Source: an uncultured Colwellia sp. (lineage in GTDB: Bacteria > Pseudomonadota > Gammaproteobacteria > Enterobacterales > Alteromonadaceae). From it: a stretch of DNA of 64,000 nucleotides. A program made the position numbers and the translations under genes. Where the stretch lies: contig CAJXYE010000005.1 in the NCBI GenBank assembly GCA_913063325.1, positions 1 through 64,000 of the forward strand, written 5' to 3'. The notes beneath the pieces are model-generated. The model was given only the letters and a program-made list of their open reading frames with translations. It was not told where the DNA came from and did no database searches. Below are positions 1 through 64,000 of the stretch, piece by piece. Each line of letters opens with the position of its first letter. The first letter of the stretch is position 1.

Positions 1-46
1 CGAAGCGAATGATTAAATTTAACCACTCAGTAATATACGGGTCCAT
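1..46 (-). CDS. puuD: Urate oxidase PuuD-type, first 15 codons only (runs off the left edge)
   Basis: Only the N-terminus is present, reading MDPYITEWLNLIIRF. This matches the start of membrane-bound urate hydroxylases of the PuuD type, which begin with an ITEWLNL-like stretch leading into a heme-containing membrane domain. ATG is at 46-44, with an AAAGGA ribosome binding site 8 bases upstream. The gene is last in the purine cluster as far as the window shows and would supply the urate to 5-hydroxyisourate step that no other gene here covers. The assignment rests on 15 residues plus perfect context, so the family is likely but not certain. Confidence 0.6.
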   Translation of the reverse strand, partial: MDPYITEWLNLIIRF

Positions 47-397
47 AGTCTTTCCTTTTGTACGCCTACCTTGGGTAAACGTTTTATAATTTTATGTTTT
101 TATGACTAGTTAATTAAATTTTTACTTAACTCATGCTTTATTAAATACAGTTTTTATAAAGCATAGTTTGTAAGTGATATTGCCTTAGCCCCGCGCTAGG
201 CAACCGCCTGTTAGATGTAGTACTGGTATTTTTATTAACTTCTTAACTTTTAGCCAGTGAAGCGTTTTAATCTAGCATTAGTGAATTAGTTGATGACTGA
301 AGTTTGTGAGTACAAAGAAGAAGCACGGAATTTATAACTATAAATGAGTACTTCTGATGCCGTATTCGCAAGTTTCAGGTATTAAATAAATTATTAA
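47..397. other. Intergenic region between puuD and guaD
   Basis: No open frame here looks like a protein. It holds a short GC-rich hairpin at 180-203 (arms reading TTGCCTTAGC and GCTAGGCAA) and, at 297-378, one copy of a structured repeat listed separately. The puuD promoter may lie here, because 350 bases is long for an operon spacer. Confidence 0.5.
297..378. repeat. Structured intergenic repeat, copy 1
   Basis: An 82-base imperfect palindrome starting 20 bases beyond the guaD stop codon. The outer arms (CTGAAGTTTGTG, CGCAAGTTTCAG) pair imperfectly. A second stem AGAAG/CTTCT and a terminal stem ATTTA/TAAAT are separated by unpaired blocks ACAAAG opposite GATGCCG and CACGGA opposite TGAGTA. 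A second copy at 38549-38628 keeps the unpaired blocks and changes the stems in compensating ways. It may be a REP-like intergenic element or a structured 3'-end RNA; the function is unknown. Confidence 0.7.
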
Positions 398-1747
398 TTA
401 AACTTTCTCGCCCATAATATGGGTAGCTTTTACGTGTCTGTCGTCACCTAACATGCTTAAAACGAATAGTTTCTCAGTTAAGGTTTTACAGCGCTTGATG
501 CGTACGTCCATTAAAGGAGTTGCTTGATAATCTAGTACGATAAAATCAGCTTCAGCGCCTTTGGTGAAGTTACCAATGGTGCCTTCTAAATCTAAAGAAA
601 TCGCGCCGCCTAAGGTCGCTAAATATAGTGATTTGTATGGGCTTAATTTGTCGCCACGTAATTGCTGTGTTTTATAGCCTTCGTTTAATGTGGTTAGCAT
701 AGAGAAACTGCTACCAGCACCGATATCGGTACCTAAACCGACATTGACATCAAATTGTTCAGCTTGTTTTAAGTTGAAACAGCCGCTACCTAAAAATAGG
801 TTTGAAGTTGGGCAAAAAGCAATAGCTGAATCAGTTTCACTTAAGCGCTGACATTCATGATCGTGTAAATGCACACCATGGGCGAATACACTACGGCGAC
901 CTAATAAGCTGCTTTTATCGTACACATCAAGATAACCATCACTGTCTGGGAATAAGTCACTAACCCAAGCAATTTCATCTTTGTTTTCTGACAAATGCGT
1001 ATGTAGATAAACACCTGGGAATTCTTTTAATAATTCACCCGCTTTGTTCAATTGTTCTGTTGAACAGGTAGGTGCGAAACGTGGAGTAACAGCGTAGAGT
1101 AAGCGGTCTGTGTTATGCCATTTTTCAATTAATGCTTTGCTATCGGTATAGCCTGATTCAGTGGTATCTTGTAGATCATCTGGGCAGTTTTGGTTCATTA
1201 ATACTTTACCGCAAATCATGCGTAATTTTTTCTGTTGGGCTACAGTGAAAAACGCATCAACCGATTCCTTATGAACAGTCCCGAACACAAGAGCAGTGGT
1301 TGTTCCTGCATCTAATAATTGTGTTAAGAAAAATTCAGCAACACGCTTACCATGCTCAATATCAGCGAATTGTTTTTCTTCAGGGAAAGTGTAGTTTTCT
1401 AACCATTCGAGTAACTGCTCACCGTATGAGGCAACCATTTCAGATTGTGCGTAATGCACATGAGTATCAATAAAACCAGGCATGATTAGGCCATTGTCAT
1501 ATTGAGTCACGGTAACATCGGCAGATAACGTTGCTAATAAATCACTAGCAAAACCTACGGCTTCGACTAAGCCATTATTGATAACTAAAAGACCATCGTC
1601 GAAGTACTGGTAACTATCTTCTTCAGCGACTTTGGCAGGATCGGCTAAAAAGTGTAGTACTTCGCCACGGTAAGCTTTGCGACCGGTTTTGGTTGGTTTA
1701 CTTATTACTTCACTTGTTGAAGAAGTGTTTGCAGTATTGTTCGACAT
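398..1747 (-). CDS. guaD: Guanine deaminase
   Basis: Zinc-dependent amidohydrolase converting guanine to xanthine and ammonia, feeding xanthine dehydrogenase encoded upstream. The 449-aa length is normal for bacterial guanine deaminase. Visible metal and catalytic motifs are the N-terminal HxH in GFIDTHVHYAQSE, the YLHTHLSE segment, the FAHGVHL histidine and the late Asp in GLGTDIGAG. It is cytoplasmic with no signal peptide. It lies 86 bases after the ureidoglycolate lyase gene on the same strand, so it is probably co-transcribed with the ureide genes. The N-terminal 25 residues are Ser/Thr-rich and unlike the rest; a later start is possible, but no better ATG is obvious. Confidence 0.93.
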   Translation of the reverse strand: MSNNTANTSSTSEVISKPTKTGRKAYRGEVLHFLADPAKVAEEDSYQYFDDGLLVINNGLVEAVGFASDLLATLSADVTVTQYDNGLIMPGFIDTHVHYAQSEMVASYGEQLLEWLENYTFPEEKQFADIEHGKRVAEFFLTQLLDAGTTTALVFGTVHKESVDAFFTVAQQKKLRMICGKVLMNQNCPDDLQDTTESGYTDSKALIEKWHNTDRLLYAVTPRFAPTCSTEQLNKAGELLKEFPGVYLHTHLSENKDEIAWVSDLFPDSDGYLDVYDKSSLLGRRSVFAHGVHLHDHECQRLSETDSAIAFCPTSNLFLGSGCFNLKQAEQFDVNVGLGTDIGAGSSFSMLTTLNEGYKTQQLRGDKLSPYKSLYLATLGGAISLDLEGTIGNFTKGAEADFIVLDYQATPLMDVRIKRCKTLTEKLFVLSMLGDDRHVKATHIMGEKV

Positions 1748-1833
1748 ATTACTTAACCTATTACTAATTTATTTAGGGTGGAGCTGTGAATTTATTATCT
1801 TTTCAATTTAATATTTGATGGGCAGTGTGACTG

Positions 1834-2343
1834 CTAAGTTTCAAGTGTTATTACCATTGAACCATCGAGTTTTTCTACATCGCAGTTATCGCCTTCTCCG
1901 CCGCGATCGACCACGAGAAAGTCACTGACTTCATTTAGCGCTAAACAAAAGTGATGCCAAGTACCTTTATGGTAGTTCACACCTTGCTCTGAACTTGCTA
2001 AAAACACTTCTATTTTTGACGTATCTAATTCGCCTTTAGGTGCAACGACAACGATATAAGGTTGCTTGCCCGTAGGGATAAAGGCTTGACTGCCCAAAGG
2101 ATGGCGTTCCATCATTTCGACAGGTAAAGGAAAAGCCAGTGGGGTGGAACGAAAAATATTAACTAAGGTTTTACCCTCTTGTTCACTAACATCAACGTCG
2201 GCAAGATTATGATAACGCATAGTATGGCCATCATTAATGGCGAAATGTTCAGCACTTTCGGACACTGAAATAACATCCCCATAAGCTGAGAAATTCTCTG
2301 CCGTTAGCTTTTTGGGTACAACATTAATGATTTTACTGGTCAT
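1834..2343 (-). CDS. allA: Ureidoglycolate lyase
   Basis: Cytoplasmic cupin-fold enzyme splitting ureidoglycolate to glyoxylate and urea, the last step of the pathway in this cluster. Its 169 aa agree with the AllA family. Family-like segments are GSQAFIPTGKQPYIVVVAP in the middle and the NYHKGTWHHFCLAL segment carrying the active-site histidine, followed by FLVVDRGGEGDNC. It sits between uraH and guaD on the same strand. The product urea is not hydrolysed by anything in the window. Confidence 0.9.
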   Translation of the reverse strand: MTSKIINVVPKKLTAENFSAYGDVISVSESAEHFAINDGHTMRYHNLADVDVSEQEGKTLVNIFRSTPLAFPLPVEMMERHPLGSQAFIPTGKQPYIVVVAPKGELDTSKIEVFLASSEQGVNYHKGTWHHFCLALNEVSDFLVVDRGGEGDNCDVEKLDGSMVITLET

Positions 2344-2365
2344 CTTAATCTCTCGGTTAATTGTG

Positions 2366-2397
2366 ATACCAATCGGGTCAATTAATCCGTTTGGTAT
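2366..2397. repeat. Intergenic hairpin between uraH and allA
   Basis: Inverted repeat with arms ATACCAATCGG and CCGTTTGGTAT, one mismatch in 11 pairs, around a 10-base loop. There is no clear U-run, so it is more likely an RNA processing or stability element, or a dispersed palindrome, than a strong terminator. Confidence 0.45.
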
Positions 2398-2449
2398 AAA
2401 TATTTTTCTACTGGCTTGAAACTGGTTCGCTTTATTGCTTATTTAAAAC

Positions 2450-2791
2450 TTAGCTACCGCGATAAGTAGAGTAGCCATATGCGGTTAGCAATAATGGAAT
2501 ATGGTAATGCGTGCCGCTGGCGTCAATTTCAAAAACAATATCTACGTAGGGGTAAAAGCCTTCTTCGTTATTCGCTTTAAAATAAACCGAGGTAGCAAAG
2601 TGCATGCGATAAATGCCAGCAGGTAATTTTTCATCAGCAGCTAATAAACCAGGTAAACGACCGTCAGTATTAGTAACGCCGCCGTTTATTTCTTTCCAGC
2701 CTTCGCCATCTTGAGCGAATAACGTAATTGGTACGTTTTGCGCGGGTAAACCACGGGTAGTATCTAATATGTGTGTTGTAATTTGACTCAT
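2450..2791 (-). CDS. uraH: 5-hydroxyisourate hydrolase (transthyretin-like)
   Basis: Hydrolyses 5-hydroxyisourate, the product of urate oxidase, to OHCU. The 113-aa protein begins THILDTTRGLPAQNVPI, the N-terminal signature with the active-site histidine, and ends in the diagnostic C-terminal YRGS. There is no signal peptide, so it acts in the cytoplasm. The next gene in the pathway, uraD, is immediately upstream on the same strand, giving a cluster order close to reaction order. Confidence 0.95.
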   Translation of the reverse strand: MSQITTHILDTTRGLPAQNVPITLFAQDGEGWKEINGGVTNTDGRLPGLLAADEKLPAGIYRMHFATSVYFKANNEEGFYPYVDIVFEIDASGTHYHIPLLLTAYGYSTYRGS

Positions 2792-2854
2792 GTTCTTTCC
2801 TTAAATCAATCGGCTTTTAAATAGCCTTAAATTTATCTTAACTGGTACAGTGAA

Positions 2855-3364
2855 CTAGCCTTCAGCTAATGCTTTATCAATACGAAGTTGAAATATTTTA
2901 CGCTGCTCTTCAGCAGCATTAACAAGCTCTTGCGCTCGACTGTTTGGTAAACGAGCTTGCAATAAATCGGACATTTGTTTGGCGCTTTTACCCGTTGCAC
3001 AAACGATAAAGATAAAACCAAATTTGGCTTCGTAATCGCTATTACCTTGAGAAAGCACTTCCAGCACAGTATCGTTAGCTTCTTTCACTAAACCTTGCTC
3101 GTTGCCCGCTAATTCTTTGGTATTAACATACTTAGCACGCAAGCTACTGACATCACCAATTTTAGGATGACCTTCAAACGCTTCAAAATAATCTTGTTCT
3201 GTTAAACCTAACCAAGCATCATCAGCGGCTTGTTTTAGTGCTGCATCGTCAGAAAATGGACGAGCTGCTACCATCTTGTTAACCCAAGTACTTGAAGTAC
3301 AACATTGCATAAACGTATGACTAGCGTCGCTTACTGGTAATTGGTTTAAATCTTCTAATATCAT
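2855..3364 (-). CDS. uraD: OHCU decarboxylase
   Basis: 2-oxo-4-hydroxy-4-carboxy-5-ureidoimidazoline decarboxylase, making S-allantoin. The signature FEGHPKIGD with its catalytic His is present and the length of about 170 aa fits. I place the start at ATG 3364 (MILEDLNQLPVSD) because AAGGAA lies about 7 bases before it. The frame is open back to 3400, but that longer start would fall inside a strong hairpin (3388-3420) and lacks a ribosome site; an ATG at 3370 is too close to the AAGGAA. It lies between uraH and allantoicase on the same strand. Confidence 0.93.
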   Translation of the reverse strand: MILEDLNQLPVSDASHTFMQCCTSSTWVNKMVAARPFSDDAALKQAADDAWLGLTEQDYFEAFEGHPKIGDVSSLRAKYVNTKELAGNEQGLVKEANDTVLEVLSQGNSDYEAKFGFIFIVCATGKSAKQMSDLLQARLPNSRAQELVNAAEEQRKIFQLRIDKALAEG

Positions 3365-3387
3365 TATCATTTCCTTGTTCTTTATCT

Positions 3388-3420
3388 TTAGCAATGGCAT
3401 TTAAAAAATGCCATTGCTAA
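3388..3420. promoter_or_regulatory. Strong hairpin in the alc-uraD spacer
   Basis: Perfect 14-bp inverted repeat (arms TTAGCAATGGCATT and AATGCCATTGCTAA) with a 5-base loop, lying 9 bases after the allantoicase stop and about 24 bases before the uraD start. There is no U-run after it on the minus strand, so it probably acts in the mRNA as a processing or stability hairpin, or as a weak attenuator, not as a full terminator. Confidence 0.55.
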
Positions 3421-3429
3421 GCGTACTGA

Positions 3430-4494
3430 CTAACCTTGGCGGTTACCAAAAACACGCATACGAGAAATACCACCATCAGGGAAGATACTTAAACGTACAT
3501 GTGTAAACGGCTGGTCTTTCTCAACAACGATTTCTTTAGTAAATAAGTGTTCACGATGCGCATATAATTTAGTGCTTGGAATAATCGCTGTCCAAGATAC
3601 ACTCTGTGCACATTCTGTGAAATCATCACTATCACTGATGCAACCTTCAAGCATAAAGGTATCTGGGAAGTTGCCTTTAAAGTGACAAGTATCAATAATC
3701 ACTTTGTTCACGCTACCCGTCGCCGCTAATTTAACTATTGACCAATCTGGACCTGGATCACGACGACGTTTAGTTTCCCAGCCATCACCCATGTTGGCGC
3801 CACGGCCAGGCATGATCAGGTTGTTTTTGTCTGAGAAGAACATATCAGAAACTAATAATGCTTTTGCACCGTTTTTGATTGATGCTAAATCAATAAGTTC
3901 GCCGTCGACAAAGTCATTCCAGTTAACATCTGCTTCACCGTAAACGCGGAAACGAGCAATACCACCATCAGGGAACATGGTTAAACGCACATGAGTAAAA
4001 GCAGTATCGTTTGACTTTTCACCGTCAAGAACAAAAAGGTTTTGGCTATGCGCTTTAACATCAGTCGCTTCAAAAATAGTTTGCCAAACAGTATCGGCAT
4101 TAGGTTGCACTTCACTTACACAGGCTTCAACAGATACTTTTTCAGGGGCATTACCACGGAAATAGTTAGTGTCGATATCAAAGGCGCGAATAACACCGCT
4201 GATACCTAAACGGATAATACACCAATCAGAATCACGACCATTGTTACGGCCATAACTACGGCGTGATTCCCAACCGTCCATCCATTTACCACGTTCAGTA
4301 AACTTCTCTTCGATAAAAATACCACGACCAACTTTTAATAAGTTTTCCATTTCTGCGAAGAAATCATCACTACATGAAAGTGTTTCGCCACCTACTTTTT
4401 CGCTAGCTAAATCAACATAATGTGTTTTTAATTTTTGCTCTAATACCGCTTCATCTGCCGACAATTTGTTTTGTGCTAACCAATCTTCAATCAT
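3430..4494 (-). CDS. alc: Allantoicase
   Basis: Hydrolyses allantoate to ureidoglycolate and urea in the cytoplasm. The 354-aa protein shows the duplicated jelly-roll design of the family: an N-terminal repeat (MDGWESRRSYGRN, DWCIIRLGISGVI) and a C-terminal repeat (GDGWETKRRRDPG, DWSIVKLAATGSV), each ending with a THVRLxxFPDGGIxRxRVxG strand. It lies between allantoinase and uraD on the same strand. Choosing the allantoicase route means urea, not ammonia, leaves this step. Confidence 0.95.
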   Translation of the reverse strand: MIEDWLAQNKLSADEAVLEQKLKTHYVDLASEKVGGETLSCSDDFFAEMENLLKVGRGIFIEEKFTERGKWMDGWESRRSYGRNNGRDSDWCIIRLGISGVIRAFDIDTNYFRGNAPEKVSVEACVSEVQPNADTVWQTIFEATDVKAHSQNLFVLDGEKSNDTAFTHVRLTMFPDGGIARFRVYGEADVNWNDFVDGELIDLASIKNGAKALLVSDMFFSDKNNLIMPGRGANMGDGWETKRRRDPGPDWSIVKLAATGSVNKVIIDTCHFKGNFPDTFMLEGCISDSDDFTECAQSVSWTAIIPSTKLYAHREHLFTKEIVVEKDQPFTHVRLSIFPDGGISRMRVFGNRQG

Positions 4495-4611
4495 TTTTTA
4501 TCTCCAGTTACTGCATTGTCAGGCAAGCCTTGGTCGACTCTGATACATTGCGTTAATTTTTATTTTCTTATTTTTTATTCGTTTTAATAACTCAGTATTT
4601 TTTAAATACTC

Positions 4612-5967
4612 TTACAACTGACCTTTAAGTAGCGGTCGACCTATTGGTGAATTAATAAATTCATCTTGCTGATAAACATGAAAACCACGGACAAAGGTAT
4701 GGTTGACCTGACCCGTTACTTTACGACCCGCATAAGGGGTAATATTGTGTTTGTGTTTGATCATCTCGGTAGTAATGGTGTACTCGATAGTTTCATCAAA
4801 TATGCAAAAATCAGCATGATTACCTACTTTAATTGCGCCTTTAATACCGTCTAAACCAGCAAACTTTGCCGTTTCAGCAGACATCAATCGAGCTAAATCT
4901 ACTAAGGTAAAACCACGATCTTTGGCTTCAGTCCAAATAAGTGGTAGACCAAATTGCAGTGCGGAAATACCACCCCATGCCTTTTCAATATCACCAGTAT
5001 CAATATGTTTTAATTCTGGTGTACAAGGTGAATGATCCGATACGATAAAGTCTAAACGACCATCATTTACGGCTTGCCATAAATGTTCACGGTTTTTGTT
5101 TTCACGAATAGGCGGGCAACACTTAAATAAAGTTTTGCCATCAGGAATATTTTCCGAGGCAATGGTTAAATAATGAGGGCAGGTTTCTGCGGTAAAACGT
5201 AAACCTTCTGACTTTGCTTGTGCGATTGTAGATAATGCTTCATCAGAGGATAAATGCACTATATGCACCTTGCAGTTATCACCGGCTTCTTTAGATTCAC
5301 GCGCCATATCAACCATTAATGAGATGGCATTGTTTTCCCAGCTTTTAGGACGAGACTCTAAGAAAGAGTCGTATTCCTTGGTGATTTCAACATCATCAAA
5401 ATGGCCACAATCTAATTCAGCATGAATCAAATAAGGCACATCATATTTAGCTAGAATAGGCATAGCCGCGCGCATATCTTTGGCTTCAACCGGTGGGAAT
5501 TCTTCAATACCTGAATCGATCAAGAAAGATTTAACACCTAAAACACCAGCGCTAAGTAACTCATCTAAATCATCAATATTTTGTGGAATTACGCCACCCC
5601 AAAAGCCACAATCAACCCAGAGTTTATCGTGTACAGAATCGAGTTTTTCTTGAAAAGCGGCTTTGGTCGTTGTTACCGGGATACAGTTTAACGGCATATC
5701 TACTAGTGCGGTAATGCCGCCAGCAGCAGCAGCTTGTGTTGCGGTATTAAAACCTTCCCATTCTGTGCGACCTGGTTCGTTAATATGAACGTGTGAGTCA
5801 ACTAAGCCTGGCATAATTACTTGCTCGCCAAAGTCTTTAACTTCACAGCTAAGCACTTGACCATGACTATGAATAGCAATGGTCACTTCATCTTTAACTT
5901 CAATACAAGCCGCGATCATTTTTCCGTCGACAACCACTTGTGTACTTTGTAGAGCAAAATGGGACAC
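4612..5967 (-). CDS. allB: Allantoinase (dihydroorotase-like amidohydrolase)
   Basis: Opens the allantoin ring to allantoate. It is a 451-aa cyclic amidohydrolase with the binuclear metal set visible: HVH in GLVDSHVHINEPGR, the lysine in GVKSFLIDSG (normally carboxylated), His in PYLIHAELD and IVHLSSDEAL, and Asp in FIVSDHSPCTPELK. The last motif and the FxGLDGIKGAIKVGNHADF region separate it from dihydroorotase and dihydropyrimidinase. It is the first gene after the xdh terminator and 117 bases before allantoicase, so a separate promoter in 5968-6150 probably drives allB-alc-uraD-uraH-allA-guaD. Confidence 0.93.
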   Translation of the reverse strand: MSHFALQSTQVVVDGKMIAACIEVKDEVTIAIHSHGQVLSCEVKDFGEQVIMPGLVDSHVHINEPGRTEWEGFNTATQAAAAGGITALVDMPLNCIPVTTTKAAFQEKLDSVHDKLWVDCGFWGGVIPQNIDDLDELLSAGVLGVKSFLIDSGIEEFPPVEAKDMRAAMPILAKYDVPYLIHAELDCGHFDDVEITKEYDSFLESRPKSWENNAISLMVDMARESKEAGDNCKVHIVHLSSDEALSTIAQAKSEGLRFTAETCPHYLTIASENIPDGKTLFKCCPPIRENKNREHLWQAVNDGRLDFIVSDHSPCTPELKHIDTGDIEKAWGGISALQFGLPLIWTEAKDRGFTLVDLARLMSAETAKFAGLDGIKGAIKVGNHADFCIFDETIEYTITTEMIKHKHNITPYAGRKVTGQVNHTFVRGFHVYQQDEFINSPIGRPLLKGQL

Positions 5968-6154
5968 CTTGCTAACTCCTCTTAATTGATAAACGTTTTC
6001 TTACGTTTTGAATGCGTTTCCAATGGTTTAAATGTCCAATAACTTCGTTGCTTTCAATCCCAATAGCCAGCTATTAGTTAATCAAGCGCTTTGTTCTTGA
6101 AAATTTATCCTCATTGGATGCTGTAACGATTTAAATGTTTTTTAAAAAGTGAGT

Positions 6155-6189
6155 CTGACGCGGTTTAACAAAGTGTTAAACCGCGTCAG
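6155..6189 (-). terminator. Terminator after xdhC
   Basis: Perfect 15-bp stem (CTGACGCGGTTTAAC pairing with GTTAAACCGCGTCAG) with a 5-base loop. On the minus strand it is followed by ACTCACTTTTT. It lies 60 bases downstream of the xdhC stop and would end the xdhABC transcript before allantoinase. Confidence 0.8.
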
Positions 6190-6248
6190 CTCAGTCAATA
6201 TGTGCGAGCATATCTTTATTTAATTTGTTGTACTTTGTTCTAAGTCAG

Positions 6249-7145
6249 TTAGCTGACTTCTTCGTTTACTAAACTTTTTAGCTCTTGCCAGCCTATACCA
6301 CGTTTAGTGCTTTGTGGTTTGGCATCTTTTTGTTTATTAGCGCTTGGGTTAGCTTCAGTATTGGCGGCTAACTTTGCTTGATAAAGTTGGATGATTTCAC
6401 CAGCCACTGAAACAGCAACTTCCATCGGTAATTTGCCTTGCACTTGTGCTAAACCGATAGGGCAGTTCATCTTCTCAACTAAGCCTTTTTCAATATCACG
6501 ATGTTGAAATCTTTGTTGAAAACGACGCCACTTGGTATCAGAAGCAATTAAACCTGAATAAGCAAAATCAGCACGTTTTAAAATATTATGGCTAATGTCA
6601 AAATCAAGTTGGTGATTGTGTGTCATCACTATGTAATAGCTGTTAGTTGGCATAGTTGCCACTTCTTCTTCTGGGTTTTCACTAATCACTGCTGTGACAT
6701 TTGAATAGCTTTCAACATCATCAGGAAACTGTTCAGCGCGGTTATCAACCCAGGTAATGCTACAAGGTAAACCTGCCAAAATAGGAATAAGCGCTTTACC
6801 GACATGACCTGCACCAAATAATATGATGTTGGCGCCGCTGGCACTAAAACACTCAAACAATACGCTAGCATCACCACCACAACATTGACCTAATTGCGCG
6901 CCAAGTTGAAAGTGCTCAAGTTGTTGACAAGCTTCACCGCTAGTTAATAACTGATGAGCATGTTTAATCACCTTATGTTCAAGGTGACCACCACCAATGG
7001 TGTCAAAAATATCATCATGAGTTATCACCATTTTGGTGCCACTGTTGCGTGGTGTTGAACCGGTTACACCAACGATTGTCGCAACAACGTAGGCTTTACC
7101 TTGTTTGTTTAGCTGGTGTACTGCACCGGTCCAATTCAGTTTCAT
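6249..7145 (-). CDS. xdhC: Xanthine dehydrogenase accessory protein XdhC
   Basis: Molybdenum-cofactor maturation factor that binds Moco, promotes its sulfuration and hands it to XdhB. The N-terminal XdhC_CoxI domain (VTGSTPRNSGTKMVI, then GGGHLEHKVI) and a C-terminal Rossmann-like domain (IILFGAGHVGKALIPIL) are present. Start chosen at ATG 7145 (MKLNWTGAVHQLNKQG) with AGGAA 7 bases upstream; the open frame reaches 7220, but the extra 25 residues overlap the end of xdhB and lack a ribosome site. The C-terminal 50 residues are Lys/Ala/Asn-rich and probably disordered. Third gene of xdhABC. Confidence 0.92.
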   Translation of the reverse strand: MKLNWTGAVHQLNKQGKAYVVATIVGVTGSTPRNSGTKMVITHDDIFDTIGGGHLEHKVIKHAHQLLTSGEACQQLEHFQLGAQLGQCCGGDASVLFECFSASGANIILFGAGHVGKALIPILAGLPCSITWVDNRAEQFPDDVESYSNVTAVISENPEEEVATMPTNSYYIVMTHNHQLDFDISHNILKRADFAYSGLIASDTKWRRFQQRFQHRDIEKGLVEKMNCPIGLAQVQGKLPMEVAVSVAGEIIQLYQAKLAANTEANPSANKQKDAKPQSTKRGIGWQELKSLVNEEVS

Positions 7146-7179
7146 GATGATATTCCTATTACTTCGCAGAGGTGGCTGC

Positions 7180-9549
7180 TTACTTATTTGACTTAAGGGC
7201 TTCAACAGCAAACAACACACGTTCAGGTGTAGCAGGTGTGTCTAGTTTAGGGCTAACTTTGTAATCTGCGACACTGGCAACAGCATCTTTCAATGCCGAC
7301 CAAACAGCCATACCTAGCATAAATGGTGGCTCACCAACTGCTTTTGAGTTGTAAATAGTACGCTCTGGATTAGGAGCATCTGGCACTAACGCAACGCGGA
7401 AGTCTTCAGGTGCATCGTTAATCGCTGGAATTTTGTAGGTTGCTGGATTGTTTGAAAGTAAACGACCTTGTTCATTCCATACCAATTCTTCAGTTGTTAA
7501 CCAACCCATGCCTTGCACAAAAGCACCTTCGATTTGACCGATATCAATTGCTGGGTTAATTGAAGCACCAACATCTTGTAAGATATCTGTACGTACCGTT
7601 TTGTACTCTCCAGTTAAGGTATCGATGATAACTTCAGAAACACATGCACCGGTTGCGAAGTAGAAGAACGGACGTCCTTTACCAGCAGCACGATCATAGT
7701 GAATCTTAGGTGTTTTGTAGAAACCTGTAGAAGATAATGAAACACGATTCATATAAGCAATTTGAGAGAACTCAGCAAAACTAAAGGTTTGCTCACCAAC
7801 AATAACATTGTTACTTTCAAAGTGAACTTGTCCTGCTTCAACGTCATATTTCTCACAAGCAAAGTCAATTAAACGTTGCTTGATAGTTTTAGCAGCAGCT
7901 TCTGCAGCTTTACCATTTAAGTCAGTACCTGAAGAGGCAGCGGTAGGAGATGAGTTTGGTACTTTATCAGTACGAGCAGCAGAACAAGCAACCGTATCAA
8001 CATCAACTTGAAATTCTTGTGCAACAATTTGCGCTACTTTAGTATTCAAACCTTGACCCATTTCACTACCACCATGGCTTAAGTGAATTGTGCCATCAGT
8101 GTAAACATGAACTAGTGCACCTGCTTGGTTTAAATGCTGAACAGTAAAAGAAATACCAAACTTAACTGGCGTTAAGGCAATCCCTTTTTTCAGTATGCTG
8201 TTATTTGCATTATATTCAGTGATTGCTTTACGACGTGCTTGGTAATCTGAACTTTCTTCCAACGATTCAATGATTTCGCTTAAGTTGTTATGTTCAACGG
8301 TTTGATCATAATGAGTAACGTTACGTTCTTCTTTACCGTATAAGTTAAGTTTACGAATTTCTAATGGATCTTTACCAAGATGACGAGCAATTTCATCCAT
8401 GATCAGTTCGATAGTCATCATACCTTGAGGACCACCAAAACCACGGTAAGCGGTATGAGAAACCGTGTTTAGTTTACAACGGTTACCGGTAATAGTTGAT
8501 TGATCTAAGTAGTAAGCATTATCTGAGTGGAACATTGCTCTATCAACAATCGCATCAGATAAATCTGGTGAGTAACCACAGTTACCATTTACTTCGATGT
8601 TGATTCCTTTGATTTGACCATTTTCGTCAAAACCAACGGTGTAGTTGTTTTCAAATGGGTGACGTTTACCTGTCATTACCATATCGTCTAAACGCGCTAA
8701 CTTAAACTTAACAGGGCGGCCTGTTTCATTAGCAAGTAAAGCGGCAATACATGCCCAAGGCGCAGCTTGGGTTTCTTTACCACCAAAACCACCACCCATA
8801 CGGCGCATATCAACTAAAACTTTGTTTAGTGGAATATCAAGTACTTCAGCCACTAGCTTTTGTACTTCACTTGGATGTTGTGAAGAAGTAAAGATGTTCA
8901 TGCCACCATCTTCAGTAGGCTCTGCCGTTGAAACTTGGCCTTCAAGATACATATGCTCTTGACCACCAACATTGATTTCACCAGATAATTGATGCGCTGC
9001 AGCTGCAATAGCAGATTCAGAATCGCCACGTTTCAAACTATGTGGAGGACGAACAAAACTTTTTTTGGCTAAAGCGTCTTTTACGGTAAGTACCGCTTCA
9101 AGTTCTTCATATTCAACCTTTGCCAGTTTAACTGCTTTACGCGCCAGGTCGAAACTTGTTGCTGCAACAGCGAAAAGTGGTTGACCAACAAACTCTACTT
9201 TACCAATAGCTAGTACTGGGTCACCTGGGAATACCGGGCCGATATCAGTATGACCGGGTACATCTTCAACGGTAATTACTTTTACCACACCTTCCGCAGC
9301 TTTAACTGCAGATAAGTCCATTGAAATGATATTAGCGTGCGCCATAGTAGATTGACCTACATAAGCATGTAACTCACCACGAAGAGCAGGGCGGTCATCA
9401 ACATAAATAGCTTCACCAGCTACTTGTTTGTCAGCACTTTCGTGCTTTTTATGCGTACCAACACCACCTAAACCAACACCAACTTGGCCTTCAACAACTG
9501 CTTTATCTGTGTTTGAACTGGCTTTTTTTACATCAATAAGAGTACGCAT
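7180..9549 (-). CDS. xdhB: Xanthine dehydrogenase, molybdopterin-binding subunit
   Basis: Catalytic large subunit of bacterial xanthine dehydrogenase, oxidising hypoxanthine and xanthine to urate. The 789-aa protein has the N-terminal a/b hammerhead (AGEAIYVDDRP) and the Moco-binding segments RRMGGGFGGKETQ, TAYRGFGGPQGM and GSEMGQGLNTKVAQI. The late KAVGEPPFMLG carries the catalytic glutamate. There is no Tat signal, so the enzyme is cytoplasmic. Its start shares base 9549 with the xdhA stop, implying translational coupling. The two-subunit layout is the common proteobacterial one. Confidence 0.95.
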   Translation of the reverse strand: MRTLIDVKKASSNTDKAVVEGQVGVGLGGVGTHKKHESADKQVAGEAIYVDDRPALRGELHAYVGQSTMAHANIISMDLSAVKAAEGVVKVITVEDVPGHTDIGPVFPGDPVLAIGKVEFVGQPLFAVAATSFDLARKAVKLAKVEYEELEAVLTVKDALAKKSFVRPPHSLKRGDSESAIAAAAHQLSGEINVGGQEHMYLEGQVSTAEPTEDGGMNIFTSSQHPSEVQKLVAEVLDIPLNKVLVDMRRMGGGFGGKETQAAPWACIAALLANETGRPVKFKLARLDDMVMTGKRHPFENNYTVGFDENGQIKGINIEVNGNCGYSPDLSDAIVDRAMFHSDNAYYLDQSTITGNRCKLNTVSHTAYRGFGGPQGMMTIELIMDEIARHLGKDPLEIRKLNLYGKEERNVTHYDQTVEHNNLSEIIESLEESSDYQARRKAITEYNANNSILKKGIALTPVKFGISFTVQHLNQAGALVHVYTDGTIHLSHGGSEMGQGLNTKVAQIVAQEFQVDVDTVACSAARTDKVPNSSPTAASSGTDLNGKAAEAAAKTIKQRLIDFACEKYDVEAGQVHFESNNVIVGEQTFSFAEFSQIAYMNRVSLSSTGFYKTPKIHYDRAAGKGRPFFYFATGACVSEVIIDTLTGEYKTVRTDILQDVGASINPAIDIGQIEGAFVQGMGWLTTEELVWNEQGRLLSNNPATYKIPAINDAPEDFRVALVPDAPNPERTIYNSKAVGEPPFMLGMAVWSALKDAVASVADYKVSPKLDTPATPERVLFAVEALKSNK

Positions 9550-11042
9550 TAGTTATTCACCACTCGTGTTTCAATTACGTTGCTCGTATAGGCGCTTTGA
9601 AGCTCTATATAGCACTTTTCAATAAGGTTTTGAGCTACGGTCATACGATACTTATCTGAAGCACGTACATCCGTCATAGGCTGGAAGTCAGTCGCTAACG
9701 CTGCTTTAGCTTGTGCTACTGATTCTTTTGTTAAGTTATTACCTAGTAATGCCGCTTCAGCAGCTGAGCCACGCTTAGGAATACCAGCCATACCACCAAA
9801 TGCTAAACGTACATTGGTAACTTTCTGGCCGTTTTCTGTAGGTGTTTTCTCAATGAAAAATGCTGCTAATACCGCAGAAATATCATCATCTAAACGTTTA
9901 GATATCTTGTAAAGCTTAAGTGTTTGACCAACAACAGGCTTAGGAATGGTAATTGACTTGATAAATTCAGACGTTTTTAGAACAGTTTTCTTGTAATCAA
10001 GGAAGAAGTCTTCAACTAGAATAGTACGCTCTGTGCCGTTAAGGTGTAGCGTCATCGTTGCACCAAGTGCAATTAATGCAGGAGGCATATCACCGATTGG
10101 TGAAGCGTTACCTACGTTACCGCCTAAAGTACCAGTGTTGCGTACTTGCTTAGCACCAATACGCTCTATCATGTCACCAAGGTCTGGGTAGTAGTGGTGT
10201 AAAGTATCGATAAATTCGCTGTATGGTAATGCAGAACCGATAACGATTTCAGACTCAGTTTCTTCAATAGTTGTTAATTCAGCAACGTTACCAACATAAA
10301 CAAGCTTTTTAACTACTGCTAAGTTTTGCGTAACTGAAAGCGCTAAATCGGTACCGCCAGCAACTAAGGTTGATTTTGGTTCGTTAGTTAACTCAGTCGC
10401 TAATTCATCAATGTTCTGAGGAGCAATATAAGTATTACCATTACCATTTAATATTGGTGTTGGTAATTTTTTTAATTCGTTTAATGTAGCAACGGTGTCT
10501 TGGTAGTGCTTAGCAAAAGAATCTTCACCTGCATTTTCACTTGAAGTGATTGCAGCATCAATAATCGAGCGGTAACCAGTACAACGACATAAGTTACCCG
10601 CTAAAGCTTCAAGAACTTCATCACGATTAGGTGTTTGGTTATGTTTGTGCAAAGCAAAAGAAGACATAACAAACCCAGGGGTGCAGAAACCACATTGTGT
10701 ACCATGGTTATCAACAATAGTTTGTTGGGCTTGATGTAGCTTAGCGCCGTCTTTTAAATCTTCAACGGTAATCAATTGTTTGCCATGTAAGTTACCAAGA
10801 AAGGTAATACAGGCATTAACAGATTTATAATTAAGCTGCGCTTTATTTTCGCTATCTAATTCATTACTTAGTTCGGCAAGCACAACGGTACAAGCACCGC
10901 AGTCACCAGAAGCACAACCTTCTTTTGTACCAGATTTAAATTGCTCTTCTCGTAAGTATTGCAAAACAGTGGTGTTGGGATCGATGTTTTCAATCTCTAC
11001 CAGTTCGTTGTTCATCAGGAATTTTATTGTATTTGCTACCAT
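9549..11042 (-). CDS. xdhA: Xanthine dehydrogenase, iron-sulfur/FAD subunit
   Basis: Electron-transfer subunit with both Fe-S domains and the FAD domain in one 497-aa chain. The plant-type 2Fe-2S cluster is in GCASGDCGACTVVL and the second 2Fe-2S cluster in CGFCTPGFVMSS with NLCRCTGYRSI. The FAD site is in STLVAGGTDLAL and GTLGGNVGNASPIGD, followed by the CO_deh_flav_C domain. First gene of xdhABC; the promoter should lie in 11043-11200, where a palindrome is found (11120-11133). Confidence 0.95.
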   Translation of the reverse strand: MVANTIKFLMNNELVEIENIDPNTTVLQYLREEQFKSGTKEGCASGDCGACTVVLAELSNELDSENKAQLNYKSVNACITFLGNLHGKQLITVEDLKDGAKLHQAQQTIVDNHGTQCGFCTPGFVMSSFALHKHNQTPNRDEVLEALAGNLCRCTGYRSIIDAAITSSENAGEDSFAKHYQDTVATLNELKKLPTPILNGNGNTYIAPQNIDELATELTNEPKSTLVAGGTDLALSVTQNLAVVKKLVYVGNVAELTTIEETESEIVIGSALPYSEFIDTLHHYYPDLGDMIERIGAKQVRNTGTLGGNVGNASPIGDMPPALIALGATMTLHLNGTERTILVEDFFLDYKKTVLKTSEFIKSITIPKPVVGQTLKLYKISKRLDDDISAVLAAFFIEKTPTENGQKVTNVRLAFGGMAGIPKRGSAAEAALLGNNLTKESVAQAKAALATDFQPMTDVRASDKYRMTVAQNLIEKCYIELQSAYTSNVIETRVVNN

Positions 11043-11119
11043 TATTCTTTCCGCTTTAATTTTGATTTTTAGTGTCGATTTGAATATTCGTATGAATTGA
11101 CTATAGCAGAATTATAAGT

Positions 11120-11133
11120 TGACACAAGTGTCA
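11120..11133. promoter_or_regulatory. Candidate operator upstream of xdhA
   Basis: Palindrome TGACACAAGTGTCA (6-bp arms, 2-base centre) 78 bases upstream of the xdhA start, in an otherwise AT-rich leader. Size and position fit a dimeric regulator such as a GntR, MarR or LysR type, but no regulator gene is adjacent, so this is inference. The rest of the 11043-11498 gap holds no convincing gene. Confidence 0.35.
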
Positions 11134-11498
11134 GCTTTGGCTTTTTTGTAATCATTTCATTTATTCAAATGAAAGAGTGGTTAGATAAAGACCCTCCGTT
11201 CTAGCTAAGCTGTAGCTAAAATCAGTATAAATTGTGACTTAATTCAGCTGCTTTTACGGGTTTCAGAATGTGAAATCTAGTGGTAAAAGAGTTCATATCA
11301 TGGCAGCTTTTCAGCCTACATTTAATTTATCCTTAAACCTCTATTTATGTTGAAAGCACTACTGATGTTGATACTTATGCGCTTTTTTCGCCGTTATTTT
11401 TTCTAGGATTTTTCTATTTTTGTCAATAACTAGCTTTTTCATAGGACTTTATAGACGATTTTTTCCATTGTGGAGCCCTTAATAAAAAGGAAGAAAAA

Positions 11499-13169
11499 AT
11501 GAAACTTAACAAATTAGTCAGCGCACTATTTATAACTGTGACTAGCCAAGCAATATTTTTTGCCGGTGATGTTTACTCTTCAGAAAAGAAATCAGCCATT
11601 GAACCGATCATGGCAACCATACCCGCGGGAAGTTTTGAAATGGGCTCAATGGTGAGTGAAAATTCACAACCTCTTCATAAAGTAAATATTTCAGAATTCA
11701 GTATGGGAAAATATGAGGTGACAGTGAATGAGTTTCGTCAGTTTGTTGAAGCGACTAATTACCCAGTTCCACAAGAGTGTCGCAATGAATTGAATGGTTG
11801 GTTTCGAGCATATACCAAAGGTAATTGGGAAACTAATGCCTTAAACACTAGTGAATTCCAACCGGTTGTTTGTATTAATTGGCAAGCTGCCAATGCTTAT
11901 ACCCAGTGGTTAGCAAAAGAAACCGGCAAACCGTATCGTTTACCTAGCGAAGCAGAATGGGAATATGCTGCTCGTGCAGGCACTAAAACGGATTACTTTT
12001 TTGGTGATGATACTGATCTAACTAAAGTATGTGACTACGCCAATACTGCAGATTTAACCGGTGAAACGATTTTACAACGCGACAGTAATACCAGTTATAA
12101 AAATTGGTCGGGAGAGTTGTCAAATTGTAATGATCACTCTGCTTATGCAAGCATAGTCGGCATGTATAAAGCTAATCAATTTGGTTTGCATGACGTAGTG
12201 AGTAATGTCTTAGAAATGCTCGCTGATTGTCGCAGTGAAGATTATAGTGATACTCCTATAGATGGCTCTGCTCATGTTGATGAAAAATGTGAACGTCGTT
12301 CAACGCGTGGTGGCAGTTGGCATTGGAGTCATTCACCTTTAGCACAACGCGGTAGTATCCCTGAAGACTTTTCTGGTGGCGTTGATGGTTTTAGGTTGGC
12401 GCTTGATGGTAAAGCGCCACAATTATCAAAAGCCAGTAAAGCTTTTGTAGCCAGATTAACTTTCGCTCAACAACAAGAGCAAAAACGACGTGATATTCAA
12501 CCTGAATTCCCTGTTCCAGTAAACAATGTGAAATTACAACAAGATGATTCATCGGTAACTATTACCTGGGATAAAAGTGAAGAAGAAAAGGTAGAAAGCT
12601 ATCGTGTATATCGTAATGATGTAACTGGAGGTATGTTTAAACTGCTTGCAACTAACTTAACAGAGACAAGCTTTACCGATAAAAAAATGGGACTAATGAA
12701 GAATGAGTACGCAGTAGTTGCTGTGAGCTTTCATCAACAAAGTTATTATAGTGAAGTGTCGACTAAAGCTGGTTGGACCGCTATTCCTGGACGTATCGAA
12801 GCTGAGTGGGCGACTGAATCTAATGACAGTTCATTGGCGCGAACTTCTGATGTCGATGGTGGTTACAACTTCACCGGCATGGGCGGAATTGGTGCTGATG
12901 CTTCATTTGAATATCAAATCGAAGTACCTGAAACTGGTGTTTATAAGCTTGAATATCGCGTAGCAGCACCTCGTGATACTAAGGGTTTTGAAGTCTTAGC
13001 TAACGATACAAAAGTGGGTGCTGAGTTAGTAAAAACAACAGGCGGTTATCATGAATGGCAGACCCAGCAGGGGATAGAAGTTCAATTGAAAAAGGGTAAA
13101 AATACAGTGACTTTGAAATCACTGGATAATAACTGGAAGCTTAATTGGTTATCGATTACTAAGAGTTAA
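11499..13169 (+). CDS. Exported FGE-fold protein with fibronectin-III and carbohydrate-binding domains
   Basis: A 556-aa protein with an N-terminal signal peptide (about residues 1-28). The sulfatase-modifying-factor/FGE-fold domain runs from roughly 38 to 305 (IPAGSFEMGS, YRLPSEAEWEYAARAG, RGGSWHW, GFRLAL), followed by a fibronectin type III domain at about 340-425. A C-terminal CBM35/CBM6-like beta-sandwich ends in LKSLDNNWKLNWLSI. The segment after RGGSWHW lacks the paired cysteines of catalytic formylglycine-generating enzymes, so it probably uses the fold for binding. The ribosome site AAGGAAG is good and a strong terminator follows. Role unknown; polysaccharide binding at the cell surface or in the periplasm is a guess. 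Confidence 0.7.
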   Translation: MKLNKLVSALFITVTSQAIFFAGDVYSSEKKSAIEPIMATIPAGSFEMGSMVSENSQPLHKVNISEFSMGKYEVTVNEFRQFVEATNYPVPQECRNELNGWFRAYTKGNWETNALNTSEFQPVVCINWQAANAYTQWLAKETGKPYRLPSEAEWEYAARAGTKTDYFFGDDTDLTKVCDYANTADLTGETILQRDSNTSYKNWSGELSNCNDHSAYASIVGMYKANQFGLHDVVSNVLEMLADCRSEDYSDTPIDGSAHVDEKCERRSTRGGSWHWSHSPLAQRGSIPEDFSGGVDGFRLALDGKAPQLSKASKAFVARLTFAQQQEQKRRDIQPEFPVPVNNVKLQQDDSSVTITWDKSEEEKVESYRVYRNDVTGGMFKLLATNLTETSFTDKKMGLMKNEYAVVAVSFHQQSYYSEVSTKAGWTAIPGRIEAEWATESNDSSLARTSDVDGGYNFTGMGGIGADASFEYQIEVPETGVYKLEYRVAAPRDTKGFEVLANDTKVGAELVKTTGGYHEWQTQQGIEVQLKKGKNTVTLKSLDNNWKLNWLSITKS

Positions 13170-13200
13170 CCTTCAGTTGAATGGTTATTTATAAACTCAA

Positions 13201-13236
13201 AGGCAGCACTTATTTGATTAGGTGCTGCCTTTTTTA
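13201..13236 (+). terminator. Terminator after the FGE-fold gene
   Basis: A 9-bp GC-rich stem (AGGCAGCAC pairing with GTGCTGCCT) with a 12-base loop, followed directly by a T-run. Classical intrinsic terminator 32 bases after the stop codon. Confidence 0.9.
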
Positions 13237-13669
13237 TGTGAGATAGAGTGTCTTATTCAATCCAGAGTAGACTCTTTTGTAAATAGGGTCTGAGCAAGTA
13301 TGACCGTCGAAAAACCACCATAGCGGTCGTTCATAATTAAATTAATAATGATCACTAAGTGCGCAAAGCGTAATAAGAGCCGTCTAAAGATCAAACGTTA
13401 ACTTTACGATCATACAGAGGACATAAATTTAATCATTCAATATCGGGCGTTAGCGCACAGTAGTAATATTTTATTTATAAGAATTAAAAGAGGTTATAGC
13501 TACGCCTTAGCTCGATAACGAATACTCAGAGCTTGTTTAGTAAGGCTGTCTATATTTCTTTCGACGAGTGAAACACATAACGAAGTTTCAATTAATGGGC
13601 CTGGTGAAGTTTTTGACGTGGAACAAGGGAGCGCAGTTGGCGACCCCTTGGGTTAAATACTAAAGCTGC
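13237..13669. other. Gene-free stretch of 430 bases
   Basis: No supported coding frame. It shows small imperfect palindromes (for example around 13298-13334 with TATGACCG and CGGTCGTTCATA arms) and an unusual GC-richer patch near 13600-13650 next to the following gene. It may be an old insertion scar, but nothing identifies it. Confidence 0.3.
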
Positions 13670-14530
13670 TTAGTCCGGGCAGTCATCGTTGCTTAGTGCA
13701 TGATAGGTGGGACAGAGATCAAATGCATTTGGATCAGTTGCTCCTGGATCCGGTTTATCTGGAATAAGATCGCCATCAAAATCACAGCCCATAGGTTGGA
13801 GTTGATAGGAGTGACCACGTGCACTCATCAGCATTCCACCATCGGAGGCGTCATAGCCCTTGGCGCCATCGTTGAGGGATACCCAGTCGACCATGGGGAC
13901 GCCTAAGCCATCAAGCAGGGGGAAATCATCGAAATCATCAGTAAATCCTGGGTTCGTTCCTGGGTTAGTCACTCCATCCATGTTGGAGTCTTCGGAGAGA
14001 TAATCGCAGCCGCCGGGATGATAGGTAACTGGGAAAGAGTTTTTCTTCTCAACTGTGATTACATAGATATCCACCGTGCAGTCGGTGGTGTTGTCGTCAG
14101 CCATCACTATGGTAATGTGTTCGGGTTGTTGATCGGGGGGATTGAAATTCAGGATACTGGCTGGCTGAGTTAAGGTGATAGCGCAAGTACCAGTACCAAT
14201 TACCGTAGGATCAATGTCTATATCCCAAACCGCGCCTATGCTGTCGACGAAGACATCGCCTGGTTCGGCATCGGTAATTTCAATTCGAAAGACAAGGCAC
14301 TGGGCTGTAGCGCTGCCCACCGCGATCTTGATGGTATTGCCTGTGTTGAGAGGCAAAAGAGTCGTACAATGCACTAATTGTGCATTTTGGGTTATTGTCG
14401 GCCCTTTGAACTTGTTTTTTCCATTACCACCTCTTTCTGCTAGTGCTGCGGTGGAGTAATAAATTAAACTTATTACTGCCAGCATTAACATATAGGCCAT
14501 TACTCCTCTCGGAATCACATTAATTTTCAT
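13670..14530 (-). CDS. Exported protein of unknown function with an Asp-rich, TSP3-like C-terminus
   Basis: About 286 aa when started at ATG 14530, which has GGAG 8 bases upstream; the open frame extends nine codons further. A hydrophobic signal segment (MAYMLMLAVISLIYYSTAALA) is followed by a Gly/Lys linker and a beta-rich region. The last 80 residues are full of Asp-X-Asp-Gly runs (DSNMDGVTNPGTNPGF, GCDFDGDLIPDKPDPG, FDLCPTYHALSNDDCPD) like calcium-binding thrombospondin type 3 repeats. The gene looks clearly more GC-rich than its neighbours by eye and has gene-poor flanks, suggesting transfer. Family not recognised. Confidence 0.6.
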   Translation of the reverse strand: MKINVIPRGVMAYMLMLAVISLIYYSTAALAERGGNGKNKFKGPTITQNAQLVHCTTLLPLNTGNTIKIAVGSATAQCLVFRIEITDAEPGDVFVDSIGAVWDIDIDPTVIGTGTCAITLTQPASILNFNPPDQQPEHITIVMADDNTTDCTVDIYVITVEKKNSFPVTYHPGGCDYLSEDSNMDGVTNPGTNPGFTDDFDDFPLLDGLGVPMVDWVSLNDGAKGYDASDGGMLMSARGHSYQLQPMGCDFDGDLIPDKPDPGATDPNAFDLCPTYHALSNDDCPD

Positions 14531-15253
14531 TAGATTAACTCCTTCAATTATGGACATTAAAATGATGCATAATTCGTGCTATTTACTTATAGCATTGATA
14601 GTAAATAACTATTATTTTGGCTAAAGAAGATAAGGTTGAAAGTTGTAAAATTTTCTGACAGTAAATTATTGCTTCAATATCGCGAGCTACTCACCCAGAG
14701 TTACAGACGATGTCTGCGGACAGCTATAAGAAGTTATAACATCACCACAAAGGCCTAAGTATGACTCATATCTCTGGTTATGAAGTGGTTAAACGTTAAA
14801 CAGTTAATAAATTTAATAAAAAGTGTTAATCCGGTAAAACCAAAATAATCGTTATAAGTACTTAACTTCGATTAAGCGCAGAATGTTTGGTTATGCATTT
14901 CAAATATTTATATCTGCATACGCACTTCTATGCGCGTCATATTCTAAATAGGTTTTGACCAGTGCATTCACAGCACTAGAGTTTAAAAAGAGTGTACAAC
15001 GGTCATGCTAGCCTTAACTGAATAAGGGGGAATTAGGGCAAAAGGAGAAGCCATCATTTAAAAGTGTCATCTTTTTACACTCTAATTTTTATTGCCAAAG
15101 TGTACCTTTAATTTAAAGTCCCAATGTCCGCTTCGGACAACTGAGCAGACCTTTCAATGATTGCTTTTTAGTATCTAAAACTGACCGCTATGTGGCTTGA
15201 GTGCAAATGGTCAGTGCAACACACTCTATTCTTAGTTAAAAAGAAAAGGAGTG
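14531..15253. other. Long intergenic region
   Basis: Over 700 bases without a supported gene. It carries short palindromic bits, such as the GTCCGCTTCGGAC palindrome near 15126-15138. It would hold the promoter of the minus-strand gene ending at 13670. Nothing firm otherwise. Confidence 0.35.
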
Positions 15254-17110
15254 TTAAAAATTAAGAGCCAATAACTTTTCTTTATTATCTTGTCGCCAGT
15301 ATTTATTGGCATTATCTTGGATATATAGGGAATAAAAATCGTAATTAATTTGTGTATTTGGCTCACTGCAAAGTAATAATGCAACGTCTAAACTTAGGCG
15401 GGTTTCGCCGGCCAGTCGAGCTTGCTCAAAGGTACGCTGGGCATGATGATTAAATTGCTCATCATCGTTACTTGCTTGTGCTATTAAAGCTTTCAAATAC
15501 GAGTTTTGGGCATTATCAGTATTGGTATGACCAAGCAGAGCATTAGCTTCAGTTAGCCTATTTTGTTTAATAAAATGACCCATGAGTGCTTTACGACTCG
15601 CTTGTGAAACCCAATGATCTGGGGTTAATTTAGTATACTCAAGCACTTGTTTCCAATGAGGCTCTTTATCCGAGGTCGTTTTAGCAAAAAAAGCATAATG
15701 AAACGGTACTTTAGCAAAATGATAAATTGGTAACTGATAGCTTCTCATCTTTTTTTCAGCTCGCTGTAAGTACAAGTATTTATCGTCTGCTTCACTATGT
15801 TTATAAGCCAGTATAGATAGGTAAGTCAGGGCGTCTAACTCTCGCGGAATATCTTTAGCCTCAAGTGATAATCTGGCCGAGGTGAGCAAGCTATCTTTAA
15901 TTGCAGGGTAATCATCTTCTTGATGATCTAACCATGAATGAGCATACCAAGCATCGGCTTGACGCTTTAAATCGCCAATTTGTTCAAAGTAACTTATAGC
16001 GGTGGTGAGCTTGTGTGAGCTTAAGTCATAGAGTTCTTTGCGAGTAAGAACTTTACTTTGAAAAAGCAAAGCGTTACCTAAGTGTTGCCAATTTCCTTGT
16101 TGTTCAGAGATATTTGCTAACTTGTCTGCCATAACCATGGCTTTTTCCAATTCATTCATCATGATATAAACATCGATTAATGCGCCTAAAATAATGAGGT
16201 CATTAGGTGATTTCTGATGGGCAATAGATAAGTTTGCCTGTTTAATCTCCGGCGTTTGTGCAGTATTAAGCAGATCATAAATGACATCTTGCTGTAGATG
16301 TTTTTGCAGTTTATTCATAACTTTGGTTGTTGAATCAGCCGATAATTGACCTCGCCACTCTCCAGACGGCCCTTTAACAAGAAAGTCTATATAGTGTTGT
16401 TGATTATGACGGCGCAGTTCTGCAGTTAATATCAATGGGTGAGTTTGTGCTAATTCTGGGTAGGTTAACTCCAAAGTATTGTTAAACTCATCGGTGGTAA
16501 TATTACTTAATTCGGTGAAATCAAAATATTCAGTATCTGCTAGAGGGAAGCTATCGCTAACTTGTGCGTGCGAAAGAGGGATGTAAGCCATTTTTTTTAA
16601 TGGCTGACTGCTGCCTTTCTGTGATTTATCTTCAAAAGAGAAAAGTACAATGAAGAGTAGCACAGTGCACGCCGTTAATAGGTATGCCCAATAGTTTTTG
16701 GCTTTATTCAATGTGGTGGTTGATGCGCTAGGCAGGGTAATGTTTTTATCTGATTCAGTAGTAATTATTGGGTCATTAGCTGTATTTTTAGCTTGGCTGT
16801 GTGTGGTTGCTACAGGTAGAGCTTCGGTTTGTAATTGCCATTGATAACCACGTTTAGGGAATGTTTTAATCGCTTGATTACCAAATAAGTTACGCAAATG
16901 GCTAATATTTTGAAAGACAGCTTGCTCAGAAACCACTTTACCCTGCCAAACTAGTGATAAAATTTCTTCTTTGCTGAGAACTTTATCGGCTTGTTCTAGC
17001 AGCAGGGCAAGTAACTTGGCTTCGTTGTGGCGAATGGCCACAGAATCACCCGCCTTGGTAAGTATTAAGCTTTTACTGTCAAATTCAAACTCATTAAAGC
17101 GATAGCGCAT
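15254..17110 (-). CDS. CadC/ToxR-like membrane-anchored transcriptional regulator
   Basis: A 618-aa protein. Residues 1-95 form an OmpR/CadC-type winged helix (RHNEAKLLALLLEQADKVLSKEEILSLVW, then SEQAVFQNISHLRNLFG, ending KTFPKRGYQW). One transmembrane helix lies near 168-188, followed by a large periplasmic part made of helical, TPR-like repeats (about 300-600). Such proteins bind DNA from the membrane in response to an outside signal. It is transcribed away from the HupE/UreJ gene across a 226-base gap, which makes that gene a plausible target. The signal cannot be read from sequence. Confidence 0.8.
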   Translation of the reverse strand: MRYRFNEFEFDSKSLILTKAGDSVAIRHNEAKLLALLLEQADKVLSKEEILSLVWQGKVVSEQAVFQNISHLRNLFGNQAIKTFPKRGYQWQLQTEALPVATTHSQAKNTANDPIITTESDKNITLPSASTTTLNKAKNYWAYLLTACTVLLFIVLFSFEDKSQKGSSQPLKKMAYIPLSHAQVSDSFPLADTEYFDFTELSNITTDEFNNTLELTYPELAQTHPLILTAELRRHNQQHYIDFLVKGPSGEWRGQLSADSTTKVMNKLQKHLQQDVIYDLLNTAQTPEIKQANLSIAHQKSPNDLIILGALIDVYIMMNELEKAMVMADKLANISEQQGNWQHLGNALLFQSKVLTRKELYDLSSHKLTTAISYFEQIGDLKRQADAWYAHSWLDHQEDDYPAIKDSLLTSARLSLEAKDIPRELDALTYLSILAYKHSEADDKYLYLQRAEKKMRSYQLPIYHFAKVPFHYAFFAKTTSDKEPHWKQVLEYTKLTPDHWVSQASRKALMGHFIKQNRLTEANALLGHTNTDNAQNSYLKALIAQASNDDEQFNHHAQRTFEQARLAGETRLSLDVALLLCSEPNTQINYDFYSLYIQDNANKYWRQDNKEKLLALNF

Positions 17111-17336
17111 CGTTCTTTTTTTACACCTTGAATAATTATTTCGGCTTCATCTTAACCGATTAATACTTACTGCGTTTAAATATATTGCCAGCTGGATTTT
17201 TAATACTTTCCATGAACAGTTTATCCGTAGTGAATTAACTGGCATTATCAACTTAATCCTATTACCTTATTTGTTTTGTCGGCGCTATAAGCGTAAGGCA
17301 AGTACTAAATTTATGCTGTAAAAAGCGGAGTTATTA

Positions 17337-18035
17337 ATGTTTTCCAGTAGTAATCGTTTGTTATTAATCATACTGGCTATGTGCGTAGTAGGCTTCTTCT
17401 CATTTGAAGCTATGGCTCATGGTGTCGATGAGAAAACGCGTCATTTTTTACAAAATAATACCGGAGTTCAGTTTTTCCCTTTTATGTATATTGGCGCCAA
17501 ACATATGGTGACCGGGTATGATCACTTACTGTTTCTAGCGGGCGTTATTTTCTTTTTATACAAGAGCAGAGACATATTATTATATGTCAGCATGTTTACC
17601 TTGGGGCATAGTTTAACTCTGCTTTTAGGTGTATGGATGGACATTCAGGTGAATGCTTATCTGATTGATGCCATCATAGGTTTGTCTGTGGTTTATAAGG
17701 GCTTTGATAATTTAGGTGGCTTTAAACGAACCTTGGGTTATAGCCCAAATCCTAAAGTGGCGGTGCTTATTTTTGGCTTATTCCATGGCTTTGGTTTGGC
17801 GACAAAATTACAAGAATTTCAACTGCCGCAAGATGGACTCATTGCTAATCTTATTGCTTTTAACTTAGGGGTCGAGCTTGGGCAGTTTGCCGCCTTAACA
17901 TTCATACTCTTAGGAATAAGTTTTTGGCGAAAACACCACACCTTTAACCTGTTTTCAACCACATGTAATACCTTATTAATGAGTGCCGGTTTCATGCTTA
18001 TTGGTTTTCAGTTAACGGGCTATTTTACCGGTTAA
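17337..18035 (+). CDS. HupE/UreJ family membrane protein
   Basis: A 232-aa polytopic membrane protein with an N-terminal signal-like helix and mature start AHGVDEKTRHFL. Family motifs include GAKHMVTGYDHLLFLAGV, with the conserved HxxxGxDHxLF pattern. Later histidine motifs are FTLGHSLTLLLG and FGLFHGFGLATKL, and FNLGVELGQFA follows. HupE/UreJ proteins are linked to nickel or other divalent metal uptake. No urease or hydrogenase genes are in the window, so the metal is not defined. It has a good GGAG ribosome site and lies 49 bases before a single-helix anchor protein on the same strand. Confidence 0.85.
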   Translation: MFSSSNRLLLIILAMCVVGFFSFEAMAHGVDEKTRHFLQNNTGVQFFPFMYIGAKHMVTGYDHLLFLAGVIFFLYKSRDILLYVSMFTLGHSLTLLLGVWMDIQVNAYLIDAIIGLSVVYKGFDNLGGFKRTLGYSPNPKVAVLIFGLFHGFGLATKLQEFQLPQDGLIANLIAFNLGVELGQFAALTFILLGISFWRKHHTFNLFSTTCNTLLMSAGFMLIGFQLTGYFTG

Positions 18036-18084
18036 ACTAACTAACTGATTTACGATTTAAGAATTTTAAAAAAGAGAAATATTT

Positions 18085-18612
18085 ATGCAACACACTTTAT
18101 CAACTAGGGCTTTATTCAAATCGACATTGATAGCCATAATCATTGCTGGGCTAGCACTGGTTAGTTTTATTCTTCCGGCAGAATATAATATCGACCCAAC
18201 AGGTATCGGTGCTCAATTAGGTTTAACCGCTCTGGCTACAACAACTCCTGTAGTGAGTGACACCACTGCACCTACAGAAAACACAGAACAATCAGCAGAT
18301 ACTATTGATGTTATTGTGCCAGCAGGACGTGGTGTTGAGTTTAAGTTTGCTATGGCGCAGTTTAAGAAGATGGAATACACCTGGAAAACGGATGGTGAGC
18401 TATTATTTTTTGATCTACACGGTGAACCAGAAGGTGATACTACCGGGTATTATGAAAGTTACGCTATTGCTACTTTAGATGGAATGAAGGGCAGTTATAC
18501 TACGCCATTTGCTGGTGTTCATGGCTGGTACTGGAAAAACAAATCGGATAAAGCGATAACCGTGCAGCTAACGGTAAGTGGTGAGTACACAGTTATCGGA
18601 CTAAAAAAATAG
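18085..18612 (+). CDS. Single-span membrane-anchored protein paired with HupE/UreJ
   Basis: A 175-aa protein with one N-terminal transmembrane helix (about 12-32), a Thr/Glu/Pro-rich linker and a compact beta domain from about 70 to 175. The beta domain includes VIVPAGRGVEFKFAMAQFKK, the acidic FDLHGEPEGDTTGYYESY and the aromatic FAGVHGWYWKNKS. This resembles the uncharacterised 'transmembrane anchor protein' often found after HupE/UreJ genes. Tight spacing suggests co-transcription and joint function, perhaps in metal handling at the outer face of the inner membrane. Confidence 0.65.
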   Translation: MQHTLSTRALFKSTLIAIIIAGLALVSFILPAEYNIDPTGIGAQLGLTALATTTPVVSDTTAPTENTEQSADTIDVIVPAGRGVEFKFAMAQFKKMEYTWKTDGELLFFDLHGEPEGDTTGYYESYAIATLDGMKGSYTTPFAGVHGWYWKNKSDKAITVQLTVSGEYTVIGLKK

Positions 18613-18642
18613 TAGCCTTATGGCTGGATTGTTTCAGTGGCA

Positions 18643-19179
18643 CTAGTTAATTAAACGCTCAGTACCTTTACTAACACCATAAACATCTTGAGGTTTAAAA
18701 CCTAAGGTCACATGGAAATCTTTTACTTTTAAACCTAATTGCTTGCGATGAAGCTGTGCCTCACTTGACTGTACAACAACAAAGTAAGCTGCTTTTTTCT
18801 CCTCTGAAACGCGCGCTAAACCTTTAAAAGTGATGGTGATATTTTCACCTAGCGTTATCTTGTTGTGGTCTATTTCTTTATACTCGTAAGGGTTAATCAG
18901 CGTCATATGGAACTCACCATGATCTCGATTAACCTGATTCTGACGATAGCCTGAAAAATCAGCCGTGAGTTGCTGCTTCATTTGAGCTAAATACGGCTGT
19001 AAATCTTTTTTGTGTACTATGCCGCCAACATATTTTAGCCCTTGATTATCTTGTAAGTGTACTAGTTTAACGGTTAGTGTTTTTTCCATAGTATCGTTAC
19101 TCTGTTTTGCCTCATTGGCCATTAGTGCAGTTGATAAAAAGAGCAGAGCAGAGGTGATGGTTATCGAAAAATTGTTCAT
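18643..19179 (-). CDS. Exported 2H phosphoesterase-like protein
   Basis: About 178 aa with a signal peptide (MNNFSITITSALLFLSTALM, cleavage after ANEA or nearby). The mature part has two HxT motifs, FHMTLINPYEY near the middle and FHVTLGFKPQDVYGVSKG near the end, which are the two catalytic repeats of the 2H phosphoesterase superfamily. The family includes RNA ligases and cyclic phosphodiesterases. Start chosen at ATG 19179 with AAGGA 6 bases upstream; the frame is open to a TTG at 19320, and those 47 codons encode a hydrophobic segment with no ribosome site. A periplasmic location is unusual for this superfamily. Confidence 0.65.
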   Translation of the reverse strand: MNNFSITITSALLFLSTALMANEAKQSNDTMEKTLTVKLVHLQDNQGLKYVGGIVHKKDLQPYLAQMKQQLTADFSGYRQNQVNRDHGEFHMTLINPYEYKEIDHNKITLGENITITFKGLARVSEEKKAAYFVVVQSSEAQLHRKQLGLKVKDFHVTLGFKPQDVYGVSKGTERLIN

Positions 19180-19400
19180 TGTATTCCTTAGAAGTTGCGT
19201 TTGACTTATCTTTTGTTTGGTGTTGTTCGACTCTTTCTCTACTACCAAGACAACTAATTTATAAATCATTGTGAAAATAATTAGAATGGCAGGCAGCCCA
19301 ACAATAAATACAAAGCCCAAGCTTTTAACCCAATAGAGACAATATTATTGGCAATATTTCTAAGAACAAAAATAGCGCTATCAAAGTCGCTTAATAGTGA

Positions 19401-19832
19401 TTAATTTTTTAATAGTTTATCGACTAACCAGGTATTGTTATTTTTAATTAATTGGACTTTTCTTACTTCTTTATAAATTCTCTCATTACGAAGACCTGTT
19501 AGCATAACTTTTATAACAACCTGGACATTAAATTCATCAATAACTTTAGTATTAGATTTTTGCGTTTCCATAGTGACGGAATCAAAGGATAAACTAAGTG
19601 CGCGACGAGAAAAATTATTTAAGGTTTTATATTTTTTTATTTCTTGTGCGAAACTTTTGGAACTCAATGAAAGCACCCTGTTTAAGTCCTTTTGGTTATA
19701 AACTGCATCAAAAAACGCGATAGTGACTTCTGACTCTGAGGGGTATTTTATTTCTTCTTTACAGCCCACAGTGAAATACATCATTACAAATAAAGATAAG
19801 AAAATGATAGGGCGAACTTGAAATATGGTCAT
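19401..19832 (-). CDS. Small lipoprotein of unknown function
   Basis: A 143-aa protein with a lipoprotein signal peptide ending in the lipobox FTVGC (Cys at about residue 24). The mature domain (residues 30-143) alternates helix and strand in a way that resembles SnoaL/NTF2-like folds (AFFDAVYNQKDLNRVLSLSS, later strands ending NNTWLVDKLLKN). No family identified with confidence. It is flanked by gaps of more than 200 bases and appears monocistronic. Confidence 0.55.
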   Translation of the reverse strand: MTIFQVRPIIFLSLFVMMYFTVGCKEEIKYPSESEVTIAFFDAVYNQKDLNRVLSLSSKSFAQEIKKYKTLNNFSRRALSLSFDSVTMETQKSNTKVIDEFNVQVVIKVMLTGLRNERIYKEVRKVQLIKNNNTWLVDKLLKN

Positions 19833-20064
19833 GGTTTGCTCTTTTATGCTGGTTAAGTGCTATGTCTAATAGGTATTATAGTTAAGGATTTCTGTTTTTG
19901 AACAGGGGAAAGAACCTAATCATTTGATAAGCTTTTACATCCTTTTGGGCTTTAACCACTCACCCGATATAAACCCACTTTGGTCTATATTCCCTCTATT
20001 TAGTTTTGACTTTACTCGCTAGCATTGGCAAAGTAAATTTATTCCAACCTAAAAGATAATAATA

Positions 20065-21366
20065 ATGAAGAAAATAAGCAGTAAGCGCGTAATAAACCAC
20101 CCTTTTAAACTATCGCCATTAATGGCTGGGATTGTTTTATCTTTAGGTGTTGTCGTTAGTGGTTGTCAAGATACTAAAGTCGTATCAGCAAGCAATGGCA
20201 ATAGTGCAGATTCAATGACAGCTATTGCGGTAGATAATCATGCGCAACTAGCGAAAGAAATATCGAAGAAATATATTATAACTGATGGACATCTTGATGT
20301 CCCTTATCGTTTAGAAGATGAGTTTGAAAATGTTGCAGAGCATACTGCTCATGGCGATTTTGACTTTCCAAGAGCGGTTGAAGGTGGCTTAGATGCACCA
20401 TTTATGTCTATTTATATTCCAGCAAGACTCGAGAAAAGTGGTGGTAGTAAAGAACTGGCCGATAAGCTGATTACTATGGTTGAAGGTATTGTTAAAGCGG
20501 CACCTGATAAGTTTGCGTTAGCTTACTCAACCGCTGAAGTGGAAGCTAACTTCGTCAAAGGTATCATTTCTCTGCCAATGGGTATGGAAAACGGTAGCCC
20601 AATTGAAGGTGACTTAGCTAACCTTAAACACTTTTATGATCGCGGCATTCGCTACATTACCTTAACGCATTCTAAAGCGAACCACATTTCAGACTCTTCT
20701 TATGATGAAGAGCGTCCTGCGCATGGTTTGACTGATTTTGGTAAAGTATTAGTGCAAGAAATGAATAATATTGGCGTAATGGTTGATGTTTCTCATATCT
20801 CTGATGAAGCCTTTGATGATGTGATGGCAATAACTAAGGCGCCTGTTATTGCGTCTCACTCTTCAGCTCGTCATTTTACCCCAGGTTTTGAGCGTAATAT
20901 GAGTGATAAAATGATTAAAACACTGGCTAAAAATGGTGGTGTTATTCAAATTAACTTTGGCTCTAGCTTTATTAATCAAACAGCTATCGATTATGGCAAG
21001 GTGCGTAAAGCTGCGATAAAAGCGTTTACCACGGCTAACCAGCTTGAAAAAGATAGTGCTGAAATTACCGCCTTTAAAAAACAATACAAAATTGACAATC
21101 CATACCCATATGCAACCTTAAGCGACGTACTTGATCACTTTGATCACGTTATTAACTTAGTGGGTGTTGACTATGTTGGTATTGGCTCTGATTATGATGG
21201 CGTAGGTGATAGTCTGCCTAGCAACTTAAAAGATGTGGCGTCTTATCCTAACTTGATTGCAGGTTTGTTAAAGCGTGGTTATAGCGAAGCCGATATTGCT
21301 AAAATCTTATCAGGCAATGTTATGCGTGTTTGGAAAGCCGTTGAGGCATATGCGGCAGAGCACTAA
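20065..21366 (+). CDS. Membrane dipeptidase (renal dipeptidase family, M19) lipoprotein
   Basis: A 433-aa protein with an N-terminal lipoprotein signal (lipobox VVSGC near residue 34) followed by the full M19 zinc dipeptidase barrel. The first metal motif is ITDGHLDVPYRLEDEF (HxD). Next come GMENGSPIEGD with the bridging glutamate, YITLTHSKANHISDSS, MVDVSHISDEAF and VIASHSSARHFTPGFERNM. The last is GVDYVGIGSDYDGVGD. It hydrolyses dipeptides, including those with a C-terminal D residue, at the periplasmic face of a membrane. Monocistronic; a terminator follows. Confidence 0.93.
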   Translation: MKKISSKRVINHPFKLSPLMAGIVLSLGVVVSGCQDTKVVSASNGNSADSMTAIAVDNHAQLAKEISKKYIITDGHLDVPYRLEDEFENVAEHTAHGDFDFPRAVEGGLDAPFMSIYIPARLEKSGGSKELADKLITMVEGIVKAAPDKFALAYSTAEVEANFVKGIISLPMGMENGSPIEGDLANLKHFYDRGIRYITLTHSKANHISDSSYDEERPAHGLTDFGKVLVQEMNNIGVMVDVSHISDEAFDDVMAITKAPVIASHSSARHFTPGFERNMSDKMIKTLAKNGGVIQINFGSSFINQTAIDYGKVRKAAIKAFTTANQLEKDSAEITAFKKQYKIDNPYPYATLSDVLDHFDHVINLVGVDYVGIGSDYDGVGDSLPSNLKDVASYPNLIAGLLKRGYSEADIAKILSGNVMRVWKAVEAYAAEH

Positions 21367-21410
21367 AGCTTCTATTAAAAAATAGAATTAGAGCAAACTG
21401 ATATACAAAT

Positions 21411-21456
21411 AAAAACGCTGAAGGATATGTTAATAAATATTTTTCAGCGTTTTTTT
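21411..21456. terminator. Bidirectional terminator between converging genes
   Basis: Stem AAAACGCTGAA pairing with TTCAGCGTTTT, followed on the plus strand by a long T-run. The A-rich 5' flank gives a matching U-run on the minus strand, so it can serve both the dipeptidase gene and the converging gene that ends at 21482. Confidence 0.85.
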
Positions 21457-21481
21457 GGAAAGAGTTTAGTTCATTTTTCGT

Positions 21482-22063
21482 TTAAGGTAACAGCTCAACT
21501 GCACGTACTTGCAATATAGCTTCGCCGCCGTTTTTATCTGTCATGCTAGGTGTGAAATAAAGCGCATCAATATGCGCAGGCACTAAGCCGTGATCTTTAG
21601 AACTTGCAGGTGTCCATTTAGGGCGGTAGAAGTCTTTTAAATCAACTTCTTGTGTTGTCCAGCCCTTGGTTGCGGCTAATTTAATTTGGTAATGGGCGTA
21701 ACTCTCATCACCTTCTTTACCATATTCTTTTTGTGATAATTTGATAAGCAGAGGAATATCACACTGATAGGTTAACCGTATTTTTGTATTGCCAAGCAAT
21801 GAAGCGCTGGGTAATTTATGAATTAATTCAATCCATGAATTACGCTGTGAATCAACGCGTGGTACACGTTTAAATTTAATCCAAATACCGCCGTGTCTAA
21901 TGAGCTTCTCATTAATTATCGCTTCACTGCCATAGGGGTCAGTGTCATAAGTCCATTGGTTTTTATCTAAAGGCGCATGCGTATTGTCTGCCTTGGCAGG
22001 CATCACCGATAAAAGTAATAAACTTAAAGAGATAACCAATAATACTGTTTTTAAAAATTGCAT
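21482..22063 (-). CDS. Exported beta-rich protein of unknown function
   Basis: A 193-aa protein with a clear Sec signal (MQFLKTVLLVISLSLLLLSVMPAKA). The mature part reads like a beta-sandwich of the type seen in carbohydrate-binding or CIA30-like domains: WTYDTDPYGSEAIINEKLIRHGGIWIKF, then a TTQEVDLKDFYRPKW segment, ending with EAILQVRAVELLP. AGGA lies 7 bases before the ATG. It is 80 bases downstream, on the same strand, of the Gfo/Idh oxidoreductase gene and may share its transcript. Function not recognised. Confidence 0.5.
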   Translation of the reverse strand: MQFLKTVLLVISLSLLLLSVMPAKADNTHAPLDKNQWTYDTDPYGSEAIINEKLIRHGGIWIKFKRVPRVDSQRNSWIELIHKLPSASLLGNTKIRLTYQCDIPLLIKLSQKEYGKEGDESYAHYQIKLAATKGWTTQEVDLKDFYRPKWTPASSKDHGLVPAHIDALYFTPSMTDKNGGEAILQVRAVELLP

Positions 22064-22143
22064 TTATATCCTATAAAATTAAATTGATAGCGCTGTCATA
22101 ATAAAACAAGCCGGGTCAATTGGGTAGCTGAATTGGTGATATT

Positions 22144-23064
22144 TTATTGTTCAATACTTGTCACTATAGCCTCACAGAGACGGTGGCTGGCAATAATTTC
22201 TTGCAATCTAATGTTATTAGCACTGCCTTTTTTTATATCATTAACCCAGTCAGTTATCATGTGTTCAAAGCCACGGGTAAATAAATAACTGTGCCAGTCG
22301 GTAAAACCCAGCGCTGTTTCGCTCCCATTTTTATAATGTGAACCATGAGTTAAGCTTTCTATATGATACTTTTCATCAGCTGAAAAAACTTCTAGTTTTT
22401 CTTCTGTTATGCCACTAAGTCGATTCATGGAAGCTTCAAACAAACCATCGTTATATTCGAAGCCAATAGTAATATTAGCGAGTAAATCACCCTGTTTAAA
22501 TGAATTTACGCGCAATACTTCTGGTATTGTTCCTAAGGGAAGTTTGGCTAAAAAGCGTAAGCCATCAACAAGGTGAATAAAGTCATTAAAAACAAATTCA
22601 CGGGGTGTTGCAGGAAGTGACATTCGATTTTTTTGCCAGCGAACGTGTATGAGTTCTTTTTGTAACAAAGGGGAGATTAGTGGTGCAAAACGACGATTAA
22701 AGCCAACATAAAAAGGCACGTCATTTTTTCTAGCCAGAGCAACCAAATTTTCACATTCTGCAATATCGAAGCTTAATGGTTTATCAACAAAAGTTGCTAT
22801 ACCCGCTTTAATACATTGTTCAGCCAATGAAAAATGACTGGAAGTCGCCGTATGTATCATTATAGCATCGGGTTTATTAGCAATTAGCTCTTGTATATCA
22901 GTGTAGCTTTCATTAATACGATATTGGGTTTGTAACTTGGCTAAGGTCTCTGGATTTCGAGTGCATAGAATAGGAAGAACTTCAGGATGATTGGCAACAA
23001 TAGGTAGATATGCTTTTTGTGCTATATCGCCTAAACCAACAAGGGCAATTCTTATTTTTTTCAA
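22144..23064 (-). CDS. Gfo/Idh/MocA family oxidoreductase
   Basis: A 306-aa NAD(P)-dependent oxidoreductase. The Rossmann start is KIRIALVGLGDIAQKAYLP, a mid segment FVDKPLSFDIAECENLV carries the EKP-like DKP motif of the family, and the C-terminal beta-sheet domain begins near residue 125 with FYVGFNRRFAPL. Substrate cannot be told; many members act on sugars or inositols. The only start that gives the complete Rossmann fold is a TTG at 23064, since an in-frame stop lies just upstream and no ATG fits. The rare start and weak ribosome site suggest low expression. Confidence 0.85.
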   Translation of the reverse strand: MKKIRIALVGLGDIAQKAYLPIVANHPEVLPILCTRNPETLAKLQTQYRINESYTDIQELIANKPDAIMIHTATSSHFSLAEQCIKAGIATFVDKPLSFDIAECENLVALARKNDVPFYVGFNRRFAPLISPLLQKELIHVRWQKNRMSLPATPREFVFNDFIHLVDGLRFLAKLPLGTIPEVLRVNSFKQGDLLANITIGFEYNDGLFEASMNRLSGITEEKLEVFSADEKYHIESLTHGSHYKNGSETALGFTDWHSYLFTRGFEHMITDWVNDIKKGSANNIRLQEIIASHRLCEAIVTSIEQ

Positions 23065-23179
23065 TGTCTTAGTGTTTTATTGATGGGGTGTTAAATTAAT
23101 ATGGGGTAGATTTAACCAATTTCAATTGTAGGTACTTTTTTCTTTTTTATGAGGGAAGTTGGGGGAAAGTACTCTTAAA

Positions 23180-24019
23180 TTACTCACTTATTATGTTTAA
23201 TGGCTTTTTATTTTGCTGGGCTAAAGGCTGTAACCAGTCAGTAATACCATATTTTTCTAATATATGATCTAACCTACCGTTTTGCCTAAGTTCTGCCAGT
23301 CCTTGATCAAAGATTTGCATTAACTCTTTGCTAAGAGAGGGAGAAAAACCTAAAAATAGCGGAGTGAAATCACCTTGGGTACCAGCATAGACAATGGTGT
23401 TGTTAGGTAATTTTGATAGTTGATATTGCACGGTAAAGCGGGAGTCTAATAAAATGTCTAGTCGACCCAACTGCAACATCCTAAGCTGTTTATTTAAAGG
23501 AGAACTACCGCTGGCAGAAAAAATATTATCAGGATTGTTTTTGAGTAATTTGGCTATTTTATCCCCATACTCGTAACCGTTGACCGTGCCTAAACTGATA
23601 TTGTTATTTAACTGAGCCTCTAAGTCATCCATTCCTTTAAAGTGCCAATCTAATTCAGAATTTATATAAAAGTCATTATATAAACCACCAAAACTAGCAT
23701 GACTTTTTTGCAGTTTGGCGTTGGCAATACTTTGTGATGGTAAAGCAAGTAATATATCTACTGTATTCTTATGAGCTAAATCCAGTGCCCTTGCTAATGG
23801 GATAATAGATAACTCTAGCTTTAAGTCATTGCTACTGGCAATTTCATTCAATACTTCGACCACATACCCTGGTAATACAGGGTCATCACAGATGTATGGA
23901 CACCATACATCTGATGCAATAACTAAGGTTTTTGCTTGTACCGAACTGACAAAGAGACTTAAGCATAGTAGCGAAAAAGTGAAGCAACATAGTCGGAAGT
24001 TTTTAGTGAGTTTTATCAT
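23180..24019 (-). CDS. Periplasmic solute-binding protein (SBP_bac_3 type)
   Basis: A 279-aa protein with a signal peptide ending near VQAKT. The two-lobed amino-acid-binding fold of family 3 follows (ASDVWCPYICDDPVLPGYVVEVLNEIA, LSIIPLARALDLAHKNTVDILLALPSQ, LGTVNGYEYGDKI). No transporter genes are nearby, so it may be an orphan binding protein. GGAA precedes the ATG. Ligand unknown. Confidence 0.8.
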   Translation of the reverse strand: MIKLTKNFRLCCFTFSLLCLSLFVSSVQAKTLVIASDVWCPYICDDPVLPGYVVEVLNEIASSNDLKLELSIIPLARALDLAHKNTVDILLALPSQSIANAKLQKSHASFGGLYNDFYINSELDWHFKGMDDLEAQLNNNISLGTVNGYEYGDKIAKLLKNNPDNIFSASGSSPLNKQLRMLQLGRLDILLDSRFTVQYQLSKLPNNTIVYAGTQGDFTPLFLGFSPSLSKELMQIFDQGLAELRQNGRLDHILEKYGITDWLQPLAQQNKKPLNIISE

Positions 24020-24065
24020 TTATTATTCCAATTAAAAAACTAGAGTAAGAGCCTTCTATGTCGAC

Positions 24066-24102
24066 TTACTCTATTAAACGCAGTTAGTGTTTAATAGAGT
24101 AA
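24066..24102. terminator. Hairpin after cusA
   Basis: Perfect 14-bp inverted repeat (TTACTCTATTAAAC and GTTTAATAGAGTAA) 29 bases beyond the cusA stop. It lacks a clear U-run, so it may slow or process transcripts instead of acting as a simple intrinsic terminator. Confidence 0.5.
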
Positions 24103-24130
24103 CCAATGAATAGCTAATTTACAGTGCTAA

Positions 24131-27100
24131 TTAGTTACTCTTTTGTAATGGGGTATTGGCAGAACGCCATAAATAATAAAGCGCTGGTAATATCAATAAG
24201 GTCAGTAACATAGCACTTGCCATACCACCAACCATAGGCGCGGCAATTCGGCTCATTACTTCTGAGCCTGTGCCTGAGCCATACAATATAGGTAATAAAC
24301 CAACGATGACTGTGCCACCGGTCATCATAATAGGTCTAATTCTTAAACCGGCACCATGGAGAACCGCCTGTAAAACATCGGCTTTAGTGGTCGTCTTTCC
24401 TTGTGCTGCATTATCCGCTAATAAGGCATAATAAGCTTGGTTTAAATAGACCAACATGATTACGCCTATTTCCACCGCAACGCCAGCTAGGGCAATAAAA
24501 CCGACACCTACCGCCACAGAGAAATTAAAGCCTTGCAAGTACATTAACCAAATACTACCCACCATGGCCAGCGGTAACGTACCTAAAATCATCGCCACTT
24601 CAACGACGTTTCTAAAGTTTAAATAAAGTAGAACAATAATAATGGCTAAAGTTAATGGTACTACATAAGTTAGCTTGGCTTTTGCTCGTTGCATATACTC
24701 ATATTGACCTGCCCAAGCAATAGAATAACCTGCTGGTAATTTTAACTGCTCATCAACCACCAGTTGAGCGCTTTCTACATAAGTGCCGACATCGACACCT
24801 TCAATATCAATAAAGGCCCAGCCGTTTAAGCGCGCGTTTTCTGATTTGATACCTGGCGGACCATCTTCAATAAATATATGGGCGACATCTCCTAACGAGA
24901 TACGTTGACCATTTGGCGTAACTATCGGCAATAATGACAGCTGCTCGGGAGAATTACGGTAATCTTGCGGATAACGTAAACTGACAGGGTAACGCTCTAA
25001 ACCTTCAACGGTATTAGTGACATTCATGCCGCCAATGGCGGTAGCAACTACTTGCTGAATATCGTTAATATTTAATCCATAACGAGCAGCCTTGCCACGT
25101 TGAATATCCACTTTAATATAGCGACCACCTGCGACACGCTCAGAATATACTGAGGCAGTGCCTGGCACGTCGGCTAAAATGACTTCTAATTGCTGACCTA
25201 TTTGTTGAATTACTTCGAGCTGAGGTCCTGCTATTTTTATGCCTACAGGGGTTTTAATACCCGTTGCTAACATATCAATACGGGTTTTAATGGGCATAAC
25301 CCAAGCATTGGTTACCCCAGGCAGCTTAACCAGAGCATCGAGTTCTTTTTTCAAACTCTCGGTGGTGACACCATCACGCCATTCACTTTTTGGCTTCAAC
25401 TGGATAAAGGTTTCTATCATGGTTAACGGCGCAGGATCGGTTGCAGTTTCAGCGCGACCAACCTTACCAAAAACAGTTTTAACTTCCGGTACCGTTTTAA
25501 TAAGCTTATCGGTTTGCTGTAGCAACTGTCTTGCTTGGCCAATAGAAATGCCGGGATAGGTGGTGGGCATATACATCAAATCGCCTTCATCAAGGGGCGG
25601 AATGAATTCACTGCCTATTTTATCAAGGGGATATAAACCAATAAGCAATATCACCACAGCGGCAGATAAAGTGACTTTAGGAAAACGTAATACCGTTTTA
25701 AGTGCTGGCATGTATAAGGCGGTTAGAAATTTATTCACCGGATTTTTATGTTCAGCTAAGACTTTGCCGCGAATAAAGTAACCCATAAGTACAGGTACTA
25801 AGGTGATAGCTAGAGCTGCTGAGGCAGCCATGGCATAAGTTTTAGTGTAAGCCAGTGGTGAAAACATGCGACCTTCTTGTGCTTCGAGGGTGAATACCGG
25901 TACAAAACTAACGGTAATGATTAGCAAGCTGAAAAATAGCGCCGGTCCCACTTCACAAGCGGCATCAGTAACTACTTGCCAACGTTTTTCATTGGTTAAT
26001 GGTTGATCTTCAGGCAAACGTTCCAAATGTTTGTGCATGTTTTCAATCATAACTATGGCGCCATCAACCATGGCACCAATGGCAATAGCAATACCGCCAA
26101 GCGACATGATGTTAGCGTTTAGGCCTTGAGCATGCATAACGATGAAGGCGGTTAAAATGCCGACAGGAATACTAATGATCACCACTAGCGATGAGCGTAA
26201 ATGAAACAGGAAAATAATACAGACTAAAGCCACTACGCCAAATTCTTCTAATAGCTTCATTGCTAGGTTACTAACTGCACGTTCAATCAGCGCCGATCTG
26301 TCATAAACAGTGACAATCTCTACACCTTCAGGTAGACCTTTTTTCAGTTGCTCAAGCTTGGCTTTTACCCCGTTAATAACATGCTGGGCATTTTCGCCAA
26401 AGCGCATTACCACAATACCGCCAACGGTTTCACCTTCACCGTTTAGCTCAGCGATACCACGACGCATTTGTGGACCTGTACCTATTTCAGCAACATCTTT
26501 AAGTAATAATGGCGTGCCATTTTTATCAACACCTAGCGGAATATTTTCAAGGTCTTCTACGCCTTTTATATAACCGGTAGCACGTACCATGTATTCAGCT
26601 TCGGCCATTTCAACCACCGAAGCACCAATCTCTTGATTACCTTGTTTGATGGCATTTTGAATAAGAGATAACGGAATACCCAAGGCTCTGAGTTTGTCTG
26701 GATTAACTTGTACTTGGTATTGTTTGACCATGCCGCCAAGTGCGGTAACTTCTGAAACGCCTTTTACCGTTTGCAGTTCATACTTTAAAAACCAATCTTG
26801 AATACTGCGTAATTGACTTAAATCGTGTTGACCAGTTTTATCAACTAGTGCATACAAATATACCCAACCAACCCCGGTAGCATCAGGACCTAATTGTGGT
26901 TTTGCATCACTAGGTAAGTTAGGTGCTACTTGGCTTAAATATTCTAATACCCGTGAACGTGCCCAGTAAAGGTCGGTATCTTCGTCAAAAATCACATAAA
27001 CATAAGAATCACCAAAAAATGAAAATCCCCGTACAGTTTCCGCCCCAGGCACTGATAACATGGCGGTTGTCAGTGGGTAAGTTACTTGATCTTCAACCAC

Positions 27101-27277
27101 TTGTGGTGCTTGGCCTGGATAGCTAGTTTTGATGATAACTTGCACATCTGATAAATCAGGTAAAGCATCAACCGGCGTATTTTTTACTGAATATAAACCG
27201 ACACCGACTAAAATCATGGTGGCGAGTATGACAAAAAAACGATTGCCTACAGACCATCGAATAATGGCAGCAATCAT
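24131..27277 (-). CDS. cusA: CusA-type heavy-metal efflux RND pump
   Basis: Inner-membrane proton-driven pump of the HME-RND group, 1048 aa, the usual size. Features in order: the N-terminal membrane helix IIRWSVGNRFFVILATMILV, the periplasmic porter segment TVRGFSFFGDSYVYVIFDEDTD, and the proton-relay helix SLGGIAIAIGAMVDGAIVMIENMHK. A Met-containing periplasmic segment (TRIDMLATGIKTPVGIKIAG) matches the metal-binding methionine region of CusA, and the C-terminal helix bundle includes the IRPIMMTG motif. Cu(I)/Ag(I) is the likely substrate. The start overlaps the cusB stop by four bases. Confidence 0.93.
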   Translation of the reverse strand: MIAAIIRWSVGNRFFVILATMILVGVGLYSVKNTPVDALPDLSDVQVIIKTSYPGQAPQVVEDQVTYPLTTAMLSVPGAETVRGFSFFGDSYVYVIFDEDTDLYWARSRVLEYLSQVAPNLPSDAKPQLGPDATGVGWVYLYALVDKTGQHDLSQLRSIQDWFLKYELQTVKGVSEVTALGGMVKQYQVQVNPDKLRALGIPLSLIQNAIKQGNQEIGASVVEMAEAEYMVRATGYIKGVEDLENIPLGVDKNGTPLLLKDVAEIGTGPQMRRGIAELNGEGETVGGIVVMRFGENAQHVINGVKAKLEQLKKGLPEGVEIVTVYDRSALIERAVSNLAMKLLEEFGVVALVCIIFLFHLRSSLVVIISIPVGILTAFIVMHAQGLNANIMSLGGIAIAIGAMVDGAIVMIENMHKHLERLPEDQPLTNEKRWQVVTDAACEVGPALFFSLLIITVSFVPVFTLEAQEGRMFSPLAYTKTYAMAASAALAITLVPVLMGYFIRGKVLAEHKNPVNKFLTALYMPALKTVLRFPKVTLSAAVVILLIGLYPLDKIGSEFIPPLDEGDLMYMPTTYPGISIGQARQLLQQTDKLIKTVPEVKTVFGKVGRAETATDPAPLTMIETFIQLKPKSEWRDGVTTESLKKELDALVKLPGVTNAWVMPIKTRIDMLATGIKTPVGIKIAGPQLEVIQQIGQQLEVILADVPGTASVYSERVAGGRYIKVDIQRGKAARYGLNINDIQQVVATAIGGMNVTNTVEGLERYPVSLRYPQDYRNSPEQLSLLPIVTPNGQRISLGDVAHIFIEDGPPGIKSENARLNGWAFIDIEGVDVGTYVESAQLVVDEQLKLPAGYSIAWAGQYEYMQRAKAKLTYVVPLTLAIIIVLLYLNFRNVVEVAMILGTLPLAMVGSIWLMYLQGFNFSVAVGVGFIALAGVAVEIGVIMLVYLNQAYYALLADNAAQGKTTTKADVLQAVLHGAGLRIRPIMMTGGTVIVGLLPILYGSGTGSEVMSRIAAPMVGGMASAMLLTLLILPALYYLWRSANTPLQKSN

Positions 27278-28911
27278 TGCACTTCTCCTTTAAGCATGAG
27301 TCCCTGAGTCATCTCATCTGACATCTTATGGCTCATGCCATGGTTGATATTAGAAGTCATTGTCATAGCGCTAACAATAATAAATTCGCCCTCTTGGATT
27401 TCGAAAGTAAACATTATATAAGCATCGACAGTAAACAGTGTCATATCGACATTTTCACCGACAATGAAATCAACACTAGCCGCTCCTCTCCCCCATTTTT
27501 CTATCGCTTCACGGTCAATGGTTACCATGCGGTGATCGGTCATCACCGACGTTACCGTGCCATGCACAGTCGCTGAAGAAACCTCTTCAACCTCAGTTGC
27601 TGGTGCTGCTGTATCCGTCATGTTGTCTTGCTCAGCATTCATACGTTTAAAGTCAGAATTTTTACTCGATTCTGAATCTAGTAAGAACTGAGCAGAACTC
27701 ACTACCCTTTCTCCCGCAGATATTCCTGAAAGTATTTCGATATTGTCACGATCAAAACGGCCCACTTGCACGGCTACCGATTTGAAGTAGCCATCACCTA
27801 ACGCTAAGACCACTCTGTCTTGGTTGCCTGTTCTGATAAGGGCTTCTCTTGGTACTTGTAAAACAGTTTCATTATCACTGGTGACAATTGATATTTGAGC
27901 AAACATATTGGGTTTTAAATCACCACTTTGGTTATCAAAGTGCAGTCTAACTATCCCTGTTCTGGTATCAGGGTTTAACATAGGGTGAACATGTTCAACT
28001 TTGCCTTGCCATTGTTTTGAGGGCAAATAATCTAACCGCATGCTAGCATTATCCCCCATGGCAACGTTGAAAATGTCACGTTCAAAGACTTCAGCTTTTA
28101 CCCATACTTGTGTTAAATCGACTATGGATAACATCATGGTTTCTGGTTTTACGTAAAAGCCCGTTCTGATCGCTAGACTTTCTACTACGCCATTTTGTGG
28201 TGCGTAAAAGGTGACATTTTGTTGTACTCTTTTCTCTTTTTTTAAGGTGGCAATGGCATACAGTGGGATTTGCAGGGCAACAAGGCGATTTTCAGCAGCG
28301 GTGATGAGACGTTTATTTTTACGATCTAGTGCGAGTAGTAGCTCTTCTTGAGCATTCACTAACTCAGGTGAATAAATATCATAAAGTGGCTGTCCCTTTA
28401 TTACCGGGTCGCCTATGGCATTGATATGCAGCTTTTCAACCCAACCCGCAATTCGTGGATGAATGTGCACAAGCTTGTCTTCATCATAAGTAACATAACC
28501 AACGGTTTTTATGGTGGTATTTAAGGCTCTGTATTCTGCCGTTGTAGTGCGCACACCTAAATTATTAATGACACTGGCTGATATCTTAATTGTGCCTGGA
28601 CCTTCGTCAACGGTGTTATTTTGACTGCCGTAGTAAGGAATCAAGTCCATGCCCATTGGGGATTTCCCAGGTTTATCGCGACGAAAATTTGCATCCATTG
28701 GCGCTACCCAGTAAAGAGGGTCTGATGCGTCAGTACTCGTATCACTAGTCATTTTAGTTGCGCTGTGAGGTTGGCTAGGTAGTAATTTCAATGCAGCAAA
28801 GGTGATGATGCCACCAAGCAAAATGCCGGCAATTAAACTGCCCTTAACGCTTGGTTTTTGCTTGTCATTGCTACTGTTAATCTTCTTTGTATTTAGGTCA
28901 TTAGTGCTCAT
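27274..28911 (-). CDS. cusB: CusB-type periplasmic adaptor with a CusF-like C-terminal domain
   Basis: Membrane-fusion protein linking CusA to the outer-membrane channel, 545 aa. It begins with an N-terminal anchor helix (LIAGILLGGIITFAALKLL), then a heavy-metal-binding segment (YWVAPMDANFRRDKPGKSPM, leading to GMDLIPYY). The core is hairpin/barrel-sandwich (GWVEKLHINAIGDPVIKGQPLYDIYSPEL). From about residue 450 there is a CusF-like beta-barrel (VHGTVTSVMTDHRMVTIDREAIEKW) that would bind Cu(I)/Ag(I) as the separate CusF chaperone does. No stand-alone cusF is present here. Overlaps by four bases with both neighbours. Confidence 0.9.
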   Translation of the reverse strand: MSTNDLNTKKINSSNDKQKPSVKGSLIAGILLGGIITFAALKLLPSQPHSATKMTSDTSTDASDPLYWVAPMDANFRRDKPGKSPMGMDLIPYYGSQNNTVDEGPGTIKISASVINNLGVRTTTAEYRALNTTIKTVGYVTYDEDKLVHIHPRIAGWVEKLHINAIGDPVIKGQPLYDIYSPELVNAQEELLLALDRKNKRLITAAENRLVALQIPLYAIATLKKEKRVQQNVTFYAPQNGVVESLAIRTGFYVKPETMMLSIVDLTQVWVKAEVFERDIFNVAMGDNASMRLDYLPSKQWQGKVEHVHPMLNPDTRTGIVRLHFDNQSGDLKPNMFAQISIVTSDNETVLQVPREALIRTGNQDRVVLALGDGYFKSVAVQVGRFDRDNIEILSGISAGERVVSSAQFLLDSESSKNSDFKRMNAEQDNMTDTAAPATEVEEVSSATVHGTVTSVMTDHRMVTIDREAIEKWGRGAASVDFIVGENVDMTLFTVDAYIMFTFEIQEGEFIIVSAMTMTSNINHGMSHKMSDEMTQGLMLKGEVQ

Positions 28912-30356
28912 GAGTTTTCCTCGCGCTTAGCAAAAGCTTGTTGCGAATTTTCAGGCGTATTTTTAGTTTTCAAGCTACCGGCAAATAGGTAGTTAAGTTC
29001 TAATATGATTTTTTGTTCTTCAACGGATATCTTTAATTGCTCAATTTGTGCATTGAGTACGGCAATACGTGATCTAACCACTTCGGAAAAGTCACCATCA
29101 TCATTGGTATAAGCCGTCAACGACGCTTCTGCTTGGTCATGAATTTGCGGCAGTAACTTATTTTGATAGAGTGATTTACGGTCGTTAAGTCTCAATAAAC
29201 GGCCTTTACCGCTTGAGAAAGCTCCGAGTAGTTGGCGTAATAATAATATCTTATCGGTTTTAACCGCTTCAGTTTGTGAAATGGCGGACTTTACTGCCAT
29301 ATCTTGACGATTTTCAGTAAACAGTGGTAAGTCAAAAGTAACGCCTACCGAGAAGAAATCTGCGCGACTATTACCCATAGGGTCATCATCACGATAACCA
29401 TAACTAGCATTAACGCCCCACTCAGGTTTGTATTGCTGCTCAGCTAGGTTAATACCTGTTTTTGTGGCAGATATTTTTTTATCAAGGGCAAAAACAGCCG
29501 GATGATTAGCAAAGTAATTGGCTAACTCTTCAACAGGCAACCATGTTTTGCCAAAAACTAATTGTGCATTGAGTAAGTCGAGGTCTGGCAACTGCTGAGT
29601 CAATTGCATGGTATGCAACTGACTAATCGCGCTGATGGTATCTTGCTCGGTATTTGCACCGTTATTGGCAAAAAAGGCACTGGATAACCACTGTGACATC
29701 ATACCTAAATAGGCATTTTCTTGTTGCGCCAAGATATCGAGTCTATCGTCCAATCGGGTTAACTCAAGTTGTGCACGAACAATATCTTGCTGGCGTGTTT
29801 TTCCTAACGCTGAGGAATAACTGGCTTGTGCAACATCAGCTAGTTGCTCAAACAGGGAACGATTGCTTTCAATGAGGTTTATACTTTGCTGAACCCTATG
29901 AGCATCAAGCCAAAGAGTACCAACAGTAACGGCGACTTTTGCTTTTCGGTCTGCTCGTTGAAAAGGATAAGCCTCGCTTTCAATACGTAATTGTTGATTT
30001 TTTATCGCTAAGGTATCGCCACGAGGGAACATCTGGGTGATACCCACTTTGAGCTGGGTCATGCCTTCCTGGTTAAAATCAAAACCATCGGTGGGTAAGT
30101 TGGCAAGACCAACAGACATTTTTGGATCTGGCATACTATTAGCGGCATGGCTCATTGACTCTACAGCTTGTTGCTGATGTTTATTGCCAGTGAGCCATGG
30201 GTCATTTTTTTGTGCCGTTTTTACCGTATTAGCAAATGACCAAGTATTGGGGTTATCAGCTGCATGAGCTACTTGACCATAAACGAAAATGGCACTGACT
30301 AGTATTGCACTGGCGGTAGAGCATTTTTGTATTTTACCCTTTTTATCGGTGAACAT
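28908..30356 (-). CDS. cusC: CusC-like outer-membrane efflux protein (TolC family)
   Basis: A 482-aa outer-membrane channel subunit of the TolC/OEP family. A signal sequence lies near residues 15-33 (ILVSAIFVYGQVAHAADN). Two OEP repeats follow with long coiled helices (FEQLADVAQASYSSALGKTRQQDIVRAQLELTRLDDRLD, and later LTAYTNDDGDFSEVVRSRIAVLNAQIEQLKISVEEQK). The start shares its first base with the stop of the DUF411 gene, and the stop overlaps cusB. Confidence 0.85.
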   Translation of the reverse strand: MFTDKKGKIQKCSTASAILVSAIFVYGQVAHAADNPNTWSFANTVKTAQKNDPWLTGNKHQQQAVESMSHAANSMPDPKMSVGLANLPTDGFDFNQEGMTQLKVGITQMFPRGDTLAIKNQQLRIESEAYPFQRADRKAKVAVTVGTLWLDAHRVQQSINLIESNRSLFEQLADVAQASYSSALGKTRQQDIVRAQLELTRLDDRLDILAQQENAYLGMMSQWLSSAFFANNGANTEQDTISAISQLHTMQLTQQLPDLDLLNAQLVFGKTWLPVEELANYFANHPAVFALDKKISATKTGINLAEQQYKPEWGVNASYGYRDDDPMGNSRADFFSVGVTFDLPLFTENRQDMAVKSAISQTEAVKTDKILLLRQLLGAFSSGKGRLLRLNDRKSLYQNKLLPQIHDQAEASLTAYTNDDGDFSEVVRSRIAVLNAQIEQLKISVEEQKIILELNYLFAGSLKTKNTPENSQQAFAKREENS

Positions 30357-30883
30357 TAGAACTGCTCCTGATAGTTATTTAACTCTGCGTAAATACCGTA
30401 ACTACCATCGGCTTTCAGTAATATCACTTGGTAAGGCATAAATTTATCACCTACTTCCATACCCGGCGTACCTATAGGCATTGCAGGAACAGAAAGACCA
30501 ATGGCATCTGATGGTGGATTAGCTAGAAATTGATGAATAAATTTAGCGGGTACATGCCCTTCAAAAACGTAACCGTCTTTAGATACCGCGGTATGACACG
30601 AACGATATTGTGGTCTTATGCCTTTATCAGCTTTAAAAGTAGATAAATTACTTTGGTTATGGGCTTTTGAGATAAAACCATGCTGGTCTACATGTTCAAG
30701 CCATTTTTCACAACAGCTGCAAGTAGGACTTTTATAAACGTCTAACAAAGGAAGTTGTACTGTATTGTCAGCAAGGTTACTAACAGGCGCCACTTGTTCG
30801 TTTTCTTGAGAACATGCCGAGATGGTGAATAAGGTAATAAATGCAGTCATCGTGATGAATGACTTTGATGAAAATGAGATCAT
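30356..30883 (-). CDS. DUF411 family metal-binding protein
   Basis: A 175-aa exported protein with a lipoprotein-type signal (ITLFTISACSQ). The DUF411 core begins DVYKSPTCSCCEKWLEHVDQHGF, with the CSCC cysteine cluster. It continues GIRPQYRSCHTAV and EGHVPAKFIHQFLANPPSDAIGLSVPAMPIGTPGME, a Met-rich end typical of the family. DUF411 proteins regularly accompany copper efflux systems and are thought to bind Cu(I) in the periplasm. First gene of the overlapping chain leading to cusC, cusB and cusA. Confidence 0.88.
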   Translation of the reverse strand: MISFSSKSFITMTAFITLFTISACSQENEQVAPVSNLADNTVQLPLLDVYKSPTCSCCEKWLEHVDQHGFISKAHNQSNLSTFKADKGIRPQYRSCHTAVSKDGYVFEGHVPAKFIHQFLANPPSDAIGLSVPAMPIGTPGMEVGDKFMPYQVILLKADGSYGIYAELNNYQEQF

Positions 30884-31033
30884 AACTCCCTCCTAGGGAA
30901 TATATTTATTGGCAGAAAAAACCAAGATAAAAAAGTTTAATTCGCTATAACAATAAGTTAAATAGCTATAGCAAAGAAACTAAATGTTTTTTAATAGAGT
31001 AAGCTGTAAATTTTGAACGCAATGAGGCTGTAT

Positions 31034-31462
31034 TTAGCTCAGAATAGGAGGTCTATAAAGGGATGTTGGCGCTTGGCTAGTTACTAAAGTAGGAACTGAG
31101 GTTATCTTATGGGAAATCGCAATTTCTGGCATGTAATGAATGATAGTAGTAAATGCTGATGCAGTTGAACAACCACCAGTCAAACAATCGCATTCTTGAG
31201 CACAGCAATCTTCTGTTGAAGTTGTAGCGCAATCCCTTGTTGATGATGCTGTTGTCATCATCATATCTTCATCACAATCGGTCATGTCACTCATATTATG
31301 ATGTGGACTGTCCATCGATGACATACCAGCCATTGATTGCGTATTTAATTGCATAGCTGTCATGCCATAAAACATGGTCATAGATGCCGTTGATTGACCA
31401 ATAAAGATCAAACAAAGCAATAACACCATCATTGTTTTATTTATAAAAGTAGGCACAAGCAT
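31034..31462 (-). CDS. Met/His/Cys-rich exported protein upstream of the Cus operon
   Basis: About 142 aa with a signal peptide (MMVLLLCLIFIGQSTASM). The mature part is packed with possible soft-metal ligands: a Met-rich run (MTMFYGMTAMQLNTQSMAGM), a SPHHNMSDMTDCDEDMMM stretch, and a Cys cluster (DCCAQECDCLTGGCS). I know no named family, but composition and position 150 bases before the DUF411-CusCBA operon point to periplasmic copper or silver binding. The first codon is GTG at 31465 or ATG at 31462; I use the ATG. Ribosome site weak. Confidence 0.6.
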   Translation of the reverse strand: MLVPTFINKTMMVLLLCLIFIGQSTASMTMFYGMTAMQLNTQSMAGMSSMDSPHHNMSDMTDCDEDMMMTTASSTRDCATTSTEDCCAQECDCLTGGCSTASAFTTIIHYMPEIAISHKITSVPTLVTSQAPTSLYRPPILS

Positions 31463-31725
31463 CACTTAAATTATGAATTAGATACTATTAGTAAATTCAT
31501 CAACTAGGTATTGCTTAGCTAATAATTACACAATAGGAAGATTTATAATTTTAGCATTATTGAAAAGAATATAGCAATAAGAGTAACTTTAATAAATTTT
31601 AACTCTACTTGGTATTATATCAGTGAGCTTAAATAGACTGAAAAAGAGATACTTACCTATTAATAATTGAATAAACTAGGTAGTCTTATTAACATATATA
31701 TGGATGAGTTTAGGTTGAGGGAACA

Positions 31726-33021
31726 ATGAATAAAACTGAATTAGCCGAAATATTAAATCAACAACCGTTTGGAATTTCGGAACTTAATCCTATTGAAGGA
31801 AACTTTCTTTACTTTAATGAGCAGGAACGCCTTTTCAGAAAGTTATCTTTCAATGAAATAACGTCTGCTTCGATATTTGATCTGTTTTCTGAGAAAGATA
31901 GCGAAAAATTGAGAGATACTTTTAAACAATGCCTTGAATCCTCTACTGTTCAGGAGTATTTTTTTAAATATAAGAGTAATGACCACACATTTCAAATGAG
32001 ATTAGTTAAAAGTGATAATGGAAATATTATTAGCTCACTTACAGATATTACCAATCTTCATCAATTAGAAGCTAAACAGTTAGTCGATAAGGAAAATCTC
32101 AAATGTTTGAGTGATGCTGTTACTGGCGCAAACATTGGCTGCTGGGATTATTATCCTCAGGAAGATCGAATTATTGCGGATAAAACATGGGTAACTCAGA
32201 AAAAATATAAGGATGAAGGCTTCAGGGTAAACAATGAACTTTTCTCAGATGTGGTTGATGGACTGACAAAGTGGGCATCTATCGTTCATCCAGATGATCT
32301 GGAAGCCACAGGTAAACTTATTGAAAAGCACCTAAGTGGAGAAACTGAGGTTTACGATGCCAAGTTTCGAATGATGTGCGGTGATGGAGAATGGAGATGG
32401 ATTCACGATATCGGCAGAGTTTTTCAACGTGATGAAAATGGTACTGCTATTCGAATGAATGGTGTTCATATTGATATCTCAGAATCCAAGAAACTCGAAA
32501 TGGATATAGAAAAAATATCGATTACAGATTCGTTAACAGGTTTATTAAATCGAAGGAAGTTCGAGTTCCTTTTTAATAACACCATCATTGAATCCAAAAG
32601 AAATAAAAAATTATGCTGCTTTTTATTCATAGATGTAGATTTATTCAAAGAATATAACGACATATATGGTCATCAACAAGGAGATCATGTGTTGAAGAGT
32701 TTAGGTCAGGTATTGATAAATACGGCAAATAGGGATGAAGACTATTGTTTTCGACTAGGAGGAGAGGAGTTTGGTGTGGTTTTTAATGCTGAAGATAACC
32801 GATCAGCAATCACCTTTTCACGGTTAATCCAAGATAATATTGAAGGGCTGAGAATACCTCATGAAAAAAATACAGCAAGTGACTATATCACTGCTTCCAT
32901 GGGACTTTATTGTAAAAACCATGATGAAGAAATCCATATAAACCAAATATTCAAACAGGCTGATGACTTGTTATATAAAGCCAAGAAGTCAGGAAGAAAT
33001 ACTCTACAAATAGAGTGTTAA
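31726..33021 (+). CDS. PAS-domain diguanylate cyclase
   Basis: A 431-aa cytoplasmic protein making cyclic di-GMP. The N-terminal 110 residues look like a divergent PAS domain. Residues about 120-255 form a PAS with PAC tail (GEWRWIHDIGRVFQRDENG, GVHIDISESKKLE). The GGDEF domain follows from about 262 (ITDSLTGLLNRRKFEFLFNN). The active-site loop is RLGGEEF at about 342-348. An intact inhibitory I-site (RDED) precedes it at the correct distance, so product inhibition is expected. No transmembrane helix, so the signal is probably intracellular. AGGGAA ribosome site; monocistronic. Confidence 0.93.
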   Translation: MNKTELAEILNQQPFGISELNPIEGNFLYFNEQERLFRKLSFNEITSASIFDLFSEKDSEKLRDTFKQCLESSTVQEYFFKYKSNDHTFQMRLVKSDNGNIISSLTDITNLHQLEAKQLVDKENLKCLSDAVTGANIGCWDYYPQEDRIIADKTWVTQKKYKDEGFRVNNELFSDVVDGLTKWASIVHPDDLEATGKLIEKHLSGETEVYDAKFRMMCGDGEWRWIHDIGRVFQRDENGTAIRMNGVHIDISESKKLEMDIEKISITDSLTGLLNRRKFEFLFNNTIIESKRNKKLCCFLFIDVDLFKEYNDIYGHQQGDHVLKSLGQVLINTANRDEDYCFRLGGEEFGVVFNAEDNRSAITFSRLIQDNIEGLRIPHEKNTASDYITASMGLYCKNHDEEIHINQIFKQADDLLYKAKKSGRNTLQIEC

Positions 33022-33133
33022 TGATTGTTTTAAAGCAACAGTAAACATTGAGAAAACTAAGCCAATATCACTTTTACTCAGGTACTATGGTTAACAATTT
33101 CAATACTTGTATATATTATAAATAAGGGATTTT

Positions 33134-33562
33134 ATGCGTGGAGCAGGTGGAACGTCAGGTGGTTTAGGACAATTTTTTATTGGTCTAATTATGATGTGTG
33201 GAGGTTTCTATTTATTGTTGAATGCCATCACGGTAAGTTCAAGTTTTGGTATGGGAATGCGTCTGTATGGTTTCTCTGCTATGGGCGGAAGCTACAGCAT
33301 TACCAGCGGTATGGTGATGATTCCGTTTATGTTTGGCGTCGGCATGATTTTTTATAATGGTAAAAATCCGCTCGGTTGGATACTCGCATTAGGCTCTATT
33401 AGCGGCTTGATTTTTGGGGTTATTTCTTCAATTCGTTTTAGTATGAGAACGATGACATCGTTTGATTTAATTGTCATCTTAGTGCTCTCAATGGGCGGGA
33501 TTGGCTTGTTTTTACGTTCACTTAAGAAAATAGATGCAGCTATTCCTGCGGAGCAAAAATAA
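33134..33562 (+). CDS. Small membrane protein of unknown function
   Basis: A 142-aa protein with a Gly-rich N-terminus (MRGAGGTSGGLGQF) and about four predicted membrane helices (FIGLIMMCGGFYLLLNAI, SGMVMIPFMFGVGMIFY, LGWILALGSISGLIFGVISS, DLIVILVLSMGGIGLFL). The last eleven residues are charged. AAGGG ribosome site and its own terminator-like hairpin. It resembles uncharacterised small proteins of Alteromonadales; no function can be given. Confidence 0.55.
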   Translation: MRGAGGTSGGLGQFFIGLIMMCGGFYLLLNAITVSSSFGMGMRLYGFSAMGGSYSITSGMVMIPFMFGVGMIFYNGKNPLGWILALGSISGLIFGVISSIRFSMRTMTSFDLIVILVLSMGGIGLFLRSLKKIDAAIPAEQK

Positions 33563-33582
33563 ATACGTTTTGCAGTTAAATA

Positions 33583-33613
33583 GGGTATAGCGCAATGAAG
33601 TTGTGCTATACCC
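33583..33613. terminator. Hairpin between converging genes
   Basis: A 13-bp inverted repeat with one mismatch (GGGTATAGCGCAA and TTGTGCTATACCC) and a 5-base loop, between the plus-strand membrane-protein gene and the converging SPFH gene. The U-run is weak on both strands. Confidence 0.55.
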
Positions 33614-33633
33614 TTATCACTCAAAGTGAAGGG

Positions 33634-34566
33634 TTATTTCTCCTTCATATTCCACAAAATGTCTTGGCCACTGCCCATAACTGTTGTTGGTAATTTCCCA
33701 TCCCATTGTTGGGCTTTAACATAGTCAACTAACGTACTGTTACTTTTAATTGCTAATGCTTTTTTGGTCATTGCTTCAGCTTCAGCCAAACCTTTAACTA
33801 AGATAGCCTCAGCCTCTGCCTTAGCTTCAATTTCAATGGCATAGGCACTACCATCAGCACGTGCTTTTTCAGCATCACGTTTTGCTTCTGCTGTATTTAC
33901 TTCTCGCTGTGCTTCAAGCTTTTGACGTTCTAAGCGATGTTTTTCCGCGGCAGCTAAGTTTTTTTCTGTTTGCTTGGTTTCAATACTTTGCAGATATTTT
34001 TTCGGTAGTACTAAGTTTTCAATTTGTACACTATCAAGTTTAACAGGGAACTCAGCCATCGCTGATAATAACGTTTCTTCAATTTTTTGAATTACTTGGC
34101 CACGATTTTGAATTATTTGCTCTGCTTTAAAGCGAGCTAAAGCATCTTTAGTCGCTGAGCGTAAACGGGGATCCAAAATTCGATTTTCAAATTGATCTAA
34201 GCCACCATAGCCTTTATAAAGTTCAAAGGCTTCAGCGCGAATAACTGTCCAGTTAACTGATACTTCAGCTTGAACAGGCATTTGTTCAAAAGTTGAGGCT
34301 TTTAAGTTCTCAGAATTTTTACGAGTACGGATTTCTAATTCTTCAACAGTGTCGGCAAAAGGGATTTTTGTATGCAAACCAGGGTTTACTTGTGTGGTTG
34401 CTTCACCGAAACGTTTAACTATACCAACATGGCCTTCATCAATGGTGTAGGGGACTTGCCATAAAATAAGAGCAGTAACAACAGCGGCAGAAATCTTGCC
34501 AAAATGTTTGGTTATTTGGGCTGCATCAAGGTCGGCTGGGGTTTTTGTCATTCCATTTTTTAACAT
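33634..34566 (-). CDS. SPFH/band 7 (prohibitin-like) membrane protein
   Basis: A 310-aa protein with one N-terminal membrane helix (FGKISAAVVTALILWQVPYTI), the SPFH/band 7 domain (DEGHVGIVKRFGEATTQVNPGLHTKIPFADTVEELEIRTRK) and a long charged coiled coil (about 200-280, Glu/Ala/Lys-rich). Such proteins form membrane microdomain scaffolds and some modulate FtsH. It resembles HflC in layout but has no hflK partner here, so I do not use that name. AAGGAAAA precedes ATG. Separated from ilvA by a terminator. Confidence 0.85.
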   Translation of the reverse strand: MLKNGMTKTPADLDAAQITKHFGKISAAVVTALILWQVPYTIDEGHVGIVKRFGEATTQVNPGLHTKIPFADTVEELEIRTRKNSENLKASTFEQMPVQAEVSVNWTVIRAEAFELYKGYGGLDQFENRILDPRLRSATKDALARFKAEQIIQNRGQVIQKIEETLLSAMAEFPVKLDSVQIENLVLPKKYLQSIETKQTEKNLAAAEKHRLERQKLEAQREVNTAEAKRDAEKARADGSAYAIEIEAKAEAEAILVKGLAEAEAMTKKALAIKSNSTLVDYVKAQQWDGKLPTTVMGSGQDILWNMKEK

Positions 34567-34655
34567 GTATTTTCCTTCATTGTTATTAATATTCTTCAGC
34601 GGCTGTTATTAAAAAATTATCTTAATAAGTTTGTAACTGAACTGTTAATAACAAT

Positions 34656-34684
34656 AAAGCCTTGACATATTATGTCAAGGCTTT
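34656..34684 (-). terminator. Terminator of the ilv operon
   Basis: Perfect 14-bp stem (AAAGCCTTGACATA and TATGTCAAGGCTTT) around a single base, followed on the minus strand by TATTGTT and on the plus strand by TTTGTTTTTT. It sits 46 bases past the ilvA stop. Confidence 0.85.
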
Positions 34685-34729
34685 TGTTTTTTGGGTTTTT
34701 AATACTTGGGTAGAACCTTTCCAATAACG

Positions 34730-36283
34730 TTAATTCAAAAAGGTTTGATAAGCGAGGTTATCGGTTTCTTCTTGCCATTGATAGCCAAGCGCATCAAGAT
34801 GCTGGAAGAATTCATCTTGCTGGTTTTTATCTAAATCAAACCCGGCTAGTACCTGACCAAATGCTGCGCCGTGGTTACGATAATGAAATAGTGTGATATT
34901 CCAATGTTCGCCCATAGCGGCTAAGAATTTTTCTAATGCGCCAGGGTGCTCTGGAAACTCAAAACTAAATAATCTTTCATTTTTAGTTTTGTCATCGCTA
35001 CTTGGGATTTTACCACCAATCATGTAACGAACATGCAATTTTGCTAGTTCATTGTCGGTGAAATCTCGCACTTGATAGTTTGCGTTTACAAGACCTTGAA
35101 GCAGTTCTTGACGTTCTTTAACACTGCCGCCAAGGCGAACACCGACAAAAATTTCAGCACTTGGCTTACCCGAAAATCGATAGTTGAACTCGGTAATGGC
35201 ACGGTTGCCGATTGATTGGCAAAAACGCTTAAAGCTGCCTTTTTCTTCTGGAATGGTAACCGCTAATATTGCTTCTTTTTTCTCACCTAATTCACAACGT
35301 TCTGATACATAACGTAAGGTATGAAAGTTCATGTTAGCACCTGAAAGTACTGCAGCTAATGACTCATTTCCTTTGCTCGTTTGTGTATATTTTTGCAAAC
35401 CTGCCAATGACAATGCGCCAGCAGGTTCAGCAATAACGCGTGTTTCTTCGAATATATCTTTAATTGAGGCACAAATTTCATCAGTTGTTACTGTGATAAC
35501 TTCATCACAAAACTCTTGAATCAAACCGAAAGTATTCTCACCAATGCGCTTAACAGCAACACCATCGGCGAATAGGCCCACTTGATCAAGGTCTACAGGC
35601 TTGCCAGCGGCAAGTGCAGCTTTTAAACAGGCAGAATCTTCAGCTTCAACACCGATAATTTTGGTACTAGGGCTTAATTGTTTTAAATAAACAGCCATAC
35701 CTGCGAGTAAACCGCCACCGCCAACAGGGATAAAAACCACATCCGCATGGGGTAATTGTTGTAAAAGCTCTTTTGCCACTGTTCCTTGACCAACAATAAC
35801 TTCAACATCATCAAAAGGATGGATCAGTGTTTTACTTTCTGCTTTGGCGTATTCGACTGAAGCGGCTTGTGCTTCATTGAAACTATTACCCACTAACCGC
35901 ACTTCACCACCAAAACGTCTGACATTATCGACCTTGATATCTGGCGTGGTCTTGGGCATGACAATAGTTGCTTTAATACCAAGTTTGTTAGCAGCTAATG
36001 CTAACCCTTGCGCATGATTTCCTGCTGATGCAGCAATAACCCCATGAATGCACTGCTCTTCGGTTAAACTATTGAGCTTGTTATAAGCACCACGTAATTT
36101 AAACGAATGTACGGGTTGTTGATCTTCACGTTTTAAATAAATTTGGTTATTTAATCGAGCAGATAACTTATTCAACGTAGTTAGTTCAGTCTCAACGGCG
36201 AGATCATAAATAGGAGCGAGTAGAATACGACGTAGGTAATCTAATGGTGTTTGTGGTGATGCTTGCTTGAGTGTTTCTGTCAT
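34730..36283 (-). CDS. ilvA: Threonine ammonia-lyase, biosynthetic
   Basis: PLP enzyme turning threonine to 2-oxobutanoate, the first step to isoleucine. It has 517 aa, as in E. coli IlvA. The PLP lysine lies in HSFKLRGAYNKL and the phosphate-binding loop in PVGGGGLLAGMAVYLK, followed by SGANMNFHTLRYVSER and two C-terminal ACT-like regulatory domains (EKKEAILAVTIPEEKGSFKRF; RLFSFEFPEHPGALEKFLAAM) for isoleucine inhibition. Last gene of ilvGMEDA; the 261-base gap to ilvD holds an inverted-repeat element. Confidence 0.97.
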   Translation of the reverse strand: MTETLKQASPQTPLDYLRRILLAPIYDLAVETELTTLNKLSARLNNQIYLKREDQQPVHSFKLRGAYNKLNSLTEEQCIHGVIAASAGNHAQGLALAANKLGIKATIVMPKTTPDIKVDNVRRFGGEVRLVGNSFNEAQAASVEYAKAESKTLIHPFDDVEVIVGQGTVAKELLQQLPHADVVFIPVGGGGLLAGMAVYLKQLSPSTKIIGVEAEDSACLKAALAAGKPVDLDQVGLFADGVAVKRIGENTFGLIQEFCDEVITVTTDEICASIKDIFEETRVIAEPAGALSLAGLQKYTQTSKGNESLAAVLSGANMNFHTLRYVSERCELGEKKEAILAVTIPEEKGSFKRFCQSIGNRAITEFNYRFSGKPSAEIFVGVRLGGSVKERQELLQGLVNANYQVRDFTDNELAKLHVRYMIGGKIPSSDDKTKNERLFSFEFPEHPGALEKFLAAMGEHWNITLFHYRNHGAAFGQVLAGFDLDKNQQDEFFQHLDALGYQWQEETDNLAYQTFLN

Positions 36284-36343
36284 CAGGTTTACCTAGGAAT
36301 TTTATTGTTAATTTTTTGAAGTTATGCCGCTAACTCTTGAGTC

Positions 36344-36512
36344 GTCATGCTCGAGTTCTCTTGTCGAGCATCCATTCACTAAAAGCTGGATTCAGGAGAA
36401 TGTGCCTCAGGATAATTGCTCCTGCATTATCTAATAAAGTACTTTCTGTACCGTCTGAATTCTCTAATAAGTAACATCCATGCTACTTCCGATCAGAGAA
36501 CTCGTGAATGAC
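36344..36512. repeat. MITE-like inverted-repeat element between ilvD and ilvA
   Basis: A 169-base stretch bounded by 18-bp terminal inverted repeats, GTCATGCTCGAGTTCTCT at 36344-36361 and AGAGAACTCGTGAATGAC at 36495-36512 (16 of 18 pair). It has no coding frame. No clear target duplication is visible. The form suggests a miniature non-autonomous transposable element or a large palindromic intergenic repeat inserted inside the operon. Confidence 0.55.
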
Positions 36513-36544
36513 AATATAAAAGTCAGCTTAATTATTCAGTCTTA

Positions 36545-38404
36545 TTAATCGACTAAGCCATCAAGTAATGCACGGTTACGAACTGCACCTTTATCGGCAC
36601 TTGTTGCTAACATTGCATAATTTTTTAATGCATAACTGATAGGGCGAACTCGATCAGCAGGTTTCCATGCGTTTTTACCTTTGGCTATCATCGCAGCACG
36701 ACGAGTCTCAAGTACTTCTTTAGATACTTGTAAGGTAATTTCACGTGTCGGGATATCAATATGAATGATATCGCCTTGTTCAACTAGGGCAATTGTTCCG
36801 CCGTCAGCGGCTTCAGGAGATACATGCCCAATTGATAAACCTGAAGTACCACCAGAGAAACGACCATCAGTTAATAAAGCACAAGCTTTACCTAAGCCCA
36901 TAGATTTTAAATAAGTGGTTGGATAAAGCATTTCTTGCATGCCAGGTCCACCTTTAGGACCTTCGTAACGAATAACGACTACTTCACCAGCAACAACTTT
37001 TTTGTCAAGAATGGCAGAAACTGCTTCGTCTTGGCTTTCAAATATGTGTGCAGGGCCTGTGAATACTAGGTTATCGTCCTCTACACCCGCCGTTTTAACA
37101 ACACAGCCATCAGGTGCAATATTACCTGCAAGTACAGCTAAACCACCTTCTAATGAGAATGCATTTTCAAGACTACGGATACAACCATTGGCACGGTCAT
37201 CGTCTAAGGTATCCCAACGACAATCTTGGCTAAATGCCTTGGTAGTACGAATACCTGCTGGGCCAGCACGGTAGAATTTTTTAACATCTTCATCATCTGT
37301 TAACGTAATGTCATATTTAGCGATAACATCTGCTAACGTGGTACCTAAAACATTCGGCACATCAGTATGTAATAAACCAGCACGATCTAATTCACCTAAA
37401 ATACTAATAACACCACCAGCGCGATGCACATCTTCCATGTGGTACTCAGGTGTGGATGGCGCAACTTTACATAGCTGTGGTACGCGGCGAGATAATTCAT
37501 CCATGTCTGCCATGGTGTAATCAATTTCAGCTTCTTGTGCTGTAGCCAATAAATGCAAGATAGTGTTGGTTGAACCACCCATAGCAATATCTAAACACAT
37601 AGCATTGTGTAAAGCCTCTTTACAGGCAATATTACGCGGTAACGCAGATTCATCGTTATCTTGGTAATAACGCTTAGTTAACTTGACAATTTCTTTACCA
37701 GCATCTAAAAATAATTTCTCTCTATCGGCATGCGTAGCCAACATTGAACCGTTACCAGGTAATGCTAAACCTAGCGCTTCAGCTAAACAGTTCATTGAAT
37801 TTGCCGTGAACATACCAGAACATGATCCACAGGTTGGACAGGCAGAACGTTCGATTTTATCACTGTCTTCATCACTTACTGTTGGATCGGCACCTTTAAT
37901 CATGGCATCAACTAAATCGAGTTTGATAATTTGGTCAGAAAGTTTAGTTTTACCGGCTTCCATTGGACCACCAGAAACAAAAATTACCGGGATGTTTAAG
38001 CGCATTGCTGCCATCATCATGCCAGGAGTGATTTTGTCACAGTTTGATATACAAACCATGGCATCGGCACAATGGGCATTAACCATATATTCAACTGAGT
38101 CAGCAATTAAATCACGAGAAGGCAGACTATAAAGCATGCCTGAGTGACCCATTGCAATGCCGTCATCAACAGCAATAGTATTGAATTCTTTAGCAACACC
38201 GCCAGCTTTTTCAATTGCACCGGCAACTAATTGACCCATGTCTTTTAAGTGCACATGACCAGGTACAAATTGCGTGAAAGAGTTAACTACCGCAATAATA
38301 GGTTTTCCAAAATCACCATCTGTCATGCCTGTTGCGCGCCATAAAGCACGAGCACCGGCCATATTACGGCCTTGAGTAGAAGTTGCAGATCTTAATTTAG
38401 GCAT
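36545..38404 (-). CDS. ilvD: Dihydroxy-acid dehydratase
   Basis: Fe-S dehydratase of valine and isoleucine synthesis, 619 aa, usual size. Cluster and active-site cysteines are visible in [19 protein letters not shown] and [17 protein letters not shown], with [18 protein letters not shown] upstream and the C-terminal [23 protein letters not shown]. Middle gene of ilvGMEDA; preceded by a 247-base spacer that holds a hairpin and a structured repeat. Confidence 0.97.
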
Positions 38405-38450
38405 GATTTTAATTCCAATTAATGATTTTATTGATTATTTTTAAATTTTT

Positions 38451-38499
38451 ATTTTGAAAGTTCACTTTATGATTACAGAGTGAAATGAACTTTTAAAAT
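38451..38499. other. Hairpin in the ilvE-ilvD spacer
   Basis: A 14-bp inverted repeat with one mismatch (ATTTTGAAAGTTCA and TGAACTTTTAAAAT), 47 bases before the ilvD start in the message. There is no GC-rich core or proper terminator layout, so a role in mRNA processing is more likely than termination. Confidence 0.4.
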
Positions 38500-38548
38500 G
38501 AGCATTCTTCTTTCTAATGCTTGAACATGTGACTGCTTTACTCAAAGT

Positions 38549-38628
38549 CAGTTGATGCTGTAACAAAGAGGAAACACGGAGCTTATGAATATAAGTGAGT
38601 ATTTCCGATGCCGCTACAGTATCAACTG
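38549..38628. repeat. Structured intergenic repeat, copy 2
   Basis: An 80-base element starting 24 bases beyond the ilvE stop. The outer stem is CAGTTGATGCTGTA with TACAGTATCAACTG (one G-T), the second stem GGAAA/TTTCC, and the terminal stem CTTAT/ATAAG with loop GAAT. The unpaired blocks ACAAAG/GATGCCG and CACGGA/TGAGTA are the same as in the copy at 297-378, while stems differ by paired changes. Same orientation and same distance to the upstream stop codon as copy 1. Confidence 0.75.
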
Positions 38629-38651
38629 GCCAAGAGTTAAATAGTTACTAA

Positions 38652-39578
38652 CTACTTAACAGGGTCTAACCAACCTTCTGGCACTTCAGTCGTACCATTG
38701 AAGATGCCGAAGAAAGCCTCTTGTAGTGCTTTAGTAATTGGTCCACGAGAACCAGTACCAACAGGTAAACCGTCTACAGATTTAACCGGTACAACTTCAG
38801 TGGCTGTGCCACACATAAAGAATTCATCGCAAAGATATAAAGCTTCACGAGCAATCGCTTCTTCACGTACTTCATAACCTAGTTGTTTAGCTAAGTAGAA
38901 TACCGCATCCCGAGTTAAGCCTTGTAAAATAGAGGCTGTTCCAGGAGGTGTATAAATAATATTGTTACGTACTAAAAATAAGTTTTGACCTGCGCCTTCA
39001 CTTACCATGTTATTTACATCAAGTGCTACACCTTCAGCATAACCATGACGAGCAGCTTCTGTTGAAATAAGCTGTGAAGACAAGTAGTTACCACCTGCTT
39101 TTGCAGCAGTAGGCATAGTGTTTGGTGCTAAACGGTTCCAGCTAGAAACACCTACCTCAACACCATTCTCAACAGCGTCAGCGCCTAAGTATGCTTCCCA
39201 GCTAAATGCGGCAATCATAAGGTCTGCTTTAGCATCAATTGGTGGACGAAGTCCCATACCAATATCACCTAAAAAGGCTAATGGACGAAGGTATGCTGAT
39301 TTTAAATCGTTTTTCACAACAGCATCTTTACAGGCTTGAACAACTTCTTCTTGCGTGTATGGGATATTCATACGGTAAATTTTTGCTGAATCGAATAAAC
39401 GCTTGATATGCTCTTCTAAACGGAAGATACAGGTGCCTTTATGTGTTTCATAAGCACGAATTCCTTCAAAAACTGATGAACCGTAATGAAGAGCATGACT
39501 CATTACATGTACAGTAGCGTTTTGCCACGGCATGATTTCACCGTTAAACCAAATATGTTCTGCATTTACTTTAGCCAT
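38652..39578 (-). CDS. ilvE: Branched-chain amino acid aminotransferase
   Basis: Class IV PLP aminotransferase, 308 aa, performing the last step for isoleucine, valine and leucine. It starts AEHIWFNGEIMPWQNATVHVMSHALHYGSSVFEGIRAYET. Residues SSWNRLAPNTMPTAAKAGGNYLSSQLI contain the PLP lysine, and MVSEGAGQNLFLVRNN with FMCGTATEVVPVKSVDG is the family signature. Lies between ilvM and ilvD. Confidence 0.97.
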   Translation of the reverse strand: MAKVNAEHIWFNGEIMPWQNATVHVMSHALHYGSSVFEGIRAYETHKGTCIFRLEEHIKRLFDSAKIYRMNIPYTQEEVVQACKDAVVKNDLKSAYLRPLAFLGDIGMGLRPPIDAKADLMIAAFSWEAYLGADAVENGVEVGVSSWNRLAPNTMPTAAKAGGNYLSSQLISTEAARHGYAEGVALDVNNMVSEGAGQNLFLVRNNIIYTPPGTASILQGLTRDAVFYLAKQLGYEVREEAIAREALYLCDEFFMCGTATEVVPVKSVDGLPVGTGSRGPITKALQEAFFGIFNGTTEVPEGWLDPVK

Positions 39579-39713
39579 TTTCTTTTCCTAATTTTTGTTG
39601 CTCTTATCTAACTAAAAGCCCCGAACTCTATGTCAGAGCCTGTGTAGTTAATACAGAGCGAATTTTTATTATATTGCGATTACTTTTTTAAGAGTAATAA
39701 TATTGCTTGTTGT

Positions 39714-40001
39714 TTAAGCGCTGTATTGCTTAATTTGCACTTCACTATTGTCTACTTTGACACCCTTGATGTCGATCAATTTGTTGATTTGATCGACAAG
39801 CAAAGAAATAGGACGCTCACTACTAACAGACATAGTGATTGTGGCAACATTATTGCCAGTATTAACCTCGGCATTCATACCGTTGATTAAAAAACCACGA
39901 TAACGAGTGACTTGTAAGATTCGCTCTAACACCACTTGTTTATCATCAGCCATTATAATTAATTGATATTTATTCAGCGTTACAGGATTCATCTTAAACA
40001 C
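39714..40001 (-). CDS. ilvM: Acetolactate synthase II, small regulatory subunit
   Basis: A 95-aa single-ACT-domain protein ([34 protein letters not shown]). It pairs with IlvG and its start overlaps the ilvG stop by eight bases, showing translational coupling. Length and position match IlvM of other gammaproteobacteria. Confidence 0.93.
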
Positions 40002-41658
40002 CCTCCATCATTTTATCGTTTGCTGTATTTGGCGGAACTAACGGCCAAACATTTTCAGTAGCATCAATTTTTACTTGTAATAAATACGGACCATCATGAT
40101 CTAACATTTCTTTAATAGCAGCATCTACTTCACTCTTTTTAGTGATTAACTTGGCTTTTATGTCAAATGCTGTTGCTAACATGACAAAATCAGGGTTATC
40201 TGATAAATCGGTTTCGCTTAATCGACCATCAAAAAATAGGTCTTGCCATTGGCGAACCATACCTAGTTTAGCGTTATCAATTAGCACAACTTTTACTGGA
40301 ATTTGGTAACGTTTAATAGTCGCTAATTCTTGTACATTCATCATGATTGAACCATCACCTGAGACAGCAATAACGGTATCATGGGGACGTGAAATTTGTG
40401 CGCCAATAGCTGCTGGTAGACCGAAGCCCATGGTACCCATACCGCCACTTGTTAAGAAATTACTTGGGTCATCAAAGCTCATATGTTGTGCAGACCACAT
40501 TTGATGTTGACCAACATCTGTAGTTACACAGGTATTATTTGGCATCAAATCGCTAACCGTTTTTAATACCGCTGGAGCAAAAATGTTTTCGCCTGGATGA
40601 TCATATCGCCAAGCAAAATCAGTACTCATTTGTTGTAATTTTTTCTGCCAATCTGTTATGTCTAAATCAGTGGTTAACAGAGGTAAATTACCTTTTAAAT
40701 CACCTAAAATTGCAGCATCAGCTTCGCGACGTTTATTAATTTCAGCGGTATCTATATCAAAATGAATAACTTTAGCATGTGGTGCAAATTCATCTAGCTT
40801 GCCAGTCACTCGGTCATCAAAACGAGCGCCAACAACGACTAATAAATCACACTCTTGAACAGCAATATTTGCTGTTTTTGTGCCGTGCATACCCAACATA
40901 CCAAGGTAGTTTTCATTGTCCGGATTAATTGCGCCTAAACCTTTTAATGTTGAAACACTCGGCATACCTGTTTTTTCGGCAAAATCTCGTACTTCTTCAA
41001 CAGCATTCGCCATACCAACACCACCACCTACGTACAAAATAGGTTGTTTGGCATGAGTCAGTAAATCAAGCGCTTTACTGATATCTGCAAGAGGTAATTT
41101 TACTTTGTTTTTTAAATGAGACAGTTTATCTAGACGTTGCGTGACTTCCGCTAACTGTATATCTTTTGGAATATCAACAAGTACTGGTCCATGACGACCT
41201 TCTAAAGCAATTTCAAAGGCTTGGTGTAATACTTTTTCAAGCTCATTAATATCAGTTACTTGGAAAGAATGCTTAGTACAAGCAAGTGATAAACCAAAAA
41301 TATCAATTTCTTGGAAAGCATCACTACCCATTGCAGCAGTTGGCACTTGCCCAGTGATTGCAACAACAGGAATTGAATCTGCTAGTGCATCGGCAAGACC
41401 GGTAATCAAGTTTGTTGCCCCTGGCCCAGAGGTCGCTAAACAGACACCAACAGTGCCAGCAGCGCGAGCATATCCTACAGCAGAAAATGCTGCCCCTTGC
41501 TCGTGACGGCATAGATAGTGTTTTACGTCGCTGTCATATAAAGCGTCATAAATTGGCATTATTGCGCCACCGGGGTAGCCAAAAACGTGCTGTACACCGT
41601 GGTCTTGTAGTACTTCAAATAATAATGCGCCGCCAGTTAGCGTTTTACTCTCGGTCAT
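39994..41658 (-). CDS. ilvG: Acetolactate synthase II, large subunit
   Basis: Thiamine-diphosphate enzyme of 554 aa making acetolactate and acetohydroxybutyrate. The N-terminal glutamate that activates ThDP is in [19 protein letters not shown]. The central FAD-type domain includes [20 protein letters not shown]. The ThDP motif runs from [29 protein letters not shown]. The frame is intact, unlike the frameshifted ilvG of E. coli K-12. First structural gene behind the leader peptide and attenuator. Confidence 0.97.
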
Positions 41659-41753
41659 GATGATTCCAATTGTTATCTTGTTAATGTCTATGTTTTCAGT
41701 GTTTTTATCTTTTTCTTAAACAAATGAAAAATTAATAAAAACGGCTAAAAAGA

Positions 41754-41783
41754 AAACCCTCGGTTCTTACGAAGCGAGGGTTT
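41754..41783 (-). terminator. ilv attenuator terminator
   Basis: Stem AAACCCTCG/CGAGGGTTT (9 bp, further inner pairing TTC/GAA) followed on the minus strand by TCTTTTT. It lies between the leader peptide gene and ilvG. The 5' arm of this terminator in the message (read from 41784 down, CAAACCCTCG) is also complementary to CGAGGGTTTTG at the end of the leader gene (41816-41826), giving a mutually exclusive antiterminator, as in the classical ilvGMEDA attenuator. Confidence 0.9.
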
Positions 41784-41811
41784 GTTATTTGGTGAATGCT
41801 TTTTCTTTAGC

Positions 41812-41886
41812 TCAACAAAACCCTCGAGATGATTTAATAATCACCACGACGAGAAGGTTAATAATAATTGAGTTAGATTTATGCAT
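41812..41886 (-). CDS. ilvL: ilv operon leader peptide
   Basis: A 24-codon frame starting at ATG 41886 and ending at TGA 41812. The core reads SIIINLLVVVIIK, i.e. five Ile, two Leu and three Val in twelve residues, the composition expected for a peptide whose translation senses charged branched-chain tRNAs. It ends inside the strand that forms the antiterminator, 28 bases before the terminator stem. Ribosome site AAAGAGAT is modest. Recognised from structure and composition, not by similarity search. Confidence 0.9.
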   Translation of the reverse strand: MHKSNSIIINLLVVVIIKSSRGFC

Positions 41887-41962
41887 TTTATCTCTTTGCT
41901 TGTTTATTTTTGCGTAGTCTGATTATTGTTTTTTTTATGTTCAGAGTCGCTTTCTTATTAAA

Positions 41963-41992
41963 TTAGTACCATAGCTCTAATCCTATGTGCAA
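41963..41992 (-). promoter_or_regulatory. Likely ilvL-ilvGMEDA promoter
   Basis: On the minus strand TTGCAC (41992-41987) and TACTAA (41968-41963) are 18 bases apart, a fair sigma70 match, about 77 bases upstream of the leader ATG. Confidence 0.5.
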
Positions 41993-42099
41993 GTTTTTTT
42001 GTTATAGTTTTTTTGTGTAAAAAATGATAATCGGTAATAAACCTATCTTATTAAAATTGAACTACACTGAAAAAAGGGAACAAATAAAATGGAATTTTT

Positions 42100-43062
42100 A
42101 TGTCACTTTCTTGTGTGTACAGTCGAGCTAGAATTGGTCTTGAATCCCCCCTCGTTAGCGTTGAAGTTCACCTTGCCAATGGCTTACCCGCATTCAATAT
42201 TGTCGGTTTACCAGAAGCGTCAGTAAAAGAATCCAAGGATAGGGTACGTAGCGCAATAATCAATTGTGGTTATGAGTTTCCGGCTAAACGAATTACCGTT
42301 AATCTGGCACCAGCTGATTTACCTAAGGAAGGCGGCCGCTTTGATTTACCTATTGCGGTGGGAATTCTCGCCGCGTCTGAACAACTGCCTCCCGTTGATT
42401 TGAGCCAATATGAATTTGCAGGAGAGCTAGCTCTTTCCGGTGAACTACGAGCCATTGTTGGAGAAATACCTGTTGCCATGGCAAGTAGCCAAAGCAAGCG
42501 GACTTTAATTATTCCCATTCAAAATACCGAACAGGCTAGCTGGGTAAAACAAGCGAAAATTCATGCTATCAGTCACTTAACGCAATTATTCCCTCATTTT
42601 GCTGGGCAACAGGTTCTACCCTTAGTTACTGAACAAATTATGGCAGAAGAGTTGACTGAGTCAGAACAATCGTTAGATATGAGCGATGTTATGGGGCAAC
42701 CCTTGGCTAAGCGAGCTTTGGAAATTGCTGCCAGTGGTGGTCATAACTTACTTTTTATCGGCCCACCGGGGACGGGAAAAACTATGTTAGCTAGCCGCTT
42801 AGCGGGTATTTTACCGCCTATGACAGAGGACGAGGCATTACAAGTAGCAGCTATTCAATCAATTAGTCATCAAGGCATTACACGTAAATCTTGGTTTACT
42901 CGGCCTTTTCGAGCCCCGCACCATACTGCATCCTCGGCTGCTTTGGTGGGTGGTGGCAGCCAGCCCAAGCCTGGTGAAATCACGTTGGCGCACAACGGTG
43001 TATTGTTTTTAGATGAATTACCTGAGTTTGAACGAAAAGTCTTTCAGGAGGGTACAGTTTGA
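42100..43062 (+). pseudogene. yifB: yifB/comM (Mg-chelatase-like AAA+ helicase), 3' part lost
   Basis: The first ~314 codons are intact YifB/Com[52 protein letters not shown], the ATPase start [63 protein letters not shown], and the Walker B segment [17 protein letters not shown]. Homology stops at about 43041; the frame runs six more codons into a TGA. Normal YifB has about 500 residues, so the sensor region and C-terminal domain are missing. ComM is a branch-migration helicase needed for efficient chromosomal transformation; this copy should be inactive. The cut is the left junction of the mobile region. Confidence 0.92.
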
Positions 43063-43072
43063 AATGTGAAAT
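43056..43072 (+). repeat. Left terminal inverted repeat
   Basis: Sequence AGTTTGAAATGTGAAAT, beginning about 15 bases after yifB homology ends. Its reverse complement differs at one base from 50149-50165. A further partial copy (ACATTTCA) follows at about 43081, so the left end carries nested recombinase-site-like repeats. Confidence 0.75.
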
Positions 43073-43134
43073 ATGAATGTACATTTCAGATGAAGATGCT
43101 ATTATAACCACATGGATTGAATTACAGGTTATGT

Positions 43135-44388
43135 ATGTTGATGAAAAAGGTGATCCTTCGAAATTTTAATCATGAATCTCGCACTATTGAACAACTCGAT
43201 GTGTTTGTCCATGATGACGACTCTCTTATTCTCATTCCTAGTCTTTATTGCCTATTTTTACTATATCACCTGAGTCATTATAAGCAAATTGATATAAAAC
43301 TAAAAAATGGGACAAATCAAACGCAACTCGTAAAAGCAGATATTAGCGAAGGGACCGCAGAGCAATATATATCGCATTTAGATCGCTTCTTACGTTATTT
43401 ACATAAAAGCGATCAGGAAAATCCTGATCGAAACTGGTTGATGCTAAATCATAATTTACCAGCAGACATTATTAATCATTACATTAATGATATTTTTATC
43501 GAGCAAGAAAAAAGTAGCAGCACTGCGGCAGCGATGTGTGTTTCTGCGCTTACTTCTTATTACAACTATCTTCTCAAAGTAAATTTAACCAAATCATATA
43601 GATCGCTTAGCATCTGGGCAGGTAATAAAACGATTGCACAAAAAAATACGAAACGACGCGAAGGTGTTAAATACTTACCACAGAGCACGAGAAATGCATT
43701 GCTTCGACAGTGTACTAATTTACGAGACAAAATAATTCTGCGTTGCGGGGCAGAGCTTGGCACGCGAACAAAAGAAGTTCCGGGTTTTTATTTAAAGGAC
43801 TTTGAATATGGACAAAAAACGCGCAAAGGCTTGCTCACCTTATTTGACGAAATGGATGACAACCCCGATAAAACCGTATTTGAATACTATTTACCGGGTA
43901 TAAATTCCAAAGGAAAGCCGGGGAAAGGTGGTATGTCCCGTAAGCTGTACATTGAAGCGGAACTGCTTCAAGCAATGCAAGAATACTATCAGCAAGAACG
44001 TCCAAATTCTGAGCATAATACCTTCTTCTTAAAAGTGGATAAACGAGGTTATGGCGAGCCGATCCCTAATAATCAAGCCTCTAGCATCTTTAAAAAAATG
44101 AAAGATAAGTTGTTGCTGATGCAAGAGCAAGATAATTCGCTTACTTATAAAATTCACGAAGACCATGTTTTTCACATCATGCGCCATAGTTTCGGCACTG
44201 ATAAGTTTTATCAGATCGCCAACGATGTCGGATGTGCAATAGATGCAATAACGGCAAGTAGCACAGTGATGATCCAGATAGCGGAACTCTTGGGGCATTC
44301 ATTAGAAGGTAAAGATAAAGGCTTTAAAGTAACGCGGAGCTACATACGTAGCACAAGAGAGAAAATGACCATGGAGGGACAGAAGTAA
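43135..44388 (+). CDS. Tyrosine recombinase (first of the quartet)
   Basis: A 417-aa site-specific recombinase. The N-terminal SAM-like core-binding region is at about 60-160 (EGTAEQYISHLDRFLRYLHKSD). The catalytic domain is complete: R211 in ELGTRTKEVPGF, a Lys in the GMSRKLYIE beta hairpin, H347 and R350 in FHIMRHSFGT, H388 in ELLGHSLEG, and the nucleophile Y403 in KVTRSYIR. Start set at ATG 43135 (AGG six bases upstream), not the TTG at 43117. Its stop overlaps the next start (TAATG). Comparable to TnpA of Tn554 and the GmtY-type recombinase of Gamma-Mobile-Trio islands; exact family not verified. Confidence 0.88.
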   Translation: MLMKKVILRNFNHESRTIEQLDVFVHDDDSLILIPSLYCLFLLYHLSHYKQIDIKLKNGTNQTQLVKADISEGTAEQYISHLDRFLRYLHKSDQENPDRNWLMLNHNLPADIINHYINDIFIEQEKSSSTAAAMCVSALTSYYNYLLKVNLTKSYRSLSIWAGNKTIAQKNTKRREGVKYLPQSTRNALLRQCTNLRDKIILRCGAELGTRTKEVPGFYLKDFEYGQKTRKGLLTLFDEMDDNPDKTVFEYYLPGINSKGKPGKGGMSRKLYIEAELLQAMQEYYQQERPNSEHNTFFLKVDKRGYGEPIPNNQASSIFKKMKDKLLLMQEQDNSLTYKIHEDHVFHIMRHSFGTDKFYQIANDVGCAIDAITASSTVMIQIAELLGHSLEGKDKGFKVTRSYIRSTREKMTMEGQK

Positions 44389-46655
44389 TGAACGATGATA
44401 CATTAAGCACAGAGGATGCCGTAATGGATGATATGTTAGCTGAAGAGCAGCAATTGCAAGCGAGCTTCTTACGCTCTAGACCCGTTACCGCTATTGCCCT
44501 CACCCCGATCCGTATTATTCTGCCCGAGGGACCCGGCATTCGTCAATCAGATAATGTATTTGAGTGTAGCAACGAACATGTCGATGCCAAATTGCTGTTT
44601 AGTTGCTTGGCCGTTGCATTACATGATGTCCATACCCATCCAAAACTGTATGCGCCCTCAAAATTGAGAGGTATCTCACTGGCGGTACAGGAGTTTATTC
44701 CTTGGTTAAATACCCACATCATTAACAGCAGGAACCGTGCGACTATCGTTAAGGATTTTGAGACATTTAGGGTGAATGAGTGCAAGGTTCAACCGCAAAG
44801 CTCATTAGCCGCACACTTACTCGATGCTCTTAGGGTTGGCTTGGCGGTTAAGGGGTTCAAGGATAAACGCTCTCAATTAGAAGTGGCCTATCTCCGCAAC
44901 ATAATCGATAAGACCAAGCTCTCTAAAAAATCAGTTGCTAAGCAAACCACGCTGACAAACTATTTTGGCCAGATACAGTGGGTTCGCGAGCATATGGATA
45001 GTGAATTATTCAATCGTGTTGCCAGCCCGAAAGCACTCATGTCCTCCTTTTCTATTACCGTTGCGACCTTAATGCTCGAAGCGCAACGACTGCTCGATGA
45101 ATTAGAATCATATTGTATCAATCATCAGATAACAACGGACATGTTTACCATTGAGCGCACCAATAAAAAAGAAAGTGATCATAAAAGAGCATTATTGCGG
45201 CACTTAGTTAATATTTTCTGTAAAGACTACAATGATGATTCATCAGATTTCATTAAAGTCATGTTGTTTGATATCTCTAGCCCTTACGCTTATGAAGAGA
45301 ATTTAAGGCGCTTGAAAAATGGAAAGCAGATAGCCAAAGACGCTTTTCGTAAGCAATACAATACCGTCAACCAAGATGTTGGCTTATTTAGTTACGACAC
45401 CGTATTGGATGTAGTGAAACGTGCCGAGCAAAAGCAACTGGGGGCAACTGATATTCCCCCAATGCCAGTTAGCTCGTTGGAGCAAATGTGTTTCATTTGG
45501 CTGATGGCGTGGCAAGCGGTGCAACCCACCGATATTGCTAAGCTTAAAAATAGCGACTTTCGTTTCATGGAACGCAACGATAAATCAATAACGCATGTGG
45601 GTTGCGAATACTACAAAAGCCGCGCCCATGACTACAAAGAAACGTCTTTGTTAGCGGTTAGCGATGTTGAGGGGAAAGCGGTCTTACGCTATACACAACG
45701 AAAAATGTTAGCTAATGGTGACAGCACCGCACTGGTGAGTCTGTCAAACCTATGCAACATACAAATATGTGGATCTACTACTTTTATTAAGCAAGTGTTC
45801 GGTTTGGCGACCTTCCCGGTTATTCACACTAAAATCCTGCTCGAACTGGGCAAGCGTGAAGCTACCTCGGTATTGCTCGACAGCATAACCACTATGATGT
45901 CGCACGGCATAACATGCAGTTTTTGGAAAACATGCACAGAGTCAGAGGACCTCTCTGTAGAAGCATTTCGCGCTCAGGTTAACAACCCCCTTCCCCTTGG
46001 CTGGTTTGGCCTTGAAGCCATTAAAAACTCGGCTGTTCACTCGCGTTCGGATAAATATAGGATTGGTCATCTGGTCAATTATAATTCACACACGAATGAA
46101 ACCCAGCGGGATAGTTACAATACTGCCGAGAATGAAGAATGGCTCGATAACTGTGGCCGGGTGACCCGTTCGGTGATGCATGATTTAAGCATCAATGTAT
46201 TAAGCCCTTCAAGTGACTTGGTCTTCAACGGTGATTTTACCCAAGCATTGGAAGTCATTAATGATAAAAAAAATGATGTGTTGTCACGGTTAAAGCTAGT
46301 TACAGACACTACGGGTAAAGCGAATGAATTGGGCATGATAGACAAGCATGTACCCGTCGAAGATGATCTCCCCGATACCCTTTATTTACTTGATACGCCC
46401 GAAACCTATGTGCAGATGCAGCATTACCTTGACCAAGCGCTAAAGCACTACCAGCAAATACTCAAAAGTAATCCGGTATTTCTGGAGTACACTGTATTAC
46501 CGACCTGTGAGTGGATCGAGGTGGTGTTCAATGCGTCTAATCTCAAACAAACGAATGAAAAAGGATTCAGTCAAAAAACCGTTGAAGCGGGGCTGGTACT
46601 GTACAAGGAATATCAAGCCTATTTACTCCCCTTGTTTACTGCCCAATTGAGTTAA
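44388..46655 (+). CDS. Large tyrosine-recombinase-like protein with degraded catalytic residues (second of the quartet)
   Basis: A 755-aa protein. Residues 360-600 follow the tyrosine recombinase catalytic fold, but key residues are altered. The box I region reads WQAVQPTDIAKLKNSDF with Gln where Arg is expected. The HxxR region reads GLEAIKNSAVHS with Lys for Arg and no His. The last motif, NYNSHTNETQRDSYNTAE, keeps a His (about 568) and a Tyr (about 577). It may be a structural partner in a synaptic complex rather than an active strand-exchanger. The N-terminal 350 residues are not recognised. Translationally coupled to both neighbours. Confidence 0.7.
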   Translation: MNDDTLSTEDAVMDDMLAEEQQLQASFLRSRPVTAIALTPIRIILPEGPGIRQSDNVFECSNEHVDAKLLFSCLAVALHDVHTHPKLYAPSKLRGISLAVQEFIPWLNTHIINSRNRATIVKDFETFRVNECKVQPQSSLAAHLLDALRVGLAVKGFKDKRSQLEVAYLRNIIDKTKLSKKSVAKQTTLTNYFGQIQWVREHMDSELFNRVASPKALMSSFSITVATLMLEAQRLLDELESYCINHQITTDMFTIERTNKKESDHKRALLRHLVNIFCKDYNDDSSDFIKVMLFDISSPYAYEENLRRLKNGKQIAKDAFRKQYNTVNQDVGLFSYDTVLDVVKRAEQKQLGATDIPPMPVSSLEQMCFIWLMAWQAVQPTDIAKLKNSDFRFMERNDKSITHVGCEYYKSRAHDYKETSLLAVSDVEGKAVLRYTQRKMLANGDSTALVSLSNLCNIQICGSTTFIKQVFGLATFPVIHTKILLELGKREATSVLLDSITTMMSHGITCSFWKTCTESEDLSVEAFRAQVNNPLPLGWFGLEAIKNSAVHSRSDKYRIGHLVNYNSHTNETQRDSYNTAENEEWLDNCGRVTRSVMHDLSINVLSPSSDLVFNGDFTQALEVINDKKNDVLSRLKLVTDTTGKANELGMIDKHVPVEDDLPDTLYLLDTPETYVQMQHYLDQALKHYQQILKSNPVFLEYTVLPTCEWIEVVFNASNLKQTNEKGFSQKTVEAGLVLYKEYQAYLLPLFTAQLS

Positions 46656-46670
46656 AAAAAGGATAGCGAT

Positions 46671-49436
46671 ATGCGTTTAATTAAAGCCTCACCACTGTTA
46701 TCAAGCCGTAACGGATTATTACAACACTTTAACGATACTCTTGCACTGCTTACGCCCATTGCAGGCACTGAGTTTGCATCAACGAGTTGGCAGTTTAAAT
46801 ATCAAACATCAGTCAACACAATTGATATTACCTTGGATTTTTCACTGTTTGACTGTCCACATCTTAAATTTGTTGAGACAATGGATCTAACATTTGACAC
46901 CGAGCAATACCAAATTAGCACTGTCGAGTTAGCAAAAATCCTGTTTTTGTCGCAAGCTTCCTCCAGTAGTGCTGGTATTTACATGTTAGAAATTAAAATG
47001 CTAACACGCTTGTTTGCTTTTTTGACTGAGCAAGGCTTAACGTGTGTGAACGCCAATGATTATCAAGCACTGTTTCAGTATTTAATGACCATGGATGTGA
47101 GCGCGTCAGGGGTCAAGCCACGTTTTTCTAGTCTGGGCTACGGCTCTGCTTTTCCAATTAAAGTTAATACACTCAATAGCACGTTACAGCTCTATGGCAT
47201 TGAAGGGGTGCTCGCCCACATATCAGAAACTTATATCAAAAAAGCACAAAAGTCAGCGGTGGAAGTGGTGACCGGACTGACGTTAGCTGATTACATGGTG
47301 GGTGGTTCATTTAACTTTTTAACCTTATCGGTAGGCCGTCACTATATCGATCATTGCGGCAGTTATTTTGAGCAGCATTATCCGCTAGCTAGCGCTTTTC
47401 ATACATGTTTGCGAGAGCTGCCTGAAATTATCCAGCATGCATTTGAACAACAAATTGGCAGCCGCTATAACTATGCAACTGGACTACTAAAGCATATCAA
47501 TGCCGTATTGTCAGGTCGGGATATACTAATTGAACCGTTCTTGATCAAATCCGGCAAACGAAAAGATAAGTTTGAACTATCAAAGGACAGGTGTGAGTTA
47601 ATTCAGCGTTTGACGCAAGAATTTTTCTGGCAACAATATCAGCAAACTTACGAGCAGACTGTCTTATTGCGTGAGCAGGCTTTGGCTTTACTCGCCAAGC
47701 AGCTTCGGTTGCCAGAGCGCTTTGATAGTTTTGAATTCTTACGTGCCATGTTGTTGACGCAGTTGACCGATATCCCGTTGCCACGAGATCCAGAGTCGTT
47801 ATTACGACAATATTGTGCCACCTTAAAAGATAAGCGAGAGATCACCTTAACGCAGTTTTTAGATGCCTGTGCTGTGGTTAATAAAGAGCTTAATAAATTA
47901 GCGCCACAAAAAAAACAAAGCTTGGCTCAGCTATTGGCAAAGGCCGATATACCCTATGCCAGTGATGGTTATGCAATCCGGGAATTTGTCAATAACGTTG
48001 AAGCCGCTGGAGGCACCATGATGCTTGCATTGACGGGGTGGCGTGCCAGCGAATATGGTTTTCCTCTGACTGCGATAAAAATTACTGACAACCAAGATAT
48101 CTTAGATAGCACTTACACCCCATTTCGGTTTATGCTGAACTGGGTTGTGCCAAAGACCAACGGTAAAACCAAATTAGATCGCGAAATTACTCTGTCGACC
48201 TACTTGCTTGCCAATCAGCTCAATAGCTTGCTTGCAGCCAGTACCACGGCTCCCTGCCTGTATTCTTCGAAAATGAAAAAAAATGCCCATGATTCATCAT
48301 CGTTGTTTTCTTCTCGCGTACGGCGGATGTGGCGACACTTTGTGCAGCACTACACCCCGTTTAGCGAATTACGGCAGTTAGATGCCTTAAAGGAAAAAGA
48401 GGTGCTGAGTGAGGGGGAGCGGCAGGATTTCACCCTACTGTCGCAAAAATACCCCGACAATGCTTACACTGCGGATTTTCGTCACACCCTGCAAAAAGTG
48501 ACCGATGAATTACCACTGCTACTGGCAACGGGGCAGTTAGGTAATAACAAGAATACTTCACCCGCTTACAGGCTGTTTGGTTTCATCAAGGGCTCATTGT
48601 CAGCCGATGAAATGACCGTCTGGCAGCAGCACCTTGACCCTTTGTTGCAACAAAAATTAAAAGAGCTAACCATAGAAAAACCAGCAGATTTGGCAAGGAA
48701 TTTAGTAACAACTTGTACTGCAAACGTCCTAGATAATTGTGTTTACCCGACACCCCATGGCTTCCGGCATATCTGGGCTGAAGCTGTGCTCAGACGCTAT
48801 TCGGGTGATGTCGGTTGGTTCATTCGCTCACACTTTAAACATCTCGATGAACGTTTTTTTATGCGTTATCTGAGACTTAAAAACTTTAAAGATATTCATG
48901 ATATCGCCAAGCGAACTGCCTTAAGTAGCATTGTCAGAATGCATTTACTGACACTTCGTGATGAACACCGGGCATACACTGGTAAATTTGATGTTTTAAT
49001 GCGGCGAGTAGGTCAAGCAACTAAGGTAATATCTATTGAGGAATTGCCTGAAGTAGTCGATCAGTTTGTTGCCACTGAAGTCATCGATCTAAAGGCGAAT
49101 TCTTGGTGTAATTGCATTTTGAGACGTACCACAGAGAAACAAGCCAAGTGTTCCATCGACGGCGAGCCGCAACGACAAAATGCTGACCCATCATTATGTC
49201 TAGGCTGCATCAATGGGAATATCGAAGAAGGTCATGTTGTGGGGATCATGCTACAAGTTGAAAATGATGTGAAAATATTGAAAAATCACGAATTACCTCA
49301 AATTTTCAAGAGTAAATCAAAATCAACAGTAATTGAAGCTAGAAAGCAGTTTTTACAATTAAAACGCAACACCGGCAGTAATAAATACGATAACCACATC
49401 AAGTATTTTGATGATGCACTTGTAATGGGAGGTTAA
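46671..49436 (+). CDS. Very large tyrosine recombinase with C-terminal zinc-ribbon-like domain (third of the quartet)
   Basis: A 921-aa protein with AAGGA ahead of its ATG. The recombinase domain lies at about 430-740: R458 in ALTGWRASEYGF, H696/R699 in PTPHGFRHIWAEA, a His near 721 or 724 in RSHFKHLDERFF, and Y733 in FMRYLRLK as the likely nucleophile. A cysteine cluster follows (WCNCILRR, KCSIDG, SLCLGCINGN at 812-850), probably one zinc. The N-terminal 400 residues have no recognised domain. It resembles TnpB of Tn554 and the VPA1269/GmtZ-type integrases in layout, as far as I can recall, but this was not searched. Confidence 0.78.
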   Translation: MRLIKASPLLSSRNGLLQHFNDTLALLTPIAGTEFASTSWQFKYQTSVNTIDITLDFSLFDCPHLKFVETMDLTFDTEQYQISTVELAKILFLSQASSSSAGIYMLEIKMLTRLFAFLTEQGLTCVNANDYQALFQYLMTMDVSASGVKPRFSSLGYGSAFPIKVNTLNSTLQLYGIEGVLAHISETYIKKAQKSAVEVVTGLTLADYMVGGSFNFLTLSVGRHYIDHCGSYFEQHYPLASAFHTCLRELPEIIQHAFEQQIGSRYNYATGLLKHINAVLSGRDILIEPFLIKSGKRKDKFELSKDRCELIQRLTQEFFWQQYQQTYEQTVLLREQALALLAKQLRLPERFDSFEFLRAMLLTQLTDIPLPRDPESLLRQYCATLKDKREITLTQFLDACAVVNKELNKLAPQKKQSLAQLLAKADIPYASDGYAIREFVNNVEAAGGTMMLALTGWRASEYGFPLTAIKITDNQDILDSTYTPFRFMLNWVVPKTNGKTKLDREITLSTYLLANQLNSLLAASTTAPCLYSSKMKKNAHDSSSLFSSRVRRMWRHFVQHYTPFSELRQLDALKEKEVLSEGERQDFTLLSQKYPDNAYTADFRHTLQKVTDELPLLLATGQLGNNKNTSPAYRLFGFIKGSLSADEMTVWQQHLDPLLQQKLKELTIEKPADLARNLVTTCTANVLDNCVYPTPHGFRHIWAEAVLRRYSGDVGWFIRSHFKHLDERFFMRYLRLKNFKDIHDIAKRTALSSIVRMHLLTLRDEHRAYTGKFDVLMRRVGQATKVISIEELPEVVDQFVATEVIDLKANSWCNCILRRTTEKQAKCSIDGEPQRQNADPSLCLGCINGNIEEGHVVGIMLQVENDVKILKNHELPQIFKSKSKSTVIEARKQFLQLKRNTGSNKYDNHIKYFDDALVMGG

Positions 49437-49438
49437 TG

Positions 49439-49978
49439 ATGGAATTTAACGACTTGCTCGCGCAATCAGTCGCACAAGACAAAACTAAGCCAGAGAACGA
49501 ACTACCCGAGTGGGTATCTGCTGACAACGCCTCGCTTGCGGCTTATGAGGCAATTAACAGTATAAAAAAAGAGAAGTTTGCCTATATCAGTAAGCACAAG
49601 ACCGCAACGAAATTTCGTGTGGCAAAAACTTTTCAAGTACAGAAAAAAGAAGTAGCCGACAAGATAGGAGCAACAACCCAAGCGATATTTTATGCCAGCA
49701 GTTATTCAGAGGATCTTCTAACTTTCCTTGAAGGTAAGGAAGATACCGACGGTAAAAGGACGGGTGGTATCAATGGTGAGCTAATGAAGCGCAAAGACGA
49801 TCGCATAGCAAAACCCCGAACTGGTTTAGCATCTAAATCTAAGTCTGAAATATACTCTTCTGCACAAGCGGCAAATAAACGTATTGAAGAGCTAGAAGCG
49901 CAAAATGCGGAAGAGCAATTATCACTGGCAATTACAAAGTTACCGCTTAATGTGCGAGTTAAACTTAAGCTGACATAA
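49439..49978 (+). CDS. Small accessory protein of the recombinase quartet (TnpC-like)
   Basis: A 179-aa protein. A probable HTH at about 60-90 (FQVQKKEVADKIGATTQAIFYASSYSEDLLTFLE) is followed by a basic linker and a C-terminal coiled coil (EIYSSAQAANKRIEELEAQNAEEQ). Tn554 TnpC, a small accessory factor, has the same place and design. GGGAGG lies six bases before ATG 49439; a second ATG at 49436 is too close. It may set recombination direction or bind the inverted repeats; that is inference. Confidence 0.65.
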   Translation: MEFNDLLAQSVAQDKTKPENELPEWVSADNASLAAYEAINSIKKEKFAYISKHKTATKFRVAKTFQVQKKEVADKIGATTQAIFYASSYSEDLLTFLEGKEDTDGKRTGGINGELMKRKDDRIAKPRTGLASKSKSEIYSSAQAANKRIEELEAQNAEEQLSLAITKLPLNVRVKLKLT

Positions 49979-50079
49979 GAGAATAGAAAAAAGGTAGTGG
50001 CAAGTAAAAGTTAGTTCTGCAAGAGTACTTAGCCAGCGCGTTAATTGTAGTAGTTCAAACTCAACCAGACACTTTGCCT

Positions 50080-50106
50080 CCATCAGGTTTTAAACTAACC
50101 TGATGG
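50080..50106. other. Hairpin after the quartet
   Basis: Perfect 10-bp stem (CCATCAGGTT and AACCTGATGG) with a 7-base loop, about 100 bases after the accessory gene and 43 bases inside the right inverted repeat. No U-run. It could stop transcription weakly or be part of the element end. Confidence 0.5.
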
Positions 50107-50148
50107 ACGCAAAATCCACCATAAATTTATTTATCAAACAAGTCCAAC

Positions 50149-50165
50149 ATTTCACATTACAAACT
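50149..50165 (-). repeat. Right terminal inverted repeat
   Basis: Sequence ATTTCACATTACAAACT, which matches the reverse complement of the left repeat at 16 of 17 positions. It overlaps the stop codon and last two sense codons of the minus-strand gene that follows, so that gene's end is shaped by the element boundary. Confidence 0.75.
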
Positions 50166-50909
50166 AAGACTAATTTCATTTTTGATAGCATCAATGTTTA
50201 GAACTATTTCTTTCTCTATCATTTCAGGTACATAACCTTCTTGGTGCATCTCAAAGAGAACATCCAATCTAGAATGATTGATTTTAAAGAAATGTGTGGG
50301 GTATTTACATTTAATATTCGTCAGTATTGACTCATAATTATCATTATAATCAATAGCATTAATATGTCGGTTTACATCAAAATGTTGATATGTTTTTTCA
50401 GCACGTTTTAGTATTGCAAATGGGCTACGCTGAAGTTGTATTGAAATTGTCGATATAGCAAAACCTTCTTTTAACATTATTGTAAGATTTTTTTCTTCTT
50501 GAAGACCCCATGTTTTTTCCGCATTTACTTGCTTGTCCGCTTTTAATGTCGCCCATAGTATCTTATACATCTCAGTATAATTTGTTGGGTAACGATCTTT
50601 GAAAAGACTATTTTTTGAAGTCATCTTATAGCGACCATCATTTATAGTGATGTACCAATCCAGTCCATTTACATTGATGAACAAACTATTTTTATGATGA
50701 TAGAAGTCATCTTTATCCTTAATGTTTTTTAAACCTAAAAACTCAAATTGCGAGTGGAATTGATTTCTAAGTTGAGGAAAAAACATTTCGCGCATGCCTA
50801 CAACTAGGACTTGTTTGATAAAATCCTCATCCGACTTATAAAGTCCATCTTTATGAGTCGACAGCAAGAAATCATCAATATCGTCTAATTCAATGGTAAT
50901 ATTTTTCAT
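50157..50909 (-). CDS. Protein of unknown function next to the recombinase element
   Basis: About 250 aa from ATG 50909 (MKNITIELDDIDDFLLSTH). The frame is open upstream to a TTG at 50966, but those 19 codons lack support. Predicted mostly helical; the N-terminal segment resembles ribbon-helix-helix-like sequence (IDDFLLSTHKDGLYKSDEDFIKQVLVVGMREMFFPQ). A middle part (WGLQEEKNLTIMLKEGFAISTISIQLQRSPFAILKRAEK) looks like an HTH/SANT-type helix trio. The last residues SL and the stop come from the right inverted repeat, so the original C-terminus may have been longer. No family recognised. Confidence 0.5.
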   Translation of the reverse strand: MKNITIELDDIDDFLLSTHKDGLYKSDEDFIKQVLVVGMREMFFPQLRNQFHSQFEFLGLKNIKDKDDFYHHKNSLFINVNGLDWYITINDGRYKMTSKNSLFKDRYPTNYTEMYKILWATLKADKQVNAEKTWGLQEEKNLTIMLKEGFAISTISIQLQRSPFAILKRAEKTYQHFDVNRHINAIDYNDNYESILTNIKCKYPTHFFKINHSRLDVLFEMHQEGYVPEMIEKEIVLNIDAIKNEISLSL

Positions 50910-51312
50910 TTTCTGCCCCGATAAAGCTGATTTATCAAAAGGATTGAAATAGAAAAGGTGGGGCAATGGGTAGATAAGAATAATATAAAATGGCAGAAAT
51001 AGTATTTGGACTTGAACATGATTTTGTAACCTTACAAGAATGTTTAAATGCTCTTTTACCGTTTAGCAAAAGAGTTAATAAAGTTCATAATTTTTCTTTT
51101 AAGTCTGAAAAATTATGCTTGTTTGGTCACAAAGAGACTATACAAAAAGTTTCGAAAAGATGCAAATATGCTTCGATATGCATTAATATTACACTATATT
51201 TATCAAAAAACACTGATAAAAACAGGAGAAGGGATAGTTTCAGCATACGTTTGACTTAGTTTTAGACTTAATTTAGAGAATTAACTATATTTAAAATTAA
51301 GCAAGGAAAGTA
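50910..51312. other. Gap with weak small frames
   Basis: About 400 bases between two minus-strand genes. Two overlapping plus-strand frames (50990-51259 and 51048-51254) lack ribosome sites and recognisable content. Probably the promoter region of the gene ending at 50157 plus the tail of the nuclease gene's transcript. Confidence 0.3.
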
Positions 51313-52047
51313 TTACTCACAAACCACTCCATTATTGTCACGATCATTCATGAAAATGTATGCTGCATGTCCTCGTCGCACCGGTGCTATTCCATGAGCA
51401 CGAGCTTCCGAACATGTAATGCGACCATTTTTGTTGTCATCGTACATATTGAGTGCACCCGGTGAGCTTGGTGTTGGTAAATCCACTATACTTTGATCTG
51501 CTTTAGGAAAGAAAATCATTTCGACGCTTTCACAAGAAGCTAACACTGACTTTAAGGCATCTGCTTCCGCTTGATTGGCACTTAAAGAATATTTTACCTT
51601 AATCTCGACGATTCGATTTGCAAACCAGCATTTGTTCTTTGCAGGCATCCATTCTGCAGCATCTAAGCCACACTTTCCTGTAGAGCTACATCGGTTCACC
51701 TTAGGCGCTGCCAGAGTGAGATTAAGCATATCAGTTGCAAACTGTACCCTTGTCTCTGCCGATGCAGAGCATAGCCCACTATCATGTCCCTCTGAAGCAG
51801 CTACGATATGTTCTATATCTGTTTCTTTGTCGGATGCAAAGTATCGTCCCGTATATGGACCATAAACATGTCCCCCCATCTGTACAACAATAGCGTCTTC
51901 GACACTCTGTGGGTAAGGGTATTGCTTTTTTTTATCATATGGAGAGCATCTATTTTCTGGCTCGACAATCAGTCCTCGCCAAGTATCTTGAGCTGACGAC
52001 GTAAAAATCGTAAATAAGCAGAAACAAATAATTGTAAAACGACTCAT
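51313..52047 (-). CDS. Exported HNH/DUF1524-type nuclease with an excalibur-like tail
   Basis: About 244 aa with a Sec signal (MSRFTIICFCLFTIFTSSAQ). The nuclease core has DIEHIVAASEGHDSG (D77, H80), NLTLAAPKVNRCSSTGKCGLDAAEW and KNKCWFANR, a His-Asn-His-like metal finger arrangement seen in DUF1524/GmrSD-type and related secreted endonucleases. The C-terminal 45 residues (MYDDNKNGRITCSEARAHG, then IFMNDRDNNGVVCE) match excalibur calcium-binding repeats. Start at ATG 52047 with GGAAG upstream. Secretion argues against a classical intracellular restriction role; nutrient scavenging or surface defence against DNA is possible. Confidence 0.75.
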   Translation of the reverse strand: MSRFTIICFCLFTIFTSSAQDTWRGLIVEPENRCSPYDKKKQYPYPQSVEDAIVVQMGGHVYGPYTGRYFASDKETDIEHIVAASEGHDSGLCSASAETRVQFATDMLNLTLAAPKVNRCSSTGKCGLDAAEWMPAKNKCWFANRIVEIKVKYSLSANQAEADALKSVLASCESVEMIFFPKADQSIVDLPTPSSPGALNMYDDNKNGRITCSEARAHGIAPVRRGHAAYIFMNDRDNNGVVCE

Positions 52048-52125
52048 GATAACTTCCAAAATTACTAGTAGTTGATGACTGAGAGCTGAATGGGTAGCCT
52101 AAACATCAAGTTCAATTGTTAGCTA

Positions 52126-52482
52126 TTAAGCGATAGCATATTTAATATCAAATTCAGTAACCACAGTCTTTGGCTGAATTTTTTTGGCATTTTTCGTTAA
52201 TTCAACAATACCGTATTTTTCCATTGTTTTAAGTGTGCGACTGACATTACTAGTTTGTCGGCCACTCAATCGAGCGAGCTCCTCAATTGATTCTGGATGA
52301 CACTCATTTATCAGTTTCAATAATCGCATGTTGTTATCACTTAATACTTCACCAAGTGACTTCAGAGAGTTAAACCATATTTTCGGTTCACCACATTTTG
52401 GTATTATCTTTCCTGACGCAATTTCAAGGACTCTACGTTGAAATTGCTCTCTAGGCATAATGCCAATTTTTAATTTACTCAT
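52126..52482 (-). CDS. Winged-helix DNA-binding protein (HVO_A0114-like, antitoxin type)
   Basis: A 118-aa protein. The winged helix is clear: KIWFNSLKSLGEVLSDNNMRLLKLINECHPESIEELARLSGRQTSNVSRTLKTMEKYGIVEL. This matches the HVO_A0114/MarR-like group that often serves as antitoxin or autoregulator in small toxin-antitoxin operons. It is the last gene of the minus-strand helicase operon; its ATG overlaps the stop of the 75-aa gene. No toxin gene of known type follows. Confidence 0.65.
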   Translation of the reverse strand: MSKLKIGIMPREQFQRRVLEIASGKIIPKCGEPKIWFNSLKSLGEVLSDNNMRLLKLINECHPESIEELARLSGRQTSNVSRTLKTMEKYGIVELTKNAKKIQPKTVVTEFDIKYAIA

Positions 52483-52709
52483 TATGAAAAGCCATCATGT
52501 TCAATATGCTTAATATATTGAAGAAAAATGTCTTTTTTATCAGCTTCACACAACTCAGACGCAGTTTTGTTATCACATGCTGCTATCATAAATGTATTAA
52601 ACCAATGAACTATCTCAGATTCGTTTTTAGTCCATTTATTAAGTAACGGCATTAAGTAATCTAGTTCTTTTAGTGTGAAGTAGCTTTCTATTTCAACAAT
52701 GCTATTCAT
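52482..52709 (-). CDS. Small protein resembling the MbcA/ParS/Xre toxin-binding domain (DUF2384-like)
   Basis: A 75-aa protein. The C-terminal half, AACDNKTASELCEADKKDIFLQYIKHIEHDGFS, follows the pattern of the MbcA/ParS/Xre antitoxin C-terminal domain: small residue, Gly/Asn-Lys-Thr-Pro/Ala-x-Glu-Leu, then a helix ending Ile-Glu-His-x-x-Phe-Ser/Ala. It has no DNA-binding domain of its own; the next gene could supply one. No RES or other toxin gene lies beside it. The match is by eye and short. Confidence 0.45.
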   Translation of the reverse strand: MNSIVEIESYFTLKELDYLMPLLNKWTKNESEIVHWFNTFMIAACDNKTASELCEADKKDIFLQYIKHIEHDGFS

Positions 52710-52729
52710 ATGATTAATACCTATTTTTA

Positions 52730-54916
52730 TTAATTCAAATCGTTCAAGTTCTGCCCTGATAATAATTCACTTAGAAATGAATTTCGTTTATTAGCATTAC
52801 TTTCATATTGAGTGATTTTGATGAAATCACTTTCTTTACCAACAATATGAACCTCTGTTTCAGCCCTTGTTATGGCTGTATACAACCAACTTCTATCAAC
52901 AATTCTACCACTTTTAAGACTGATTATTATTCGTGGAAACTGTGAGCCTTGAGCTTTATGTAGTGATATTGCATAGCCTAGTTTAATGGAGCTAAACAAA
53001 TCTAAATCAAGTTGAACTTCATCACTAGTATCAAGTGTCACTACACCAAATTTATCATCTACATGGTCAGTCGATGTGATAACACCAAGGGAGCCATTTT
53101 GCACACCTATCTCATAGTTATTTTTGGTGAACAAAACAGGATCGCCGAGCTTGATGCGTACAAACTGCATCTCGCCTTCATGTTTAATTGTGAGCATCTG
53201 TCCATCAGGGTTATTCTTTGCTTGGGCAAGACTATTAATTTCATCTATACCCCCAAACATTGTTTTGTAAGTAGCACCAATAACACGGCTATTTTTAGGT
53301 GACTGTGAATATAGTTCAACGCATTTAGCTGATATTTCCTCTTCAGGCGTTTCATGAAATGTTATGTTCTTAAATGATAAGTTATTAGGAACGATCCCAT
53401 CACATATTTGTGCGCTGTACTCAGGTATACCTGTGCTAACGTCTTGTCGTTTAACGATATCTAATGTTGTGTTCATTATGGTGCCGCTACTTACAACGTC
53501 TGCTAACACCTTACCTGGACCAATCGGAGGTAGCTGATTAGGATCACCCACAAATAATATCCGAACATTAGGGTGTATACGCGTGACAATTCTGTACATC
53601 GTAGGTATATCAACCATTGATGCTTCATCGATAACGACGATATGCTTACCATCATCATTAATCTCTTCCTTTCGTAAGAATGCCGCAATAGTGCATGTAG
53701 CAAAGCCGATAGATTCATGCATTCTCATAGCAGCCCTGCCTGATAACGCTATAGCATGTATTGTATAACCAGCGAAATGCATAGCCCTCAGTGCAGTTCT
53801 GAGCACGGTTGTTTTCCCCGTACCAGCACCACCAGTAATGCATGCTATTTTAAACGCTAATGCATTAACAACAGCTTCTTGCTGCTTGCCTACCAATTCA
53901 TAAGGCAATTCATCAATCGCTTGTCTTGAGCTTTTAGTAAATAATTCATCGAAGGTGTCACCAAAGCTTGCTAGCTTCTTAAATCGCTTAGCAACAACCC
54001 CCTCCATGATCAATGTAGCTGATTGATGATATGTTTCATGTTCAGGGTGAATAATATACTGGCTTTTACTAAATCCAACTTTAAAAGCTTTTTTGGTAAG
54101 TTCCATACAACCCAATAAACGCCTTAATATAGGCTTTAACTCGTTTTGGCTTGCGAATGTATCACCATTACTTAGAGATGTACGTAAAGCCTCTTCTATT
54201 GCCGCTGACAGTCTTCTCTCGTCATCGTCATTAACAATATTAAAATGAGATTTAGCTAATTCGCTAGCAGCTTTAAACGACATACCAAATGACATCAGTT
54301 TAAAAGGGTCTCGCTGGATCTCTTGGATGGATTGATCCCCATGAAATTTTAACAATGATTGCTGTACGTTTGTAGGGATCTGCTTTTTAGACATCCAATT
54401 GGCATATTTAAGATTGGAATACTTTTTAAATCCTTCATACAAAGCTTTTACAGAAGTATCGCTAAGCATTTTGCTTAACGATATTTTGTCTTCAGCATAA
54501 TTGCGGCTGAGCATTGTATATATTTCTTTATCATAGTATTCCCAAAGCTCTCTAGCTTTAACAGTACCAATACCTTTAAATGCTTTTTCGTATGCTATGA
54601 ACTTTATAAATTGCTCACCTGTTTCAGGAAGCGTGCATACCGCGAATATAGGGTCTTCATAGGTGAGTTGTTTATATGTGTAACCGTTATTATCGAAATC
54701 AGAAACTTTATATTTGTCTTTAACCGTCCAGTGCTGCCCTATAGCAGGCTCAACAGGAAGGTTGTTTTTCTTTGACATGATTGAGATTAAGGTTTGCGCA
54801 CTAAAAACCTTGTTGCTTTTATCTAATGGTGCTCCCATAAAGATGACATAATTGGATGTATTGCAAGTTACGCTGGTAACCCTAAACCTTGACTCCTTAA
54901 CTTCTGAATCGCTCAT
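52730..54916 (-). CDS. RecD2-like superfamily 1B DNA helicase
   Basis: A 728-aa protein. The N-terminal OB-like domain is at 1-100. A helix-hairpin-helix region at about 105-160 starts KGIGTVKARELWEYY, and a second helical region follows. The motor has Walker A CITGGAGTGKTT (360-370), Walker B VVIDEASMVD (427-436) and motif III GDPNQLPPIG (457-466). The UvrD_C_2 end has GYAISLHKAQGSQFPRIIIS and YTAITRAETEVHIVG. RecD2 unwinds 5' to 3'. This is not chromosomal recD, since no recB or recC is near. It overlaps the upstream gene by four bases and is followed by two small regulators, which suggests a dedicated defence or element-maintenance system. Confidence 0.88.
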   Translation of the reverse strand: MSDSEVKESRFRVTSVTCNTSNYVIFMGAPLDKSNKVFSAQTLISIMSKKNNLPVEPAIGQHWTVKDKYKVSDFDNNGYTYKQLTYEDPIFAVCTLPETGEQFIKFIAYEKAFKGIGTVKARELWEYYDKEIYTMLSRNYAEDKISLSKMLSDTSVKALYEGFKKYSNLKYANWMSKKQIPTNVQQSLLKFHGDQSIQEIQRDPFKLMSFGMSFKAASELAKSHFNIVNDDDERRLSAAIEEALRTSLSNGDTFASQNELKPILRRLLGCMELTKKAFKVGFSKSQYIIHPEHETYHQSATLIMEGVVAKRFKKLASFGDTFDELFTKSSRQAIDELPYELVGKQQEAVVNALAFKIACITGGAGTGKTTVLRTALRAMHFAGYTIHAIALSGRAAMRMHESIGFATCTIAAFLRKEEINDDGKHIVVIDEASMVDIPTMYRIVTRIHPNVRILFVGDPNQLPPIGPGKVLADVVSSGTIMNTTLDIVKRQDVSTGIPEYSAQICDGIVPNNLSFKNITFHETPEEEISAKCVELYSQSPKNSRVIGATYKTMFGGIDEINSLAQAKNNPDGQMLTIKHEGEMQFVRIKLGDPVLFTKNNYEIGVQNGSLGVITSTDHVDDKFGVVTLDTSDEVQLDLDLFSSIKLGYAISLHKAQGSQFPRIIISLKSGRIVDRSWLYTAITRAETEVHIVGKESDFIKITQYESNANKRNSFLSELLSGQNLNDLN

Positions 54917-55350
54917 CTACGCATCATTCCTAATTCACTAATGACTTCACCTAGTTCCTTGTACTTTTCTAATTTAATATTAAGCTCACGTATTGCAGCT
55001 TTAAGTTCAATGTTCTCTTTCTCGAGCTTTAATAACTCTCTTTTGTTCAATGCGTTCCCAATAGCTGATTGGTCGAACTCTTTAGGTTGTTTCTCTTTTT
55101 CAATACGTTCTTCAGTTTTTTTAGGTAAAACCCCACGTTTTCTAAGACCATTCTCTAGAGTTTCTAGTGCAGGGATTATAAGATCATTTTGTGTCAGAGC
55201 AGATTTACCGATGTCCGCACCAAGAGCAATTTCCGTACGATTAAGTTTTCCACGGAAGACTATTTGACTAAAAAAGGCATCATCTTGAGTTACTACCCAA
55301 CTCATGAATTTGTTAAAAGTATCTATCTTTGCTTGCTCTGCACTACCCAT
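54913..55350 (-). CDS. TnpC/VPA1267-like HTH and coiled-coil protein
   Basis: A 145-aa protein. Residues 35-80 read as an HTH-like unit (GKLNRTEIALGADIGKSALTQNDLIIPALETLENGLRKRGVLP), then a Lys/Glu-rich linker and a long coiled coil (LLKLEKENIELKAAIRELNIKLEKYKEL). This is the layout of small accessory proteins of tyrosine-recombinase elements, including what is annotated as VPA1267 family, and parallels the fourth protein of the quartet at 49439. Here it leads a helicase operon instead. AGAGGA precedes the ATG; its stop overlaps the helicase start. Confidence 0.6.
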   Translation of the reverse strand: MGSAEQAKIDTFNKFMSWVVTQDDAFFSQIVFRGKLNRTEIALGADIGKSALTQNDLIIPALETLENGLRKRGVLPKKTEERIEKEKQPKEFDQSAIGNALNKRELLKLEKENIELKAAIRELNIKLEKYKELGEVISELGMMRR

Positions 55351-55782
55351 TATCTATCCTCTTCTGTAAATTAGATGAGCCTCAATAAATTGCAAGTTTA
55401 TGATCACGAACGTAATTAACTACATGCACTGAAAATTGATAGTAGACCAGGACTGTACAAATGTACAGCGAACTTTAAGTGTGGTGTGATTTATGAATAA
55501 TGGAAAGGGTACTATTGAGTCAACAGAGACCTCAATATTATCTTAACTTAGCTAGTGAAAATGTAAAAGGCAAGGTGCGATCCCATGGTATTTCACTTTA
55601 ATTCAGATGTGTGGCTGGTGAAATAAAGCCAAGGAAGTTTAAATACCAACTTGACCGGAACTAGCTAATAGGTGACCCTATTGGTACGTCACATGCCAAT
55701 AAACCGTTAATAAAAAACAGTTTTTCTTGATGGGATCATAGACTGAGAGGATAATACCTCGATATCACCATGAGTACATATT
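55351..55782. other. Divergent promoter region between the helicase and ABC-3C operons
   Basis: About 430 bases without a supported gene. It holds the LexA-type palindrome at 55453-55468 and a shorter inverted repeat AATAGG-TGAC-CCTATT at 55667-55682. Both operons read outward from here, so these sites may control them. Confidence 0.5.
55453..55468. promoter_or_regulatory. LexA-type SOS box
   Basis: CTGTACAAATGTACAG fits the gammaproteobacterial LexA consensus CTGT-N8-ACAG exactly and has perfect 7-bp arms. It is 103 bases upstream of the start of the helicase operon and 315 upstream of the ABC-3C operon. The distance suits the minus-strand operon better. Confidence 0.6.
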
Positions 55783-56730
55783 ATGAACTATAACTATTCC
55801 GATATATCGTCCACGCAATTCGAACACCTTGTCATTCACTTATGTGACGAACTATTTGGAATGGGTTCAGAGGCATTTTCTGAGGGGCCCGACGGAGGTC
55901 GAGATTCAAGATTTCAAGGGGAGGCTCAAATGTACCCCTCGACATCACGGCCTTGGTGTGGATTGACAGTAATCCAAGCAAAGCACACCACTAGCTATAA
56001 CAGCAAATTCAGCGACCCAGATTTTTTCAGTCTAGAATCAAAAAGCGCAACGATTACAGAAGAAGTGAAAAAGATTAAAAAGCTTATCACTGAAGACGGG
56101 CTGAAGAATTACATTATATTCTCAAATAGAAAGTTATCTGCAAATGCTAATGAGAAAATTAAAAATTATCTGTCGAGTGAAACTGGCTTAGATCAAGAAA
56201 ACATTGGATTGATAGGCATTGAAAGAATGGAGCTTTTGTTTAAAAGGTTCCCTCATATAACCAATATGGTCGATTTAAATCCGTACGATACACCTCTAAA
56301 CATAAGCCCTGACGACTTGGCTGAAGTCATTGTGTCAATTAAAGATGTACTGCCTACTATTAAGAAAAAAGATATTGAACCTAGTCTAATAAGAACCGAT
56401 TTCACAAAGAAAAATGAGTTGAACAAGCTAACTCCAAGCTATTCAAATGTAATACTTAAAAAAATCGGTGATTTTTGCGAAATTGAAGATTTTCTTTCAA
56501 TGCCTGACAATGATGATTACCAGCAAAAGTACATCGAGTCAGCAGAAGAGCTACATGCTAAAATTTGCATTTATAAACAAGACCGCCATTCATTCGATGA
56601 AGTTATTGAAAAGACTATCGAGCTAATCATAGACCGAGACAATGACTGTAAAAGAAATAAAGCACTAACCCGTACCATGGTCTATTACATGTACTATAAA
56701 TGTGATATTGGTGAAAACTATGTTGCTTAA
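55783..56730 (+). CDS. ABC-3C system protein with Mrr-like nuclease domain
   Basis: A 315-aa protein. The N-terminal PD-(D/E)XK fold is of Mrr type: E14 in STQFEHLVIHLCDELF, D41 in EGPDGGRDSRFQG, and Q65-x-K67 in VIQAKHTTSY, where Gln replaces Glu as in Mrr. The C-terminal half (from about 190, LTPSYSNVILKKIGDFCEIEDFL) is helical and of the kind fused to ABC-three-component systems. The next two genes overlap or adjoin it and complete the set. Likely the DNA-cutting effector of an anti-phage or anti-plasmid system; activity is inferred. Confidence 0.78.
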   Translation: MNYNYSDISSTQFEHLVIHLCDELFGMGSEAFSEGPDGGRDSRFQGEAQMYPSTSRPWCGLTVIQAKHTTSYNSKFSDPDFFSLESKSATITEEVKKIKKLITEDGLKNYIIFSNRKLSANANEKIKNYLSSETGLDQENIGLIGIERMELLFKRFPHITNMVDLNPYDTPLNISPDDLAEVIVSIKDVLPTIKKKDIEPSLIRTDFTKKNELNKLTPSYSNVILKKIGDFCEIEDFLSMPDNDDYQQKYIESAEELHAKICIYKQDRHSFDEVIEKTIELIIDRDNDCKRNKALTRTMVYYMYYKCDIGENYVA

Positions 56731-56959
56731 ACCAAATAAAAACGCAAACCCCGACCTGACTGTAATGGCTGTTTCATCTTTTCTCCTCAAGCGCATCAAG
56801 AAAAATAGACTTGAAACCATTACCGAGCTAAAGCTTGCGCTTTTAGATAATGATAAAAATTCAACGTCTTTAATTGAACCCGCATTAGAGTTCCTATTTC
56901 TTTTAGGGCTCATTGAATACCACACTAAAAATGATTTAATTGAGTACACTGGCCCATGA
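56720..56959 (+). CDS. ABC-3C middle component
   Basis: A 79-aa protein starting MLLKPNKNANPDLTVMAVSSFLLKRIKK. It is a small helical, winged-helix-like protein in the middle position of a three-gene set; the start LLKPNK and the ending FLFLLGLIEYHTKNDLIEY are typical of short ABC-3C middle components. ATG 56720 follows GGTGAAA and overlaps the nuclease stop; its own TGA overlaps the ATPase ATG by four bases. The frame is open a little further upstream, to 56702. Which numbered middle-component family it belongs to was not determined. Confidence 0.7.
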   Translation: MLLKPNKNANPDLTVMAVSSFLLKRIKKNRLETITELKLALLDNDKNSTSLIEPALEFLFLLGLIEYHTKNDLIEYTGP

Positions 56960-58743
56960 AAATTTCTAAAATTTACTCCAACAAACCAAATGTTTTTGAG
57001 CCAATAGAATTCAATGAGGGTTTCAATATAATAATTGGTGAAATTAGACTTCCTGAGAATAAGGACAGAGATTCGCACAACCTTGGGAAAAGTAAACTGG
57101 CTGAACTTATTGACTTTGGTTTTCTAAAACAAAGACATAAAAACACATTTCTCTTTAAGCATTTCGACCGATTTTCTGAATTCGTTTTTTACTTTGAATT
57201 TAAATTGAATGACGGCACATATATTACTGTCCGCAGGTCTGTGGAAAAGAACACGCAAATAAACTTCAAACGTCACACTGCAAGCTTGCAAGATTTCAGC
57301 TCTTTGCCAGATTCAGACTGGGATTATCAAAAATTATTAATTGAAAAAGCCAAGCTATTAATGGATAGCTTCTTTAATCTTACTTCGATATCCCCATGGA
57401 ACTATCGAATGACAGCAAGCTATGCCCTTCGTAATCAAGATGATTTCAATGAAATATTTCAACTAAAGAAATTCGGGCCAAGGCACATAACTTGGAAGCC
57501 ATATGTTGGTCATCTGTTGGGGTTTAACGCTGAAAATCTAACAGAGAATTACGAATTAAGAACGTTAATAGATAAGATTTCAGAAAAACTAGACGAGCTA
57601 CAAAAAGAAATTGGAGTCTATCAGGGCGACGAGGAAGAGATGCTTCAAGATGCATTAGCCACCAAGCTTCAATCTGCAACAATGCTACAGTCTCAGTTAG
57701 ATGAATTTAATTTTGATGAATCTGACGCTAAAACCGTGGAGGAGCTTTCAGAGGGGCTTGATAGCGAGATTGAAGAACTTAACCGTATTCGATATTACCT
57801 AAGCGCGAACATCAAAAAACTCCGACGAGCACAATCAAAGAAACCCACCACCTTTGATGTCAGTAAAACAGAGAAGCTATTTGAAGAAGCTGGCATTCTA
57901 CTTGGCGACCAAATTAAAAAGTCTTACAGTGAATTACTTGAGTTTAGCCGTAAGATAACAGTCGAAAGAACTGGCTTCGTCAAACAACAAATGGGTGATT
58001 TAGAGAAACAGCTTTTAGATACATCTTCCCGACTTACTGAGCTTAACGCTCAAAAATCACAAAAAGTATCATTCTTAACGAGCACTAGTACATTTGAAAA
58101 ATACAAAGAAGTATCAAATCAATTATTGCTAATTAATACAGAGATTAATGCAATTAGAAGAAAGTTAGAAATCAGTGAGCAAATCAAAAGTAAAGAAGGT
58201 GAATTTCGAGACCTAAGCAAAACAAAAGGCGATGTTATCGAAAAAATAAGAGTTAATAGAGACTCTGTAATGAAGTCTGAAACATCTATATACAAAACTA
58301 TCAAAGATAACTTTTCTCAGTTTGTTAGGCAGGTTTTGGACAAAGAAGGGAGAATTTCAACAGAGCAAAATAAGGAAGGGAACCTTGCGTATCATGCAGG
58401 TTTTGTTGATGGTGATTTCAACTATACAAGTGAATCCGATGGCTGTAGTTACAAGAAAATATTATGCATGGGGTATGATTTAGCTGTAAATATTGCCTAT
58501 CAAAATCAGGGCTTTGTGCGTTTTATTTATCATGACGGTGGACTTGAAACTCTCGATTTTAGGAAGAAAATTGAATTTTTAAAATATGCCCGCACCATCC
58601 CTGAACTTCATGGCACTCAGTATATTTTAACTCTCATTGACTCAGACTTGCCTGAGGGAATAGAGTTCACAGAGGAAGAAATTGCACTAACATTACATGA
58701 TGACGGAAATGATGGTCTTCTTTTCAAAATGCCTTCTTGGTAA
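56956..58743 (+). CDS. ABC-3C ATPase (SMC/RecN-like, DUF2326 type)
   Basis: A 595-aa protein. The N-terminal half-ATPase has FNIIIGEIRLPENKDRDSHN and Walker A NLGKSKLAELIDF (K45). Long coiled coils occupy about 180-460 (for example QKEIGVYQGDEEEMLQDALATKLQ and later helices). The C-terminal half-ATPase has the Walker B-like strand FVRFIYHDGGLETLD and YILTLIDSDLP. This is the DUF2326-type ATPase of ABC-three-component conflict systems, proposed in comparative studies to sense nucleic acid and license a coupled effector. The effector here would be the Mrr-like nuclease two genes upstream. No terminator is visible after it. Confidence 0.85.
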   Translation: MKISKIYSNKPNVFEPIEFNEGFNIIIGEIRLPENKDRDSHNLGKSKLAELIDFGFLKQRHKNTFLFKHFDRFSEFVFYFEFKLNDGTYITVRRSVEKNTQINFKRHTASLQDFSSLPDSDWDYQKLLIEKAKLLMDSFFNLTSISPWNYRMTASYALRNQDDFNEIFQLKKFGPRHITWKPYVGHLLGFNAENLTENYELRTLIDKISEKLDELQKEIGVYQGDEEEMLQDALATKLQSATMLQSQLDEFNFDESDAKTVEELSEGLDSEIEELNRIRYYLSANIKKLRRAQSKKPTTFDVSKTEKLFEEAGILLGDQIKKSYSELLEFSRKITVERTGFVKQQMGDLEKQLLDTSSRLTELNAQKSQKVSFLTSTSTFEKYKEVSNQLLLINTEINAIRRKLEISEQIKSKEGEFRDLSKTKGDVIEKIRVNRDSVMKSETSIYKTIKDNFSQFVRQVLDKEGRISTEQNKEGNLAYHAGFVDGDFNYTSESDGCSYKKILCMGYDLAVNIAYQNQGFVRFIYHDGGLETLDFRKKIEFLKYARTIPELHGTQYILTLIDSDLPEGIEFTEEEIALTLHDDGNDGLLFKMPSW

Positions 58744-59496
58744 AGTTAAAGCAACGCGTTCAGGCCTTGAACTTATAATGATTTAACGACTATATTGGTG
58801 GCTCAGAAGCCGGTCACGGTGATGTTCAATCGGGTTTAGTGCTATGACTGCAGCTAGCCAATTGCGGACATTAGCTTTTGAGTAATTAATGGCAGAGCAG
58901 GTCTGAGCTACTACAACTAATTTTATTTATTTGTACTCTAAAATTCACTTAATATTGAACGTACAATTATGTTCCCAATTTCAAAAGCAGACCTGAGAAT
59001 CATCTTGGATGCACCAAAATTAGAGCATTAATTCTATGGCGGTTTCGCCCCCAAAACGCCATAGAAACACCAAGAAATTTTCGCCACGTATAGTCTAATT
59101 TACCAAAGTAAATAGTCCGTTCTGCCACCACAGAGGCTGACAGATCCTCACGAATATTAACAACAAGCCTTTGGCTCTAGGATTAATTGTTTCAATGCAT
59201 CTAATGCACTAAGCCAATGCTTTGTTAATAACTTAAAATATTTATCTTTATAGGCCCTTAGCCCAATAAATTGATTCGACATCTGTAGTGCTCAATAAAT
59301 ATTAACATCATTTTAGTAATGCTGAATTCTTTATTCACTCAAATCGCTAATATGCTGATGTGACCTATCCTAGCTGCTATAAAAATGCCGGACCAGCTAT
59401 TTTATCTTTTAATAAAAATGGGCTACTTGTTGATTATAGCTATTCGGTTAAAGTCGTAGAAGTTTGATAGTAGTTATAAATAAAGCCCCGATTAAG
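58744..59496. other. Gene-free region at the presumed right side of the island
   Basis: About 750 bases with only fragments. An 8-bp inverted repeat CAGGTCTG/CAGACCTG lies about 90 bases apart near 58898 and 58988. A hairpin at 59032-59066 has 10-bp arms TTCTATGGCG and CGCCATAGAA, and a palindrome at 59098-59113 has arms ATTTAC and GTAAAT. At 59360-59467 a 36-codon frame ends YSVKVVEV like the tail of a lost gene. No yifB 3' sequence could be found. This looks like a scar or an island edge. Confidence 0.45.
59360..59467 (+). pseudogene. Probable remnant of a protein gene (C-terminal fragment)
   Basis: The frame from GTG 59360 to TGA 59467 reads VTYPSCYKNAGPAILSFNKN then GLLVDYSYSVKVVEV. It looks like a real beta-rich protein end (hydrophobic/polar alternation), yet a stop lies 12 bases upstream and there is no ribosome site. 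Parent family unknown. Confidence 0.3.
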
Positions 59497-60054
59497 TTAA
59501 CCTCCTATAAAAGAGTCCACAGACCGTTTTAACACAGATAATTTTATTGGTTTTATTAAAAATGCATTCGCACCTGATGCAATAACTTTATCTATATGTT
59601 CTTGTTGTGAAAATCCAGACATAGCTATAATGGGAGTATCTTTAGTCGCTTCATTTTCTCTGATATGTTTGCATACAGCAAAGCCATCAATATCAGGCAT
59701 AACTAAATCGAGAAAAATAAGACTTGGTTTGATATTCTCTATCATGCTCCCTGCTTCAAAGCCACTATAGGCAACTTCAACTCCAAACTCGGGATATAAC
59801 ACTTCAATAAATTCTACCAATAAATCGGCATGCTGTTTGTCATCTTCTACTATGACAATAGTATTACCTTTTTTAGCAACTAGCTTACCTTCAGCTAATC
59901 TTTCTACTTCCGAGCGTTCAAACCTGCGATGACCTCCAGGAGTTGTAATAAACTTTAAACGTCCTTCTTTAGCCCAGAACCTAACAGTTATAGGCGACAC
60001 GCTTAACAGTTTCCCAACTTGAGCTGGGGTAAGTAATTTTTCTGGTTTATTCAA
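59497..60054 (-). CDS. MerR/BldC-type HTH fused to a response-regulator receiver domain
   Basis: A 185-aa protein. Residues 5-60 form a MerR/BldC-like winged helix (LLTPAQVGKLLSVSPITVRFWAKEGRL, GGHRRFERSEVERLA). Residues 65-185 are a receiver: IVIVEDDKQHADLL with the acidic pocket, D116 in LIFLDLVMPDIDG as phospho-acceptor, MSGFS as the Thr/Ser position and FLIKPIK with the conserved Lys. Output domain first and receiver second is the reverse of most response regulators. It is divergent from the hybrid kinase gene across 256 bases and may be its partner. Confidence 0.85.
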   Translation of the reverse strand: MNKPEKLLTPAQVGKLLSVSPITVRFWAKEGRLKFITTPGGHRRFERSEVERLAEGKLVAKKGNTIVIVEDDKQHADLLVEFIEVLYPEFGVEVAYSGFEAGSMIENIKPSLIFLDLVMPDIDGFAVCKHIRENEATKDTPIIAMSGFSQQEHIDKVIASGANAFLIKPIKLSVLKRSVDSFIGG

Positions 60055-60310
60055 TTTGTTTAATTCTCAAATATATTATAGTAATTAGCTAAGAAATAAT
60101 TTATCAACATAATATGTAACTAAATTTTAATGATTTATTTCAGTAAAACTATCATATCATTTTAAATATCAATACCCAATATCGTTTTTATCGATTGTGT
60201 TTTTACTGGCATCGTTTATAATCGATTTTTTTATGGAGACTAGAAACTTGTTTAGTGTCTCGATTGTTTTTCATAGACTTATATGATTTTTTCAAATCAA
60301 GAGTAGAGCA

Positions 60311-63079
60311 ATGCCTAATAAATCTGAAAACGAAAATTTCATGTCAACAGCATTTGACTCTAGCCCTGTAGGTCTGCAAATCATTGACTTAGACACGGGT
60401 GTGCGGAAAGAAATCAATAAGAAAGCCTGTGATATGTTAGGTGATAATAAAAAAAAATTAATGGCTGAAAATGTATTTGAAAATTGTACATGGCTTGGTA
60501 AAGAGAGTTTTTCATTTATTGTTGAGTCTTTAAAATATAAAAAGCACTTAAAAAACAATATTGTGAATCTGAAAAACCACCAAGGTAATGAATTAACCTT
60601 CAGCTACGATATATCGGAATTTCAATATAAGTCTAAAAGATTCGTTAGCATATTAATGAACGATATGACTGAACAGCATGATTTACTTGCGAATATATCA
60701 GATACCGCCAACTTGATATACTCGGTTGATGGAACCAATTTCTTTAATAGTGTAGTACTAAAAATTGCTGGGTTATTTGATGCAGAACATGTTTTTGTTG
60801 GGTTAAATAATTTAGATGATCAACTAAAAATGAAAACAGTGTCCTATAGTTTTGAGAACCGAATAGTTGAAAATATAACTTATGATATTGAAAACACCCC
60901 ATGCGAAAATGTCATAAAAGATACAACAGATAGTGTTTGTTATGTCTATCAAGATGTTCAAACGTTATTTCCAAAAGATTCATTTTTTATAGAAAAAGAT
61001 ATTAAAAGCTATATTGGATTGCCTGTTTTCGATGTTAATGAGAAGGTTATTGGTGGGCTAATTTTATTATTTACTCGAGATATTTCTAATAATATATATA
61101 GGGACGATATTTTAAAAATCTTTGCCGGAAAAATATCCAGTGAGTTAAAAAGTCTGGCTCTTCACACCACCAATAATGAAACGAAACAATATTTGAATTT
61201 GTATAGTAAGCAAGCACCGATAGCGTCATTTAAGTGGGATCTAGAATTTAATCTACTTGAGTGCAATCAATCAGCGGTTAGTATGCTCAATTATACAGAA
61301 AATGAATTAAAACAATGTAATTTCATCTTAACCTTAGTCCCTTTCTATGAACAAGATACTGTGCAAAAAACATGGACTGACTTACTTGCTGCTAAAGGAG
61401 GAGAACATGGCTTTAATTCGTTAATTAAACAAGATGGCGATATTATTTTAACCGAATGGCATAATTCCCTCATTAAAAATGATGAAGGAGTTAATATAGG
61501 TGTTATTTCTATTGTTAAAGACATCACCCAAGAGCGGCAGCAACTAATACGTGTTGCTCAAAAAGAAGTAGAAAAGCGGGAGATTTTAAATGCAATCATT
61601 GACGCTGTTATTACCATCAATAGTAAAGGAATCATATTAAGTGTAAATGCCGCGACTGAAAAAATGTTTGGTTATTCAGTTTTTGAACTATTGGGAGAAA
61701 ATATTAAGTTATTGATGCCAAAATCAAGAGCCGTAAAACATGACTCTTACCTAGAAAATTATCAAAAAACAAAAGAAGCTAAAATTATAGGCAAAGGCCG
61801 TAGCGTAATCGCGCTTAATAAAAATGGTCGAGAGTTTCCTATTTACCTAGCCATTGCGGAACTTTCCCCCGATGAAAATAGTAATATTCGTTATGTCGGT
61901 ACTTGCCACGATTTAAGCGCTTTTACAGAGCAGCAAAATCAATTGCAGCGCATACAAAAAATGGATTCTTTAGGTAAATTAACCGGAGGCATTGCCCATG
62001 ATTTTAATAATCTATTGGGTATTGTATCGGGTTTCAGTGAGCTATTAGAATTAGAATTAGAACAGAACCCAAAACAGTTAAAGTACTGTAGACAAATTAT
62101 TACCGCAAGTAAGCGCGGTACAGAATTGACCCGAAAACTGTTATCTTTCTCAAAAGTAGAAAGTAAAAAAAATACAGTCATCAATATCAATAGTTTGTTA
62201 ACCGCTACTCAAGGCATGATAGAAAAAACACTTACAGCACAGATTAACATAGAATATTCCTTGGCCGATAACTTATGGTGTAACAAAATCGACATAAGTG
62301 CATTTGATGATGTAATTCTTAATTTATGTATTAACGCCAAACATGCCATGCCTAATGGCGGTTTATTATCGATTTCAACCCAAAATCTCACCCTTTCAGC
62401 TATTGAAGCGCAACGCTATAACTTAATCGCGGGGCAGTATGTCTGTTTAGCTGTCACAGATAATGGTTGTGGTATGAGTAATGAAATAAGAGACAATATA
62501 TTTGAACCTTTTTACACAACTAAAGGAGATGACGGTACCGGTTTAGGTTTATCACAAGTTTATGGCTTTATTAACTCTTCTCACGGGTCAATATATGTTT
62601 ATTCTGAGGTAAATATTGGTACCTCGTTTAATATTTATTTACCAAAAACAGAGTTAGTGGACAATGAATATACTTCAGATAGAAATAAACAAATATCTTT
62701 TAAAGGAAAAGAGAATATTTTAGTGGTTGACGATGAATTAGCATTAGGATTACTCGCCAAAACAATTATTGAAAATGAAGGTTATACCGTTTTTCAGAAA
62801 AACTCTGTTGAAGATGCACTAAGTTGCCTACAAGAACACAATATTGACTTGATCATTAGTGATGTAATTATGCCAAAAATAAATGGTTATCAATTTATTG
62901 AAGAAGTTAGAGCTTTGGAACTTAATATTCCCTTTTTACTCGCTACGGGCTTTAATGGTGAAATTAATATTTCCAAAACCAGTTTCGCCGAAATCCCCAT
63001 TATTTCAAAACCATACACTGCCTATGAATTATTAACGCAGATTCGAAACTTATTAGATTTAAACAAGGTGTCGGTATAA
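60311..63079 (+). CDS. Hybrid sensor histidine kinase (PAS, GAF, PAS, PAS, HisKA, HATPase, receiver)
   Basis: A 922-aa soluble protein without membrane helices. Domains in order: a PAS-like domain (about 10-115), GAF (about 125-285), PAS (about 300-415), and PAS (about 425-545) with the linker TGKGRSVIALNKNGREFPIYLAIAELSPDEN, IRYVGTCHDLSAF. HisKA has phospho-acceptor H563 in LTGGIAHDFNNLLG. The ATPase has NLCINAKHAM, DNGCGM and GTGLGLSQVYGFINSSHG. The C-terminal receiver has D851 in LIISDVIMPKINGY. It likely senses an internal signal and may pass phosphate to the adjacent receiver proteins. Followed 60 bases later by the receiver-EAL gene. Confidence 0.93.
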   Translation: MPNKSENENFMSTAFDSSPVGLQIIDLDTGVRKEINKKACDMLGDNKKKLMAENVFENCTWLGKESFSFIVESLKYKKHLKNNIVNLKNHQGNELTFSYDISEFQYKSKRFVSILMNDMTEQHDLLANISDTANLIYSVDGTNFFNSVVLKIAGLFDAEHVFVGLNNLDDQLKMKTVSYSFENRIVENITYDIENTPCENVIKDTTDSVCYVYQDVQTLFPKDSFFIEKDIKSYIGLPVFDVNEKVIGGLILLFTRDISNNIYRDDILKIFAGKISSELKSLALHTTNNETKQYLNLYSKQAPIASFKWDLEFNLLECNQSAVSMLNYTENELKQCNFILTLVPFYEQDTVQKTWTDLLAAKGGEHGFNSLIKQDGDIILTEWHNSLIKNDEGVNIGVISIVKDITQERQQLIRVAQKEVEKREILNAIIDAVITINSKGIILSVNAATEKMFGYSVFELLGENIKLLMPKSRAVKHDSYLENYQKTKEAKIIGKGRSVIALNKNGREFPIYLAIAELSPDENSNIRYVGTCHDLSAFTEQQNQLQRIQKMDSLGKLTGGIAHDFNNLLGIVSGFSELLELELEQNPKQLKYCRQIITASKRGTELTRKLLSFSKVESKKNTVININSLLTATQGMIEKTLTAQINIEYSLADNLWCNKIDISAFDDVILNLCINAKHAMPNGGLLSISTQNLTLSAIEAQRYNLIAGQYVCLAVTDNGCGMSNEIRDNIFEPFYTTKGDDGTGLGLSQVYGFINSSHGSIYVYSEVNIGTSFNIYLPKTELVDNEYTSDRNKQISFKGKENILVVDDELALGLLAKTIIENEGYTVFQKNSVEDALSCLQEHNIDLIISDVIMPKINGYQFIEEVRALELNIPFLLATGFNGEINISKTSFAEIPIISKPYTAYELLTQIRNLLDLNKVSV

Positions 63080-63138
63080 ACCGCCTGATAATCAAAGGTA
63101 ACGAATGAGCGACATGCCTGTATAAAAGGAACTTGATA

Positions 63139-64000
63139 ATGAATGCAGAATCCACAAATCTTTATATCGTCGATGATGATATTCAAATATGTGACTTATT
63201 AAAAGCTTATACCTGCGATGAATTTAATGTTATTGCACAACAAAGTGCTAAAGCATTTTTAAATTGCCCTATCAACGATAGTGATATTGTCTTGCTTGAT
63301 TTAAAAATGCCCGATATGGATGGTGTAGAGGTTATCAGGGAGCTTGCCAATATTAATAAAAAATGTTCCTTACTTATCATGAGTGGTTATGATGAAGGTG
63401 TTTTACATTCGTCTGTGCAACTTGCTAAAGAGTACGGTTTAAATATTATTACTTCTTTTAGTAAACCCATTAAATTCTCTTATTTAATGAACATTTTAAT
63501 GAGAATAAAAGTACTGAACACCTCGAATAATTCAGACGTTATCGACACACTACCAAAGGTGAATTCAATTAATAATGTGACACCTGATAAAGCGTATGTT
63601 CTTCGTAATGCGATTCATTTTAAGCCAACTTTGGCCGAGTTAATTGACGCAATAAAACAACAACATTTAGTTTTATATTATCAACCTCAATTAAGCCTTC
63701 AACAGAAAAAAGTTATTGGTGTCGAAGCATTAGTAAGGTGGCATCACCCTGAGTATGGCGTGATATTTCCAGATCAATTTATTGCACTAGCAGAGCAGTC
63801 TGGTGTCATTGAACAATTAACAGCGCAGGTAATTACTTTAGCAATTGAGCAACTTAAATTATGGAATCAACAGAACCTAGTATTAAAGATTTCAATTAAT
63901 ATTTCGGCGCAAAATATCACATCATTTACATTACCCGATCAACTAACACGATTAGTTAATGAAAATAAAGTTGACCCTTCGATGTTAATGCTAGAAATAA
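63139..64000 (+). CDS. Response regulator with EAL domain (runs off the right edge)
   Basis: The first 287 codons are present. The receiver domain occupies residues 7-125 (LYIVDDDIQICDLL; D54 in VLLDLKMPDMDG; SGYDEG; FSKPIK). The start of an EAL phosphodiesterase domain follows at about 170 (LVLYYQPQLSLQQKKVIGVE, with EALVRWHHPEYGVIFPDQFI as the signature). Later catalytic residues lie outside the window. Probably degrades cyclic di-GMP under control of the kinase encoded 60 bases upstream. ATG 63139 has AAAGGA about 8 bases before it. Confidence 0.88.
   Translation, partial: MNAESTNLYIVDDDIQICDLLKAYTCDEFNVIAQQSAKAFLNCPINDSDIVLLDLKMPDMDGVEVIRELANINKKCSLLIMSGYDEGVLHSSVQLAKEYGLNIITSFSKPIKFSYLMNILMRIKVLNTSNNSDVIDTLPKVNSINNVTPDKAYVLRNAIHFKPTLAELIDAIKQQHLVLYYQPQLSLQQKKVIGVEALVRWHHPEYGVIFPDQFIALAEQSGVIEQLTAQVITLAIEQLKLWNQQNLVLKISINISAQNITSFTLPDQLTRLVNENKVDPSMLMLEI

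Follow-up and report, generated by a model that had tools for sequence, protein, structure and literature searches.

A 29.5-kb island headed by a four-gene tyrosine recombinase module splits comM in a Colwellia-like marine bacterium

The island in comM and its gene content

The window, by which we mean the entire 64,000-nucleotide stretch of DNA analysed here, stems from a Colwellia-like marine bacterium whose comM (yifB) gene is split by a 29.5-kb mobile island carrying likely phage-defence genes (Table 1). The 3' half of comM was found further along this contig, 29.5 kb away at positions 72837-73112, and removal of the 29,529 bp between positions 43044 and 72572 regains a comM gene of 509 codons, which has the same length as its closest relative and shares 480 of 509 residues with it. 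At attL, comM is kept up to GTCTT, and at attR it resumes at TTAGAC; both junctions lack a longer common core, as would be expected if the 6 bp present at attR are foreign. In an alignment of relatives' loci, comM is uninterrupted at the insertion site in 29 of 29 cases, a set that consists of the best-scoring loci and is biased towards intact genes. The draft genome contains one copy of the island, whose GC content is 42.0% in the core, 36.1 and 33.8% in the cargo and 32.0% in the final stretch. AbaR-type islands, which use DDE-type tni genes, have the same gene as their target.

Table 1. Features of the comM locus (positions are those of the contig, which are identical to those of the window up to 64000)
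Feature	Position	Strand	Remark
comM/yifB, 5' part (codons 1-314 plus 2 bases)	42100..43043	+	3' part resumes at contig 72573, beyond the window
Island in comM	43044..64000, on to contig 72572	.	Junction ambiguous by 2 bp (TT)
Left terminal region	43044..43072	+	Includes the 43056-43072 repeat; junction comparison
Gene 1, IntA-like tyrosine recombinase, 417 aa	43135..44388	+	PF00589 over cut-off
Gene 2, large Tfp-like protein, 755 aa	44388..46655	+	No recognisable R-H-R
Gene 3, IntB-like large tyrosine recombinase, 921 aa	46671..49436	+	Motif residues
Gene 4, Srap/GinD-like small helical protein, 180 aa	49436..49978	+	33-residue C-terminal helix
Hairpin with 17-nt arms (94% complementarity) and a 7-nt spacer	50073..50113	.	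Putatively terminator-like
Right copy of the 17-bp repeat	50149..50165	-	Internal; overlaps stop codon of minus-strand ORF 50157-50966
269-aa protein, no family over cut-off	50157..50966	-	Cargo
Excalibur plus GmrSD_C protein (nuclease-like)	51313..52059	-	Cargo
Winged-helix regulator (HVO_A0114/MarR-like)	52126..52482	-	Cargo
RecD2-like helicase, 728 aa	52730..54916	-	Cargo
145-aa gene without matches	54913..55350	-	Cargo; overlaps RecD2-like helicase gene
CTD12-of-ABC-3C protein, 315 aa	55783..56730	+	Cargo; weak Mrr_cat
DUF2326 protein, 595 aa	56956..58743	+	Cargo; PADLOC PDC-M68B
PAS/histidine kinase/receiver protein	60311..63079	+	First of chemotaxis and c-di-GMP cluster, to about contig 71285

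Four coupled genes, all with open frames, form the left end of the island, and the comM junction lies 91 bp upstream of the IntA start. Gene 1 encodes 417 aa when read from the ATG at 43135 and 423 aa when read from the TTG at 43117. Its catalytic residues, assigned by motif, are R211, H347, R350, H388 and Y403, four of which are invariant in 14 of 14 aligned rows while H347 is nearly so; a profile search of PDB sequences returned one match, under another name. The corresponding residues of gene 3 (R458, H696, R699, H724, Y733) and four cysteines (815, 827, 843, 846) are invariant in 37 of 37 rows. This protein aligns weakly to one IntB of the SE described below at the HxxR..H..Y block, and the profile search of PDB sequences yielded XerA at an E-value of 0.18. 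The gene 2 protein, in which K410, R412, K546, N564 and Y577 are invariant (37/37), has no recombinase match by sequence. Its structure model (pLDDT 81.6) gave no significant PDB match; chains of Cre, Flpe and topoisomerase I are among the top hits at E-values of 0.9 or worse, with an unrelated match ranking first. A PADLOC assignment of this protein to PtuA (E 0.0045) was treated as a chance match. The model of the gene 4 protein likewise found no significant PDB match. Judged from these sequence features, the module comprises two predicted catalytic tyrosine recombinases together with a large degenerate protein and a small helical auxiliary.

The quartet is followed by the gene for the GmrSD_C protein, the RecD2-like helicase gene, an ABC-3C-like pair and then chemotaxis and c-di-GMP genes. 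The ABC-3C/DUF2326 pair (55783..58743) likely represents defence genes. Among the 14 ORFs of the remaining island that were scanned with Pfam, a scan that leaves smaller ORFs aside, no recombinase was detected.

A preliminary description of this DNA had placed four coupled genes (417, 755 and 921 aa plus a small one) directly downstream of a broken comM/yifB and regarded them as a possible mobility head for defence cargo. Our data bear this out, and intact alleles in relatives, for which it had suggested a search, were indeed found. Its count of three tyrosine recombinases holds for genes 1 and 3, which carry the catalytic motif, but not for gene 2.

The 17-bp repeat and the ends of the element

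The sequence AGTTTGAAATGTGAAAT is located at 43056-43072 on the plus strand, and its inverse copy at 50149-50165 differs by one mismatch (16/17). This repeat is locally non-random: when the element's initial 91 bp were compared with the 500 bp following gene 4, none of 400 Markov-resampled pairs reached one mismatch or fewer. In a search of the whole window with up to three mismatches, at least two repeat matches occurred in 19 of 100 shuffles as well. The preliminary description had correctly spotted this repeat and took it as the boundary of a 7.1-kb element (43056-50165). Such a role is contradicted by the distant comM 3' half, by the restoration of comM upon removal of 43044-72572 and by relatives that lack an equivalent; the actual right end lies at contig position 72572. 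In the comparison with related quartets that it had suggested, 43 rows representing 35 distinct related loci show at least three mismatches by the same 91-bp/500-bp measure. A wider scan uncovered pairs with 0-1 mismatch at other distances; those at L065/L104 are explained by a second dinB, which offers no explanation for those at L057/L073, L059/L082 and L070. What looked like inverted repeats in relatives was in two instances traced to homology of the broken target gene with its second copy, dgt in one and dinB in the other.

The left and right ends of the island share an inverted match of 8/9, situated 16 nt from either junction. Of 5000 resamples, 42 equalled it in register, as did 119 of 1000 when shifts were allowed, and we therefore regard the terminal repeats as weak. 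A position weight matrix built from eight dinB left ends did not single out the left end of the window's island (about 0.2), and this argument was consequently dropped.

Relatives and the closest described systems

A quartet with the same gene order and strand is present at 46 distinct other loci; in the 56 listed rows, duplicates included, genes 1 and 2 were each found in 54 and gene 4 in 48. Among 41 of these 46 loci, the interrupted target is dinB in 12, dgt in eight and comM in one. A second dgt directly follows gene 4 in five of the eight dgt loci, and a second complete dinB lies downstream in three of the 12 dinB loci. Across 369 genomes of the class, the Tfp profile found the window's own genome only, and the IntA profile found one further, weak match. 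Neither a first single-sequence scan of genome contigs nor a tblastn search of plasmids with a group-c gene 2 gave a match. Seven other regions with a broken comM, some of them covered in part, contained no quartet match, and a literature search for such insertion targets returned nothing bearing on comM. One region with a broken comM (L165) encodes an integrase resembling gene 1 of groups b and c.

The closest described systems, neither of which the preliminary description had considered, are SE and GInt. SE are strand-biased circularizing integrative elements with the gene order intA-tfp-intB-srap, imperfect inverted repeats of 13-19 bp at both ends and a strand-biased circle that retains 6 bp of left flank and leaves no empty site; knock-out of intA, intB or srap stops circle formation, and tfp could not be deleted (PMC9345347, PMC10214605). 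The window's element shares with them the catalytic, non-catalytic, catalytic and small-auxiliary order of overlapping or close genes at one end, and motif reading assigns to its IntA and IntB the R-H-R-Y that characterizes those of SE. Cargo, chosen targets in coding genes and gammaproteobacterial hosts are likewise common to SE and the window's group. Some members of both carry an extra copy of the interrupted gene; a passage in PMC9345347 describes SE-6283 as interrupting bcp and carrying bcp itself. In contrast, Tfp and Srap, the proteins used by the SE authors for searching (PMC9345347, PMC10214605), are not detectably related to their counterparts in the window, neither by profiles nor in single-sequence tests, and the window's Tfp (755 aa) and IntB (921 aa) are longer than those of SE (about 560-630 and 630-710 aa). 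Profile comparison with hhalign makes this explicit. Between the SE groups a and b, all four proteins match at 97.9-100%, and between groups c and d, the latter being that of the window, at 97.9-99.8%. Between SE and group d, gene 1 matches well (b1-d1 99.1%, a1-d1 95.1%) and gene 3 in part (b3-d3 82.0%, a3-d3 1.6%; for group c, b3-c3 96.6% and a3-c3 86.0%), whereas gene 2 (a2-d2 1.6%, b2-d2 0.6%) and gene 4 (a4-d4 1.1%, b4-d4 3.8%) do not. Proteins 1 to 4 measure 488-545/614-628/657-683/154-175 aa in group a, 398-483/562-596/633-709/145-181 aa in group b and 395-427/674-784/873-945/159-212 aa in the window's group. The limits of SE are not sharp, because the Tfp of pAQU1 also finds Tfp-like frames of 902-929 aa, which match SE-type and not window-type gene 2; the IntB profile had no match in pAQU1, and L128 contains a weak window-type gene 3 match.

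GInts (Tn6571 family) possess a four-gene operon, ginABCD, at their 5' end, and all four gin genes are required (PMC5385486, PMC10121019). GInts also carry defence cargo, with avs4 and restriction genes in some of those compared here (L172, L173, L175, L176, L178), and four of the latter (L172, L173, L175, L178) are located after ssb. The window's island follows the same layout, with the quartet at the 5' end, a cargo that includes defence genes and a short AT-rich 3' end. Against GInt profiles of only 5-6 rows, its gene 1 matches at 97.2% and genes 2, 3 and 4 at 0.1, 0.7 and 16.3%. Proteins 2 and 4 thus match neither SE nor GInt but only a third group, and the mechanistic analogy consequently rests on the layout and on protein 1, and for SE on protein 3 as well. 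From these profiles, the module seems to represent, alongside SE and GInt, a third quartet group by sequence, one that the SE survey may already contain.

Other multi-recombinase systems are more distant. Tn554 (TnpA-TnpB-TnpC) resembles the module in having one ordinary and one large recombinase, a small auxiliary and a 6-bp footprint of its own, and the RIT archetype comprises three recombinases of 315-410 aa, each with a catalytic tyrosine (PMC10214605, including its Table 1). By description rather than by sequence, Tn554 is set apart by the lack of a Tfp counterpart; RIT elements, which also unite several tyrosine recombinases in one operon, are set apart by their three ordinary-size catalytic enzymes. 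In a passage of PMC12715929, recombinase genes of the Gamma-Mobile-Trio head islands with defence cargo, as in the window. Our comparison relies on this passage and on an NCBIfam model: GmtY had no match in the genome (NF040693, E <= 0.001), and no Gmt model was among the NCBIfam matches of the four proteins, in a library that may lack GmtX and GmtZ models. This agrees with the earlier proposal of a quartet-type element distinct from the Gamma-Mobile-Trio.

Interpretation of the island and its mode of movement

With a probability of roughly 0.8, we favour a 29.5-kb integrative element that has a four-gene module at its left end, resides in codon ~315 of comM, would move in an SE/GInt-like manner and belongs to a third quartet group. 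One could instead envisage a minimal 7.1-kb quartet element (43056-50165) that inserted 12 bp in from the left boundary of an older comM island whose own recombinase has since been lost. The non-randomness of the 16/17 repeat (0/400) and the GC contrast between core and cargo would fit such an arrangement, as would the presence in the comM target of AGTCTTAG, which adjoins the right repeat copy, and the precedent of SE-AmaTe101, a published SE without cargo (PMC9345347, PMC10214605). We nevertheless judge it improbable: the right repeat copy runs into a cargo gene and covers its stop codon, the 35 distinct relatives lack an equivalent repeat, the Pfam scan of 14 ORFs disclosed no recombinase in the remaining island, and the cargo of published SE and GInt is placed downstream of gene 4, ahead of the right end. 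The 91 bp separating junction and IntA also compare well with the ~79-93 bp obtained by subtraction in six of nine dinB loci; a start at 43056 would, however, give 79 bp, and this distance therefore does not decide the matter. That the island is an old remnant whose recombinases no longer act is suggested by its weak terminal repeats and its single copy in the draft genome, but appears rather unlikely in view of four open frames and catalytic motif residues that are all in place. Counting against the favoured reading, some relatives have broken or missing genes (L071, L079, L080, L085, L101, L103, L107).

As to the family, the strongest competitor is an SE too diverged for the profiles used. 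The shared gene order, the similar hosts, the matches of gene 1 and partly gene 3, and the breadth of SE themselves all lend weight to it; we still hold it to be unlikely, given that Tfp and Srap remain unmatched where a-b and c-d comparisons succeed, and that the protein sizes depart from those of group a. Membership in GInt can be regarded as highly improbable, for the match of gene 1, the four genes with cargo on one side, the site-specific insertion and the defence cargo are countered by genes 2, 3 and 4, which stay unmatched against the profiles of 5-6 rows.

The 29.5-kb quartet element would probably move like an SE. We infer a copy-out process and a present capacity for it, in which the catalytic IntA and IntB would assemble with the degenerate, core-binding Tfp-like protein and the Srap-like auxiliary on the imperfectly inverted ends. 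A single-strand exchange would join the ends of the element, subsequent replication would free a double-stranded circle with 6 bp of left flank, and this circle would recombine with a selected site within a conserved gene. The cargo, which occupies the stretch from gene 4 to the right end, would thereby move along. In dinB-located relatives, a LexA-type box and the start of dinB directly precede the recombinase operon; movement could therefore be coupled to DNA damage. Tentatively, and at somewhat less than even odds, the window's element and its 46 relatives may constitute a third, unnamed copy-out family with four proteins that parallels SE and GInt, frequently disrupts genes for DNA maintenance (dinB, dgt, comM), supplies a replacement in some cases, and could be mobilized in response to damage.

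Islands with four-protein tyrosine recombinase systems carry resistance and defence genes, and the way they move is not well understood. A third group sharing this layout would reveal which parts of the mechanism are kept, namely two catalytic proteins, one degenerate and one small auxiliary, and it offers new target sites. With the loci in dinB and dgt, it becomes testable whether such elements repair the damage that they themselves inflict, and whether their movement answers the SOS response.

Insertion into comM and the ends of the island

The insertion into comM (yifB) proposed in the preliminary description was borne out by our analysis. The site is uninterrupted in all 29 comM loci of relatives that were aligned (the best-scoring loci were chosen), the 3' half of the gene is still present beyond the insertion, and joining of the two flanks by script restores a ComM protein of 509 aa, equal in length to that of the closest relative, with 480 of 509 residues identical. 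Among the 61 genomes searched, comM was matched in 58, in some of them in two pieces. The gene is split elsewhere in G009, G012, G018, G032, G037, G039, G046 and G049 (about residues 62-69, 87-107, 206-220 and 281-286); seven of these eight genomes were inspected, some regions being covered in part, and none of the seven gave a match to the quartet. No ComM-like protein was found among the 14 ORFs scanned in the island.

Coordinates of the island and its features on contig CAJXYE010000005.1
Feature	Position	Remark
End of comM similarity to relatives	after 43043	
Island	43044-72572	29,529 bp; extends beyond the window end
17-bp repeat, left copy	43056-43072 (+)	
Gene 3	46671-49436	
Strong hairpin	50073-50113	between gene 4 and cargo
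17-bp repeat, right copy	50149-50165 (inverted)	16/17 match
Cargo ORF	50157-50966	
Inverted near-copy of the left end	about 51735-51751	15/17; within a cargo gene, probably chance
comM resumes	72573	
Mg_chelatase_C domain of comM	72837-73112	same strand as the 5' part

The 17-bp inverted repeat and the four genes are both present as described before; the notion that the repeat marks the boundary of the element did not hold, with comM resuming only downstream of the entire island and a comparable repeat lacking at the same positions in the 35 distinct related loci measured. The main structural rival to an element spanning the whole island is a nested minimal element, in which the quartet bounded by the 17-bp repeat would reside inside the larger insertion. 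The 16/17 match is indeed locally improbable (reached in 0 of 400 resamples), but when homologous quartets were searched at the same positions with the same measure, at least three mismatches were present in 43 rows (35 distinct loci), and the right copy includes the stop codon of the cargo ORF at 50157-50966. We regard such a nested arrangement as rather improbable, and treat the repeat as an internal site of the island. A wider scan at other distances detected pairs with 0-1 mismatch in L065/L104, L057/L073, L059/L082 and L070; the L065/L104 pair is accounted for by a second dinB gene. At the true ends of the island, an 8/9 inverted match is positioned 16 nt from each comM junction. As 42 of 5000 resamples reach this match in register, and 119 of 1000 when shifts are allowed, these terminal inverted repeats are only suggestive.

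The suggestion that the quartet might be a mobilizing head for defence cargo gained support, since Pfam and PADLOC point to a predicted defence part (CTD12 of ABC-3C with a weak Mrr_cat, DUF2326/PDC-M68B, a RecD2-like helicase and a GmrSD_C protein) alongside predicted signalling genes (hybrid kinase, EAL, CheW, MCP and GGDEF-EAL).

The four proteins and known four-gene systems

The claim of three tyrosine-recombinase-like genes stands for two of them. Gene 1 scores above the cut-off of PF00589 and is an ordinary tyrosine recombinase. Gene 3 had no Pfam family below an E-value of 0.4; an alignment of 37 proteins nevertheless shows R458, H696, R699, H724 and Y733 to be invariant, together with four C-terminal cysteines (C-x11-C-x15-C-x2-C, residues 815-846) that possibly form a metal site. 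Gene 2, for which the claim was not confirmed, has no match in Pfam or NCBIfam, and R-H-R is absent at the expected places, with Y577 invariant (37/37) and H568 nearly so. With its model (pLDDT 81.6), chains of Cre, Flpe and topoisomerase I ranked high in a PDB comparison, none with an E-value better than 0.9, and an unrelated chain came first at 0.62; a degenerate recombinase fold is plausible. The model of gene 4 (pLDDT 91.2) consists of helices, the C-terminal one being long, and has no significant PDB match.

According to the published accounts, SE (intA-tfp-intB-srap) and GInt (ginABCD) elements have in common a set of four genes for two catalytic recombinases, a degenerate protein and a small auxiliary, cargo downstream of gene 4, and chosen targets (PMC10214605, PMC9345347, PMC5385486). 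SE circles are described there as holding the left 6 bp only, with no empty site seen; their formation was abolished by knock-out of intA, intB or srap, complementation succeeded for srap only, and tfp resisted deletion (PMC10214605). All four genes are reported as required in GInt (PMC5385486). The window quartet shares this gene layout.

Plasmid pAQU1, which carries an SE named in the published survey (PMC10214605), served as the reference for SE; the four genes beside blaGMA-1 were taken as its quartet, an identification made here. Compared as single sequences, window and pAQU1 showed a weak gene-1 link only. The pAQU1 Tfp matched 26 of 394 genomes of the order, at 27 places. Quartets at 16 of these places, together with four weak IntB matches, were sorted into the SE-like groups a and b (6 and 11 loci) and group c (4 loci); group d is the window type (49-54 rows per gene, ten loci entered twice). 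The profiles leave out genes cut off or of other size, and the SE side consists of groups reached from pAQU1. In hhalign profile comparisons, all four proteins match between a and b (97.9-100%) and between c and d (97.9-99.8%). Across this divide, gene 1 matches in b1-d1 (99.1), a1-d1 (95.1) and b1-c1 (97.1) but not a1-c1 (2.6), and gene 3 in part in b3-c3 (96.6), a3-c3 (86.0) and b3-d3 (82.0) but not a3-d3 (1.6), whereas genes 2 and 4 reach at most 3.8 in every cross-group comparison. In the subgroup L157-L160 (374-382/698-786/668-710/194-205 aa), each of the four genes is related to its window-type counterpart. Frames of 902-929 aa at L127, L131, L136 and L137 are matched by SE Tfp and SE-type gene 2 only; further size classes of SE-like elements may exist.

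GInts are reported in E. coli hotspots (PMC10121019). The ssb-yjcB stretch matched 5375 of 5426 E. coli genomes, with one place covering at least 80% in 4945; among three of the other E. coli genomes, two have a quartet after ssb, and in the third the far side of an island was seen. With the GInt set enlarged by plasmid relatives, gene 1 matches that of the window (97.2) and genes 2, 3 and 4 do not (0.1, 0.7 and 16.3), although a remote link could be missed with GInt profiles of 5-6 rows. Gene order was not used to exclude GInt because catalytic and degenerate GInt proteins could not be told apart clearly in a motif scan. The proposed distinction from Gamma-Mobile-Trio islands agrees with a search for GmtY, which had no match in the draft genome (126 contigs, 87.6% complete).

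Related loci and their target genes

Of 196 genomes of the family, 17 contain an IntB relative, near full length in 13; these counts include the window's own genome. A wider contig set gave 43 loci, mostly of marine Gammaproteobacteria, with one contig labelled Dokdonia. Together with one Shewanella plasmid and two loci present only in the related-genome set, 46 distinct loci resulted. Frames are broken at L071 and L107, and gene 4 was missed by tblastn in 8 of 56 rows, four of which hold an ORF of 182-185 aa overlapping the IntB end.

Leaving out L079, L080, L085, L101 and L103, where a full IntA is missing, target genes were counted at 41 loci: dinB at 12, dgt at eight, comM at one, and no assignment at 20. 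Some of the latter start, as judged by eye, inside what we take to be hslR-, flavodoxin- and trmL-like genes. In the single comM locus (L097), the gene is broken at residue 381, a site differing from that in the window.

In five of the eight dgt loci (L062, L063, L072, L074 and L081), gene 4 is directly followed by another dgt, whose product shares about 23% identity with the interrupted Dgt. A second complete dinB is found downstream at three of the 12 dinB loci (L090, L093 and L104; only 0.4-11 kb visible). L093 alone shows both ends, and because the host dinB resumes there from residue 14 after the second dinB, the latter lies inside the element.

Ten of the dinB insertions are forward, immediately after the HxDMDC[FY] codons, and two have the opposite direction. 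Nine of the forward loci (L088, L090, L092, L093, L095, L104, L106, L108 and L110, not L089) carry a CTGT-N8-ACAG box, presumably a LexA box, upstream of the dinB start, with the quartet just past that start. As judged from this arrangement, the quartet operon at dinB loci may be transcribed from an SOS promoter.
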